Program-made: the position numbers and the translations under genes
The notes under the pieces: generated by a model
What the model saw: only the letters and a program-made list of their open reading frames with translations
Database searches by the model: none
What the model was told of the DNA's origin: nothing
Shown here: piece after piece, positions 1-64,000 of the stretch
How the letters are laid out: every line of letters starts with the position of its first letter
Position numbering within the stretch: position 1 is the first letter of the stretch
Source of the DNA: Hericium rajendrae
Taxonomy: Eukaryota > Basidiomycota > Agaricomycetes > Russulales > Hericiaceae
Length of the DNA stretch: 64,000 nucleotides
NCBI GenBank assembly: GCA_033439255.1
Contig: CM065881.1
Coordinates: forward strand, 682,001-746,000
Direction of reading: 5' to 3'

Positions 1-1172
1 TCCGCACCGTCGACAAGAAGCTCGCGGCCACGACGTGTGGCTAGGCACGGCCACACACCCCCACGGACAGCCCTAGTCAGCGCGTGCACGCACTCCCGCG
101 TGCGATCGTGCATGGTGACGAACGGCGTGCAAACCCGCACGAGGCCCTGACTGCGCGCGCATCCTCGCCACGGCCGCTGCACCTCGCTGGCGTAGTGCTC
201 GGCCTGCCGCGCCCTTTGCGCCCCTCGCATGCCCATCCGCGCACCCTCAACAGGCCCGGGCCCCCGCGCGACCCCCATCTCACGAGCTTTATGCTCCAGC
301 ACGCCCGCGCCCTCGGCACCACGCTCGCGGACACGACACGTGGCCGTGCGCGCGCGAATGGCCTCGTCAGCGCACGCACGCACTCCCGAACGCGCGCACG
401 GCGACGCACGGTCGCAAGTCCAAGCGAGATCCTAGCTGCACGCGCACGCCGCGAATGGCCTCTAGCGCGCGCATGCGCTCTTGCATGTGAATACGTGACG
501 GCGCCGGTCCCGCGAACGCGCGCTTGCCCCACAACGGCGCGCGGGGGCGCAGGCACGTCCGCGCCAGCATCCGCATGCAAGCTCGCGACCACGCAGTCCG
601 TAGAGTCCGCGCATGGTCACCAGCTTGCGCGCGGGCCTTGCACGACCTGCGCACCTCGCCCCGTACCGCGCATGACCTGTGCGCCGACGCTCCGCCCGCA
701 GACGGCGGCTCCGCCATGCGCACGGCCACGCACGATCGCGCCAACTCATGTTTGGCCATGCGCGACCGTGCGCATGCAATAACTAGCGATGCACAAGGTG
801 CGCGAGGGTGCGAGGTCCATTTGGGACCTTTCCTTACTAGTCTGCTAGATTTCGTAGCCACTTTGTCATAGTCTAGCCTTGAATATAGTACAATTTTGAT
901 TCAGTATCTTGTGTGCCTACTTGACTTATGATAGTGGTTATAGTAGCTATAGTACATGTAGCTTCCTTAAGTAAGTATGATAGTCCTATGTATGTGACAC
1001 TCCTGGCTATGAAGGCTATGTCACCCTATGTCTTTGACACTTCATGCTATGGGGACTACCATAGCTCCCATAGCCCTTCATAGCTGCATAGCTTAGCCAC
1101 ATAGCCTCTATAGCTTATCCATAGGACCCATAATAGCACTTGCTGCTATATAAATTTTCATTTTCTCAGATG
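1..1172 (+). mobile_element. TIR element copy A, right-hand part (cut by window edge)
   Basis: Bases 1 to about 830 are very GC-rich and built of degenerate CGCGCACG-type units. From about 840 the sequence turns AT-rich with many TAGCTATG/CATAGC words, and it ends in TTTTCTCAGATG at 1172. This is the same order of parts, and nearly the same terminal word, as the right half of the complete elements at 2990-5820 and 39471-42372, but the sequence is more diverged. The left half lies outside the window. No conserved ORF is seen; the long open frames in the GC-rich part exist in several frames on both strands and reflect composition. Confidence 0.65.
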
Positions 1173-1949
1173 TTGTACTGCCTGACGACTTGCTCTAGCA
1201 CTGGAGTAAGTGAGAAGCGGCTACTGACGCGGACGGGTTAACGCCTTCCCAAGGTGCAGCCGCAGCGTCGGGCATTATTTATGAATCTCGTCGAGGTGGT
1301 CGAATCAATATCGGCTACACGTGTCTCGCCGTTCACGACTAATACACACCACCGCCAGTACCATAAGGAAGGGACGTGGGACACAGGCGTGCCGGCCTAG
1401 TGCTCAGCCCAAGGATGTGCACCTATGCTTGTCCAGGCCAGGGCTTCCGCCGACGGCGCTTCCGTCTGCGTTGGTGTGATGCGTGCACATAAATCAGATG
1501 CGGAAGATATGCTATGATGTCCAGCACATCTATTTACAGTGTAATGGATTTAAAGCCCTTGCAAACAGGGGAATGTGCACAGGTCGCATGCTGGACACGC
1601 GGCATTCAGGCTTCATTGACGAAGCTCGGACAAGTGAAGAAAGTTCACCCACACAAAGTGTTAAGTATATGAAGGAATACAGGGCATGGAGTATCCATAT
1701 AACGAACAAAATGCGACATCATAGACACAAAACGAGGTGTGGATACATGTGCCATTGGACGAGGATACCGACAACGTACCACTGGGCCAGATTCTCGAAT
1801 TCACCATCTTTTAAATCACACAGCGCGTCAGCGTTAACGCTAACCGCTGGTTTCGTGTGACCGCCAGAGCCGAGATCCCTTGATGATGGATTTCTTTAAC
1901 CCTTTGACTTTCGAAAGGGATTTGAAGATATGACACTGCGAAGATGAAG
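1173..1949. other. Unassigned stretch
   Basis: About 780 bases between TIR copy A and the end of the split gene at 1950. An open frame of 125 codons (1483-1860, plus) has no recognisable domain and no supporting splice context. I see no convincing gene, repeat or RNA here. Confidence 0.4.
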
Positions 1950-3519
1950 TCAAGGACAAGCTTCAAATCGAAAAGCGATGTCACTCACGCGTCCCCGGCT
2001 GCGTTGGGTACGACTCGGACCTGATTCTGACGGTCTATCAATATGATCTTCCTCTTGCACCGAAGATTTGCCACAGCACATAGCCTCCGCATGCGGACCT
2101 GGTGAATTCGCCAATGCCATGGAGTATCCCGGACCGACGTCTACGTTCGCTTCAGAAAGCTGATGGACTACGGAATCCATGCTGATCGAAGCCTGTACGG
2201 TACACAACGCCTCATTGCGCTGAACTTCCTCTACCATGCTCCCCGGGTACAAACGAGAGCTTGACACGCCTCTGGTAACAGAGGGCTCTGGCCGGTGAGT
2301 GAAAGATTGCGAGCCTCTCGTGCAGACACTACAATCGCATTCGTCATTGACGTCGGTGGCATCGCAGGGCTCCTGCTCAGCCTCGAAAATCATCGACGAC
2401 TGAATGGACCCCTCATATCTCGTGTTGTTCCGTAATTCTGAGCCAAGCGTATGTTGATCATGCAGTGATAATGCTGGTCCAGGAAGGGCAGCATCGAGGC
2501 GAGGATCGATGGCAGAGAAATGAGCATCTGCGAGGAAAGGAGGCCAGGCAAAAAGGGCAGGGCCGGAGAGTGAGAAAGCAGGATTGGAAGGCACAGCAGC
2601 GAACGGCAGCACAGCCGTAGGGATGTTCGAAGGATGGGGTTCCTGTGGATCAATGGCCAGCCTCCAAGAATCGGACGATCCGGCACTGCTACGGAAGGAG
2701 TCGACTTCGGCAGATAAGGAAAATGGCTGAGAAGGAGTCTGGGCTGACGAAGGCGGCGACAAAGGATAGGAAGGCCTTATACTCGAGAACTGTGGTGAAA
2801 TAAATTGAAGACAGATACGCAAGCGTAGGCAAGCCAACACTCACCAGGCCTTCCATGGCAGCCAGTGAAGTGGACGACATGGGCTCAAACTACGGGCCCA
2901 AAGCTCTCATCAGATGAAATATTGACGTCCTTATCGACTCGGCGCACCTGAAAGCCAGCCAGCGTGTAATTCTCACCCACCACACCCGCCATCTGAAAAA
3001 TTTGCCAGTGATACATAGCTCTATAAAGTCTACATAGATCTCCTAGCTTCATAGTATCGCCCTTTATTGTATAGCCCACATAGCCAAAGGGTGATGCTAT
3101 GTAGTACTATGAGGCTCAAAGGTGATGCTATGGAGTGCTATGGAGTGCTATCATAACTATGAGAGCTGACTATGTAACTATGATAGTATGACTAGCTATG
3201 AAAGCTATCAGTATCTATTAAAGCTATAAGGCTTATGTGTCTTACATATCTTATATTCAATATGTGTCTCACATAACCTATACATAATATATGTCTCATA
3301 TATCCTACATTCAATATGTGTCTCATATATTTTATATTTTATATGTAGACCTGATATATATATTAAAGCAAGAAAATTTATTAGAACTTTAAATCTTTTC
3401 TACAATTATATCAAAATTAATAACATATGATCACACAGATATAAAGTATTTCAATGCATCAAGATTATATTGATATAATACAAACACTACTACTAACTAA
3501 AAAGCAAAAATATAAGTAA

Positions 3520-3650
3520 GAAAATATAAGATAAGATAAGATAATGCAAGAAGATAAGATAAGAATATAAGATAAGATAAGATAAGAATATAAGATAAGA
3601 TAAGATAAGTAAAAGAATATAAAAAACTAAGAAAAGATAAGAAAAAGTGA
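3520..3650. repeat. GATAA microsatellite in TIR element B
   Basis: Runs of GATAA/AGATA units separated by AATATAA. The matching stretch in copy C (about 40015-40150) has the same unit but different copy numbers, as expected for replication slippage. Confidence 0.75.
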
Positions 3651-3805
3651 GTCTTAGAAGATAAAGATAACACATAAGAACTTACCAAAGTAACAAAAAG
3701 CGAAAATCTCAAAAACTAACTTAAAGACATTAGTATTAGTATAAGCAATAAGAGATCAACAATTAAAACATTACCTTAGAGATAACAAACGAGCAAGAAG
3801 TAACA

Positions 3806-3880
3806 ACGAGCGAGCAAGCAACAGCGACGAGCGAGCAAGCAACAGCGACGAGCGAGCAAGCAACAGCGACGAGCGAGCAA
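3806..3880. repeat. 21-bp tandem repeat in TIR element B
   Basis: Three near-identical units of CGAGCGAGCAAGCAACAGCGA in a row plus a partial unit. Copy C has the region (about 40324-40380) with more divergent units. Confidence 0.75.
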
Positions 3881-3957
3881 AGAACGTCGACGAAGGCATT
3901 GACGTCGCAAGAGACAGTGGGGGTTAAAGAGCAAGAGGGAACGCGCAATCGCGCGAG

Positions 3958-3966
3958 CTTTATATA
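3958..3966 (-). promoter_or_regulatory. TATA box inside TIR element B
   Basis: The minus strand reads TATATAAAG directly beside hairpin 1. The identical box is at 40455-40463 in copy C. Downstream on the minus strand lie candidate 5' splice sites (GTAATG, GTAAGT). The reading frame across the box differs between copies by an indel, which favours a promoter of a non-coding transcript over a coding exon. Confidence 0.45.
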
Positions 3967-3967
3967 G

Positions 3968-3991
3968 GAATCCCGGGCAAAGCCGGGATTC
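3968..3991. repeat. Hairpin 1 of TIR element B
   Basis: GAATCCCGG and CCGGGATTC form a 9-bp perfect stem around a short loop. It is conserved in copy C at 40465-40488 with one loop change. Confidence 0.7.
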
Positions 3992-4399
3992 GCGGCTGCC
4001 GGGCGCTTGCCGAGCGTCGCGTCGAGACTGGGCGCCAGACTTCACTAGACGGACTTGGCTCCCTGTGAACTTCACGTACAGTAGATACTTATAACGCTCA
4101 TTCGTTCGTATTTTATATACAATTTATAGCTATCTAGTTTTTCTCTGAATTTATGTGATTTTATTTGATTTGTAGTGGCTCGAGGAACGTACCTTCGCTC
4201 GTTCGGTGGCTGAAGCACCGAAACGCGCGTCGAAGTTCATTTCCCTCCCTGTCCCTACCACCTTCACTGTCCTCCCTCCACTCTCCACCCTTCTTCTCTT
4301 CCTCTGATTCGTCGAACCGCATGCCGGAGGGACTCAGTAGGATGCAGAGGGCCTCGAAGGTGAGTAAAAAAAACTTTTATTTCGTTTATTCATGCTAAC

Positions 4400-4435
4400 G
4401 TCGAGAGTATCGCTCGTTCGAGCGATACTCTCGAC
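4400..4435. repeat. Hairpin 2 of TIR element B, perfect 17-bp stem
   Basis: GTCGAGAGTATCGCTCG, a TT spacer, then the exact reverse complement: a 36-bp inverted repeat. It is identical in copy C (40895-40930) although the flanking sequence differs between copies, which suggests selection on the structure or very recent spread. Confidence 0.85.
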
Positions 4436-6170
4436 TTATTCCGTCCTCCCGCGCCCCCATCCCCCTCGCCTCCGACTGCCGCCCCTCTCGCATCACCTTG
4501 CACTCCACCGACCTCGCCGCCTTGCCGTCACGTCGCTAGCGCCCGGCGCGCCGCCTCCAGCGACCACGATCAGCAGAGTGCGCCCGATCGTCCACGACCC
4601 GGGACGGGCACACCAGCACACGCACGTCGCGCGTGGTCCTTCCATCCGCGCGACCATCTACGCCATCGCGCCTCGCGCGCACGCCTGCCGCGCTGCGCAC
4701 GGGCCCGCGGCAGCCTGGCGTCTCGGGCACGTCCCTCGTCCCTCGCGCATGGACCAGCCGCCCGCCGCGCCTCGCGCACGCTGCCCAGTACCCCGCGCAT
4801 GTTGCCCAGTGCCTCGCGCACGGGCCCGCCGCCGTGTCTCGCGCACGCAGGTCTGACGCGTCGCGCACGAGCCCGCGACAACCCAGCGCCTGCGTCGCGC
4901 ACGGGCCCGCCGACGCCTCATGGTCCCTCGCGCCTCGTGCGGATCCCTCGCGCCTCATGCGGATCCCTCGCGCCTCGCGCACGTCGTCCGTCCCTCACGC
5001 GTCGCCCGTCCCTCGCGCGTCGCCCGTCCCTCGCGCACGTCCGTCCCTCGCGCACGCCCGCCGTCCCTCGCGCACGCCCGGCGTCCCTCGCGCACGTCGC
5101 GCGTCCCTCGCACATGTCGCGCATCCCTCGCGCACGTCGCCCGCGCTCGCGCACGTCGCCCTCGCCTCGGACCCGTCACCAGCGCCTCGTGCCCTCGCCA
5201 ACGCCTCGCGCACGAACCCCGCGCCACGCGCACGAACCCCGCGCCATGCGCACGAACCCCACGTTCCGCATTTCCCGCGTGCAGGCCCGCCCTATTGTGC
5301 GCCGGCCCCACAGCATGCGCGCTCCCGCGCACGGGTCGCGAGCTTCGCGCGCGCCGTTGCACCTCCCATGCAGCATCGCGCGCACCAGCTGCACCCTTGT
5401 GTGCGTGCACGCCTTGTCATCTTGCGAGCGCGCATGTAATGTAGTATACTTGACTGTAGTAGTAGTTAAATATAATTTAGTTTGATCTGTTTCAAATATA
5501 TTATGCTCGAAATCATAGTCTCTACATCAACTATAGATATTATAGCAACCTGAGAGTCCATAGTAACCTTGGAAGTTCTGTATGGAACATAGTATCTATA
5601 GGATACATAGAGGGAGACTAAAAACACATAAGTTACATAGCAGGCATAGTAGTGTCCTATCACTATGTAATACTATATACCCCTCACCCATGACTATGAT
5701 AGCTATGATAGCTACCATAGTCCTGTATAGCTGTGTAGCCCAACTACATAGCAGCCATAGCACTATGCAACCAGGAATAGCATTGGCTGGCAGCTATGTA
5801 GATTTCAGATTTTTCAGATGACTGCGTCCCGCCGTGCGGGAAACTTTCTGGATCGGGCCAATTCCCGTCGAACCATCACTTCTGCGCCGTTTGGACTGGA
5901 TTGATGGCGAACCTAAGTCGGGGCCACCCTCAACAGGATTCGTATCAGGACCCATGCCAAAGGGAGAGGCTCGAAAGTATGTTGCGAGATGAGGGAAGTC
6001 TTACTTGCACTGTGAGGGCTGGGGAGGGACGGTAGTCGGCTATGATTGGGAGTTGACTCCTACGTTCGCAGAATTTATCTGCGAAACGACAAAGAACCGT
6101 TTCTGCCTTCGTATGTTGAGTGGCGGGAAAACACGCACCTATGGCAATAGCTATTGCCAGCCTAAACAAA

Positions 6171-6302
6171 AGCATGGCTAGTGCATGGAATAGCGCACAA
6201 GTAGCGCATAACGGGTGCATAAAGGGTGCATAGTCAGTGCATATTCTAGGTGATGAGCGTCCGCAAGGTTGCCATCATAACGGGTGCATACTGACTGCAT
6301 GG
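6171..6302. promoter_or_regulatory. TGCAT-motif cluster
   Basis: Repeated GTGCATA/GTGCAT and GCGCATA words, at least six in 130 bases, just upstream of the relic at 6290-6735. A similar cluster precedes its intact relative (about 11672-11770). Confidence 0.4.
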
Positions 6303-6735
6303 TTACATTACTGCTGCTTTCGAATTCAAAGCCATTCTCGGGGACCTGCAGCATTCTTGCTGCATATCACATGGTTTTGAAAAAACGAGCATTGGAACCT
6401 CTACATCTTTGACGAGGCCAGTCTTCTCCGTCATATTTTATCTGTATGTGCTTGCCTTGGAACGCCATCTAAAGACCGTGCAGACTGATTGAACTTGTGC
6501 CGCAGATTCGGCAGGAGAAACACAACGGACTGAAGGCCGCGATAGAGTTGCAGGACCGCGTGGTCCTGATGATGTGCCAGGGCTGGAAAGAGGTGTGGGG
6601 CGGTGACCTCTTCCGTTCGGCCCGCTGGTGTAGCGTCAAATTAGGTGCTGGCATCGATCGCCGATGCTGTGAAAGATATTCGATGTAAGTGGAATGTGGC
6701 ATAATGGCAGTCGAAAGACATTTCTATCAATTCGC
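6290..6735 (+). pseudogene. Relic of the 11937-12507 gene family
   Basis: This segment parallels 11755-12590. It shares the upstream GCATTCTTGCTGCATA block, the CTCTACA..TCTTCTCC block, the intron starting TATGTGCTTGCCTT, the acceptor region TGCCGCAGA, and an exon start reading E-K-(H/R)-N-G. Most of the first exon found in the relative (11937-12212) is missing, so the copy cannot encode the full protein. A 63-codon open frame (6497-6688) is the remaining second-exon sequence with a diverged 3' end. Confidence 0.55.
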
Positions 6736-8063
6736 TCTAAGATACAAGCCGCCATGTTCAATGTTAATATGAATGTACCGGAGGCCTCGAGAAACCCCTG
6801 TCATGAAGGCGAACGGCGGACTGCACCCATATCTGGCTGAATACGACATCAACGTCAATATCGATCCCTGTTGATCGTGACTGACCACGTTACATTGCTC
6901 CAGGGAGCTCTCGGAGCCGATGTGGGGCACAGAACCTCCAATAACGACATAGAAGACAGGCTGATGAGTATCGCTATAACCCGTCGAGCGAGGAAGCACA
7001 GCAGACACGTCGGCGACGGCGCACGCGCCCTGCGTCGTGATAGGATGGTGGAGGGCCGCTTACAGAAGCGTCTCGTTGGCTGACACTGGACCGTGTCGGT
7101 GGCTGTCCGTTGATTAATGATTGCTCGCCTTGACACTTCATAAAGCTCCCGGTGCCACGTCTCCCCCTCCTAAAGTCCTCCTGGGCCAGAAGCGCGCTCT
7201 CGCTGAGCGAGTTTTGGAGGGTCGTCGACTGTCGCCGCCATGGCGTGATGCCGAGCGGTTCGGTCGATGTCACAGCCGCAAGATTCGCCCTCTGCCTTAA
7301 CACGGCTTGTTAACGTTCGCTGCAATTCGTAAGTGTCGTCTCTTGCCTTTGAGAACCTATTATGCCGCGCTCAGTACCAGGGCCAGATCAAGTCTGTGTC
7401 AGGGCCAGCTTGACGGGTCTCGCCAGGGCCCCGACAGCTTATGCGCTGCATGGTCCGCTCATTGAGTATAGGCGCGTTTTCTGTACTCTTCTGGCGCCTT
7501 TGGATGACGTTTTCAGGCGCTGCGCTCAGCGCCATGTGCGCTGCATACGATTAGCAAGTTGGGCTGCATGCTAACCGCGATGCGGACGAGTTGTCGTGCA
7601 CAGCCCGTGCTGTACGTCGGGTGCGTGCCCCTGCCCTGGTCAGCGCCGATCGCTTGACCTTCCCGTCCGCCGCGTGCGGAAGCACATGCCCGTCAGCCTC
7701 CATCACATGTTGCCTCCAGCGTATTTATGCAGGAGCAGCCATGCATGTCATTCTCGCCATAACCGCCCATTCCACGACGTTCGCACCCGCTGCGTTGAAA
7801 GAGTGCATGCCCCGCTTGAGCTGCACAACGCGTACTTGGTTGGCGCGAGCGGCATCGAAGGCTGTGCATGAATTTCCTGTCTGGGCGTCGAACGGCGACA
7901 GCGTCGCCTGACATCCATGTCCATTCACGGTTCTGGCTGACGTGCTCAAGGGGGCGCGTGTCATAGCAAGGATCAGATGAAATGCAAACACAGAATTAGA
8001 TATGGAGGATGGCGAGAGGTGGTGCGTCAGAGAAGCATGCTTGAATAAATTGCCGCATCGCTC
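6736..8063. other. Unassigned stretch
   Basis: Several overlapping open frames of 70-145 codons on both strands (for example 7591-7911 plus and 7725-8162 minus) contradict one another and show no domain or splice pattern. I see no supportable gene. Confidence 0.35.
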
Positions 8064-8306
8064 GTGGTCGCAGTTGCGATGCAGGACGGCAGTGCGGGAC
8101 ATTTGAGCGCGCGGGACGCGGAGCATGTCAAGGCGCGGGACATGGCTTTTGCTGAGAGACATGCGGAACTATGGTGGATCGACCGACAGCATCGGGCATT
8201 AGATAAGTGTGATGTACGTAGAGTAGCATGTATGGGCGAATTTGAGAGGCAATTAGCAAAGCGCGAGCTGTATTTAAGAGAGGAACGTAGTAAATCGAAA
8301 GGGGTA
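8064..8306 (+). pseudogene. Isolated coiled-coil-like exon
   Basis: An open stretch of about 80 codons rich in Arg, Glu, Ala and Asp, with repeated A-R-D-M/A-R-D-A words, ends at a good donor (GTAAGT at 8307). A second plus-strand segment with similar composition lies at about 9360-9560. The sequence between them reads better on the minus strand, as though something had been inserted. No intact gene can be built. Low confidence that this is a functional exon. Confidence 0.3.
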
Positions 8307-8367
8307 AGTGATACGTTTGAGACGGCATGCCTCGCAAGCGGAGAACACTCTTAGGAGGAGGAAAGAG

Positions 8368-9190
8368 CTATGTAGACATACTGTCAGAAACAAGTACACT
8401 ATTAAGTAATTGAGGACGACACCTGCAGTATGGTATGAGCTGCGGACCGTATACGCGATCGAAATCAAGACAATGCACAAAACTTTGCTGTGGAGGCCAT
8501 TGACAGGAGGTAATCAACGACGGCTGCCAGAGCTTGTCGTTCGCTTTGCAGGCGAAGTGCCCGGCGCGTTGAGCAACGGGTAATAGACAAGGACCCTTTT
8601 CTTCAGCGAGGCAATGTGTCCTAGCCGGCGCAACGACATGAAGGGTCAATAAATATGTGGCATAGATGTCGGAGTCCGGGCTGGTGTCACGGCTGGAGAT
8701 GCGCCAATGAGTGACGGTGAAGTGCACATCAACAGGAGTGCCCGGCAAGGACCAGTAATCGGATGGCTTCATGAGATTGCCATTCAAACCGTATACAGAG
8801 AAGGGATTGATGCCATGCGTCAGCTTCAGCGGCTCGTGGCGAGCGGCATCAGACCAGACGGGTCAGTTTTGGATGGCAGAGCTATCTCCAAATTCTGTCG
8901 GAGAGTGGGTCAGTATGGATGGTATGTAAATGTGTTGAAGACCATACCCTTTGGGTCGTCGTGATTGGTAACGGTGGCGTCGAGGGCAACTTCCAGAGCC
9001 TTTTGGAGGAACAGTTAGCAGAGTCAGCTGCAGAACACAAAACGGAGCTGAAACGCATGTTTAAAAAAAGGGACGTATGACGAATCTTCGACCAACAGCC
9101 ATGATCATCCAGTAATAGTCTCTCTTGATGTAGCCAGGCAATGCGACCATCAGGCACAGAAAAAGGCACACTACTGTCCGACGCCAAGAG
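8368..9190 (-). pseudogene. Uncharacterised gene, probably degenerate
   Basis: Three minus-strand segments look coding: about 9187-9070 (contains PFSVPDGRIAWLHQERLLL), about 9000-8900 (contains EVALDATVTNHDDPKG) and about 8835-8370 (contains LTHGINPFSVYGLNGNL and GTPVDVHFTVTHWRI). Plausible GT..AG junctions separate the first two. Between the second and third a stop and frame change remain that I could not resolve with an intron. The family is not recognised. Either there is an exon I misplaced or a frameshift has killed it. Confidence 0.4.
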
Positions 9191-9800
9191 TACTTGTTCC
9201 CTTACCCGCGCATATGCATGCGTTCACGGATTACCGCTCGCGAATGCAAACGCTGCCTTATGTCATAATCGACAGCGCAAGACCGCCATATGCGAAGTTG
9301 GAGCAACCTTAACGTCGCATTATCGCGGAGTGCAGGACGGCAGTCCATATGCCTACTGCGAGACTTCGATGCCAAAGTAGTGAGGGCGGGGAATGATATG
9401 GAACTGCTACAAGGGAATGACAGGCTAGAAAGGCTAGATACCGCAACAAAACAGAAGTACGGGTACGAACCTGCCAAGGCGGGACAAGGAGTGTAAAGCC
9501 GATACATGTGAAGCGCGGGACAGGGAAGACGCACTAGCCATGGCGCATGAGGCGAGACGGGACATGCCGCGGCCCACGTGAAGCGAAGCGGGACATTGTT
9601 GAAAGTACGCACGGCAAGCGGAAGAATTTGCGAAATCGTTGAAAGTTCATGACATTGCGTTTAGCTCTGTACAAACATCATACAGTACCACAACATGTCA
9701 TACGAACATTCAGTTGCTATAATGAAGTCGACTGTTATCCACGTTGCAAGCCGCTGCTTTAGGAGACGCGGGACAGCAATGGGCACGCGTCACTCGTTAG

Positions 9801-9869
9801 GGTGGATCACGCCCGGTGTGACCGGTCCGGGAACCCTGCCCACGGCTACAGCTCGCAAGTGTGACACTG
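9801..9869. repeat. Dispersed 70-bp repeat, copy 1
   Basis: GGTGGATCACGCCCGGTGTG and the following 50 bases recur at 51652-51720 with about seven differences. See the finding on a possible SINE tail. Confidence 0.6.
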
Positions 9870-10608
9870 CGCTCGGGCTCGCAGTATTTGTCTTCACATT
9901 CAGACCTTGACATGGCCAAAGTGCATCGGGTGAAGGTGTCCAGATCATAGGGTGAAGAGCACGTATGTATCGGCGCTGGAGCTCACGTGTCGGCACCAGG
10001 GTTACGGAAGCGACCAGAACTAAGCAGCGCTCTGTATGCGACGCAGAGCCGCCAACTTACAGCTGTTTGCAATTCCTACGGGGCGGACACTGTCATCATT
10101 TTCCCAAATGGCTGTAAGCAAACATTCCACCGTGGACGGGCGTGACGCCCATCCCGCCACAGATGACAGTATTGACCGTCTCGAGGCATGCTTCGATGAC
10201 GAGTCACCGAGCTCAGTCTGTGGATGAAAGCTGCGACACAGGTCTCCATGTAGCGAATCCAGAATCCAGAATCCTGCTTTTTCTAATCGTGTTCTCTCGT
10301 TCCAGCATGCCACCACGCCGATGTGAGTTCCGCCGAACATGGGGCGCGCATTGTCGTATTAGCAGGCCCTGGCGTCATCGCCTTGGATTATTTATTAGAT
10401 CACGTACACGTTAGCATAGCCCACTTATCATTATCGTGTCATCCTCTCGTTCAGCAGGATTTCTGTCCCGATCATAACAAATCGCCCAGCTATCCTATGA
10501 TTCAATCTAAAGATATGCATGGCATGAATAATTTGGCTAACCATCACACACAAAGGTAACAATTGAGAGGCATATACGGATATATGAAGGAGTCCTGGAA
10601 GTACTTGA
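9870..10608. other. Unassigned stretch
   Basis: Only short, mutually overlapping open frames. No gene or structured repeat recognised. Confidence 0.35.
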
Positions 10609-11362
10609 TCAATTGGAGAGTAGAAGCCATCCAACAAGAGAAAAAAGGCAAATCAAGAGGAAATCATAATGCCACGCATGCAATTCTAACCCTTCCACTC
10701 GCTTTTCAATTCTGCAGGTCGCATCCTCCAAGCGCCTCAAATCAGAAGCAACGTGCTGAGATCCTGCATCGCAGTTGACGGCGAGCAGAGTGAGTCTGTG
10801 CTCGATGACTGTGAAACGGCTCTCCAATCCGTCGTGAAGGACATGAATACTACAACCGAGGCGCTCGGTGACAGCCAACACGTTGCCGAGGCTGCCATTC
10901 AAGTGGTGGATATTGCGAACGCGCTCTTCGCTAAGCTCTGAAACGAGGTTTATAAGATTGATTGCTAACAGAGCCGTCAATAACTATGCATGGCCGCGAC
11001 AGAGTATTGTCACCTTCTGCCTTCGCTTGCTCAAACTGCTTTTGCATTCCTTGCGACGAGTGAACATCATGGCCTACAGTGCCACTGCTTGCAGATGGAA
11101 ACGTAGACTGGTCGGGCGTTTCGTCCTGGCGAGGGAGTGTTGTTGACTATGTAATGAAGCAAGGTGAGAAGGTGGCGCAAACGGAGAATTCCAATTGACT
11201 TGGAAAGACCCAAGAGCTCGAAAAACATACTTCTAGTCTCCATCTCTGGTTTTCGTCGTGTTTCCAGACCGGCGCGGCTGGGGTGGCGTTGGAGGCCACA
11301 TCAGAATTCGGGGCCGTCAGCTCGACGTCAGAAATTGCAGAGATAGGTGCGGGGGCCTGCAT
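10609..11362 (-). CDS. Small coiled-coil protein with C-terminal membrane segment
   Basis: Three exons on the minus strand: 11362-11231, 11146-11014 and 10937-10609, joined by a GTATGT..TAG intron and a weaker GTGACA..CAG intron. Phases agree (0 and 1). The product is about 197 residues. The N-terminus (start MQAPAPISAISDVE) is Pro/Ala/Ser-rich and disordered-looking. The middle is helical with heptad-like Leu/Val spacing. The end carries one hydrophobic segment (DFLLICLFSLVGWLLL) four residues before the stop, the arrangement of a tail-anchored membrane protein. The gene at 18552 has a similar build (short disordered N-terminus, helix, C-terminal membrane helix), but sequence homology is not evident. 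Function unknown. Confidence 0.6.
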
Positions 11363-11936
11363 GGGAGACGGTCAGAGGTATTATCGGGTCGAGCGGAAAG
11401 AAAGGACGGACTAAATCACTGACCGCAGATGCTGTTGTATATACACGCTGATCACGTGATCGCAACGTGCCAAGCAACGTCACCGCAGAGTGCGACCTTG
11501 TCTGCGAACGCATCGGTGATCAGTGAATTCACTGACCGCCGACACGTCAACTATGTTCAAACATAGTTGAAAAAAAAAAAAAAAACAGTGTGAAAAGATA
11601 CCTTCTCGCGGGGGCAGATATCGCGCAAAAATCAGTCATGGTACTACTCGAGTAGTGCAAGACCTAGGCATGGGTGGTGCATACTGTCGCGCATAACATA
11701 TGCATGTTCTGGGAATTGAGAGTCAGCAGGGCAGCCATAACGGGGGCATAGTACTTTCTGGATCGTTGCATTGCTGCTGGGTCCAAATCCGATCTGCTAT
11801 CGGCGATCGCGTGGCATTCTTGCTGCATACCATAGCATTAAGAAGCAGACGTTCTGGCATCTCTACACTTCTGGCAAGGCCAACCTTCTCCAAGACACCT
11901 TAACCCGAGACCTTCCTCAGACTCCCAATCAACGAG
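11363..11936. promoter_or_regulatory. Intergenic region with poly-A tract and TGCAT cluster
   Basis: Lies between divergently transcribed genes. It contains an A-tract of about 17 at about 11570 and several TGCAT/GCGCATA/GGGGCATA words between 11672 and 11770. It matches the region before the relic at 6290. Confidence 0.4.
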
Positions 11937-12507
11937 ATGTCCGAAGCAATCGCATCCACCCTCAGCCCACCACCAAGCGGCATCACTCCGGCTTTGAACG
12001 GCGACGTAAAGACGGACAATGAGCGGCGGCTTACCATTGTGCGAGAATGTAAGGAGTTGGTTGCGGCTGCCCAACGACGCGTGGCCGTTGAGCAGGAGGT
12101 ACTTCACCACGTGCAACGGGATGCATTGAAATTGGTTGGCGAGAGACAGAAGTCGAAGTTGAAGTCAAAGAAGATACGGATTAATAGACTGATAAAGGAT
12201 GGCGGGCGACGGGTATGTGCTTGCCTTTGAATAGCCTTTCAGACTGTGCGGGCTGAGTAGACTGGTGCCGCAGACTTGACAGGAAAAGCGGAACGGAATC
12301 GCTACAGCACGTAGCACATGGAAGAGGGTCAATATGATGCGAACGAAAGCGCTACGGATGCAGAAGAGAGAAAAGGCCAAGGCTGTGATGGCACTGTGGA
12401 AGGACACATCATGGTCGATTGTCCAGCGCTGGGGAGAACTTGTGCAGTTGGAGGTGAAGATGGTTATTGTCACCCAGTTGGTCACTGTTAGTGACGATAA
12501 AAAGTAA
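11937..12507 (+). CDS. Two-exon lineage-specific basic helical protein
   Basis: Exon 1 is 11937-12212 (92 codons) and ends at a GTATGT donor. The acceptor that keeps the frame open is at 12282, giving exon 2 12283-12507 and a product of about 166 residues. The N-terminus is Ser/Pro-rich (start MSEAIASTLSPPPSG). The rest is strongly basic and helical, with Lys clusters such as QKSKLKSKKIRI near the exon junction. No known domain. A diverged relic of the same family is at 6290-6735, and its second exon starts with the same E-K-x-N-G residues, which supports this splice choice. Earlier acceptors in the intron lead to stops. Function unknown. Confidence 0.55.
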
Positions 12508-13586
12508 AATTATCGCAGGAGTAGAGACGCATACGTGGGTAATCGGAACGGGCAGGACAGCGTCAAAAGATATTTCCATGCGTTCGCTCCAGAACAAACC
12601 CATCTCGAGATGTTCAGATTTCGCCTTTCGTCGTACGCTTCATGTACTCAACTCAGGCTAGATGGGTGGGTCGCAGCGGGAATTGCCATCAAGCCATGAG
12701 TGCCGCCATCTGTCTCCACAACAATCTGAGACCAATGATAAACTGCACCCACGCACGCTTATCAACTTTTCCAACGTCGATATAATTAAAAAGGCAGCTC
12801 AGCTGTATTATTGCTTCCTCATAGACTCTGATATAAACCGAGTCAATCCAATGAGTACCCAAAATCTCCTGTACGTTCGTTACAGTGAGGCGGTCAGAGA
12901 ACTTGGTCCGGCGAGTACTATTCATCTGCCTCCATCGTCAGTGGTCATGTGGGGGAGTATGACAGATTTAAACCCACCTTACATCCAATAGTTCATGCAC
13001 TGTCACTGAACGACCTGACTTGAACGAACCATAGTGATATGGACCTGCAACAACCTGCAGTTAATAGGCGATCCGATTGAGAACCCACAATAAAAAGTTC
13101 ATTCTTGCCCAAGTTCCGATCCTAGCAACATGTGCGAGGACGTGTTCTGCACGTCATGAATCGTCCGAAAATACCGCTCGTTATCGACTCATCATACTGC
13201 GGGAATACTACGCCAAAATGACACAGTATATTCGCACAATATTTAGCAAATCCTTTGATTATGGTTGATGCAAAGCTATGTTTATGGAGAGACAGGATGT
13301 TGCAGAGCGCGGATGGGGGCGGGCGCGCATACGCGCAAGATGTTGCATCTGTTGGTCGTCCGAGTCGGCAGGCCGCGGCAGGGGTGAGATTGTTTGTGCT
13401 TGTTGACCATCCGGAGCTGAAGTGACAGCAGTGTGACAGCCTCCTAGCACACTTCACCATTCTGTTCTACTCTATGAAAGGCTTTGGCAAACGTCTCAAA
13501 GGAAACAATGATCATCTACTCCTACAAATACCTCAGCTAGTTTTTTGCGACTGGGAAACGATCGTTTTACCTGTGTCCTATCTGAC
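12508..13586. other. Unassigned stretch
   Basis: An open frame of 109 codons at 12662-12991 has no domain or splice context. The first 100 bases still parallel the end of the relic at 6735 (GCGTCAAAAGATATTTCCAT versus AGTCGAAAGACATTTCTATC). Nothing else is recognised. Confidence 0.35.
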
Positions 13587-14656
13587 ATGTATCCGAGTCG
13601 ACCGATTTTCCATAGACCACACTTTGGATCACCAACGAACCGGCATTGTTTCAGTCCAGAACGAAGCCCCAGCCCCGAGTGTTCAAGGGTAACCAATCGT
13701 AAAGTGTTCCCGCTGGACAACTTCGAAGAAACTCCCGATGCTTTTGACGAAGGTGATGCGATACCGGAAGCTTCGGCGGGTGATGCTGCAACATCCGGAG
13801 GCCACCAGGACGATGTACCTTCAAAGGATGCTGGTGCGATAGTGTTGATTCCTGATGAGATGAATATCTGATACCAAATTCAGCAGCTGGATCCTCAAAT
13901 GCTTCACATGGGTCCTCCTCGACCGCTTCAAGTGAGAATGACCGCCTGCTCCAACCCTTATGATCACTGATGTGGCTATAGGTTTCGATGCACCCAAGTC
14001 TAGCACGACGACTCCAGGTAAGAGGGTATGCCGACTTCGTCCAACTACCTGTTGAACGTTTATCCGCCTTAGCGCAACAGCCTGCTGCTGCTAGTTCTGC
14101 TTCAGCGGACAGTCTTTCGCAGAAAGGCTGGCGCGCGGCTCTGATCCCATTCATCGCGCACGGCCTTACTGACGATGAAGAGGCTACTCGAAAGCAAATG
14201 ATTGAGCTAGGCAGGCTCATTCCACAACCCCATGGTCAGCTCTCACGGCCCGGCAGCGGGGGCTACGTGCTGGCCAATGAAGTTGCCTGGAGGAAGAGCA
14301 CATACAAGGCAATCCAAGTTCGCATCACGATTTGACACACTGTACTTCAGCTCACGCCGTTTCATGTAGGATGAAATTCATAGTCTTTGTGGCAAGCACT
14401 TTAATCTACATCTCTCTCTTGGCCATCAAACACAGAGAGATGTGCACGCATTTCTGCAAGAGGTAGGACTCTTTTTCAATTGCACATTTTGTTCTCAAGG
14501 TAGCTTTAGGTTGCCAATGAAATACAGATCATAAGATACTACGAGTCATCCTGGCCCGGAAGAGATTTCGCGCAGATGTATTTGAAGAATACGTCAGCCA
14601 GCTCTCGTCAGGCTCAAGCAAGGCTACGGGTATGGTCCCGAGACGGTAGAAATTGA
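13587..14656 (+). CDS. Five-exon uncharacterised protein, 286 residues
   Basis: Exons 13587-13841, 13884-13931, 13982-14317, 14370-14462 and 14528-14656 all join in phase 0. The donors GTGAGA and GTAGGA are ordinary; GTGTTG and GTTCGC are weak. Exon 1 encodes an acidic, low-complexity N-terminus. Exons 3-5 encode a compact region with GYADFVQLPVERLSALAQ, then SGGYVLANEVAWRKSTYKAI, then DEIHSLCGKHFNL and a C-terminus containing SSWPGRDFAQMYL. The pattern of a helical domain followed by a short aromatic C-terminal part is typical of multi-copy Agaricomycete proteins, but I cannot name the family. No catalytic motif seen. Function unknown; the exon model is internally consistent, which is the main reason for confidence. 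Confidence 0.6.
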
Positions 14657-15989
14657 TCTACTTCGGAACGTCAAAGCATGGAAAGGTGATGACATATTTA
14701 TATGATCTCTTGGTTTTGCGGAAGGAAAGGCAGACGAGCACTCGAGACGGAGGATATGGTCCTTTTTATGTATTTCTCGTGCGCTTGCGGTAATCATGCT
14801 CCTGCGAATCCTTGACTTCGATAACGCACCCCTAAAAGACTTGCTTTGTGTCGCTGACATGATCAGGGAGGTCATCTCGTCGTCTCTCTCTCTCAATGTC
14901 TGTCCTGTCTGTGGGCGACCAGCCGACGTCAAATCTTTACAGGCGCATTCGATACTGAACACTATAGCGCAACTGGATTCATCGTACGGCTCTTATTCAA
15001 ACAGACGGGTGGCATTGTTATTGGACGCATCGTTAGGCCGACTCCATTACCCAAGAACCACCGATTGCAATGATTGCCACGTAGCGCAAGCTCCATACAT
15101 ACACCTCGCCGGCATCTCTGAAGTACGACCCCGTACTCTCACGCGAATAGTCTGAGATTCATGCGAAGGCACTCGCGACCTGCGCTTTCCATGATCCTCT
15201 GAGTAAGACACGATGACTTGCAGCAGGACTGGGCCCGTCGCCTCGAGCTTTAGTACGTTTTCTTGGTCCCGCTCGCCACCGTGTCTTCTGCTAGTCACTC
15301 GTTGTGCATGATCTGCCACCCGCAATCTATCACCGACCTCTCGAGCTCGAAGTGATAGGCATGCTTCGGAATGGCGGCCACAATTCTATGGTTTCTGGCA
15401 TGTGCGCCGAGCTCTTCGATGGTCATCTGAATTTTCGACAGGATCTGTCCGCGAGGAGTACTCTAGTGCTCCACAGGTGCCAGCTTGTACGCTGGGGATC
15501 CCACTCTGGATCTGCCCATGTTCGACCCTGTGCGCTTTGTACGTCTGTTAGCCTCTGCGACCTTCCAGACATAATTAGCATTCATTTTTTGTTGTCTTGT
15601 TACTGTGTTCCTGACACTCGCGCTATTCTACATCAGCAGTGTCCTGAGCGTCCCGAGCTGCCCGTGATCCACACGCAGAGCAGGAAAGTGGTACAGGCCG
15701 ATCTGCTTGACGGCGCACTGTCTGCCTAGTGGACGCTTGTGTGCGGTTTACCGTCACCTGCCTGTTCTACAGTGGCGAGCCCTCGCATGGCCTCCTTGTT
15801 TCACGCTTAATCACAAGTTATCACTAGTCACCCATTTTGTCACCATGTTCTGCATGGCTCGAAGGCCTTTTTTGCCGTTGTGCGCCTCTGCATTAGTTTG
15901 TATCTAGCTTTCTTTCTTTCTCTCTTCTATGTATCCCTAGCTGCTTTCGCCATTGTTGTAACGTATAGTACCATTATTATCGCGCGTAA
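14657..15989. other. Unassigned stretch
   Basis: Open frames at 14796-15155 (plus; contains a CPVCGRP word) and 15304-15729 (plus) lack completed domains and splice support. The single C-x2-C pair has no partner cysteines. No convincing gene. Confidence 0.35.
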
Positions 15990-17160
15990 TGCGCACAGAT
16001 TAGCAGGATGAGAGCGGACCTGCAGCTAAGGTAACCTTCGTGCCTCAGGCCCATGTCGGCGTACGAATTCGCATGCAGCTGCGTTCCTTCTTCCTTCCGC
16101 GGTCTTCTCACAACGGACGTCGCGGCATTACCGAGAAGAGCGCGCCAGTGATCATCCGGATGTCGACGGAAGCGTTGCACGGTTGAGGCAGATCCACTTA
16201 GCGCCCATGTGGTAAGTAGGCGTGAGTTAGTCAAGCACGGAGCCCAGTGAACGGTGAGAACGTTGTTGCAGTCGTACCAGCCATCCCACTCGAAGTAATG
16301 ATGTCGATGCCAAAGACGCAGTTGCTGTGGGCGTGGTCAGCGGTCAGCAAGTGCGGAGCGCGCGGGAGCAGCAGCGGGGAACGTACAAGTGCACGAGTTT
16401 GGGGAAGATGACAGTGCCCTCATGCGACATGTCGAGGTCGAGGACGTGGGCCATGTTCGGTTGCTCGTCGTGCTCGATCGCGTCGTCCTGGCCGATGTGC
16501 GTGCCGTACATATCGAGCAGGCAGGCAGGCAGCTCAAGACCTCCCAGTTGTAGCTAAGGTACCCGGAGATGCCCGCGCGGCCGGCGATGATCGCCCACAA
16601 GTACCCCTCCTGATCGCCGAGGCCGCCGCTGGTGAAGTGGCTTTCAGCGCCATGCATGCCGAAGAGCGCCTCGAAGGTGGGCGGGGAAAGCGCAAGCGGG
16701 AAGAGCGGCGCGACGGTAGATGGAGGAGACCGTGACACGCATCGCGCGGAGACGGTCGAAGTTGAGGAGCATGATGCAGAGCAGAGTTTGTTGCCATCAT
16801 GCCACTGCGGGGCGGACTGGTCGGGGTGGGCGCAGATATGGCGACGGCGCCATAGGACCCCCCACAACGCCCTCAAAGGTTCGATCCGCTTAAAGAGGCT
16901 CGTTACCGACAGATCTCCAGGGTCGGCCGCAGCGCCCGGTATACGCGCCTTGGGTGGCTTGTCGGGGGTCCTGGTGCCATTCATGCAGTCGAAGCAGTCC
17001 CAGAGCAGGGCGGGCTCGGTGAGAAAAAAGGCATCGTGGTGTCGACGTATGAGCGATGCGACCAAGCGCGGACGCACCAAGCGATACGAGCGCGAGCGAG
17101 ACGACGGTGCAGATGCAGGGAGAGACGCAGGAGTCAAGCTGGATGCCAAAAGGGGCAACC
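15990..17160 (-). pseudogene. Degenerate minus-strand gene, family not identified
   Basis: The minus strand has several coding-like blocks in different frames: one at about 17060-16850 (LLWDCFDCMNGTRTPDKP), one at about 16640-16550 (TSGGLGDQEGYLWAII), one at about 16510-16390 (DMYGTHIGQDDAIEHDEQ) and a 3' block at about 16080-16020 (EFVRRHGPEARRL). The last resembles segments at about 32870-32920 and 34570-34620. Frame changes occur without clear splice signals, so this is probably a decayed gene, or a gene whose introns I could not place. Function unknown. Confidence 0.3.
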
Positions 17161-17870
17161 ACTGCCTTCTTTGGGCGATTAGAGTAACAGATACATAGCA
17201 CTCCTTGCTGGGGGAGATCCCAATGGTGGCATCGTTAACGTTTTGCTAATCGTTGCAGCGCGCTCGCACAGGCGGAGCTCGGAAAGAGACACGCAAGAGG
17301 AGAAAATAGGGAATCGCGACCGCCCCCGCACACACGCGGAACGGGCGGCCCAAAAGGACACTCGTGCAGAAGGCCTGTGAGAGAAAAAATCAGAACCATA
17401 CCTGAAAGTGCACGACAGTCGTAAGCAGAAGGCAAGAGTTCCTGAACGACCGGCGCCGCACTTATCAGGCTGACTGAGGCGGATGTGCTCAGAGAGGAAA
17501 TGCACGGAGACAAAATGAAGTAGTGGCATGCAGGCTCGACGCGGGGCATGCGCCCACGGAGGCGCGCTCGCAGAAGGAGCGGAGCTCAAGCAAACCCGGG
17601 CGCGCAAACTATTAGCCTTGATTAAAACTCTTTTAATCGTGAATAAATCTCGTGGTTGCAGCCTATATTTCGACGTGCCGCTTGATTCCCGCATCCCTTG
17701 CTCAGAGATCCCTTGCTCGAAGGGCATGCTCTTGGCTAGTCGATCGTTGGCATCAGTCTTCGCAGCACCCATGTCATAGGTGGTCCCCACACGTTTGCCG
17801 GCCTGCCGCCGAGTCAGACTGATTGGCAGTGGGGATGCGTAATATGAGCTGGAGATGAGATCATTATCTT
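17161..17870. other. Unassigned stretch
   Basis: A 203-codon minus frame (17179-17790) is open but Ser/Arg-rich and unsupported. No repeat or gene recognised. Confidence 0.35.
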
Positions 17871-18630
17871 GGCGCTCGAACAGGCGCTTAAACGTACATT
17901 CTCATGAGTCACCATATCGCTACTTGAACAGCGACATCGACGCCCAATAGATGCAAGACAGATGCAACTTAGATGCAACCTAGATGCAACTAGTATGCAG
18001 CTAGATTGCAGTGCAAGCTGCCAGTACCAGTGCGTATACATTCTCACGATGAAGAGCTGGCTATGCCACCTAAATGCTTCACAGACGCAGCTAGGTTGCG
18101 ACTGGTTGCGAGCCTCCCCAGCAAGAACAGCCGGCTCGCGACGCCGCCGCCGCCGTTGACTGGCCTTCATGCTTTTCTCAACCTCAAGACAAGGCGTGAG
18201 CACATATATGGTTTTACATGCATTTCCAACCCAATCACCTCCGGTACATTATCAAAACAACGATCTCAGCTTTTCCCCAGAAACTCACTTCCGGTTTCTG
18301 GACATCGTGGCCCGCGTTCCGTGAACGCGGAGAATAAATATCGAGATGTGGCACAATGCAGACCTTGGCCACCTCCCTCAACCGCCCTTCTACAGTTCGA
18401 GTTCCCTTCCTGATCCATTTCTGCCTCAATGAGTGTGAGCGTCTCTCTGTTGCCCTCACGCGCTCAGCCCACTTATCGCATCCTTAGCTCGTCAGTCGCG
18501 ATCCTGAAGCCGCATTTTCCTCATCCTCCGTCACTCTCGACGCTCCCGACCATGCCCTTCGGTCGTCAGCCAGCCAGGATACCATTCGTAGCAGGACCTT
18601 CAAAGTCACCGCAGATGCGGAGAAGGTGAG
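17871..18630 (+). repeat. Duplicated 5' region and first exon, copy 1
   Basis: Colinear without gaps with 36929-37688. The first roughly 560 bases differ at only about eight positions by eye. Divergence rises across the first exon of the small membrane protein genes and is extensive after it. The duplication therefore covers the promoter, leader and exon 1. Confidence 0.85.
17952..18020. promoter_or_regulatory. ATGCAAC-motif cluster, copy 1
   Basis: AGATGCAAGAC, AGATGCAACTT, AGATGCAACCT, AGATGCAACTA and related words follow one another at about 10-12-bp spacing, about 550 bases before the ATG at 18552. An identical array is at about 37010-37078. Confidence 0.5.
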
Positions 18631-18948
18631 TTGCGGCACGAAAACCCTCCTCTGATGGTCTAAAACAGACGTCCTGGACAGCAACGAATCCTAGGAGACA
18701 TATCCAAGTCAATACAAACCATCGTAGAATGTCACAGCACTACTTATGTGATACTCGCCGATGATGTCATAAATTCTGGAAAGGATATCGATGGTTTCCG
18801 CCAATATATTGCTTCGATGGAGTTGGCGATGAACTTTTTTCGAGGAGCTTTCTACGGAGCGATGGTTGCTGTTGCTATGTGTCTGGTTTTCTTCGCGTAC
18901 TGGCCTGCTGTTACACCTGATCCCTTCTCCGTATTGCTTGATCTGTGA
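18552..18948 (+). CDS. Small single-span membrane protein, 117 residues
   Basis: Exon 1 is 18552-18625 (start MPFGRQPARIPFVAGP). A 43-bp intron (GTGAGT..CAG, 18626-18668) follows, then exon 2 18669-18948. An in-frame ATG at 18429 could extend the N-terminus by 41 Ser/Pro-rich residues; I prefer 18552 because the extension looks like leader sequence. The C-terminal half has a helix (DDVINSGKDIDGFRQYI) and one hydrophobic membrane segment (AMVAVAMCLVFFAYW) close to the end. The paralog at 37610 shares exon 1 almost exactly, and exon 2 keeps the motif (D/N)GFRQ(Y/D)I(I/A)S. Function unknown; topology suggests a tail-anchored or single-span protein. Confidence 0.6.
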
Positions 18949-19225
18949 TCTTAGCTGATGGTCGTTTCTGGAACGGAGTAGACTGATACCGATGTGTACC
19001 ATTACTTTTATTTCCGGCTGCTTTCCCGAATTGATCTTGTTGCCCTCGACGATCACCACGACTGTTGTCATGAATTGGCCCTGACTTACCTCTGTTCACC
19101 TTAGATTGACTCGGAATTTTTGGCATAAAGCTCAACATACCTGCATATAGTTTTCCGAGTCTTTACAGCGTGCGTACCGGATCTATCTGGCTTCTTCACA
19201 ACATGGCTCGCGATCGTTCGCCTGC

Positions 19226-19262
19226 GGGTATGTACAGTGCATATAGGTTGCATGCAGGTTGC
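19226..19262. promoter_or_regulatory. TTGCAT motifs upstream of the WD40 gene
   Basis: GTGCATA, GGTTGCATGC and GGTTGCAAA occur within 40 bases, about 160 bases before the WD40 start codon. They match the cluster seen before several other genes here. Confidence 0.35.
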
Positions 19263-19413
19263 AAATGTGTACCATATGTTTACCTGACCGTCACGTGGGT
19301 CGAACTGCAGCAGAATAGGCCTAAGACCGCATGCTAGTGATTTCGCCTTGAACTCGTCTGTGTTGCGACAACGCCCTGCGACATCTGACTTGACCTCTTC
19401 GTCTTCCCGAGAC

Positions 19414-21299
19414 ATGCACGTCGGCCCTTATTCCTCATACAATGTTCTGCCGAACGGACATAAAGACTCTGTGAATTGCCTTGCTTTCTCTTCGAATAGC
19501 AAATACCTTGCAAGCGGCTCCGATGACGGCTTTCTGATAATATGGGATATAACGAAGTCGAAGAGTATCAACGAATTCAATCTGAACAGCCCAATAACGT
19601 CACTCGTCTGGATGCCAACTCGCTCTGCGTCTGTGGTCGGCGGGACTTTAGACGGCACGGTTCAAATGTATCACAACGTGGACAGCCCAAATGTAAGATA
19701 ATATTTCTAATCGGTCCTATTCGACGATCTGATATGAGTGGGCCTTCTAGGTAAAGAGGGAGCCAAGCAACGTTCTACTAGGAATACGGGCAGAGGTGTA
19801 TTGCTTGGACATGGAAGCTACCTTTGGCTACCTAGCTGTTGGGATTGGTTCGGAGGTCCACGTAGCAAGGCAACAGACGCATGCACAGAGTGCGCTTGTC
19901 CGCACCTCCTCTTTATAGCTGATTCGTGGTCATAAATCCATACTAACTCTGTTTTGGTGCTACAGAAGTCTACGCGTCCTTTGCTATGCTTCCGAAGCCT
20001 AAGGCTATAGTGTCCTCTCCAGACAGCGACAGTCGCATCAGACCTAGGTCCTTGCACCTTTTAAAGGATGGGGCTCGTATTATAGTCACCTATTTGAGTC
20101 ATGGAATTGTGTACGTGGTCACACATATCCATATTCTTCGCTCACGAATTTGCTAGATGCTGGAATTTCAATCAAAGCGCTCAGCTATGGCAAATTGAAC
20201 CCAGTCACCCATACGGTCTACTGTAAGTAGTTCATCTGAAACGCTTCGGCCGGGTACTCAAGATTCCTGCAGTGGATCTAGCGCATTAGCGCCGAATGCC
20301 CGGTCAATCTTGGTGTACAACATGCACAACGCTGTTGATCTCTATCCACTCACTCAGTGCACAAAGCCCAAAGCAACCTTCCATTATACTCCCGACAAAG
20401 GGCGCCATTACGTTATGCAGGTATCTTTCCTTCACGACGGTGCAGCTGTTATCTGCGGATCGTCTCGTGGAAGCGTTCCGATATGGGAAATAGAAGGCGA
20501 GCTCCTTCAGGAGCTTCCTCATGACGGTGACTGAATCATCAAGGACCCCCTATTACCTTTGCTGACATGAATTCGATCCCAGGGCACGTAATTCAGGCTA
20601 TCGCGGTAGGTGGTATTCTGTGGTATTCTGTGCTCTCAACCGATCTCAAGTTGACCTTTGGGCCAGACCGCGTCTAGCACAAATTCCTCGTACATTGCCA
20701 CAGCTCCTCTAGGCAAGGGCGATCAAACGGATATCAGGATTTGGTCTGCACAGATCAGTACGAAAACGGAAACCGCCACGTCCATTCTCATGGTTACTGA
20801 CAGATCGCGATCCAGCTAGAGGATTTCTGGACACTTATATATCTTCCTCGCGGGATATTTCAGTAAGTCAAACGCATTCGCTCATTCGCTCTTGGTGTAG
20901 CTAATCGTTCTTGCCTTGAGCTCCATTGGTTCCAAATTGACCTCGATGATCATCAAGGGGCGTTGAATGCCATCGGAGCATCATTGGCCCTCCTCTGCGC
21001 GGTGTATTACTGGAGGGGTTTCTTCGGGTTATCGGGAATGAGCGCTGTAAGGTTTGCCAGAATTTCATAGAGAGCCATACTAATAACAGTACTTTGCCTC
21101 AGCTCCAGCTGGCTGGTTATGCGGTACGTCGGCATCTGGACTATCATTTCAGATTGCCAATTTGTTCCAGGTGCAAGGCGCGATAACTCACGTCCTGACC
21201 ACCATGGACCAATTTCTGAGCATTGTCTTATCCATCTGGACCGCACTTGTGACTTGGCTCAAGATTTCAGCCAGGTCTTTTCTAGAGATTGAGCAATAG
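19414..21299 (+). CDS. WD40-repeat protein with C-terminal membrane region
   Basis: Start MHVGPYSSYNVLPNGHKDSV at 19414. Exons placed: 19414-19692, from 19751, 19966-20110, 20157-20222, 20273-20526, from 20583, and three 3' exons ending with TAG at 21299. Exon 1 holds a clear WD repeat (GHKDSVNCLAF..YLASGSDDGFLIIWDI). Exons 3-5 give the diverged blades, with SHGIV-C-W-N, SSALAPNARSILVYN and CGSSRGSVPIWEIEGEL. The 3' part has a hydrophobic segment (IGASLALLCAVYYWRGFF) and ends LSIVLSIWTALVTWL..EIEQ. WD40 propellers are protein-binding scaffolds. This layout (about 400-500 residues, membrane segment at the end) is one I know as a multi-copy Agaricomycete family of unknown role. The junctions at about 19885 and 20600-20700 are uncertain. 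Confidence 0.7.
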
Positions 21300-21600
21300 G
21301 CTCGGTGCATCACGAATATGGGCGGTCATGCTGTGAACAAGTGTAAGGGCTTTTGATCACCATTCATCTTCCTGCATGCCAAATACCGGCTTTGTTGGAG
21401 CGGTTTCGAATGGGAGAAGGGTGGCGAGCGACCACAAGTTCAGCAAAGATGGACAGTCATTATGAACAATTCGATTGGATATGTGATTCATTTTGTTCGT
21501 GTAATGATAAATACATGCCTTCCGAGACACAGTGAAACTTTAACTACGTATTAAGGCCAAGTCCTTCGAAGAGGAATTACACAAATATGGTGAATGCGAT
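21300..21600. other. Intergenic, convergent gene ends
   Basis: About 300 bases between the stops of the WD40 gene (plus) and the JmjC-like gene (minus). AT-rich 3' flanks; nothing else seen. Confidence 0.5.
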
Positions 21601-24600
21601 TTAGCCTTCGACTGGAGTCTCGAGCTCGAGCTTCATATCCTCCAGAACAGGGATTATGATATAGTCCCCGTCTGCATACTCCCACTTGTGCCCACCTCTT
21701 AGACTTTCATTGTTTATCTCGTCTTGAGTAATTTCGTTAGCCTGCATGATGGCTTGGATCACACGGACAGCTCGTCTCCTCTCTTCCGCGTGTTCCAGTG
21801 AAAGTGAAGGTATGGGGCATGCATGATCTGAAGGAATTCTGGCCACATACACTGCCTGCATGACTCACTTTTTTCCAAGATATAGTGTGAAAAAGACCCT
21901 AGAAAAAGATATTCTTTCTTCCCTAGGAAAAAAGACTATCTATTTCTAAAATATTTTCTACACTATATCTTGGGAAAAAGTGAGTGATGTGGGCAGTGAT
22001 ATGCTTCGTGCTCCATGACCATGTGGGCCAAGGCCAAGAACTGGCGCCTTGACACCGCTAGAAGTGAACGAACTCTCCATCAACCAACGGAGAATGGTGC
22101 AACAGAACATATACTCACATTCTTCCAGATACAACAAAGCGATGACCATACGGCAAAGGTTCCGCAAGATACGTAGCTGTTCTGTGTTCCCTGACTCCAG
22201 GCCAAGGTCATGATCGAACCATCGAGAAAACTGGGTGAGGTGCATTGTCCGGTAGGTCAAAAAATGGCCGCCATGAGCAATTGTCTTAACAGGCGTGTAC
22301 ACTTCTCGCCATTTACCCGGGGGGGTGATTCTAAAACGATCATTAGCCGGCAGCTCAGTCCAGCGTGCGGAGCAACTTACAGGACAGAGCCTTCGCACAG
22401 CAAAAGGTTGTGTGCGGTTGTGTATTTCTCGCGGTCCACTGCCTGCAGGATATCTGTGTCCATGGCTGTCTTGTGGAAGTCGCGCAGTTCCGTTAACGAA
22501 TCGCCCTGCAATTGTTCTTTGCGCGGTTCTCTAATGCACCATAATTTCGCTCCATTGCGAATTGTTACCCAAGTGCACAGGCCATAAGGATCATGACTTA
22601 TGCCTGAGTAGAAACCGGCCATCGTCAGACACTGCCATGGCCGTATTGGGACTACGTTCTCGCTTATGGTAACCGTCGCAGCACCGTTCGAGTGAGCACA
22701 TGGTGAAGTGGTCCTCCAGGCAAGCGCATCCCTAGATATTCGCCTGATGGCGGAATCAACCTGAGAACATCCGCATTCAATAGTATCGCCTACCTGATAA
22801 ACCATGGTATGTCTCCTTCGTTCGACAGAACGTTCGACAGATTCCCGCAGGTAGTAGGCTCATCGGCCAGCTCCAAGAATTTCCGGAGCGTTGTGGCACG
22901 ATGGATGGCCGGCGGCCTCTCCGGGGGTACAGCATCAGTTCTCTCCATTGTTTGAGCCTGCAAGGTTGCACCTGTTCGGATAATGTCAGCTGGTAGCTGT
23001 GGTTATCAATGGCGGCATCTACTCACACGTCCACTGCACTAGTCGATCCTGGCCTTCGGCTCCTCGCGACGATATACTTTCCTCGTGGAACGCCACGCGT
23101 GGGCCATCTGCTTTCCATGGTACTACCAGGACACTCTTCCCAGCTGATAAACCTGCCTCAATATGCGACAAGATATCTTTCTCGTCCGGAATACCTGTGC
23201 CGGATGTTAAACCACTCACGCCAGAAGTGTAATCTTCCAATTTCACTAGCACAACGGGCGATTCAACGCCGTCATCTTCAAACGCATCGCACCCAGCGGC
23301 CATGTTTTTGACAGCTCGCGTATCATGAGTCTCCTAAGATTTCCGTTAGAGCTCAAGTAATTGATATTATATCAAATGCCTGACTTTACCGTCCTGGCCT
23401 CCCACAAACGGTAGGATGGTTTCCAAACCATTCCACCAACTGATTGTCTCCGTTCCCTTGGGCCATTCTCTCCCCTCTCTGTCCCCAAGACAACACCGTG
23501 ATGGCAGTTCCGGATAGGCTTCTGATCTCCCTATCGTTTCTACAGGAATACGAGCAGCCGTGCTGTTTGCAAAGCTTGATTGCTGAGACTTGGCAGGGCT
23601 GCAAGAGACGGTGCCAGGACCATCGCCCGGATTCGAGCACTCGCCAGAAGGTACATGTAGAGGCACATCAGCAGAACCGGATTGCGCCGGTGTACTGGTC
23701 GGACCCTCTATGATAGAATCATGGATAGAGGCATCGTGTGCCGCAATTTCCCCGTAATTATTCAGCCAGGTAAAGACATGGCTGTAGGGGTTGAAGTCGG
23801 CACTGAGCGGGAAGGGTCCATCAACAAAAGAAGCCGTTGTCAGACCGAGAATGTCTGCTTCATTGTAAGATGGTTCAAAACTTTGTGATTGAGAATTATT
23901 TGCGTTAGTAGCAGACTCCAGGTGCGGCGGCGGTGTGACGGCATTGAACCAGGAGAATGATGGGTTTGGGGACGAGAGAAATGGAGTTGATTGATGGAGG
24001 GCCATAGCAGAGGGATTGAAGTTCCGGTCACGTTCCGGAGAGACAAGCGGGGCTGTTGCGACAGTCTCCATGCCGGTACTGGGACCGGAAGACGTCAACA
24101 CTGGTACAAGGTTAGGCTGAACGCAATTTGGATCCGAAGACATGCACGGCATGGTTATCATGGTGGCAACCTCAATGCTGGCCCGGTGACCGGGCAGCAC
24201 TGCTGCAGTATGCTCAACGCGGCTCGGACCCGCCTGGATGCATGGGCTGTGACCGAAGACCTGGGGAGAGGTAGTCCTCAGTCGCTTGTGGCTTGCAGAT
24301 TGGTCGCCTTCGTCTTTGCTTTCCTCCTCATCCTCGCCCTCATCCTTGTCCTGGCTCTTCGCCTTCCTCTTCGAACTATGGCCTCGACCGCATCCAGAAC
24401 TCAACGTACCCCCAACCGACAACCACTGTTCCACTGTCTGGCGACCACTCGGCAGGATGGCCTTCTCCTTTCCATCAACAACTGTCCGTCTCCCGTTTCC
24501 CTTCGCCCACTTTCCGCCTCCTCTCGATCCATCGGTCCATCGCAGTCTCTGCGAGCGCATAGAGGTCATTTTGACCCAACTCCATGATCCTCTGTTGAAC

Positions 24601-25014
24601 CAGAGCATATAGTCGTCAAAGACAGGATGTTTATAATTGGCATTGTTTCCTTTCCACTTCACCCATTGGGATTCGCTTTGGCAGACCCACACGCCCTTCT
24701 GATTAGCTTCACAGACCCAGATGTCGCCCGGTAGGGCTTTAAAGGTGTCCGGCGGCGGCCTACTAGATATGAATGTCGCGAAGTTAACTGGGAAGTTGCC
24801 TTTATCGTTCTTTGGGATCATGTAGTTGTACCCCATTGGCAGCTCATTGGGAAAGAATTTCGCCCACTGGTGTCTTACTTGGAAGTCGCAGGACAGAGGT
24901 ACGGGATTCATCTTGGGGTACGGGTGGTTCGCTTTACTTTTTTGGCCTAAGACGTAGCCCATGAGATATATACAAGAAAGATAGATATCGACACCTATCC
25001 TTACCTTCCGCCAT
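21601..25014 (-). pseudogene. JmjC-like protein gene, interrupted by a MITE near the 3' end
   Basis: A ten-base first exon (25014-25005, M-A-E-G) is joined by GTAAGG..TAG to exon 2 (from 24946, continuing GQKSKANHPYPK). Exon 2 encodes a folded N-terminal region (GYNYMIPKNDKGNFPVNF), a Lys/Glu-rich nuclear-localisation-like stretch (KRKAKSQDKDEGEDEEES) and a long Ser/Pro-rich part to about 23410. Exons from 23335 to 22030 carry the JmjC-like core: VLVVPWKADGPRVAFHEE, GFYSGISHDPYGLCTWVTI, KLWCIREPR and TIAHGGHFLTYRTMHLTQF. The expected HxD iron ligands read S-H-D, so catalysis is doubtful. A 149-bp MITE (21850-21998) enters the last exon and introduces TAG after about 13 codons. Without it the frame continues E-A-Y-V-A-R to the stop at 21601. 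Probably chromatin-associated by analogy only. Confidence 0.65.
21850..21998. mobile_element. 149-bp MITE with CACTG termini and ATA target duplication
   Basis: The left end reads CACTGCCTGCATGACTCACT and the right end is its near-perfect inverse. The arms pair over about 39 bp, continuing TTTTTTCCAAGATATAGTGT. The centre is AT-rich and non-coding. Both sides carry ATA (21847-21849 and 21999-22001), a 3-bp duplication as made by CACTA-superfamily transposases. It lies in the last exon of the JmjC-like gene. Confidence 0.85.
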
Positions 25015-25959
25015 AGCGCGCGTGTGCAGCGAGGGGGAACAAAGAAAGATATAGCCCTAGACACGATCTAAGCATGAAATTCAACATCAAAGATCAGTTG
25101 GACACCATACAGAGAAGAATAGGTACTCAAGAGAACTCTAGAGCACGGTGTAACGCGTCCTAAACAACGCGTCCCCGCGCAAAGGAGAAAGTAACTTATG
25201 TGTATTCGTCGAAGGCAATAGGATACATGAGCGCGCGATTGCTACTTTAGGGTAGAACCCAGACATAAGGTTAGCTAGGGTTAAGACGCGCTATCCGGCG
25301 CAAGTCAGTCGTAGAATTATGGTAAATAACACAGAGCAGAACAGGGACGGTGTTGCAGATGGCGCAAGGACAGCACCAAGACCGCGCATGTGTCCCAATG
25401 CCGAGCGACTCACGATGAAGGTTATGAATCGCTGTGGGCGAGAAGCATGTGCCGCTGTGCGCAAGGCACTACGCTCATTCGTTGTTAGGATTGCTCTAGC
25501 AGTCTGGTCAAGGATGTAGACCTCGTTCTTGTTTCCAAAAAATAACTGGGGCGCTCGTCACGATTGAATTAGGCATTTTAGATGAAGGAGGACGCACCAT
25601 CATTCCGCTACGAAGTGCTTCGACCTCAACATAATCCCTTGGGCTACTCATTCTCTGCACGGAGGGCGTAGCTGCAATCCCAGGTGCAAGTAGCAAGAGG
25701 AGGAACATCATAGGGTGGTCGTCCAGGAAGAAAGTAAATGACATTAGTTATCCGTAACCGAAAAACACCTACCTCATGCAATCTTACCCCGCGATCAGCG
25801 CTACAAGGCCTTTAGAGACAGCTTCGATGCCAAGTAGTGCGCGTCGAGGCATCGGGCCGTATGCGGCGCTCGCGTGCGTCGTCGACGAGCGAGCCTATTA
25901 GCTGATTGTCATCACTCACGATAAGTCGTTATCATGGATATCCCTCGGGACCCGACTCA
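25015..25959. other. Unassigned stretch
   Basis: A minus-strand frame at 25744-25508 has a hydrophobic start (MMFLLLLLAPGIAAT) and could be an exon of the membrane-protein gene upstream of it, but I cannot connect it. Otherwise no gene. Confidence 0.3.
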
Positions 25960-26576
25960 TCACGATTGGTAAGAGCGTGTGGCACCACGAGCCCTGACAG
26001 GGTCATGTGAGAGGCATATGCGGTGCTTTCGGCCCTTTGGAACTCGATGATGGATGCAATGAGGATAAGCCAAAAATAGGGCGGTAAGTAGCATTGCGAC
26101 CTTCGTATAAAAGGGGCATATAGAGAACACGATGAGCAGTGCGACAATGAACACATCCGCCAGTAACTCGCTCACCTTGACCAATCCGCAGCCAACGGCC
26201 AGACCATATCCTGTCCTCGTTTGCGTGTAAGCTCCGTCGTATATAGCCTATAGCTTCATGGATTAATGAGCTTCCAGTTTAGTAGACTGGCCGATGCCTA
26301 AAGGTTACATAAAAGGTTACATACCGGATAGCCAGGACCTCGAGCCGTGTCGTCTGTGCAGATCCGCGACAGCAGACGAAGTGAGTGCCAGCATCCCTGA
26401 TCCGTTCTAACCCTTACCTTAGTCCTCCCGAACTGTCCTTGAAAAAGGGTAATACGAAGCTTGACGGTTTGGATGAAAAGCAAGATGATTGAAGCTGCGT
26501 AGGGAGACCGGAGAAGGGCGAGGAGGATCGTTGAACTGCTTCCGCTTACACTCAGAAAATGGAGAGTTGGCATCAC
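25960..26576 (-). CDS. Predicted multi-span membrane protein, partial model
   Basis: The minus strand encodes a first hydrophobic exon (26576-26420; TILLALLRSPYAASIILLF, then QTVKLRITLFQGQFGRTK) ending at GTAAGG. A later exon (about 26240-26060) reads IYDGAYTQTRTGYGLAVGCG and continues SELLADVFIVALLIVFSICP and AMLLTALFLAYPHCI, two more membrane segments. A short exon at about 26360-26330 probably lies between, but its phase does not fit cleanly and the 3' end is uncertain. At least three transmembrane helices, no recognised transporter or receptor motif. Function unknown. Confidence 0.4.
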
Positions 26577-26767
26577 GTGTTTCAGCGCTCAGACGTCGCG
26601 CAGGCGCCCATCTTCTTCCTTCCTTGCATGCTCAGAGAAAGTTGCGCAGCTGTGTTGTCAGTATAATGAACATTGGGTGTCAGATATTGGAATGTGAACA
26701 GACGCACCATCGAGTGGCCTGCAGCATCTAACGATGGCAGCGATTTACGGCAGCTGTTGTACTTCAC

Positions 26768-27198
26768 TTAATGCGTACGTGGCGGAATCGAGGTACTGGT
26801 ATGGCGGCTTGTACGAGTTGCAGTTCGACTTCGAGCTCGATTCTCTTCACCGTCCGCCCGTATAAACTTCTGAGACTGTATGGGCCTCAGCGTTGGTATA
26901 TAATGTTTTCATTTGCGGAGAAGAACCCCAGGTTGCTTTACGTTGGGGCCGTTGAAATCACGCAGAGACTTGAGGGCTTTACATCAGCGGGAGAGCTACT
27001 GCGCGTGAACGAATGATATGTCTGGGATGGAACACCAGGGTACGATGGATATCTTGCGTGAAAACGAAACAGGGTTGATCGCTATAAGACGCAATGCCAA
27101 TAGATAAGTGAAAATCTGGGTACATGATTACTATTATGTATGCATATTCTCATAGGCTGCTTGTACCAACATCGTTTTCGGTGTCGTCTCACGATTCA
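26768..27198. other. Unassigned stretch
   Basis: Short plus-strand open frames only; nothing supported. Confidence 0.35.
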
Positions 27199-28625
27199 TC
27201 AACCATCATTCTCTTCCTCTTCCAGGATGGACAGAGCGTCCCGTAGTCCTTTATCCACATTGGTAATCACAGCCTTGAACGTGTCAAATTCGCTAAGCGT
27301 TGCTCTGACTCTTCGTATTGCGTTTTGAATCCGCTCCCTCCTCGGAGATATCCAGTACTGCGGACTTGCCAGTGCCTTCCCCTTCCCCTTCACGTCTCGA
27401 CCACTGTGACTCTGCGCCCGACCATGGTCTGAATCAGTGCCTGCATCCCTATCACTGAACAAGTACAACACGCGTCAGAAACCGGGATGTCCAATTACGA
27501 GACGTACTACAGAGGCTTACGTATTGTCGAAGCTGGATTGCGGAGTATTATTGCTGGTGCTCGCGTGTCGAGCATTCCTATCCAACACGGGAGCCTGCGG
27601 AATTGAGACAGAAACATTTCCGGTCGCACGTTGGGGATTGAAAATCTTGCTCAAGGCGATGGTCGCCAGTGAGGGAACCGCTGCCGTGGCAGTGTCGCGA
27701 GCTGATTAAGAATTAGGAATGTCAGCGGAACAGGCATCTTTGGGGTGAACGGAGATTCGGCGGACTTTTGCGCTTATTCTTCCGCTCCAATGAGTCTATG
27801 ACATCTTCCATAACCATGCTCCTCAATGAACCCGCTTTCAACAAGGGGTTTGAGCTTGGAGAGGTGGCCGCTACGGATCTACGAGCTGCAGAAACGGAGG
27901 CGCTATGGGCACCATGGACTACTGCGTTGTTAGGCTGTGAACGCGCCTTGCCGTTGCTCAGCGCGCTAAGGGCGATAGATTTAATGATACTCAGGTCTTT
28001 CTGAACCTGAAATGTAACGCTAGTTTCGTATGTCCCGAAAAAAGTGAGCGCACATAGAAGTTGTACCTCGTCGAAAGTCCAAGTGGACTTCCTCCCGAAG
28101 AGGACTCGGAGGAGACAACATGTAGACCTGCGCTTGGCCCAAGCATGGCGTGCGAGATGCAGATCCAGGCTGAGCTTTTGCTGTAGCCGCATGCACCTGA
28201 GACGGTGTTGGGAAAATGTTTACGAAGGTAAATGACATCTTTGAATAACCGTATAGCTTACGAGGCTTGTGCACGACCTGTGAGTCGTACCGAAGAAAGG
28301 ACGATGGAAACCTCAACAACACCGTCTTCAGACTGAGCAGAAGGGGCGTACTGCGTTAGCGATACTGATACATCGGGACGTTAAGACCAAGTAACGCACC
28401 AGATAGCGGAGCTCGCTCAATAGAGGGCCTGTGGGACTCGAATCCAGTGCCATGCCATCTTTCGAGGCGAGTAACTTGGCTAGTGAAGAGCAGTTCAGTT
28501 GAAAGCCTAGAACAGCTTGTCGCACCCTCACTATTGTCAAGAACATCCTGGAGCCGGTGAGTTTGTGAAATGCCAGTGGTTTTGATCGACTCCTCGAACA
28601 ACGCAAGCATCACATCTACTTCCAT
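27199..28625 (-). CDS. Multi-exon lineage-specific protein, about 370 residues
   Basis: Read on the minus strand from ATG at 28625. Exon 1 (28625-28400) starts MEVDVMLALFEESIKTTG. Later exons follow with matching phases: one with VVEVSIVLSSVRLTGRAQAS, one basic (QQKLSLDLHLARHAWAKRRS), one with VQKDLSIIKSIALSALSNGK and EDVIDSLERKNKRKSPP, one with SLATIALSKIFNPQRATGN, and a last exon to the stop at 27199 containing GRDVKGKGKALASP and SILEEEENDG. The junctions at about 27700 (GTTCAC donor) and about 27470 (GTAAGC) fit well; the first intron's acceptor (AAG) is the weakest. The C-terminus looks like a helical, charged tail with a KGKGK nuclear-type motif. No domain recognised. ATGCAA-type motifs lie 260-400 bases upstream. 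Confidence 0.55.
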
Positions 28626-28884
28626 TGGGAAGGGTTCATCATGGTATCACAAGGAGGACTTACATTCCCGCATGGACGGCAACCTTCATCCCGTGGCTCA
28701 GTTGAATGTCTGCATTAAGATATAGCAAATAGCTTACTTGACGAGAACATCGGACATTTGCTATGGACGCACTTGGAGAACACGTATTTGCTTGTTGGGA
28801 GAGATCAACGTAAAGACGCGGGTGTGATCTGTTTGTCCTCCATGAAATGGCAGCTTGAACGTAGCTCTCCGCTGAGACCGAAAG

Positions 28885-29030
28885 CATGCCTCGTGCATAG
28901 TTATTGCATCTATGGCGGCGTCTGCTGTACCGATCTAGCTCATGTTTCGTGCGTGACTGTTGCATTTATGGCGCCTGCTGTACAGATCTCGGCGAACCCC
29001 GAAATCTATATTGGTGCATAGTTGTCGCAT
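28885..29030. promoter_or_regulatory. ATGCAA-motif cluster upstream of the 28625 gene
   Basis: On the minus strand ATGCGACAACTATGCACC, AAATGCAACAG and AGATGCAATAACTATGCAC recur in 150 bases. The plus strand shows an imperfect duplication: TATGGCGGCGTCTGCTGTAC and TATGGCGCCTGCTGTAC, 60 bases apart. Confidence 0.45.
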
Positions 29031-29437
29031 TTTTCTTTACAGCAAGAGTCACAAATGCAACAGCTACGCACGAAGTCGCGCTACGCATTGCAACGTTTCC
29101 GGATCAAACCAGAAGATTTCCGGGCAGCCTGGCTCTGCTACATCGTGCTGTGATGTACAAGGGCATCTGAATGCGCTTTTCGATTGCGAGTCCAACATGG
29201 AAGGTTCATATATTACATGGCATGGTACGGACTCTAGCTTGTGACCGTCGATTATAAGCGGGCATATGGGTAATCACTGCTATGAACCGAGCCAGCTACA
29301 CGCTTAAGGTGTGAACCGGTGACGTTGAACGAACGCAATCTACCGCAGGATGAAACACCTTGGAGGAGACGAGGATATTAATGAGCCGAGCCCATGAGCT
29401 GAAGACACCACGTATGACCGTAGCTTACAGAGGAAGC

Positions 29438-30030
29438 TCAATGGGAAGACGAGCATCGAGAGCATCGGGTCCTTCTTCGAGTATCGGTGAAACTGCTACA
29501 AGAAATCTGCGCGAACAGGTGAGATGATTTTCATATTGAATGTTTATCAAGCAACACATACTTGCGGACGGCTTCCTTGGCGAGAACGACCGGCGCATCC
29601 ATGTTGACGACAAAGGCTGCACGGCCTTGACGCATGACCACGAGAGGCCCCCTCCATTGCACCTGGGGCAAGATGCTATGAAGTCCCCGGTTTAACTCTG
29701 CTCCAATGTCATATCTGCAGGAGATAAGAAAACGATGGATGGCGCCTTCAAAATCGTGAACCATGACGGAGCAGTCGTGCACAGGCGTTTCGGATCCTAA
29801 GACTGATTCAAGACAAGGAAAACGCGGGCGATAGAACGACTCGTTCTTCGGTATGACGGTGATGATCTTTATGCGAGACGTCCTGGCGGAGTGGTGGTCA
29901 AAGAGTAGGGCGCTGAGCAGCAGCGGTTCGGTCTGAAGACGTGGTTAAGATTAGCTGCAATGTTCTTTAATAAACGATCCCGCGATTCACTAACGTTGTG
30001 TCTGGGAGATGGCGTACGAAGAGAAGGCAT
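29438..30030 (-). CDS. Three-exon uncharacterised protein, about 156 residues
   Basis: Exon 1 is 30030-29995 (MPSLRTPSPRHN), with GTTAGT donor and CTTCAG acceptor. Exon 2 (29932-29562) begins TEPLLLSALLFDHHSARTS and continues with RIKIITVIPKNESFYRPRF, HDCSVMVHDFEGAIHRFL and QWRGPLVVMRQGRAAFVVNM. Exon 3 (29495-29438) ends in an Arg/Ser-rich tail, though its phase is less certain and an alternative frame would end at 29427. I know similar small Agaricomycete proteins with a W-R-G-x-(L/I)-V-V-M-R core, but no function has been assigned that I can recall. It is divergent to the 30288 gene with about 260 bases between. Confidence 0.55.
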
Positions 30031-30287
30031 GGGTGAAATGGATGACGCTGGAATGGCAGCCGATCCGTGCAGATGTGCAAGAGCAAGAGACGGTTCGGCT
30101 ATGAAACAGTACAACAGGCGTCAGCCACCACGAGGCATTTATGGTGCGTATATGTTGCATTGGTGAAGCCGATGGATCAAGCCTCGAGGCCGCTCGTCTG
30201 CCCTCGGAAGGACGGGGTCAATTCCTGTACACACAAATCTCTTTTGCCCTCCAACTTCAGCTGCAGTATATCTCCTTTCCCCGCGAA

Positions 30288-32120
30288 ATGTCTGACCAGA
30301 GCCGCAGAAATATGTTTGGACCTCATGGACGGGGTATGAAGGAGGTAAGTGATGCACGCATTCGAGAAGTACCAAGAGACGATGTTTCTTCCCATAGAAC
30401 GCCACTGCAGCACAGACTCACGTCCCTGCTGAACAGAGGCTAGAAAATGAACTGCGCACCACAATGAACCGCCATTTCGCCGATATACAAGCGCAGCTGT
30501 CGAATGACATCGAACGTAAATCACAAAACGATTTCATCGTCCTGTACGAGCGCCTGCAGAAGGGTCTTAACGAGTCCGTGGGCAAGATGAGCGAGGAGTT
30601 CCGTGAGTGGGTGGTGAAGGAACTGCAGACGTGGGAGGGGACCGCGCGCGGTCAATTGGAGATCAAAGTCATAGACCAGGTATGCGATGAACCAGCTAGT
30701 TCCCTCCATATTGCCTATGCTAAAGACGATGCGTCAGCTCAACGACCGACTCACGGCATACAGCACGACAGAGCAGACGACTCAGCAAATGATAAAAGAG
30801 ATCAACACGCTTCGCAAATCGACATCGAACTGGGTCAGCGCCGAGATCAAGAAGTCCCGCGAGAGCCTCTGGCTGGCCATGTTGGGCCAGTTCAAAGGTT
30901 TCCAAGCCCAATTTGAATGCGAGGCTCCGCCAGTGCCAACGACCACCCTTGACGAACTCGTGCACAAAGTGGTGGAGACACGTGCTCAGGAATCAGACGA
31001 GAAGTTGAAGGCTTCGGTTGAGGCTTACTTGGATGCCCGCGTGACAGAATCACTCGAAGCCCACACCCACGCGTTGGACGCAAGACTGGAGGCCGCGATG
31101 AGGGCTCAGTCCGACAAGGTTGAGGCTAGAATCAAGGCCGCACTGGATACTGGCGTTGCGAAGTCGAAGGAGAGACTGAGAGCGCCGAACGATAGCGCAG
31201 CTACATCTACCACTGCGCAGAGCCTAGCGAATGCCTTCACCCAGGCCTTGCTCGCCCTCCAAGGGCCAGGAGTGGAGGTCGGAGGCCCTATCGTTACTGA
31301 CGCTCCTTGCGCGTCGGCCACTGACAGCGGGCACGGACTAGAGCAGGATGTGTTGATGGAGGAAGACCAGGAGAAAATCACGAACGCACGTGGTCCAGAC
31401 CTGCCATCGGGAGCGGGCGAGGAGGTGGCCTATCTGAGGGAAGAGTCGGCGCGGCTGAGGGAGGAATCGGCGCAGCTGAGAGAGGAGTCGGCGGGGCTGA
31501 AGGAGGAATCGGCGCAGCTGAAGGTGGAACTAATGCAGTTGAAGGAGAACTTGGTTCACAAGACGGAGCTCCTGTCTACTCTGCGCCAAGAATTGACTGG
31601 TGGAGAGGAAGAACGACGACGTCTGGCAGAAGAAACTGAGAACCTCCGCAAGCTATACGATGCGCGGCTTCAGGAGATGCAGGATGCTCACCAACGGGAG
31701 CTGGACCTTTTCGACGATGAACGCACAGCACTTTACACACAGCTCATGACGCTCACGATCGACAACAGCACCGAGGTCGGCAGCGTCGACAGGGTAAAGA
31801 TGCTTTACGAGCGCATGTGGATCTTCGCAACGTCAAACAACTTGACGTTTGAAGCCATGCCCTGGCCTGTTCAGACGACAGGTCTACACTCCGTTCAGGA
31901 TTTGAATGACGACGATATTTGGGAGTTCTTTGCAGTGAATGCCTCTTGGGAGCCGGTGATACCTGTCAAAATCAAGATACACCGTGCACTGCTACGATGG
32001 CATCCCGACAAGACGTCCCGCACATTGGCCCGTGTCAAGGAGGAAGAGAAAGCCAAAGTGGTCGAGGGCATTAACACCGTGACCCGTGTTCTGAACACGA
32101 TGCTCGAAGAAGCTCGATGA
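30288..32120 (+). CDS. Coiled-coil protein with C-terminal J-domain-like HPD segment, 577 residues
   Basis: Exons 30288-30344, 30398-30679 and 30726-32120, all phase 0, with GTAAGT..TAG and GTATGC..AAG introns. The start is MSDQSRRNMFGPHG. Residues about 30-210 are long charged helices. Residues about 350-470 form a strong coiled coil, including a tandem heptad block of LREESA repeats (about 31436-31540). The final 100 residues are a separate region (MLYERMWIFATSNNLTFEAM, DDIWEFFAVNASWEPVIPVK) ending with HRALLRWHPDKTSRTLARVK and a helix containing INTVTRVLNTMLEEA. The W-H-P-D-K word resembles the HPD-containing end of NFKBIL1-type proteins. Such proteins are common in Agaricomycetes; whether the segment engages Hsp70 is unknown. 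This is one of the cleanest gene models in the window. Confidence 0.75.
31436..31545 (+). repeat. Heptad repeat encoding LREESA units
   Basis: Four to five tandem 21-bp units (CTGAGGGAAGAGTCGGCGCG and variants) encode LREESAR/LREESAQ/LREESAG/LKEESAQ. Recent expansion inside the coiled coil. Confidence 0.7.
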
Positions 32121-32225
32121 CCCTTCGAGTTTGGAATGGGGAAGGGGTGGGGACGTACGAGTCCAGAAAGGCGTAGTCTAATGCGCAAAGCTTCTGGTTT
32201 GTTGACTCTTTTTTGTACAGTATCA

Positions 32226-32666
32226 TCATGGGCTTCCAGCATCGTCTTCTCCTTGTAATGAGCGAACACAGCGTCTATCGTGTGCTGGCTGCGCAGGAAC
32301 ACGTTCATCCTTACTTCGTCCTTGAACGGGATGGATGCCTGATGTACTTCCCCAGTCCATCTGGTCATGACAGTGCTTGTTGCGCTTGAATAAGATCTGC
32401 GGGACGTCAGAGAGGGAAAACAACCAGGGACGGTGACACGCCTGCATGCTGTTGACATTCCCGGGCGGATGGCTTCTGCGCCATAGGTATCCTCGATGGC
32501 GGACATTGATCTTGGAACAATCAATGAACGACAGCTCGCAAGCGACGTGCTGAAGAAGTTTTAGGAAGGATAGTGGAAGGCAAACCTGCCGAAGGTGAAT
32601 CCGAAAGTTAAGGCCGACGTCGACTCGAGGATACCAGTGGCTGAAGACGTGATGGCCCCTTGCCAT
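32226..32666 (-). CDS. Possible small gene, uncharacterised
   Basis: A 146-codon frame starts MARGHHVFSHWYPRVDVG. A plausible intron inside it (donor GTTTGC at about 32587, acceptor TTCTTCAG) would join NFRIHLRQ to HVACELSFIDCSKINVRH. An overlapping minus frame also has coding-like text (GEVHQASIPFKDEVRMNVF), so the exon structure is unresolved. No domain recognised. It is convergent with the 30288 gene. Confidence 0.3.
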   Translation of the reverse strand: MARGHHVFSHWYPRVDVGLNFRIHLRQVCLPLSFLKLLQHVACELSFIDCSKINVRHRGYLWRRSHPPGNVNSMQACHRPWLFSLSDVPQILFKRNKHCHDQMDWGSTSGIHPVQGRSKDERVPAQPAHDRRCVRSLQGEDDAGSP

Positions 32667-32789
32667 TGCATAATCATAATGCCGCTTTCTTCCTTCCTTC
32701 CGCTCTTCTCGGCCTGGCCATCGTTAAGTGTTCCGTCACAATGTCGATAAGCTTCTGTGTAAGATCTGCTCGGAGACTAGGAGCGTATC

Positions 32790-32960
32790 ATTAAATCGGG
32801 TCTCCTACTGACTTGTTATTTAAAACTCGCTTCGTCCAATCAATACGCTCACGAGACAGAGTAGAAACTGGAATCAACCTTCGTGCCTCAGGATCATCGT
32901 TCTGTTCACGCCTGGCATACTCGATTTTCATCAGCAAAAGTGCAAAGTTCGCGTAAGGTC
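32790..32960 (-). pseudogene. Relic: C-terminal exon with DPEARRLIP motif
   Basis: The minus strand reads KIEYARREQNDDPEARRLIP and continues through LSRERIDWTKRVLNN to a stop near 32793. A similar word (DPEAR) occurs on the minus strand at about 34590 and EFVRRHGPEARRL at about 16040, so this looks like a dispersed family remnant. The rest of the gene is not found. Confidence 0.3.
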
Positions 32961-34929
32961 ATGAAAGGGGATATATTCCCTGCAAGGTCCATTAGGCGCG
33001 TCAGAGGACGGCCGAATTGTAAGGCCCGACCTGCGAATCTCATAAGTCTGGCGAAAACTCGTCAGTCTGGGAGAATTGGTCAGTCTGGCGGGCATTGTCA
33101 AGTTCTGTATTTCGGATAAGGAATAATTCCATGTAGCTACTGAGATTTCAAACAAGGAATATAAGCTGCAATATAAATCATAAGATCTGACCTGACAGGG
33201 AATATATGACATTGCTAGAACCCCGGAGAATATAAGTACAGCTCAGAATGCGGGAGGTATACATGAACTACAAGTGAAGAGCAATGGACTGCATGCACAA
33301 ATACGAGAACTAGACAATGACCGAGCACAAGCGAGGCGCGAGAGCGAATCGGAACAGCACTGTTGCTCTGCGCGGCGTGGCGGCAGGCAACGTGCGCATG
33401 CTGGGCATGGACATCTCTACAGATGCGCTCGCACCCGCACGGGAGAGCGTCGCGGCGCATGGGATCCCGACGGGACGCAGTGCTGGTGGAGAGACATCGG
33501 CGGCAGGTGGAACATGTACCGAGCCTGCTGTGGGCGACATGCCCGAAATCAATGTTTTTAGTGCAGACCTATCGAGAAGTGTTTTGTATCGGATTCACTT
33601 ACTTTAGATATTGTCCCTGATTTCTGCAAAGTTTCAGAGCTTCATGCCGACGGGCGAGGAAGGTCACCTTGAAGATGCGCCGCGCGCCTAAGTCTCAATG
33701 CTCAGTTCTGCTTAGCTCGAGTTTAACTGCTCTGCGAATAGTATAGGATTGTAAGTGCAAATCAGATGTAAAACTAGGCTTTTTCTTTAGATTGACTTAC
33801 TTTAGATACAGTTCTACCTAGTACCTGTCTCTCGTAGTACGAGCCGACGGACTTAGTAATACTCGTTCAAGTGGTCTCGCCTGGCGCAACGGCGGGTGCT
33901 TAGGGAAGCCGCGGCGTCGACTGAGCTCGAGTGTGCGTGAAAGATCGCATTGCTGGCGCAAATCGGATGAAAAGCAGCTTTTCTCTTCATAGCTACCTAC
34001 TTGCCTATGAAACAACCTGCATACAAAGTTACAGAGATTTCACCATACAGACGGAGGAGAAATTCAATGTTGAAGTTGACCAATCTTGGGCGGCACTAAG
34101 AGAATGGCGCGTGCGCACGCGGTGAATCGATTGTGGCGCGAGCTGGCGGCCATAGCTTATTTCATAATATAATCACTCTCTAGCTAAGTTAGCATACATT
34201 CACTCATTATCCTAACGCTACATGATACACTCGGACTGACGAGCGGTGTGCTAGCTAGATACGAGAGACAGAGACAGCGACGTCATACCTGTCAAAAGAT
34301 GCCCAGGCCGGCCGGCATCTGGCCCGCGGAATCCGGGGCCAAATTCGATTTCTGCACTTTTGCTGATGTCTGTTCCTGATCGACTGATCCCTCGCCCTAC
34401 GCTTGCTCTACCCTTCATCTTTACCCGCCATCGCCCTGACATGGCGCATATCGATTAGTTATGCGCAGGCGAGCGTGTGCATGTGAAGTAAGACGAGGAA
34501 TTTGACGAGCAGTAATTAGGTGAGTACATTTAGCCCCATCTCCTGAAGGCAGAGTGGATGACTACTCAACCATCGTGCCTCAGGATCATATCCTCTGGCG
34601 TTAGCCTTCGAATGAAACCATACGCCGTCTCCGTGCCCACGCTGCCCGCCAAGACTCGCGCCATTGTAGCATGATCAAAGCGACGACAACGGCGCCGAAA
34701 TTCATCCAGTTGTTCCCTGGAGGCCGGGCCATCATCCAGAGTAGCATAAGTACGGAGGTCTCAATGGGGACCCTTATTAAACACCATTTTCTCACCCCAG
34801 TAACTCGTAAGTAATTCATATATCTGCTTTCTCCATCATTCGCTGGGCGCCCGCTGCGAAAACGCCAAGGCGCTTACCGCGGTCGCGCCCGGCAGCAAAT
34901 GGCTCTATTTCTCCTCATCCCCTCTGTTC
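32961..34929. other. Unassigned stretch with small relics
   Basis: Only short contradictory frames. Two local repeats are visible: GTCAGTCTGG units at about 33060-33090, and two copies of (A/C)TTACTTTAGATA at about 33597 and 33798. A minus-strand piece at 34601-34819 has a hydrophobic run (MNFGAVVVALIMLQW) next to the DPEAR relic. No intact gene. Confidence 0.35.
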
Positions 34930-36650
34930 TCCACTGCCATGGATGGCGCTGACACCTTGGCCCTGACAGCGCTGCTGAGTCCTTACCGAACTCCACACTC
35001 GATAACACATGACACCCCGCACCACCATCGCTAACATGAAGGTGAGCGCGCCCTGATCTCCGCCTTCGCGTGATCCCCCTCTAGCCCTCAGCTGTGCTCG
35101 GCCTTCAAATACCTCGATGCACGTCCACCCTGCCGCCCCTTCAAGACCAATCTGCGATTCGACGCGCTTCTCCAGAAGGCACTCTCCATGGGCCGGCGAC
35201 TCGGTGATCACAACAAGCGGTTGGGTGTTGCGTACCCTCCGGGGGATCACCACTCCAGCGACAAGGAGTCAGAAGCTCCGGTCGGAGCGTGGTCACCTAC
35301 CAGTCTCTCCCCAATCTCCACACCCGCGTCTAGTCCTAGGATGCTTCCTGAGGAGGACAGAGCACTCAGCGACGACGTGCCGGCACTCGAAGATGGCGAC
35401 GCGGCTGCTGGTGACGGCGATAGCGAGGCCTCGATTCCGACCCACGACTCGACTGGCGCTTTGAGAAAACCCAGCCGGAAGAGGAAACGGAAGCAGGAGA
35501 AGCGCCGCGCGATGGCAGGCTACACCAGATTAGTATGCGCCGCCAAAACAGCATGCACCCCCACCAGGAGCCGACCACGATCAACATCTCTGACGTGGAC
35601 ACCGCGATGGACTACAAGATGATCAAAGAGGCCTACATGGTCCGGCGACTCAAGAACATGTTGTAGGTGCCATGGGAGCGATCTCAGTTCGAGGAGCGGG
35701 GCTTTCATCGCCTCGAGTGGGATGCAACGTCCTTCGTCCGGTCGTCCAGTAATCCTCCGTGCTCATCGCTGGTCGCACTAGAGAAATTTCACGATTCTTG
35801 ACAATGCGGAGCGTACCATCGCGGTCCTGTTGGGCAAGCCAGTGGAAAGGGCCGATCGCGAGCTGGATCAGACATGGGACAAGATGATTGAGAGGGTTTC
35901 GGCCTTGTTCGAGGAGAAGCGCGTTGATGAGGAGCGTCTCCTGACCCCGCATTAGAAGCAGCACCGGTGCGGGGTCTTTCATCGGAATTTCCTACGGTGG
36001 TGGGCGGAAGGTAAAAGGAATTGGCTCGCCATGTCCTTTCAACACTGACTGGCTCCCAGATTTCAGAAGATTTGCGTCATATCAAGAGTTGCATGCGGGG
36101 TTTTGACACCCTGCTCGGCCATGACGGTGTCCAGCGCATTGCTTAGCGGCAGAGCGGTAAGTCGCATCCCCATTCATATGGTCCGTTGGAGATGCTCATT
36201 GTAAATGCGATGGCTTCCTACTTCCCCAAAGTTTATGCTCACGTTTCAGAGTCCATGCCAGACTCAGCAAGTCACAGCCCAAACCTCGCTGAAATTTTCA
36301 CACAGCGTGTATTCCACCGTGACATCTAATTTCGGTCCCTCCACATCTGCCTTGATCATAACGACTGCGGCAACACGCCCAATGTGCCGCATGCTGTTAC
36401 CGCCCTTGTAATTTACCCAGACTAAGGTGGGGAGCTTTACTTTTGGGATCTGGCACTCTTGTATGCGCTTCCCTCCTGGCGCTACCATCCTCTCCTCGTC
36501 GGCCAGCATTCGCTACGGGAACCTGCCCACCCAGCCTGGCGAGAAGCGATACTCCATGACACAACTGCTCTGGGAGTCTGCTACGTTTGGGCTTCAGCCT
36601 GCGTCCTCGCTCATCGACCCATGTGTTGACACGCATCGAAGGTAAGCCTA
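34930..36650 (+). pseudogene. Decayed TET/JBP-like 2-oxoglutarate oxygenase gene
   Basis: Coding-like blocks lie in the family's order but in shifting frames with stops. There is a basic N-terminal region (KPSRKRKRKQEKRR, about 35470), then DNAERTIAVLLGKPVERAD (about 35795), GHDGVQRIA (about 36110), a block corresponding to NF-x-NSVFP-x-T as SVYSTVTSNFGPST (about 36300), the iron-binding HxD region as CLDHNDCGN (about 36340), GGELYFWDLAL (about 36430) and MRFPPGATILSSSASI followed by QPGEKRYSMTQ (about 36470-36560). From memory this order matches the fungal TET/JBP family, expanded in Agaricomycetes with transposons. The distal His before the GE-x-RYS motif reads Tyr (IRYGN). At least two frameshifts and several stops make a functional product impossible. 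Confidence 0.65.
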
Positions 36651-36928
36651 CCGCCCGTGTGTCTATCACCCGCTGGAGGAGGGTGCTGGGACGGCTGTCC
36701 AAGTACGAGGAACTCGATACTGATCGCAGATAGCTCCGTGACTGGGAGCGAGGTCGAGGATAAATATTGTCTGGATGACATTGACTGGACCTTAAACTAC
36801 ATAAATTCTTTGTACAAGATAAGATTCTATCGGTAGCAATGATAGGACAACGGGCGCTGGGCGGTATATTTGATGAGACAAGTATGTAAGCCGTACAGGC
36901 TGAGGGTGTATCGCAGATGTCTTATCTC

Positions 36929-37688
36929 GGCGCTCGAACAAGCGCTTAAACGTACATTCTCATGAGTCACCATATCGCTACTTGAACAGCGACATCGACG
37001 CCCAATAGATGCAAGACAGATGCAACTTAGATGCAACCTAGATGCAACTAGTATGCAGCTAGATTGCAGTGCAAGCTGCCAGTACCAGTGCATATACATT
37101 CTCACGACGAAGAGCTGGCTATGCCACCTAAATGCTTCACAGACGCAGCTAGGTTGCGACTGGTTGCGAGCCTCCCCAGCAAGAACAGCTGGCTCGCGAC
37201 GCCGCCGCTGCCGTTGACTGGCCTTCATGCTTTTCTCAACCTCAAGACAAGGCGTGAGCACATATATGGTTTTACATGCATTTCCAACCCAATCACCTCC
37301 GGTACGTTATCAAAACAACGATCTCGGCTTTTCCCCAGAAACTCACTTCCAGTTTCTGGACATCGTGGCCCGCGTTCCGTGAACGCGGAGAATAAATATC
37401 GAGATGTGGCACAATGCAGACCTTGGCCACCTCCCTCAACCGCCCTTCTACAGTTCGAGTTCCCTTCCTGATCCATTTCTGCCTCAATGAGTGTGAGCGT
37501 CTCTCTGTTGCCCTCACGCGCTCAGCCCACTTATCGCATCCTTAGCTCGTCAGTCGCGATCCTGGAGCCACATCTTCCTCATCGTCCGTCGCTCTCGACG
37601 CTCCCGACCATGCCCTTCGGTCGTCAGCCAGCCAGAATACCATTCGTAGCAGGACCCACAAAGTTACCTCAGACCCAGAAATGGTGAG
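36929..37688 (+). repeat. Duplicated 5' region and first exon, copy 2
   Basis: Partner of 17871-18630, gap-free. The distance from the repeat start to the ATG is 681 bases in both copies. It includes the ATGCAAC array at about 37010-37078. Confidence 0.85.
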
Positions 37689-38000
37689 TTCAACGCGGCA
37701 CCCTTACCTTGACATTTTAAGAGACATCATGAACAGAATGGAATCTTACGGGGCATGCTTAAAACAACACATCGCGTTCTGGGATCTCACGGTGCGACTT
37801 GCATAAGAGTTGCAGACGGCATCCAAGATTCTCGGAGGGATATCAATGGTTTTCGTCAGGATATCATTTCGTTGGAGATGACGATGCAGTTTATTTGGGG
37901 CATCTCCTACGGAGTGGCGTTTTCTGCTGCTGGGGGTCTGCTTTTCCTTGCATACTACCTTTTGGTTACGTTTGATCCTTCGTTTCTTTGCATGACTTGA
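37610..38000 (+). pseudogene. Paralog of the 18552 membrane protein, probable nonsense codon
   Basis: Exon 1 (37610-37683) again starts MPFGRQPARIPFVAGP and ends at GTGAGT. Exon 2 extends to 38000 and encodes GILRGMLKTTHRVLGSH, DINGFRQDIISLEM and a hydrophobic segment (GVAFSAAGGLLFLAYYLLV). Using the acceptor homologous to copy 1 (AG at 37722-37723), codon 25 becomes TGA where copy 1 has AGA. The nearby CAG at 37736 also gives TGA. Either the copy is dead, a different splice is used, or translation starts in exon 2. Exon 2 is well conserved at protein level (GFRQ, membrane helix), which argues for recent inactivation. Confidence 0.5.
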
Positions 38001-38424
38001 TCGGCATAGATATTTAGAACTGAGATGCGGGGAAGTGAGCACTGGGCAGGGCTGCGTGCTGCACGGGATCCCGCTGCCAAATCTGAGAAATACCATGCTG
38101 TACTATTAATTATAACACGACTAGTCGCCCTGTCGATCCATCGTTCAGCTGCTCGCCACGAGCCCACCACCGTTCATCCTGAAAGCGCTCCTACCGCAAC
38201 TTTCACTTATCAATTCGGCGGATACTGCATTATGGTGAATACGACCGGCCGATCGTCACGAGCGGGTCCGCGAGCTACATGTCTTCTGGCGGTAAGTGCC
38301 GCAGTAGAGTGAGCAATCAGATCGCAACGCTCGAAACAGAACATCCCTGTACCGTGCCATTGTTATCGAGTCCACTCGTCTTTCCTATACTTTGTTTCAT
38401 GGGATTCTAGGCTTGGATCTTGAC
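38001..38424. other. Tnp2 upstream region with a candidate element terminus
   Basis: CACTGGGC at 38040-38047 could be the left end of the Tnp2-bearing element; its inverse is at 51348-51355. No other CACTG occurs between here and the Tnp2 start. Confidence 0.3.
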
Positions 38425-40894
38425 ATGCCCACGAAACTCTGTCAATGCCACGCGAAAGGATGCATAGAGGAGTCGTCGACCAATCCCTCCAACGGGGAGT
38501 TAGTCACCGGATACTATTTGACGGATGGAAGATACAGAGAGCATCAACTGGCAGAAGCGATATGGAAGGCCGAACACGACAGGAGTAACATAGCACGTAT
38601 CATATTGGATACCACTCTCGAAGAAACTCCTGTCTCCGATGCCTCAATCACCAGGGACACAGGTGTAGGCGGCTCGCGTTCCGTTTCCAGAGGTGCGCGA
38701 TAGAGCTCTAATGACCATGCATGTGCTCACATGTTTCGGATAACAGGACCAACAGCAGATTTCCTGCGGGATCAACGAGCTTCTTCGCTGCATCCCGCCG
38801 GAGGCGGGCTACCTCCTAGTCATTCTTCTCTCCAAACCTCAGCAGCACACGGCAGTCATGGTGCGCGTCAGCAATCTCGATACAACACTTTGAGCTCATG
38901 TCCCATTTCTGAATTAGATGGAGCCAGACAGCGTACAGAGCGGCAAATGATCCTGGCAGAGCTGGAGCGATACGGGGATCAATTTCTGCGAAGCAAAGCC
39001 CACTTCAATTACCCCATCCTGCATTTCAAAACTCCACCATCCTCAGCTACAGATCCTGTTCCGCGAATGTCAGCTACTTCGCAGCTACGAGAAGCTAATA
39101 GGAGCTATCTGGGTCATCTAGACGAGGTGACAGGCCTACGGAGTCTTGTCCAACGGGTGGGAGAGCACCACAGTGGTCAAGCAGCGGATATCCGACAGGA
39201 TCTGTTGCAGCAATTGTCCGAACACATGGATTACTTAGAGGGGTTAGTGAACGATGCTTGGTATCGGAAGAAGCTGGAGCTTGGTTTTATTCTGCCTCAG
39301 TCCGAACCGTTGCCAAGGATAGAGGAGACGGGTACGTAATCACACCTAGCATTTTTGGTTTGACTAGAGTCTAAATAAATTGCATTTTAGCCGTCCTACC
39401 CGGAAGTACGAGGCTAGATTCTCCCATCCCAGTTCTTCTTTCAGCATTTACAGCTTTGGTCATGGCTCTTCATCTGAAAAATTTGCCAGTGGTACATAGC
39501 TCTATAAAGTCTACATAGATCTCCTAGCTTCATAGTATCGCCCTTTATTGTATAGCCCACATAGCCAAAGGGAGATGCTATGTAGTGCTATGAAGCTCAA
39601 AGGTGATGCTATGGAGTGCTATGGAGTGCTATCATAGCTATGAGAGCTATGAGAGCTGACTATGTAGCTATGATAGTATGACTAGCTATGAAAGCTATCA
39701 GTGTCTATTAAAGCTATAAGGCTTATATATCTTACATATCCTATATCCAATATGTGTCTCACATATTCTATGTATAATATATGTTTCATATATCTTATAT
39801 TCAATATGTGTCTCACATATCTTATATTTAATATGTAGGCCTGCTATATATATTACAGCAAATCAATCTATCAGATCTGTAAATCTTTTTTTATAGTTAT
39901 ATTAGAATTAATAACATAAGATCACACAAATAAAAAGTATCTTAATGCATCAAGATTATATTGATATTATAAACACTACTACTAACTAACAAGTAAACAT
40001 ATAAGTGAGAGAACATAAGATAAGATAAGTAAGATAAGATAAGTGAGAGAACATAAGATAAGATAAATAAGATAAGATAAGTAAAAGAATATAAAGATAA
40101 GTAAAAGAATATAAAAAAATAAGTAAAAGAATATAAAAAAATAAGTAAGAAAAGATAAGAAAACATTAGTCTTAGAAGATAAAGGAAAGAAACATAAAAA
40201 CTTACCAAAGTAACAAAAAGCGAAATCTAAAAAACTAACTTGAGAACATTTGCATTAGTATAAGCAATAAGAGATCAACAATTAAAAGATTACCTTAGAG
40301 ATAACAAACGAGCAAGAAATAACAGCGAGCGAGCAAGGAACAGTGACGAGCGAGCAAGAAACAACGACGAGCGAGCAAAGAACGTCGACGAAGGCGTCGA
40401 CATGGCAAGAGATAGTGGGGGTTAAAGAGCAAGAGGCAACGCGTGTCGCGCGAGCTTTATATAGGAATCCCGGGCGAAGCCGGGATTCGTGGCTGCCGGG
40501 CGCTTGCCGAGCGTCGCGTCGAGACTGGGCGCCAGACTTCACTAAATGGACTTGGCTCGCTGTGAGCTTCATGTACAGTAGATACTTATCTTTCTCATTC
40601 ATTTGAATTGTATATACAATTTGTAGTTACTTCGTTTTTCTCTCAATTTATGTGATTTTTCCTGATTTGTAGTGGCTCGAGGAACGTAGCTTCGCTCGTT
40701 CGGTGGCTCAAGCACCGAAACGCGCGTCGAAGTTCGTCTCTCGCTGTCTCCACCACATCCACTCTCCACTCTCGTCCCTCCACCCTCCTACTCTCCCTCT
40801 GACTCGTCGAACCGCATGCCGGAGGGACTCAGGCAGATGTAGAGGGCCTCGAAGGTGAGTAACAGATACTTCTATTTCGTTTATTCGTGCTAAC

Positions 40895-40930
40895 GTCGAG
40901 AGTATCGCTCGTTCGAGCGATACTCTCGAC
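40895..40930. repeat. Hairpin 2 of TIR element C
   Basis: 36-bp inverted repeat identical to 4400-4435 in copy B. Confidence 0.85.
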
Positions 40931-40939
40931 TTCTTTCGT

Positions 40940-41990
40940 CCTTCCGCGCCCCCACTCCCCCTCGCATCCTACTGCCATCCCTCCTGCATCACCCCACGCT
41001 CCTTCGACCTCGCCGCCTTGCCACCACGTCACTAGCGCCCGGCGCGCCGCCTCCAACGACCACAACGACCACTGCGACCCGGGACGGGCATGCCAGCGCA
41101 CGCGCATCTTGCGTCGCGCGTGGCTCTGTCCGCCCGCGCGACTGCCCAGTCCGCCCGCGTGATCGCCCAGTCCACCCGCACGACCGCCCACGGCGATCGT
41201 GCCTCGCGCGCAGGCCTGCGCGTTACGCACGGGCCCGCGGTAACCTAGGGACTCGCGCACGGGCCCGCGACAGCCTGGCGCTCGCGCACGTCCCCTGTCC
41301 CTCGCGCACGCTGCCCAATGCCCCGCGCATGTCGCCCAGTGCCTCGCGCACGGGCCCGCCGCCGTGTCTCGCGCACGCAGGCCTGACGTGTCGCGCACGA
41401 GCCCGCGAGAACCCAGCGCCTCGCGCACGGACCCGCGGCAGCCCGGCGCCTCGTGCACGCCTCGTGCCCAGGCCCGCTGCCGCCGACGCTTCGCGCACGC
41501 CCCCGCGTGCCTCGCGTCTCCCGCGTGCAGGTTGCCGCATCGCGCGCGGGCCCGCCGACGCCAACGCCTCGTGCGGGTCCCTCGTGCCTCGTGCACGTCG
41601 CCCATACCTCGCGCACGTCGCCCGCGCCTCGGCACGTCGCCCGCGCCTCGTGCACGTCGACCGCGCCTCGCGCACGTCGCCCGCGCCTCGCGCACGTCGC
41701 CCGCACCTCGTGCGGATCATCGTGCCTCGTGCGAGTCGCCCGCGCCTCGTGCAGGTCGCCTGCGCCTCGCCAACGGTCCCCGCGCCACGCTCACGAACCC
41801 CACGTTCCGCATCTCCTGCGCGCAGGTTTGCCGCATAGCGCAGGCCCGCCCTGTCATGCACGGGCCCCACGGCGTGCGCACTCTCGCGCACGGGTCCCGG
41901 GCTTCGCGCGCACCATTGCACCTCGCGTGCAGCATCGCGCACACCAGTCGCGCCCTTGCGCGTGCACGCCTTTCACACCTCGCGAGCATA
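40940..41990. repeat. GC-rich degenerate repeat zone of TIR element C
   Basis: Units such as CCTCGCGCACGTCGCC and CGCGCACGGGCCCGC recur irregularly. The corresponding zone in copy B is 4440-5430. All six frames are largely open, so the long predicted frames here (up to 288 codons) are composition artefacts. Confidence 0.75.
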
Positions 41991-44900
41991 CATGTAACTT
42001 AGCATACATGTAACTTAGTGTACTTAATTGTCGTAGTAGTTAAATATAATTTAGTTTGACCTGTTTTGAATATAGTATCGAAATCATAGACTCTACATCA
42101 ACTGTAGATAATTATAGCAGACTAAAGCTCTGTATGGAACATAGTATCTATAGGATACATAGAGGGAGACTAGAGATACATAAGTTACATAGCAGGCATA
42201 GCAATGTTCTATTACTATGTAATACTATGTACCCATCACCCATGACTATGATAGCTATGATAGCTACCATAGTCCTGTATAGCTGTGTGGCCCAACTACA
42301 TAGCAGCCATAGCACTATGGAACCAGACATAGCATTGGCTGGCAGCTATGTAGATTTCAGATTTTTCAGATGTTATAGTTGGTATCTCGCGCGATCATGC
42401 CAACTTTCTTCTGCGAGCAATTCAGATGGTCGTCATCGCCACATGTTCTTTCATTAAGTCTCTAGGGATCATCATCCCCGAAGCTCAGATCCATCAGCTG
42501 GCCTCGATGCCTACGGATATCCGAACTTTGTATAATTCTTTCAAACTGGAGGGTCGTAGCATCCGATATGCCTGCTGCAAACGGTGCTTCGCGTGCTATG
42601 CACCTCTATCGCTTGATAACCCAAGATATCCGGAACGTTGTAATTTCAAGCTTACGCCCGAGAGTGCGGAGTGCGGTGCGGAGCTACTCCATGCGAAGGA
42701 GAAAGGTGGCGGTAAAATCCCGTTCCGAGAATTCGTCTATCAACCTGTCTTGTCGTGGATTGCCTCCCTCCTTTCTCGTGATGGTATAGAGGACTGCCTA
42801 ATTACAAGCCCCAAACACACACCACCAGGGGGCCGAGAGGACGATATCTGGGATGGAAGCGCATTTGCTTCCTTCAAAGGTCCGGATGGACGATCATTTT
42901 TTAAGGCTCCAAAAGGCGAATGCCGTCTGGTGTTCAGCCTTTTTGTGGACTGGTTCAACCCATTTGGGAACCGTGCCTCTAGCACGAAATCATCCATTGG
43001 CGCTATATACATGATCTGTCTAAACCTTCCCCCCCACATGCGATACAAGATGGAGAATGTGTATCTCGTTGGAATCATTCCCGGCCCCTCCGAGCCGAAG
43101 GTTGACGAACTCAACCATCTTATCAAACCTCTCGTCGATGATATGCTGGAACTATGGAAACCTGGAGTGTTGATAAGGCGAACGGCAAAGTACCCCAACG
43201 GTTGTATGTCACGAGCAGCCATAATTCCCCTAATCTGTGACCTGCCAGCTCTTCGGAAGACGGCCGGTTTCATGGGTCACAGTGGACATCATTTTTGCTC
43301 TTGCTGTAAGTTGCAGAAGGAGCATATTGCAAATGTCGATTATCGCACTTGGCCGAAGAGGACATGGGAAGAGCACCTCAACCTGGCTATCCAGTATAGA
43401 GATGCACCATCGGAGGGCGATCGGGCTACCTTGTTCAAAGCGCATGGCATACGATGGTCAGAGCTCCTGAGGCTTTCTTATTGGGATGTTATCAAATATT
43501 CAGTCGTCGACTCAATGCACAACCTCTTCCTTGGTGACCTTCATAGACATTGCTCCGATATCTGGCATATGTCTCCGAAAGAGGAACACCTCCCAGAGAA
43601 GATACCACTGCACTCACCGGAAGAGCAGACGAAGTGGATTGAAGTGACTAGAAATGCTGTACAGACGCAAAACAGGACGCTCTTGATGAAAGCACGTCAT
43701 GGCTACCTACTAGCGCTTGCCAGAGCTTGCAGTGTGCCCCTCGAGAGTGAGGTGCCCTATAAAAATGACATTGCCGACGCCCTGATGAATTGGGTTCGTT
43801 CTTGTTTTTCTTGCCGTTCCTCCTTCGCCGAGCTGACCATTACATCGATAGAGAGAATCCCATCCACACGCGCAAATCGTCCAGCTCGTTGCGCACCCGT
43901 TTCCAGTTTCCGATTTTTCCCGCCCTTACCAAAGTAAGAAGGACGTGGTTCTGGATGGGCCAATTCTAAAAGAAATATGGGCGGATATCACTGAGACCAT
44001 TCTGCCTTCGTGGATGGGCCGTGCTCCCAAGCACCTTGGTAAACCCGGCCAGGGTAGACTTAAAGCAGATCAGTGGAGGACTGCTTGTATGGTCCACTTG
44101 CCCATCACTCTCATCCGGTTATGGGGTCGCGTTGAAGCCACAGTTCGAGAAAAAAATTTGCTGAATAACTTCCTGTATCTAGTTATCGCCGTGCGGTGGG
44201 CCACAATGCGCTCGACATCCCAAAACCATCGGACTATTATACAGGAAAATCTCTATCGCTACCTCACTACTGCAATAGAACTGTTCGGAAAGGAGATCCT
44301 CGTCGTCAACCACCATATGTTGCTCCATCTAGTCGATTGTTTGCAGCTTTTCGGACCCGTTCATGGATGGTGGGCATTTCCTTTTGAGAGGTATAATGGC
44401 ATCATGCAATGGTTCAAGACAAACAACAAAATAGGTAATTGCCTTGTCCTTTACCCTTATTATTATGCTCACAAAGCCTCAGGCCAATTGGAGTTCACCT
44501 TCTTCGATAGCTTTACCCGAGCGGCCAACTTCCGAGCCCTTATGAACAGTCACGGCGTCAGCACTCTATTAGGGAACTTTCAGCGATTATTCGAGACATT
44601 TTTTGGCACTTACTTCCATGGCCCTGTCATGAGCGACATCCTCGCGATGCGAATGGAAGCTGGCCCTGGCCCGGACACCAGCGGTCTTGACGTAACCTTC
44701 ATTAAAGAGCATGCAAGGCCGCTGGATACCACTATTTACCAGGCCTTGATCGATCATCTGAACCACGACGCCCCATTGTGCCGCTTTGCTGCGGTCCATA
44801 GTGGTACTGATCTTACGGAATTGGAGCCCGTTGGACAATTTTGTTCGAAGGTGACTATCAAAGGGGTTTCGTACGAACCGACAAGGAGCTCCAAAGGTGA

Positions 44901-45249
44901 CAGTCTCATCCTTTATCGCCCCGTCGGCCAACATTATCATCTTCCTGCTGTAATCGAAGACATATTCGTTCATCGCCATCCCGATCTCAACAAGCAGACC
45001 ATTTCCGATGTCTTCCTGGCAATTAAACCCTTCCTTCAGCTTTCACAAGATGAAGCCCGGAGCGACCCTTACAGACAGTTCCCTCTCCTTGGCGCTATGC
45101 TCTATAGCAGATCCCTTGAACAGGCTACAATTATCGTCAAGGCTTCTCAAATTGATAGCCATTTCGCTTCGTGCCCCTACCGCGACAACCCATGTCACCA
45201 AGTAGTGCTATCTCTCTGTAGGGTGGGTCCGACACGCCGATCTCGTTAA

Positions 45250-47516
45250 TGCTCACACTCATTGCGGCTTAGGACTAATGCATGCGACACGATAGAGGTT
45301 CGGCAGTGTGCATACAAGTTGCTTTTCCGAGGGATTCGGTAGCTGGGCTATGTATATGCTCGTCGAGGGACACGCTGTCGATCTCAATTTGCATGAGCGG
45401 TTGATGAACGGAGTCCGTCACCATGAAATTACTTATAACATCCATGAGTTAGAGCGAATGGTCCTATAGTTCACGGTTATCAGATATCTCAGCTCATACT
45501 CATCGGCACGAAGATCAGACGCAAGATTCTGATGAGCTAAGCGTTCATTGAAAAGCTCGGTATTCAGTGGAAACGACTTTGAATATGCATGTACTCAGCT
45601 GATACGCAATGCCTCTCTAGCCGATTCAGTGCGACTGCTGTGGGTACGTTCGTAATAATGCGGTGAAAAGGACGAAAAGCATGGATACTACAAGATGGAT
45701 AGGCTAGCTAATCTAACAGTCAAATCCATCCAACGACGACGGGAAAAAAACGAAGAGGACATCATATCCTCACTGCGCATTTCTAAAATGCCAAGCTGCA
45801 ATATTCAGACCAGTCAACAGGCCAGGAGATATCGACATCTGAGAAGCACAGCTCGGGCTCTTGGACGCGTCTAGTCAGCCCCGGGAGAGTCTAGAGTCTC
45901 TTCGAGACTTGGGACTACGTGCCTGGGTCTCTGCCACGAGATATTCGCATCTACGAGTGGGTGATAAAAGGATGCTTAATTGTTGACGTTAAGCATTTAC
46001 AGGACCAAGTCCATCGACAACTGCACGAAAGGCTTCCACTTCCATTATATATTATCAGTGCAAATACGCCAGCAAGAGGCGATCGGAATATGATGGCAAG
46101 GACCGTACCTATCTTGTTTCGTCAAGCTCTGCTTCAAGTTCAGCGACGGTCCAACATGACTTTCTCAGATGGACAGATCTTAGAAGCGGAGACGTTCTGT
46201 CCAAGGTTGACTTAGCCGAAGAAACTATGTCAAACGCGGAGGACGATGGCGAATTGAATTAAAGAGCCTCCAGTACTGCCCGCGGCCACGGCCGCACAAA
46301 AGGGCTAATTCTCATCTCACTCCGAGTCGCTTGCTCCGAGGTGGGACGGCAAGATTCTGCGGTTTATGTTGCCTAAATAAACTTTGTCATTGATTGTAGT
46401 AAGATTCACATTCTCTGACGAGTCATAATGCACCTTGGATGTGATGTGAGGAGGCTCTGCGGCGGGCCTTAGTTGCATGCGCTTTCTCGAGCCGCTTTGC
46501 TCGAGCCCTCAGTGCTTCTCTTCAAGTTCCAGTTCCTGAGTATGCTTGCGATCGACAGCTTTTTGAGCCAATGAGAAAGCCGACGCCGCCAAGGCAGCCT
46601 GGCTTATGCGCTTCGGACGATCCATGGGGTTCCGAATTCATGCTGTCACTTGCCTCCACTTGGAGGACCAGCTCATGGTGTCCAAACATAGCTGCCGCAG
46701 TAAACGTTGTAGGGAGAAATAACCAGTGGTACTCTAGTCCAGATTGGCAGATCGAAGATCGACAGGATGTAGAACAGGGTGTCGATGAGGGGGGACTGAA
46801 GACTTGGAAGAGTGAGCCTGCCATGAATGTTCCCAATCCGGGCCGGGCGGGAAACGGCCTGCCGGAGCCGAGCTCTTCGTTGGCGCGGCTTTGCAAACCG
46901 GGATAGCTTCTTATGTTACCACTATCACCACCCAGTCTAGATCTCCGAGTACGGCCTACATAGAAGATAGAATTAGTCGTTCTTCCTTCCTTCCTTCAAC
47001 GCCATGCAATAGACATGCTGTTCAAAGGCGCCAAGTATGCTGCTCCAATGCACTCAGGCACGCTGCTTCAATGCGCTCAGGTACGCACCAAGACTGTAGA
47101 GTTGCATATTGCAACGCTCCCAAATTTGAATTGCGTCGTCGTGGCATACTTGTCGCAAGTCGATTCAGAAGCTCGCGATTCTCCATAGAATCTGCTCGCC
47201 TCCGATAGTCAACGAATCCTATTAGCGGTTGCCTAGTGGTTACTGAGATTCTTTTTACAGCCTTATAATTATCCACCAGACTCAATTACCAGTGCGTTCT
47301 CCATGCGAGAGGTCCAAACGTTCACCATCCTGTTCGCTCCGGCATTGAACTAGGGTGACGTCATATTCCTTTGTTCGTTAGTGACTGATATCGGGGAAAG
47401 GCCTTTGTGGTCTTATTCTTCCATATAAATATCCGCCGTATGGATGCCTCTGGATATAGCTCCAAGGGTTTCTCGACCACCATCACTTCTCACCGTTACT
47501 TCTGTCCGCTCTCAAC
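45250..47516. other. Gene-free stretch between Tnp2 and the second gene
   Basis: Open frames up to 124 codons on both strands contradict each other. No splice-supported gene. A CGGCAGTG word at 45301-45308 resembles the MITE terminus, but no partner was found nearby. Confidence 0.4.
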
Positions 47517-50500
47517 ATGGATTATCCAGATGACTATCCCGCCCCCGATACGGACGACGAAGTGATGGACACTTTCCCTACTGAGAATGGTTCCTTCTCG
47601 CTCCCGCCGCCAGTTCAGTCAAAACGCCGCAGACTTGATGATTTTACGGACTCCGGTCCCGCACCGAAGGCTGCTCATAGATCTCGGGTTAGTGTGGGTG
47701 CCAAGGCACGACGTTCGGGTGCGGGAAGGGCCAGCCCACTTTCTCGACAGGTGCGATCTCCTTCAAAGCTGTTGATGATGAAACTAACCAATATATTGAT
47801 AGGGTAGCCAGAGGGCATCGGGTTCAGGGACGCGGAGAAACCAGGGGCAGAGTGTCCCAGCAGGCCAACCGAGTTCAGACTACGGACTCGCAAACTTTCA
47901 GGTGTGTAGCCATCATGGGGCTACCAGTCGCCCGAGAGGTATACGTATACTGACAGAAGGGTTTTGCAACTAGTTCAATCCGAGAGTCTCAATTGTGCCT
48001 GAGCCGCCAGCGTTTCTGCAGGAGTCCTGGGGGGGATATTTTCGGGTTAATCCCACACTTATGGTGATCTATCAGTTCGAATACTTCCTGTTATGCACGC
48101 TCTGACACTCAGCGTGCTCAGCCTCAATCCGTTTACCATCAAGCGTACGGAAACTATCACGGACAGCAGCATGGCCAAGCTTCCGACCCATCGCCATCAT
48201 CTCAGACGTTCCAGCCTTCACCACAGCGGTATCCAACAGCTCAGACCCCTGGAGGTCCCTCGGCATTTGCCTATTATCAGGGCCAGGAGCCGGCTACAGC
48301 TCATACAACACGCCAAGATGGATATTCAATGCCGGGAACTTCGCCCAGCGGGTCGACCCCATCTGGTCCATCGTCTCATCCTGCTTATTATCAAGGAACA
48401 AGGCGTGTATTGCGTTCCTCTTGGCACATTTCCAAGTTTAACACATTTTGTTAGCTTGCCTTCTTTTTCTACTGGACCTCCCCAGGCCCAGGGCTTTCCC
48501 TATGCTGGCGCGTCTCCCCATGCTGGCGCGCTGTCCCATGCTGGCGCGTCGCTGCATGCTGGCGCGTCGCTGCATGCTGGTGCGTCGCCGCATGCTGGCG
48601 CGTCGCCCCCTGCCCGCGTGTCACCGCATGCTGGCACGTCGCCCCCTGCCCGCGCGTCGCCGCATGCTGGCGCGTCGCCCCCTGCCCGCGCGTCGCCCCC
48701 TGCCTGCGCGTCCCCCCCTGCCCGCGCGTCGCCCCATGCCCGCGCGTCGCCCCATGCCGATGCGTCGCCGCAGGCTAGTGCGCTGCCGCAGGCTAGCACG
48801 TCGCCCCGTGATGGCAGGTCGCCTCACGGGTACCCCTCGCCCCATGGTGGTACGTCGCCCCATGGTGGCACGTCGCCCCATAGTGGCAGGTCGCTCCACG
48901 GTGGCACGACACCCCACGGTGGCACGACACCCCACGATGGCACATCGCCCCACGGGTACGCGTCTCCCATTGCTAACGCGGCTCCCCCGGCACACGCTTC
49001 CGCCTTTTCGAGTGGGCCTGCCTTTTCCACTGGGCCTGCATTTACCAGTGGGCATCTCTTTACCAGTGGGCATCCCTCTACCGGTGGGCCTCCCTTTACC
49101 GGCACTCCTCCGGACTTGCACTCGCCTGCGGCGCATACGGTGGAACAGCCTTATTCATATGTAAATCCATATGCGCCTGCTCAAGAGCCGGCATCTCTAC
49201 CTGATGCACTGCACTTCTCTACGATACCCCCTTTCTCGGTGCAACCGCCGCCCTTTTCCTATGTCGGATCTGCGACGCCTTTGACAATGCCTCAGCCCTA
49301 TGCATCGCATCTTCCGCATCCATACATGCAGGATTTCCATAGTAACGTTTCACCACACATTCGGGCCTACCCTTACCATTTTGACCCTTCGACACTACCT
49401 CCGACATCCTCACGCAATGCTGATCCATCAGTCGCTGGGTTGGGTTCGCAGGTAATGATCTGCTTTCGAGGCGTCGGGTTAGTGCTCAGTACTGATATAC
49501 TTCTGTTCTTCAGTATGCGCCATCACCGAACAGCCAAGAATTTGATGATCCTGCTCAGACTTCATCTAGGTCGCAGGCGGATTGGGCTCAAATGTCGTCC
49601 AACTCGAAGGGGAAGCAGAGGGTGCGGGATGACGACCCCGGGCTGAACGATGACGAATCTGACTACAGCGATGAAGATCCCGAGATCAGCGGTGTTCATG
49701 AAGCCGATAACGTACGTATCATGTCTATGCATTTTGTACGAGAGGCTGCTAACTTCGCCCATGTGTAACAGACCGCGGACACCGGGGGTCTTCCTCCAGT
49801 ATCTCAGTTCGCGAACGCCATGCTCGCTATGCAACAGGACATGCATCAATTTATGATGCAGACTTCGCGTGCCGTCGGATCTGCTCTGGACAGAATGTCC
49901 CAATTTCTTCAAACCCACAGTGCTTCATTGCCATCTGGAGCTTCAGCTTCGGCCACAGGCTCCGGCCCTGCTGGTCCGTCTTCGGGTGCGGCGTTCAACC
50001 AGGTGCCCATAGACAGCGAAATGTATGCCCAGCATGACACGCATCCTGACAAACTTCCGGATATATATAAGAATCATAAGCAACACAACCGTCTTCGTGT
50101 AAGCTCTTCCATTGTCAGTACTGCTACTCTCTGACTTAGATCTCTCAGTATCATATTCGACAACATCTTTGCCGCCTTCTCCGTATCAAGAAGTTTAAAT
50201 ACCTCATCAACGGCCCTGAACCGCTGACACTAGCAGAGATCGAGGCGTATAACAACCAGGAAATCGGCTGCATCGAGATAACGCGTGAGAATTTCCGCGT
50301 CGATTTCTTCCAGTCCAGGTCGGCACCGTTCAATCAAGAAGCCATTCATCTCTTTGCCCAAGACTTCTGCGACCGCATTCTGAATTGCGGCTGGTATTCT
50401 GTTTCTATCCCGCACAAAGATCTGTCGCCTCTGGATCGCAAGCTCTTAGATCAAAATTATGTCAAGTTTTGCTTCTACAACGCTCTCAAGTACGCCGGTG

Positions 50501-51178
50501 AACGATATAGACAACAACGTCAAGGCCTCTCTGAGGACGAGATAAATCTACGGTTGAAGGCCATGGCAAGGCGTAGCCGGAAATATAGGGTATTACTTTT
50601 CTCTTTTTTGGCAGTAGTGATGAGTTTACTGATGTCGATTATTACAGTTATTCAAAGCGCGCCTCGGGACGGTGTTAAATATTCCTCACCTCCGTCGACA
50701 CTTTGCGCTGCTACGAGCCACTACCACACTGGCTGTGAGCTCTGACGAAGAAGATGTCTATCAACCTGATCTGGACGATCAGAGGAGGATTTTCAGGCGC
50801 GTCAGCCCAGGATGGCGCAGCCGTCAGTTCGCAAACTTCTTCTTCGAAGTCGACCGAGACACCTCAGAACTGGACAGGTCAAGGGTCGGCATGCGCGTCA
50901 AGCCTGGAGCTGCACGTCGCAAGAGGATGCACACGGCGGAGGTGAACAACAATCGAGTTGCGCCACCCGGTCTTCATAGAAACTGCTACGACCTCCATTT
51001 CCTCTCCACTCTGTGCCCGCATGAACTGGAGCAGCTCAGAATGATCAATTCTGACTATAATTTCGACGTCAGCAGGCATCATCAGAACGCCAGCGCTACT
51101 GCAGATCAGCCAGAAGCCGGGCCGAGTTCAAGACCACCGCAACCAACGGTCGAAGAGGTTTCAGACTCAGGGTCTTAA
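47517..51178 (+). CDS. Large transposon-associated protein with hexapeptide repeats
   Basis: About ten exons. Exon 1 is 47517-47750 (start MDYPDDYPAPDTDDEVMDTF; nuclear-type PVQSKRRRLDD) and exon 2 is 47803-47901. Then comes a short exon beginning FNPRVSIVPEPP, a Gln/Tyr/Pro-rich exon (QPQSVYHQAYGNYHGQQ), and an exon dominated by SPHAGA-type repeats. Acidic exons (DDESDYSDEDPEISG) follow. A folded C-terminal part runs to 51178: RIKKFKYLINGPEPLTLAEI, ENFRVDFFQSRSAPFNQEA, CFYNALKYAGERYRQQRQGL, HLRRHFALLR, SPGWRSRQFANFFFEVDRD and APPGLHRNCYDLHFLSTL. I recall this C-terminal layout as a very common Agaricomycete family found near transposons, with no established role. It lies 2.3 kb downstream of Tnp2 on the same strand and is a paralog of the gene split at 1950-5955. 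It could be a DNA-binding partner of the transposase (inference). Confidence 0.65.
48490..48970 (+). repeat. 18-bp coding minisatellite (SPHAGA/SPPARA/SPHGGT)
   Basis: Some 25 tandem 18-bp units (for example CATGCTGGCGCGTCGCCC) lie in frame inside the 47517 gene. The units change in blocks from SPHAGA to SPPARA to SPHGGT along the array, showing local homogenisation. Confidence 0.85.
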
Positions 51179-51355
51179 CATGTTTCCAGCGGCTCTGCGT
51201 CGCACTAGAGGACAAGGCTTGAATTGAAGTGGGCACTATTTATCACATCAGGAACAAAGTGTATACCGTATATTATATGCCCGTCTGTCGACGGCTTTGG
51301 CTAAATTCGAAATAACCTGTCGCTGTATTGATTGTGGATGATTGAAGGCCCAGTG

Positions 51356-52712
51356 GCACGTAAATCTAATCTCTGAGCAGACCTTACGCAGAAGATAGTC
51401 ATTCTGTCAGGGGCGCCGAGAGCAACAAACTCGTGGTTCGGCCAAACGAGATAACCAAGTTAAGTGGTGCTCAGGCTCTGCTCCGTGGTGACGATCGAAT
51501 GTAGGAAGCCGATGATGGACACCAGCCTATAGCGAATACGACTGCTACATGACTTCCTTCCTGGGTTATCACCCCGCCGGAGCCATTTCGGAGTGCCAAA
51601 ACCCCCCTGCACGCCGCAGTCCTCAACGTCTGGTGAGTTTCACATTGGCGGGGGTGGATCACGCCCGGTGTGACCGGTCCGGGAACCCCGCCCATTGCTG
51701 CAGCTCGCAGGTGTGACACCGTGCGCAAGCAGATCGTGATCGCGTGCTACTCACTGAAGTACTGACGCTTGGTCAAGTACACCATGTCAAAGCTACACAC
51801 ATACTATTAGGACTGGGGAATAGTATACAGGGATTGCAACCCAGATATATGCGCATCCGTGCGGGTTTCGGATAGCGCTGAGAGGTCTGCATATCGCGCG
51901 CCCGCGGCGGGGGAACTGACGCGCCCAGCACCAAGCAAGCAGAAGGGCCTGCCCAACAGCTGACTCAGTGACTGTTGCCCGTCGTGTATGGTGGGGCACG
52001 TGAAGCGGCAAAATTGAAGGAAGGAACTGCGTCGCGCTTGCGCATAACCCCGGCAGCATGGGTCGCGACTTCCGCTGCTCTCCACTCTGCGACATTGGCG
52101 TTGTCCCTCGCATGCCGATCGAGAGGTTTCTGATAGTGTGTTGTGCATTGCGTGGGTCGTGAGGGGTAGTGTGATGGCGAGATAGCAGGGAATGGATCGG
52201 GGATAACCTCGAACGGACATACACAACTCGCCTTCGTGAACCTCAAATATTGACTGAGCACCTTCATATATCACTATCTCAGAGTGTCCAGACCACTTAA
52301 TTTCGACTTTCGAAGGCAACATAAGGCAGAACCACAAAGAGCATGAGGTGGTTAAGATGTCGCAACACGTGAGGACGCCGGCCTTCGGACTTTGCTCGTC
52401 AACCATGTGTGCGCCTTCGACGTGTTCAAGTTCAGCGTCATTATTGTGGCGCATATCGACCAGCAGGACTGCGGGAGCAACGACCTTATCATCTGCCACG
52501 ACCCGCAAATGAACTTGACGTCCTTATCACCAAGTAGTTGTCAACGAAAATCTGACATACCTACAAGCATCTAATATGCAACACGAATGCGCGAAAACAC
52601 ACTCCGCATGCATCATGACATGCCACGTTCCAGGCGACAAAGAGCTCAGGTTTAAAGCAGCTGTGAGCTGGTTTCAGTCCCCATCAACCTTTGCGAATTT
52701 TGCAACTCTAGT
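51356..52712. other. Unassigned stretch with a dispersed repeat
   Basis: Holds the second copy of the 70-bp repeat (51652-51720) and, just before it, a segment with AACCAAGTTAAGTGGTGCTC and CCGTGGTGACGATCG that is faintly 5S-rRNA-like. A 233-codon minus frame (51807-52508) is unsupported. Confidence 0.35.
51652..51720. repeat. Dispersed 70-bp repeat, copy 2
   Basis: Matches 9801-9869 with about seven differences; same orientation. Confidence 0.6.
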
Positions 52713-54113
52713 ATGCCCTCCCCGAAGAGGCAGCGTCTTGTATTGACCATTACCTCTGGTACTCAACAGGCCGTCATTCCGCGGCACTGCCTTATTCTAC
52801 CAACGGAGCTCGTCTATCTTATCCTTGCCGAGGCCATTGGCGCATACTTCCGCGACGTTATCCTCGGTCACCATGATACACTCTACATTCAGGTCGTTCC
52901 TAATTTGCTTCTTGTCTCTCAAACCTTCCGGGGTATCATGATCAAACTCCTTGAGCACTTGTGGGGAGGGAGCTTTACGACCGCAGTTGGCAGGTGAGAG
53001 GTAGCATTTTTGTGGTGCCATGTGGACGAGTGCTCAATGAGGGCATAGCCTTACGAAGGAATGCAGCATCGCAATGAATACCCTGCGTGTGTTTGCCCAT
53101 TTAGCCCATACATCCCCACGCAAGGTTTTCTCCGACCCAGAGCCACTTGTCCTCCGTAACCGCCTCTTCCGTCATCCGCTTCTTCCCTTCATGGTTCTGA
53201 GCAAGTATTATCTCTCCAACACCATCGCAATCAAAATGCACGCGTGTGCCTTCCGGTCTCATGAAATGCGCGACATCTTCGACTTGGGCGTGCTGCGAGT
53301 CTTGGTTGATTACCACTGCAGCATCCCCCACTTCGAGCGAGCGCTTTTGATCGGAGATGTCTGGTCTCAGCTGGTCGCGAAGGTCATCACCTGGCATAGG
53401 CGTACATAAATTTTGAACTCTTCTGCCAATCATTACTGACGGAACGACCTTCAAACCAGTTCATTCCCTTGCTACTGTCGTTGATGAGCTGCATAGCTTC
53501 TTCACCTTGTCAGTACGAGTCAGCATGCCGGTAAGGAACTTGATCATTGCGTTGCATCTGCGATCTCTTACCCCGGTTTCCCGCAAGGCTATGTCAAATC
53601 GCCGGCAGGTTGAACTGCGCAATCGCGTTGAAGGTGTTTACCCCAGAGCTTGCGAAGCTTCGGCATCGCTCCACTCCAAAATGATTCAGCTTTCTGCTTG
53701 TGATGTGGGAATCATCCCAACCTTTACCCGCAAGGATCTGCTCACGATCAGATTCAATCCCTTATTACGCATCCTGCACCGAGCAAGCCTGCACACCGGG
53801 CATTTCCTCCAGATCCAAGATATCGGGCTGGCATGCATCCGACTCTTTCTCTCAGATGAGGAAGTCGCAATGTATGTCCCTATTTCCAATTGAAACCTTT
53901 CGGTTAATCCTCTGTGAGAAATCACATTCCCCTATCTGGATATATTCCATCCTTTTGATCCTATGGCTTGTCACTTCCTGTTCTACATAGCAATCCCGTC
54001 TTTCAAATACATCACAGATACCATCACGAATTTCGAGCCTATCTCATCGCCGGAGCTGCGGCATCTTGTAGATTCCGATAGCACCATCCAAGATTGCTTG
54101 CCGATTCACTAGA
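52713..54113 (+). CDS. F-box-like protein
   Basis: Exon 1 (52713-52993) starts MPSPKRQRLVLTITSG and contains an F-box-like helix pair (LPTELVYLILAEAIGAYFRD, then NLLLVSQTFRGIMIKLLEHL). Exon 2 (from 53049) joins with matching phase and encodes TLRVFAHLAHTSPRKVFSDP and FMVLSKYYLSNTIAIKMHAC. Exon 3, after a GTACAT..CAG intron, has VVDELHSFFTLSVRVSMPV to DEEVA at about 53868, ending at GTATGT. A final coding block (YLDIFHPFDPMACHFLFYIA to CLPIH, stop at about 54111) is clearly coding-like, but its phase does not match the preceding donor, so either an exon edge is wrong or there is a frameshift. F-box proteins recruit substrates to SCF ubiquitin ligases; Agaricomycetes carry many. No leucine-rich repeats seen. 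Confidence 0.55.
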
Positions 54114-55381
54114 CCATAATCCTTCATATGTATAATGATACAGCTTCATCTGTACTCAATGAGACCGGCCAATACGTCAGTTGGAACGTGTTGTGGCTGC
54201 ATCCAGCTCCCCAGCGATACCTTCTCAGATTCTAGAAATATGTTCGTTAATAGCTATGCGCAAGTAAGGATACTTAAGTACTGTAAGGATGCAGGGTATT
54301 CACCGTGGGAACGCCCGATGAACTCTGATCAACGACCATCACTAGGTGCCGTCGCCTGTCACTGGAACTTGCTCGCGCCGAAGTTCCCTTCGCAAATGCT
54401 CTCACCGTATCGCGTCCAGCGATGGGCAAGCATACGCTTGAAAAGCGGAAGTGACGAGAATGAGTTGATGGCCTCAGTGACCGCGGCCACGGTTACCAGG
54501 TGCGTGTGGCTTCCACCCGTATCTTACAGCGGGCTTACGAGAGGGCCTCTCCAACGCGCTTACCGATCCTGTCATGCTTGAGTTTTGTTTGTCGTTCCGC
54601 CTCCTCCCTACTGCTCATTTGTGTGACCATGCGCTGACGTTTGCTTGGGACAGCAGAAAGTGATGCATCTTAACGACGCGCTTGCTCAACACGTGCACCA
54701 CCCTTCGACCCACCTTTCAGAATTCATGCTCTGGCTCGTGTTGCCACGAATGTCCACGAACCGGATGACAGCGCATCTCAATGTCAACGTGAGGTCCCAT
54801 ACTCACTGCAAATGAGATCTGAACTGGTACGCGGCTCGTGAAGAGCAGCAATAGCGGCAGGTAAAGGTGCATACCTAAACTTCCCCCTTCCGTCAGCAAC
54901 ATCCAGTAGAGCGCGCCTCATGCGTTCCAGGCTTATGGAGCATTGACTTATCCCATTCCAGGACCCGACTCCGTTTACAGGCGGGGTGGAGGTTCCGCCG
55001 GGAACTTGGGTTACTCTGGGAAAAAGAGGGTAAACGTGCGTGAGTTGAAGCGCAAGATTAATACACCGGAGATATGAACTATATGTTATGAGGCAGCGGT
55101 TCGACGAGTAATAGCCTACATTTCTGCTGGATGATGGTATATGGTCGACAGCAGTGACGTATGCATCTAAAGGAGTGGGTAAGTGCTATCAAACCAACAC
55201 GTATGGGAACCAAGCTGACCACCTCATAGTTTATAGTAGGGAATGGCCGTTAGCACGCGGCTTGCTCATGATATACATGCTTATATATCTGAGTATTAGC
55301 AAAACGATAGATACTCTGAAATCGTGATAGCAAAAAAGAGCACCAAGAAAGTTAATCAAGAAAGATATCGGACGAAAACCT
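54114..55381. other. Unassigned stretch
   Basis: A 148-codon plus frame (54135-54581) has no domain or splice support. Nothing else seen. Confidence 0.35.
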
Positions 55382-56214
55382 CTACTCGGCGCCGATTTGG
55401 GCCGCACATTCTTTGATGAAGCCTTGCTCTGTGAGCGCAGCGGCCAGCGGCCATCTCAGCACTGCCAGTCGATTGCGTGGATCGTGCTCCGCTATAGCGC
55501 GCAAGAGCTTGGATTGCGCGGTGCGCGACGCTTGCATAATGATCACCCTATGACTGCCGTCAATGGCGCCCCATACAAGCGTCAGACCGGCGGTCCTTTC
55601 ACGCTCGACATGTCGTGGCCACGCTTGAACGTCGCGATCCGCGCAAGACACGACGCGGGACAAAGTGGCATGCCCTCAAGACTGAGCACAGCAGGATGTT
55701 GGAGGAATGGACATAAAATAGAAAAAGGCAAGCGTACCATTTCATACTCATGCCGAACGACCGTGTTGATAATATGTCTCAATTCTTCAACTAAGAGCAC
55801 CGTGACGGCCTTTTTCAGTGCAGAGAGAAACACCGCCCTAGCGGTGCGCCTCACATTCAACTGCTGTCCGATGACGACCTCGTTCTGTCGAAGAGCTGAG
55901 CCTGGCAGGAGGCGAACGCATAGAACTTTAGCAGGATAGCCGTTGCGCCGCGGAATGGACTCTGCCCACCCGATGATGAAATCGGGCGTTCCTTGGAGGC
56001 GCGTGTTCTTCGAACCCGTCGGGTGTGTTGGCCATACCGCTGCCGCAGGGTCGGCGGCGGCGGCATTTTCAAGTACGCATTGATAGCTGTTGGTCTGAGA
56101 ACAGGATGGTTTCTGACCTGGCTGGAGTGGGAGGGATTCAGGAACGTACGCGGACGAAGGTTTGCAATAGCACTGAATCCACATATACATGAATAGACAT
56201 GTTGCTAACAAGAA
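55382..56214 (-). CDS. Uncharacterised protein, possibly inactivated
   Basis: The minus strand encodes a main exon (about 56165-55740) with SCSQTNSYQCVLENAAAADP, TPDFIIGWAESIPRRNGYPA, KVLCVRLLPGSALRQN and VTVLLVEELRHIINTVVRHE. It ends at a good donor (GTACGC). The last exon (to 55382) reads DVQAWPRHVERERTAGLTL, VWGAIDGSHRVIIMQASR and ends EQGFIKECAAQIGAE. With the obvious acceptor (CTCAG) the junction passes through a TGA, so the gene may be dead or may use another splice. The TPDF(I/V)I start followed by a (K/C)V-x-(I/V)-(R/K) strand resembles proteins with a nuclease-like fold that are multi-copy in Agaricomycetes; this is only a resemblance. The N-terminal exon is not placed. Confidence 0.45.
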
Positions 56215-58002
56215 CAGTGGACAAAAAGATGCAGAAAATAAAAGTCGAGTACTCGACACAGAGTGCAAGAAGAGTTAGAGCCTAGGGGGTGCTCGTTATG
56301 GAGTGTGCGTCGGTCGCAGCGAGCAGAGAGACTGACGCCCGCGCCTGTCGTATTTGGCACGGTCTCGGCGTACATATTCAGACCAAAACACCTTTTCCCT
56401 CGCCTGCTCGTATCTTGTGACCCTCCAACTTTTCCCGCATGCGCACCCGCCGCTGACGCGCACGACCTCATACGCACCAACGCACGCCACCCGACCTAGC
56501 ACATTGCCGTACAACTCGCGCACCTACGCGTGGACCCCGCTGCTGGCTTGACCGCACTCGCCCCATTCCCGTACATTCGACTCCCACCCGCCGAGCCTGC
56601 GCACGTTCGGGTACGCGTACATGCACCGCGCGCAGGTCCGCATCTGCACGTCGCCGGACAGCTTAGTGACCCGCTTTTGGCTCGCTCGCGTACAGTGCCG
56701 AGTCTTTCATGGCGCGTTCTGTCTCGTTCACAGCCAGGGACAAGCTCAAGACCGTATGGAGGGTTGTCATACTTGGATGGGTCAGACCCGAGCACCAGAC
56801 CGAGCCGATGTTGCCCTAATGAGTGATACAACGCCGATCCACGAAGCTTTCACTCGGGACAAAGCGCTTCTTAGGTGCGTTGGCACCGTTCCTCTGTAGT
56901 TTCAATGTGGGGCTGAACATCTCCTAGCACCATATGCGCTTTCCACCACCCGAGCACCGGCTGCCACTCCCTTCGCTTCGTCAGGAATTATGGAGTATAA
57001 CACATGCGTCAACACCTATCCACATCCACCACTTCATCCCGCAATACGGCGGCCCGCTGGTAGCTGCATCATTCACGCAGCCTCAGCGCAATCCCGCCGC
57101 TCGTCAATCGGCCTCGGCTGCATTCTCTCCATCCCGAACGGCACTTAGCGCATTATGACAAGACTGCGCCGGCCAAGATGTGCGCTTCGACGATGGTAGC
57201 ACCGATCTCCAGACCTCGTGGCACGCAGCGCTTTGGCAGATCAAAGAAGACAAGCGGAGGACGGGGGGGGAATGATTCAGGTTTACATGTCGCAGATTGC
57301 AACATGATTTAGAACTCACGTGCAACCTAAAGTTCGATGACTTGACGATGCGATATGACGCAGCCTTCACGCGCGATCGTCCGCAAGCGGAACATCGCCA
57401 GGCAACTCGTGCACCTGCGCTTGCGCTCCGCCTCTGGCTGGATTGCGTCGCCTCGTCCCCTCGAGTCCTGCGCGCGTCGTCTTGTCTGCGCCCACTCCAA
57501 ACCAGTCCACTTGCATGGTTTCTGTGGCTTCGTTTTTCTCATCCCCACTCCCGGGGCCATCGCATGGGACCAGAGCCTCTTCGAATGTTGAAAAGAGTCT
57601 CAACTCGTAGAGACGGGTTAAACTGCTCTTACAGACTAAGCTTGTCTTGGCTGCACAGTCAATATTCTATTTGGGGCCTTTCAAATTGATTCGAATTCAG
57701 TATCAGTCGCACGCACGCGATCACGACGTATACTGTATGATCCTTTGCCCAAAAGCTCCGAGTCTTTGCCCTGCCGTGTCGTCTTTATAACTTCTCTATG
57801 ATAGCTTTCGGGTGGAAATGTCAATGACCTTGCATACATAGTTTACATTAATGCCCACCACACGATAAGACATCCGACAGGATGCTCGTATGCTAGAATG
57901 AGAACGGTGCTTGTCGCCGCTACGATGAGATCCCGTCGACGTCGTCGACTCGACTTGCAATCACGTACATGAGGCTCGAAGCAAAAACATTGCGTCTCAA
58001 TT
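56215..58002. other. Unassigned stretch, partly GC-rich
   Basis: GC-rich, Arg/Pro-coding frames at 56450-56830 and 57300-57600 are open on both strands. No splice-supported gene. A tract of nine G lies at about 57264. Confidence 0.35.
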
Positions 58003-58070
58003 GCATCATGGTCGCATCCTGGTTGCATACTATAAATCGCCTCAATTGCATCCTGGTTGCATACTGTAAA
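58003..58070. promoter_or_regulatory. TTGCATC/GGTTGCATA cluster and TATA-like box before the RING gene
   Basis: CAATTGCATC and CCTGGTTGCATACT occur twice, 40 bases apart, with CTATAAA between them, 80-150 bases upstream of the RING gene start. Reverse complements match the ATGCAAC arrays at 17952 and 37010. Confidence 0.5.
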
Positions 58071-58149
58071 CCTGTCTCGATAGCATTTATGTATCGTCTC
58101 GGAGATGTAACAAGCATTGTTGGATCGCTCCCTATCTCCCAACAACACC

Positions 58150-59187
58150 ATGGCTTCGCGCAATGCGCGACGGATTAGACCCCCTCGTCCGATGAAACTG
58201 CTACCTCCTGCGACGGCTTCAAATTCGTTGCTGATGGCACCTCCAATCTCGTTCCTTGAGGCTCCTAGTATACTCGGATTCACACCATCGAGCCATCTAA
58301 TCCAGGACAGCTCTAGCACGGCAAGAGGATGCCTTTCAAGCCTGCGTCAAGCTGATTCTCAAAGAGCTACGGTAGAATATTTATGCGCATGGTATATACT
58401 ATCCCATCCTGACTTCGCTTTCTAGGAGGATGAGACGGTGGCGTATGATGTAGAGATACTTGGGATCCGTAAGGCAATCCAGATGGCCGAGACAGTGCGC
58501 TTTCACGTGAAGGTATTGAATTCCATTCTCTGTCTGACATCGCGACATCAGGAAACACGTTTGCTACAAGAAAAACTACACGCCTGCGAGAGCGACTGGG
58601 CCAACAACCAGGTACTATTTTCCAAGTACGAGAGGATCCTTGACAAAGTAAGTGCCGCGGCGCTGTGGACATAAATACCGTGGCACTGAACAGTATCTGC
58701 AGACTCGAGATGGGATGATTAGAGAGTTGGAATGTCCTATCTGCAAGGGAACAGTCCACCCACTTTTGTACGCTCATTGCTTAGAAACGCAACCTCGAAA
58801 CTTCATCTTTCTGACCTTGTTCAAAGCATACCGGGCTGCGGGCATACTTGCTGTTCCGATTGCATGCGCCGGCATCTCCTGGTTCTGCTCCAGGCTGACC
58901 TTGAGGTCACGGCGGAGTTCGACCCCGATATACCACGGTCCTTGTTGGACCTGTCGGATGACCCCACGCACGTCACACCTGAAGAGATCAGGTCCATCCG
59001 CCAGCATATCACGGGGCGGTATCTTTGCCCTATATGCCGTAAGCGGTTCACGACGGCTCCCTTCGAGTGCTTGGCATTCAAGAGCTTTGTCCAGACAATC
59101 GAAGAGGCAACTGGAATCGATATAGAAATCAGTATGGAGGAGAATCCTAGTTTAGAGGAGTACTTCGAATCGACAAACCTTTGCTAA
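58150..59187 (+). CDS. RING-finger protein (C3HC4), 279 residues
   Basis: Five exons: 58150-58371, 58426-58512, 58552-58647, 58694-58767 and 58827-59187, with matching phases. The first donor is GTAGAA. The start CACCATGG gives MASRNARRIRPPRPMKLLPP. The middle is a helix (HVK..ETRLLQEKLHACESDW..YERILDK). The RING spans about residues 145-235: ELECPICKGTVHPLF gives the first C-x2-C, PGCGHTCCSDCMRRHLL gives C, H, C and C, and RYLCPICRKRFTTAPFE gives the last C-x2-C. About 45 residues separate the pairs, longer than in canonical RINGs but usual for the Agaricomycete coiled-coil-RING proteins I know. The acidic C-terminus is EENPSLEEYFESTNLC. Likely an E3 ubiquitin ligase; substrate unknown. Confidence 0.8.
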
Positions 59188-60545
59188 TATCTTGAATACG
59201 TGCTGCTCGAGGTCCATTTCCTGAGTTCCCTGGTTGTCAGTTGTGCGGTGCTTGAGTGCGATAGTTTATGGTGTCTGGGGTCCGGAGCCGACGCGCTGAG
59301 CTGGTGGACTGGTGAACAAACGAATTGCCGAAGAGGTGGCGGTCGTACTTCTGCACGCTGACTCGTAAGGCAGCGCCAACGCTATTGCCACCGCTGTTCT
59401 GAACGCTGCAATGCAGGGCTGTGCTGAATCTGAAATATAGCTTATGTTCAAATATTTCAGATATATTTGACCTGGATGAATATTGAGACTAAACAACAAA
59501 TGATCGCTGAGTTTTGTTGGGTATTTCGGGCAAGCCATGATTAATCATTTCTAGCGGAAAAGTGGGAGGCTGAAACGTGTCGACCTTGTAAAAACACCGA
59601 CGGGTTTCAGCTGCATCGAAAGGCGGACGAGATTTCGGGTTTGCGGCATTGCTCGGCCAATCGGATGCTGCCCTGAAACTGCTGTTCTCGGAAGGCTTCC
59701 AGCCAAAGCAGTCTGTGTTAAAAACAAGCATTGATGGCCGACTGTCAGCTGAAGCATTTTCTGCCCGAATTAAAACATATCGCGCCCAGATCGCATTGGC
59801 GAAAAGTCGAATAAAGTTTTGCATTGAGGCCAGACATCGGCTCAGCCGAAATCCAGGCATATGTCTTTATCTCGGCCACCTTTCGGTGTGGCTGAAACAA
59901 AGCTGTCTTCCTCGGTTTCGGCCAGCTTCTCGTTCCAGTGATATGGACTCGAGGCAAAATAATTTAGATGAAAACTCGACTTATCTATTTTGATAAATTT
60001 TTGCCAGTGCTCAGCCTAGCCGAGATTCAATTAAAACGTAGTCAAATTGTTGTGATATAGCTTGCAATCAGATAATCAGATATTCGGGCTGAAATATATA
60101 GGCGTATCTGCATTTCAGCCAGACACCAGCTCAGACGAAATTCTTTTATGCCCCAAGTGTCTGTTGTCACCGGCGGTCCTGTCCTTGAACGATCCCATGC
60201 CCCAAGCGAAGTCGTTATTAGGAGCGGTCTGGGTCAGATGCCATACTGTGCAGTACGCCGGCCGATCGAGGTTGGAAGGCGGAGAAAGTGCCTGGCAAGG
60301 CCCCGTGGACGGTGAGATACGGACTGATACGGAGCCACCACTCTCGCATTTGCTTCCGTGTAGTGAAATGAACTGAATGACGCAGAGAGTTGTCGTCAAG
60401 CAAACGCTGGTATTCGTTGCCGGAGACGACGAAACTGTCGTGCGATAGCTCAGCTGTCGTCCGACCCTTGGCCTTAGATTGCGCGCAGTACATCGTAGCA
60501 ATCGAACATCGCACGTTTGCGTGTTTCGGCATTCATCCAAATTTA
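59188..60545. other. Gene-free stretch with scattered GCTGAAA words
   Basis: GCTGAAA/TTTCAGC or GGCTGAAA words recur at least eight times between 59430 and 60120. No gene with splice support. Confidence 0.4.
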
Positions 60546-60782
60546 CAGCCGTTTGCTGAACGATAGGCCCCGCTCCGGAAATTATTCATAGAGACCGTGA
60601 TTACATAAGCGAAGACGTATTCCATCAGCCGGTCCTGCCGCAGCCACAGTCCGCACGAATTGGCGAGCGGCGACAAAATTTCGGGTGGCGTGCCCCTTCG
60701 AGATCTGGACGCCGTCGTGCTCCGCTTCGAAGAACCTATTTGACATAATTTCCGGGGGTGCCTATCGTTCAGCAAACGGCTG
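60546..60782. mobile_element. 237-bp MITE with TA target duplication
   Basis: CAGCCGTTTGCTGAACGATA at 60546 is matched by its exact inverse ending at 60782. The arms continue to pair through TCCGGAAATTAT (about 39 bp overall, one small gap). TA flanks both sides (60544-60545 and 60783-60784). This is the structure of a Tc1/mariner-type (pogo/Fot-like) non-autonomous element. No ORF. Confidence 0.8.
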
Positions 60783-60784
60783 TA

Positions 60785-61861
60785 CCACGCACAAGATCAG
60801 GAAGATGGTCACGGCTAGGCCGGCGACATGTGTAAGCATCACCAGATATGTACCAGAAAGTGGGGCTGAAATAACTCACTGATTGAGAACTGAGGAGTCC
60901 TTCTAACAGCGCCGACGCGAGCATACGCGGCTCCTCGAGGCGCATTCGGGGCGTCAAGTGCTCTAGACTCGAAACGATCCGAAAAAAAAGTACTTTTGAA
61001 AACACCGCGATTTCAGCGCTCAAGCGCTCAATTGAGACCCAATACCACGCAGATAAATATCGTCGAGAGTAGACCGACGATCGCGAATGAATTGCTATGT
61101 TTGAATTCCTAGCAACCATGAAAACTTGACTGGGTGAAGTTGCACCTGATGAAGCTTGAAGCCCAAGACCTTCTGACTACCACAAGCGGTAGACGATCTT
61201 TTCGAAACGCAAGCACTTATAGTCCCTTTCGTTGAGATGGTGTGAGGGCGCTGACCGCCCTCGCGCCTCTCGCCTCTCGCCGGATGGTACAAGTTAACGG
61301 TGGCGACCACCGCAGCCACGGTGCGGGCGTGTCTGGGGCGCGGCGAGAAGACGAAGTCCCACTACACCCAAGCTTCACGTCGACCACGACGCCAACGCGC
61401 AAGCTCGTCATCACCGACGGCGACGGGGCTCGGTTATCGTCGTAATGAAAGAAGGTGGGCGCCAACAAGATTACGTCCCGGTACTTTAGCGCTTTAGCGC
61501 TTCAGCTTCCAAATATCGCAACTTCGATACCTGGCATCAACGACCACCACCGCAACGACCTCCTTCTTCCCGCATCCCATATTCATTAGCGTCGAGCAAG
61601 ACATTCGAGCCCACAATCTCAACAATCATACCCAAACGATAGAGTACATCTAGTTGATTGGCGAACAAGCAACTTGTCTCAGGTGCGTGCCTTCATTGTG
61701 CGCGGGAGTTGCGCCCAGGAACAGCTGATGTCGGCGGCCACAGTTGAAAGCTATCTTTGTCTTTGATTCTCGCAGACATAGTTTGGTAGCGGTTGCATGG
61801 CCGGCTACTAGTTGCTCTGGGTGTCTATTCACAGCCTCTTTCGAAGCGAATCTAAGCCAGA
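60785..61861. promoter_or_regulatory. Upstream region of the 61862 gene
   Basis: Contains a GC-rich block (61240-61440) with open frames on both strands, a duplicated CTTTAGCG at about 61484-61498, and a likely 5'-leader intron from GTGCGT at about 61682 to CACAG at about 61832, ending 30 bases before the ATG. Confidence 0.35.
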
Positions 61862-64000
61862 ATGGAGGACCCAACACCGCTTCCAAGGTCGACTTCCCCA
61901 CCACCTTCCCTTGAATCTAAACCGCATCCTATACCTCGCATCCCAGAGACGCCGATGCGTGCCTCCAGCACCCCGCGTCCAAGCACCCCGCGCGAGCGGT
62001 CACGTCCCCGACTCCCTGCAGGTCCAAGGAATCGTACCCAGCCTCGCCACAAAGACGATTCACACGACTCGGCTGCATCCCCTCCCAGCAGGAGCAATCG
62101 CGCCAGCGCCGAAGGCGTAGCCCCAGAGTCCCCGCCCGGTGGGACACATATGACTCGCTGGTCCTCGACATCATCCTCTCTTTACAGCGCGACCGATAGT
62201 GTAAGCCGCAACGGGAGCACCACTGCACGCTCCAGACCTGTGAGTGAGATGCAGAGCCCGCCTGCATACACGGCGTCCGGTTCAAGTTCGCCCTTGCCTC
62301 CATCATCCTCGCCACATCCATCGGTTCACACACCAGATTATGCCCCAGCATCATCACAGCCGGCGAGCCCATGGGACGATGGGGAAAATAGGATGGTATT
62401 GTCGAGGGCGAGATCATATGGGCAGCTAGCCCTGGTCGCGGAGCAGAGCCAGTTAGACGCGCCTCCTCGTCTACAATCCCAGCAGATATCCACGCCGCCG
62501 CCGACACCACCCGCCTCATCCTCGCTCTCCATAGCTTCGACTTCCCCGCTCCCATCTAGCTCCCCCGCGCCGTCCTTCACCACCACCACCACCGCCACGA
62601 CGACAACAACTGCGCCAAAACCCGTCCCAAAGCAAACGCCACAACCGACTCCGCCACCCGTCTCCTTCGACCCACCCCCACTCCCGAACAGCGCCGAGTA
62701 CAAGCCGCTGACGCTCGACGCTGCCCAATGGACGCTCTCCTCCGCCGAGCTGCAAGGCATCGTCTCCAGCGCGATCCGCGAAAGCGCGCGCGAGCGCTTC
62801 GTGCGCCTCCTGCGCCCCGGCGTCGTCGGCGACCTCGCCGAAATCGACCCCGAGCGCGAGGACAGCGAGGGCCAGGCGCTGCTCGAGCGCGACCTCGCGC
62901 AGGTCGAGCGCACGCGCCGCGCGGCGCTCGCCAAGTGGCGCTTCGAGTACGGCCGCCGCAAGATGGTCCTGCAGTCGCTCTTCGCGCTCGCCGGCACCGA
63001 CGTCGGCGACGGCACCGGCACCGGCACGCTTGCGTCCCTCGGCGGCGGGGGCGGGCTGAACCCCGCGGTGCTGCAGGCGCTGCTGGCCCAGCTCGCGCAG
63101 AGCACGGCCGCGATGGACGCGCTCGCGGCGACGCTTGTGCATGCGGGCGCGCACGCGGCGCAGCTCGCGCAGCTGCGCGACACGCACCGCGCGTCGGCGC
63201 TCGCGGTTGCGCTGCGCAAGCTGAATGCGAGCTATGCGCGGCGTACGCGCGAGCTCGTCGGCGAGCGGGAGAAGCGCGCGACGGTGGAGGGCGAGGTCGA
63301 GGAGGCGTGGCGCATCGCGGAGGAAGTAGCTGCGGAGGTCGATCGGCTGCGGGATGTGGTCGAGGGGCTGGAGGGCCGGCTCCGCGCGCACGAGGACGGG
63401 CGCATTGAGGCGAGTATGCAGACGGAGATCGATGAAGAACTTGAAGAAGTGGAGGTGATAGTGGAGCCGGCGGAGGAGCCGAGCTGCGGAGGTGTGCAAG
63501 GGAAGGGACCTATGGAGGAGGACGAAAGCTGGGAGGAGGCGACCGTGGACGGCCTCAGCCTGATGGAGGATATGACCATGACCAGCGTGAACCGGGCGAA
63601 GGTCATTGACGTGATGGGGATCGCCATCGCAAGTCAGGCTAGGTTGACGACAGTAGATGATGAGGAAGCGGCAGCAGCAGAGAAGGCGTTCGATGAGGCA
63701 ACGGAGGCGGCGAAGGAGGAGGAAACGAGGGAAGAGGAAATGAAGGAGGAGGTAATGAAGGAAGAGGAAGCGAAGGAGGATGTCATGAAGGAAGAGGAAG
63801 CAAAGGAAGAGGAAGCAAGGCAGGAGGAAACGAAAGAATCAGCCGTGGAGGAAGCGGAAGCGGCGAAGGAGGTAGAGGCAGCGGGTCAGAACCATGAGGA
63901 GGAGGAGATGGAGGTAGTTGCGTCGCCCTTAGACAAGGGAAAAGGGAAGGAGAAAGAGCCAGCCTCGGGTGAGGACGATAGAAGACCCTTCAAGGCCGGC
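61862..64000 (+). CDS. Large disordered/coiled-coil protein, 3' end outside window
   Basis: From ATG at 61862 a single frame stays open for 713 codons to the last base, with no stop. The N-terminal 290 residues are Ser/Pro/Thr-rich (start MEDPTPLPRSTSPPPSLES). A helical domain follows: LTLDAAQWTLSSAELQGIVS, SAIRESARERFVRLLRPG, TRRAALAKWRFEYGRRKMVL and QSLFALAGTDVG. A coiled coil comes next (ALRKLNASYARRTRELVGER, EEAWRIAEEVAAEVDRLRD). The last 150 residues are an acidic array of KEEE(A/M)KEE units and a KGKGKEKEP motif. Codons in the helical domain are strongly GC-ending (GCG, CGC, CTC), unlike the upstream genes, as in a conserved, well-expressed gene. Long minus-strand frames here are shadows. 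Function unknown. Confidence 0.75.
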   Translation, partial: MEDPTPLPRSTSPPPSLESKPHPIPRIPETPMRASSTPRPSTPRERSRPRLPAGPRNRTQPRHKDDSHDSAASPPSRSNRASAEGVAPESPPGGTHMTRWSSTSSSLYSATDSVSRNGSTTARSRPVSEMQSPPAYTASGSSSPLPPSSSPHPSVHTPDYAPASSQPASPWDDGENRMVLSRARSYGQLALVAEQSQLDAPPRLQSQQISTPPPTPPASSSLSIASTSPLPSSSPAPSFTTTTTATTTTTAPKPVPKQTPQPTPPPVSFDPPPLPNSAEYKPLTLDAAQWTLSSAELQGIVSSAIRESARERFVRLLRPGVVGDLAEIDPEREDSEGQALLERDLAQVERTRRAALAKWRFEYGRRKMVLQSLFALAGTDVGDGTGTGTLASLGGGGGLNPAVLQALLAQLAQSTAAMDALAATLVHAGAHAAQLAQLRDTHRASALAVALRKLNASYARRTRELVGEREKRATVEGEVEEAWRIAEEVAAEVDRLRDVVEGLEGRLRAHEDGRIEASMQTEIDEELEEVEVIVEPAEEPSCGGVQGKGPMEEDESWEEATVDGLSLMEDMTMTSVNRAKVIDVMGIAIASQARLTTVDDEEAAAAEKAFDEATEAAKEEETREEEMKEEVMKEEEAKEDVMKEEEAKEEEARQEETKESAVEEAEAAKEVEAAGQNHEEEEMEVVASPLDKGKGKEKEPASGEDDRRPFKAG

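Follow-up and report, generated by a model that had tools for sequence, protein, structure and literature searches.

What does a DNA transposon that encodes no transposase keep between its ends? On the usual view, such non-autonomous elements require hardly anything besides those ends. The question is raised by a 64,000-nucleotide stretch of the Hericium rajendrae genome (contig CM065881.1, positions 682,001 to 746,000; the window), in which the original prediction recognized a family of terminal-inverted-repeat (TIR) elements with a bipartite layout and no open reading frame, represented by two complete copies (B and C) and a partial one (A). The ends, the aligned copies and the base composition agree with this description, and the coordinates of B and C, both of which have perfect CATCTGAAAAAT/ATTTTTCAGATG ends, proved exact:

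2990..5820, plus strand: element B, a complete non-autonomous TIR element, among 22 aligned full copies with common end points
2990..3001, plus strand: left terminal repeat CATCTGAAAAAT of B
5809..5820, minus strand: right terminal repeat of B (CATCTGAAAAAT on the minus strand), a perfect end
39471..42372, plus strand: element C, a complete copy with a TT duplication
1..1172, plus strand: right-hand part of element A, with the end TTTTCTCAGATG at 1161-1172 and 70% G+C in 1-500

The termini said to be common to all three are shared by B and C; A belongs to a sister subfamily with the variant CATCTGAGAAAA and enters the window as its right-hand part, a module of the kind described below preceding the window by about 400 bp (G000:C4:681562-681598). 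The 46.8-Mb genome contains hundreds of such non-autonomous DNA transposons, element B among them: CATCTGAAAAAT occurs at 176+199 = 375 exact sites, as against 0+3 for the reversed-pattern control, and CATCAGAAAAAT at 113 sites as against 1. Across the genome the full copies (n=22; 2,618-3,371 bp) share their end points, so the condition that would have refuted the original prediction, copies without common end points, did not arise. A 2-bp target duplication flanks 19 of 22 complete copies (about 1.4 expected), and a 3-bp duplication none of the 22, the count covering all of 23 copies but L023, which has no usable end pair; B itself is flanked by GC and AC and so has no target duplication. 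Inward of both termini lie dense arrays of a short motif:

3005..3230: left subterminal CATAG/CTATG array of B, with 12 motifs in 2990-3240 as against 1.8 expected
5580..5805: right subterminal CATAG/CTATG array of B

Each 251-bp end of B holds 12 CATAG/CTATG copies (chance about 2), and the motif columns are preferentially invariant, both in the left array (67/75 as against 74/151 elsewhere, Fisher p 9e-10, TATAG/CTATA counted too) and in the right (56/76 against 59/150, p 1e-6). This motif is the actual subterminal unit; TAGCTATGA, earlier taken for it, occurs merely twice in B. The elements constitute a superfamily with ends of the type CATC[T/A]GA[A/G]AAAT, 2-bp duplications and subterminal CATAG/CTATG arrays, and without coding signal.

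MITEs are non-autonomous TIR elements of high copy number under about 0.8 kb; the B family resembles them in these respects, but its members measure 2.6-3.4 kb and hold a conserved gene-like unit. With CACTA/EnSpm elements it shares dense subterminal repeats, while differing in its ends (CATC, against CAC..GTG) and duplication (2 bp, against 3 bp). The original claim that the layout resembles no standard CACTA derivative is half right: the CA..TG ends, 2-bp duplication and subterminal repeats are CACTA/Plavaka-like, but the interior is like that of no CACTA derivative known to us. Spm has a GC-rich control region; nothing known to us in CACTA/Spm elements corresponds to the 20-nt C-rich body or to the splice-site hairpin. 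On sequence grounds, the ends, duplications and arrays together point to a Plavaka/CACTA-type transposase acting in trans. PlavakaB of Agaricomycotina has ends of CATCA..TGATG and 2-3-bp target duplications (PMC12730594), and the B family, with CATC..GATG ends, partly CATCA exactly, and 2-bp duplications within that range, comes close to it. The likeness is incomplete: among 26 end pairs 2.3-3.7 kb apart on contigs C1-C3, 8 combine a CATCAG end with a CATCTG end and 2 carry CATCAG twice, giving at least one CATCAG end in 10 of 26, whereas most ends, including those of B and C, are CATCT. Moreover, PlavakaB has a PF18759 transposase, B-family copies, being non-autonomous, lack a coding signal, and Plavaka is a candidate ancestor only. 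Membership of KDZ (Kyakuja, Zisupton) was rejected, the duplication being 2 bp and not the 7-8 bp given for KDZ (PMC12730594).

Plavaka transposases are abundant in the genome (132 matched pieces), but no examined copy encodes a matching transposase. Contigs C1-C3 have 42 inward-facing end pairs that span at most 11 kb, and among the matches listed none of these pairs has a transposase of its own, the single overlap being the Plavaka gene that hosts element L060. This element has TT on both sides and the relative L046 lacks the insert; with small differences at the joint, the pair may be read as an empty-site comparison that is supportive only. Seven Plavaka and three Transposase_21 loci lack the module described below, several of them reaching only 1.5 kb beyond the gene, and the Plavaka loci also lack CATAG arrays as far as they reach. 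The autonomous relative envisaged between the same ends in the original prediction was found neither among the examined 4.4-9.6-kb end pairs nor, among the matches listed, in the C1-C3 pairs. Candidates among these 4.4-9.6-kb pairs, all set aside for lack of a matching transposase, were L023 and L030 (a Gypsy-like retroelement with gag-pol-like frames by eye), L029 (an insert with flanking 821-bp direct repeats and a 716-aa frame without Pfam match), L056 (an insert whose DDE_3 match falls short of the Pfam cut-off) and L053-L055 (long GC-rich parts). A Plavaka of the L059 type, for which no definite end points emerged, was set aside as well. The Transposase_21 gene beside C (window 42354-45249) is taken as a neighbour, since C, which has a TT duplication of its own, is already complete at 42372, short of the Transposase_21 domain. 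A genome search with window 36000-48000 matched almost exclusively copies of the element and gave no ends for the Transposase_21 gene.

What lies between the ends is a gene-like unit comprising a TATA box, a leader, a short intron with all signals, a hairpin at the 3' splice site and a C-rich body:

2990..3779: AT-rich left part of B (790 bp, 27% G+C)
3960..3967, plus strand: TATA box TTATATAG
3968..3991, plus strand: hairpin GAATCCCGG/CCGGGATTC directly after the TATA box, read from the sequence, its stem not kept unchanged in subfamilies
4202..4222, plus strand: leader hairpin TTCGGTG-loop-CACCGAA, its pairing visible by eye in 6 of 8 rows
4360..4407, plus strand: predicted 48-nt intron, GTGAGT ... 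CTAAC (4395-4399) ... AG
4400..4435, plus strand: hairpin with perfect 17-bp arms over the 3' splice site
4440..5440, plus strand: GC-rich part with 75% G+C, rich in C on this strand, with 20-nt degenerate repeats and no coding signal
5441..5480, plus strand: conserved block that follows the GC-rich part; C, L053, L054, L055 and L056 have a similar one, L060 and L035 a weak one; as a guess, a 3' end signal
40855..40902, plus strand: predicted intron of C
40895..40930, plus strand: hairpin over the 3' splice site of C

The TATA box and two hairpins had been predicted and were found at 3960, 3968-3991 and 4400-4435, as was the steep G+C change inside one element. The intron signals had been overlooked. 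Rfam yields no match in the window at the gathering score and none up to E 1 in 2980-5830, and a tRNA search with bacterial settings found none.

In six sister lineages, picked by their ends alone though related to each other, the unit runs in one direction and its signals are kept while the intervening sequence has diverged. Identity to B is 98% at the 5' splice site, 93% at the branch site and 94% at the TATA box, but falls to 64% in the intron interior and 52% in the leader. The 5' splice-site block is the best-kept 8-base block of the core, only 2 of 712 windows (itself included) being equally conserved; the TATA box is equalled by 14 of 712, and the branch-site block by 31 of 715, which makes it weak taken alone. 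The exact module is present in 17 of the 26 end pairs chosen by ends alone and absent from 9, and of 112 modules on contigs C1-C3, 68 are found no more than 2.5 kb from an exact end, against 6.4 at random. These comparisons, of window conservation and of modules within end pairs, are free of built-in signals. Pattern-chosen sets contain the fixed signals by construction; with that reservation, the intron pattern has 320 genome sites and the branch site plus hairpin 311, against 0 in either control. Likewise, all splice signals are present in 39 of 48 modules found with a model itself built on sequences with those signals (L029 and L030, which duplicate L027 and L023, were left out, as were hits scoring under 45 bits). 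Sister family L061 contains a pair of such units in divergent orientation around a single central region.

The hairpin co-varies. Counted over the 100 hairpins of 311 and 39 introns of 320 that were listed, a pattern-chosen set, the first free pair is matched in 100/100 sites (A-T 74, G-C 16, C-G 10) and in 71/71 distinct sites, against a shuffle maximum of 50; the branch-to-AG distance is 6 or 8 nt in 99/100. The body downstream evolves fast, is mostly 20-nt-periodic and has a C-rich sense strand in all 34 modules examined (34 of the 48, most of them B-family).

We propose, at a probability of about 0.68, that these are trans-mobilized non-autonomous transposons with a conserved, spliced, non-coding transcription unit. 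A Plavaka/CACTA-type transposase from other elements would bind the ends and subterminal arrays and move the elements by cut and paste; RNA polymerase II would transcribe the unit, the spliceosome would splice the predicted transcript into a non-coding RNA, and selection would maintain both transcription and splicing. The most likely use would be that the element stays expressed or open to the transposase; as a guess, efficiently spliced transcripts might, for example, escape RNA-based silencing. More tentatively, these protein-less transposons may carry an RNA gene of their own, TATA-driven, with a co-varying 3'-splice-site hairpin and a C-rich body that keeps its 20-nt beat and strand bias during sequence turnover, the RNA or its efficient splicing being the selfish function, for instance by evading splicing-coupled RNA silencing.

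The strongest competitor, which we regard as possible though less probable than our proposal, is that these are ordinary deletion derivatives in which TATA box, leader and intron represent the 5' end of an autonomous relative's transposase gene, as in defective Spm, the signals having been selected in autonomous parents and then inherited by each non-autonomous subfamily. It would account for promoter and intron without an RNA function, and it fits the near-equal decay of splice signals and surroundings in the B family (33 copies; 0.92 against 0.87, with 20-30% of random blocks equalling the signals). Defective CACTA/Spm elements also resemble the B family in having subterminal repeat arrays and no transposase of their own and in moving by proteins supplied in trans (PMC2613891). 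Against it stand the 42 end pairs without a transposase of their own among the matches listed, the Plavaka loci without the module as far as they reach, and the GC-rich body that the sampled subfamilies show in place of coding sequence.

An unlikely alternative assigns the features to DNA: the hairpin would be a palindromic binding site and the repeats fast-turnover tandem sites for a transposase or anti-silencing protein, like VANC on VANDAL elements, with RNA irrelevant. VANDALs are Arabidopsis elements of another, MULE-like, superfamily. Hairpin substitutions in the B family include 11 sense-strand G-U against 13 A-C, with no G-U preference or strand asymmetry, so an RNA hairpin is not separable there from a DNA palindrome. 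The repeats, too, diverge fast, as do the tandem VANC targets in non-coding parts of VANDALs, for which the accessible part of the source describes no conserved intron or hairpin (PMC10398659). This explanation does not account for the 5' splice site, for the branch site or for the distance of 6 or 8 nt from branch site to AG. Somewhat less likely still is that mutation, not selection, keeps the palindrome near-perfect, each arm being corrected to the other by template switching. The arms do match in most copies (a stem of 9 or more in 43 of 48 modules), with 4 to 10 nt between their fixed ends; however, in the aligned lineages the hairpin keeps a constant place over the 3' splice site, and its arms rank with the best-kept stretches, being equalled by 3 of 690 windows.

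That the GC-rich half codes for a low-complexity protein, its 20-nt unit giving similar peptides in all frames, is very improbable. Frames of up to 373 aa exist in B, contrary to the letter of the claim of no open reading frame, and the longest span 195-376 aa across copies; but in 21 of 22 copies (the exception being L044) the longest frame does not leave the range spanned by 60 dinucleotide shuffles, and of 125 indels that nine pairwise alignments to B show in this half, 105 are not multiples of 3, so this half is non-coding, as that claim had implied, and the leader alignment displays no conserved ATG. The original suggestion of a fusion of two independent elements, prompted by the abrupt change in composition, has next to nothing left in its favour, for sister subfamilies with other end variants (L035, L053-L056, L060) have AT-rich part, core and GC-rich part arranged in the same way between their left and right ends, and 22 copies run continuously across both halves.

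Among the papers listed, going by the openings of abstracts, none describes this element or such a module; the exact string CATCTGAAAAAT occurs in 4 papers, none of them, going by title, on this subject. A conserved gene-like unit is unusual for elements that must borrow the enzyme by which they are mobilized. Stalled spliceosomes can set off the production of siRNAs in Cryptococcus neoformans (Dumesic et al. 2013, cited by PMC6643885); by analogy, well-spliced introns may be a way to resemble a host gene. If our proposal is true, a conserved, non-coding, intron-bearing unit in hundreds of elements would mean that non-autonomous transposons can carry selected RNA functions, and the family would offer a natural system, with hundreds of variants, for asking why a transposon preserves an intron.

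The inverted ends of B (2990-5820) and C (39471-42372) are perfect over 12 bp, and a local alignment along the length of the two elements gives 80% identity. Within its genome of 46.8 Mb and 19 contigs, the window occupies G000:C4:682001-746000. Across this genome, the end patterns CATCTGAAAAAT, CATCTGAGAAAT and CATCAGAAAAAT occur at 176+199, 118+132 and 65+48 sites, respectively, against 0+3, 0+3 and 1+0 for their reversed patterns. On contigs C1-C3, where the lists are complete for all three patterns (182 ends in total), 26 inward-facing neighbouring pairs lie 2.3-3.7 kb apart, as against a mean of 9.1 and a maximum of 19 in 2,000 orientation shuffles; outward pairs at this distance number five. 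Our alignment of the B family, i.e., B, C and their close full-length relatives, comprises 22 complete copies of 2,618-3,371 bp, the other 21 being 75-98% identical to B at positions with bases in both. Target duplications of 2 bp, variable in sequence, flank 19 of the 22 (about 1.4 expected by chance) and are absent at B, L016 and L042. In the same alignment, the subterminal motifs are better kept than the sequence between them, both on the left (67/75 versus 74/151 invariant columns, p 9e-10) and on the right (56/76 versus 59/150, p 1e-6), a pattern to be expected if a transposase or helper protein binds these motifs, as happens in CACTA elements (PMC2613891).

Internally, B shifts from 27% G+C in its left 790 bp to 75% at 4440-5440, where the CpG observed/expected ratio is 1.45. 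The longest frames of the GC-rich half fall inside the range of 60 shuffles in 21 of 22 copies, with L044 above all 60. In nine copies compared with B as the shared, and hence non-independent, reference, this half has diverged by 0.04-0.28 per site versus 0.004-0.12 for the left part, and 105 of its 125 indels are not multiples of three. Therefore, the GC-rich half of the B family is non-coding and turns over fast.

At the core of these elements lies a module, namely a predicted short intron with 5' splice, branch and 3' splice sites and a hairpin over the 3' splice site. The predicted introns of the two window copies are:

4360-4407, predicted intron of B, 48 nt
40855-40902, predicted intron of C, 48 nt

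Six sister lineages with variant ends (L035, L053-L056 and the L060 insert), identified from their ends alone, share one layout, in which an AT-rich part follows the left end, then come the core and the GC-rich part, and the right end closes the element. Flanking duplications could be read for L053 (TG), L055 (TA), L056 (GT), L035 (AA) and L060 (TT); L054 has none in its flanks, contains a second core and appears to be composite. In L035, the intron-hairpin module is tandemly duplicated at about 1915-2214 (150 bp, identical), the second copy being without a 5' splice site.

The core alignment of eight elements displays conserved islands amid diverged sequence. Identity to B across the six lineages reaches 98% at the 5' splice site GGTGAGTA, 94% at the TATA box, 93% at the branch site CTAAC and 81% over the hairpin and its loop, as against 64% in the intron interior, 52% in the leader between TATA box and intron, and 47% in the 57 nt past the hairpin. 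Same-size windows conserved equally well, each signal itself counted, number 2/712 for the 5' splice site, 3/690 for the hairpin, 14/712 for the TATA box and 31/715 for the branch site.

Genome-wide, the intron pattern AGGTRAGTA-N(22-52)-CTAAY-N(3-20)-AGTNTCG has 320 matches (predicted intron length 46-53 nt in the 39 listed), and a pattern that combines branch site, AG and a hairpin in which two pair positions are left free matches 311 sites; both reversed controls give 0. Among the 100 listed of the 311, the distance from branch site to AG is 8 nt in 82 cases, 6 nt in 17 and 7 nt in one; the first free position is A-T in 74, G-C in 16, C-G in 10 and unpaired in none, the second is C-G in 92, U-G in four and U-A in four, and the next pair towards the loop is looser (G-C 77, G-U 8, A-U 3, A-C 12). 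The first free position is paired in 71/71 distinct sequences, versus at most 50 in 2,000 shuffles. Of the cells of the 17-bp helix in an alignment of 21 modules, 89.6% are paired, versus 86.5% with each pair's letters redealt (0/500 reach the observed value) and at most 49.2% when slid out of register. Both-side changes occur at six helix pairs (reached by 10/500 shuffles), the covariation score is reached in 1/500, and 9/21 modules lack pairing at the three outermost positions. Leader and module together fold better than shuffles (z -4.1), for part of which the hairpin alone must account.

The module is tied to the elements. An exact end is no more than 2.5 kb away from 68 of the 112 module sites on contigs C1-C3, versus 6.4 at random (maximum 15); the other 44 may belong to copies with changed ends, L061 being such a case. 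Among the 26 inward pairs spaced 2.3-3.7 kb apart, 17 enclose an exact module, at a distance of 1.1-1.8 kb from one of the ends, and nine do not. Among 52 sources searched with a covariance model, the module was detected in the B-family loci that include the core, and in none of seven Plavaka and three Transposase_21 loci (L045-L051, L057-L059). All signals are present in 39 of the 48 modules so found, a count to be read with the model having been built on sequences already possessing them. Up to 900 nt past the hairpin, the sense strand is C-rich in all 34 modules examined of these 48, mostly from the B family (G+C 55-78%). A period of 20 is among the five strongest lags in 30 of the 34 bodies and is strongest on average, followed by 40 and 60; the unit sequence itself varies from subfamily to subfamily.

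L061 (G000:C2:1810400-1814900) represents, at 1-3682, a related repeat family that has two modules pointing apart, the second with a poor hairpin, and a C-rich body after each; several relatives share the end point 3682, with terminus CATCTGG. This locus also holds a palindrome of about 36 bp, GTGGGAA..TTTTGCTGCAGCAAAA..TTCCCAC, at 4-39 and 3236-3273, and a similar one near 1420-1460. Locus L032 has three minus-strand modules (2346-2446, 8093-8192, 8603-8704) on either side of retroelement-like frames, and in this locus no end matches the TIR with at most one mismatch.

The strong conservation signal lies between subfamilies. Within the B family (33 copies), conservation is 0.97 in the hairpin arms and 0.92 at the splice signals, only slightly above the 0.87 of their surroundings; 20-30% of random blocks equal the splice-signal value. 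Hairpin changes show no preference for G-U on the sense strand (11, versus 13 A-C). Thus, these figures do not demonstrate selection acting on individual non-autonomous copies. The between-subfamily signal could stem from constraint in autonomous ancestors, and the hairpin may function as a DNA site.

As to class, PlavakaB is described in PMC12730594 as having CATCA..TGATG ends and duplications of 2-3 bp, alongside fungal EnSpm families with CAC..GTG ends and a 3-bp duplication, and Kyakuja and Zisupton with duplications of 7 and 8 bp. Eight of the 26 inward pairs from C1-C3 combine a CATCAG with a CATCTG end, and two carry CATCAG at both. On these grounds, the best candidate for moving these elements is a trans-acting transposase of Plavaka type. 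The genome is rich in transposases (132 matched Plavaka pieces, at least 172 KDZ), which, taken with the size of the introns, would point to a basidiomycete. None of the 42 inward pairs of up to 11 kb on C1-C3 contains its own transposase match among the matches listed, and no autonomous copy was found among them.

Directly right of C, two adjacent frames (42354-45249) match Transposase_21 (E 4e-19) and, below cut-off, DUF4218; this is a gene of CACTA/EnSpm type. The sister element of L060 (2994-6373) sits within a Plavaka gene, in its 3' part, and two further elements (ends C1:542170 and C4:1969872) also stop less than 200 bp from Plavaka matches. Beside a Plavaka gene in L048, a 222-bp element (3227-3448) with CATCAGAAACCCTACAAACT ends is flanked by TG left and right and resembles a short PlavakaB derivative. 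In L058, a perfect 556-bp inverted repeat (4547-6001) adjoins a Plavaka gene whose mirror copy lies about 5 kb off, together suggesting a large palindrome. The 702-bp repeat of L059 (4779-5480), which recurs at more than 30 sites with 98-99% identity, is probably the solo LTR of a young retroelement.

In conclusion, B and its relatives firmly constitute a superfamily of Plavaka/CACTA-like non-autonomous transposons, and their sequences strongly suggest that these transposons carry a non-coding transcription unit that is conserved and probably spliced.
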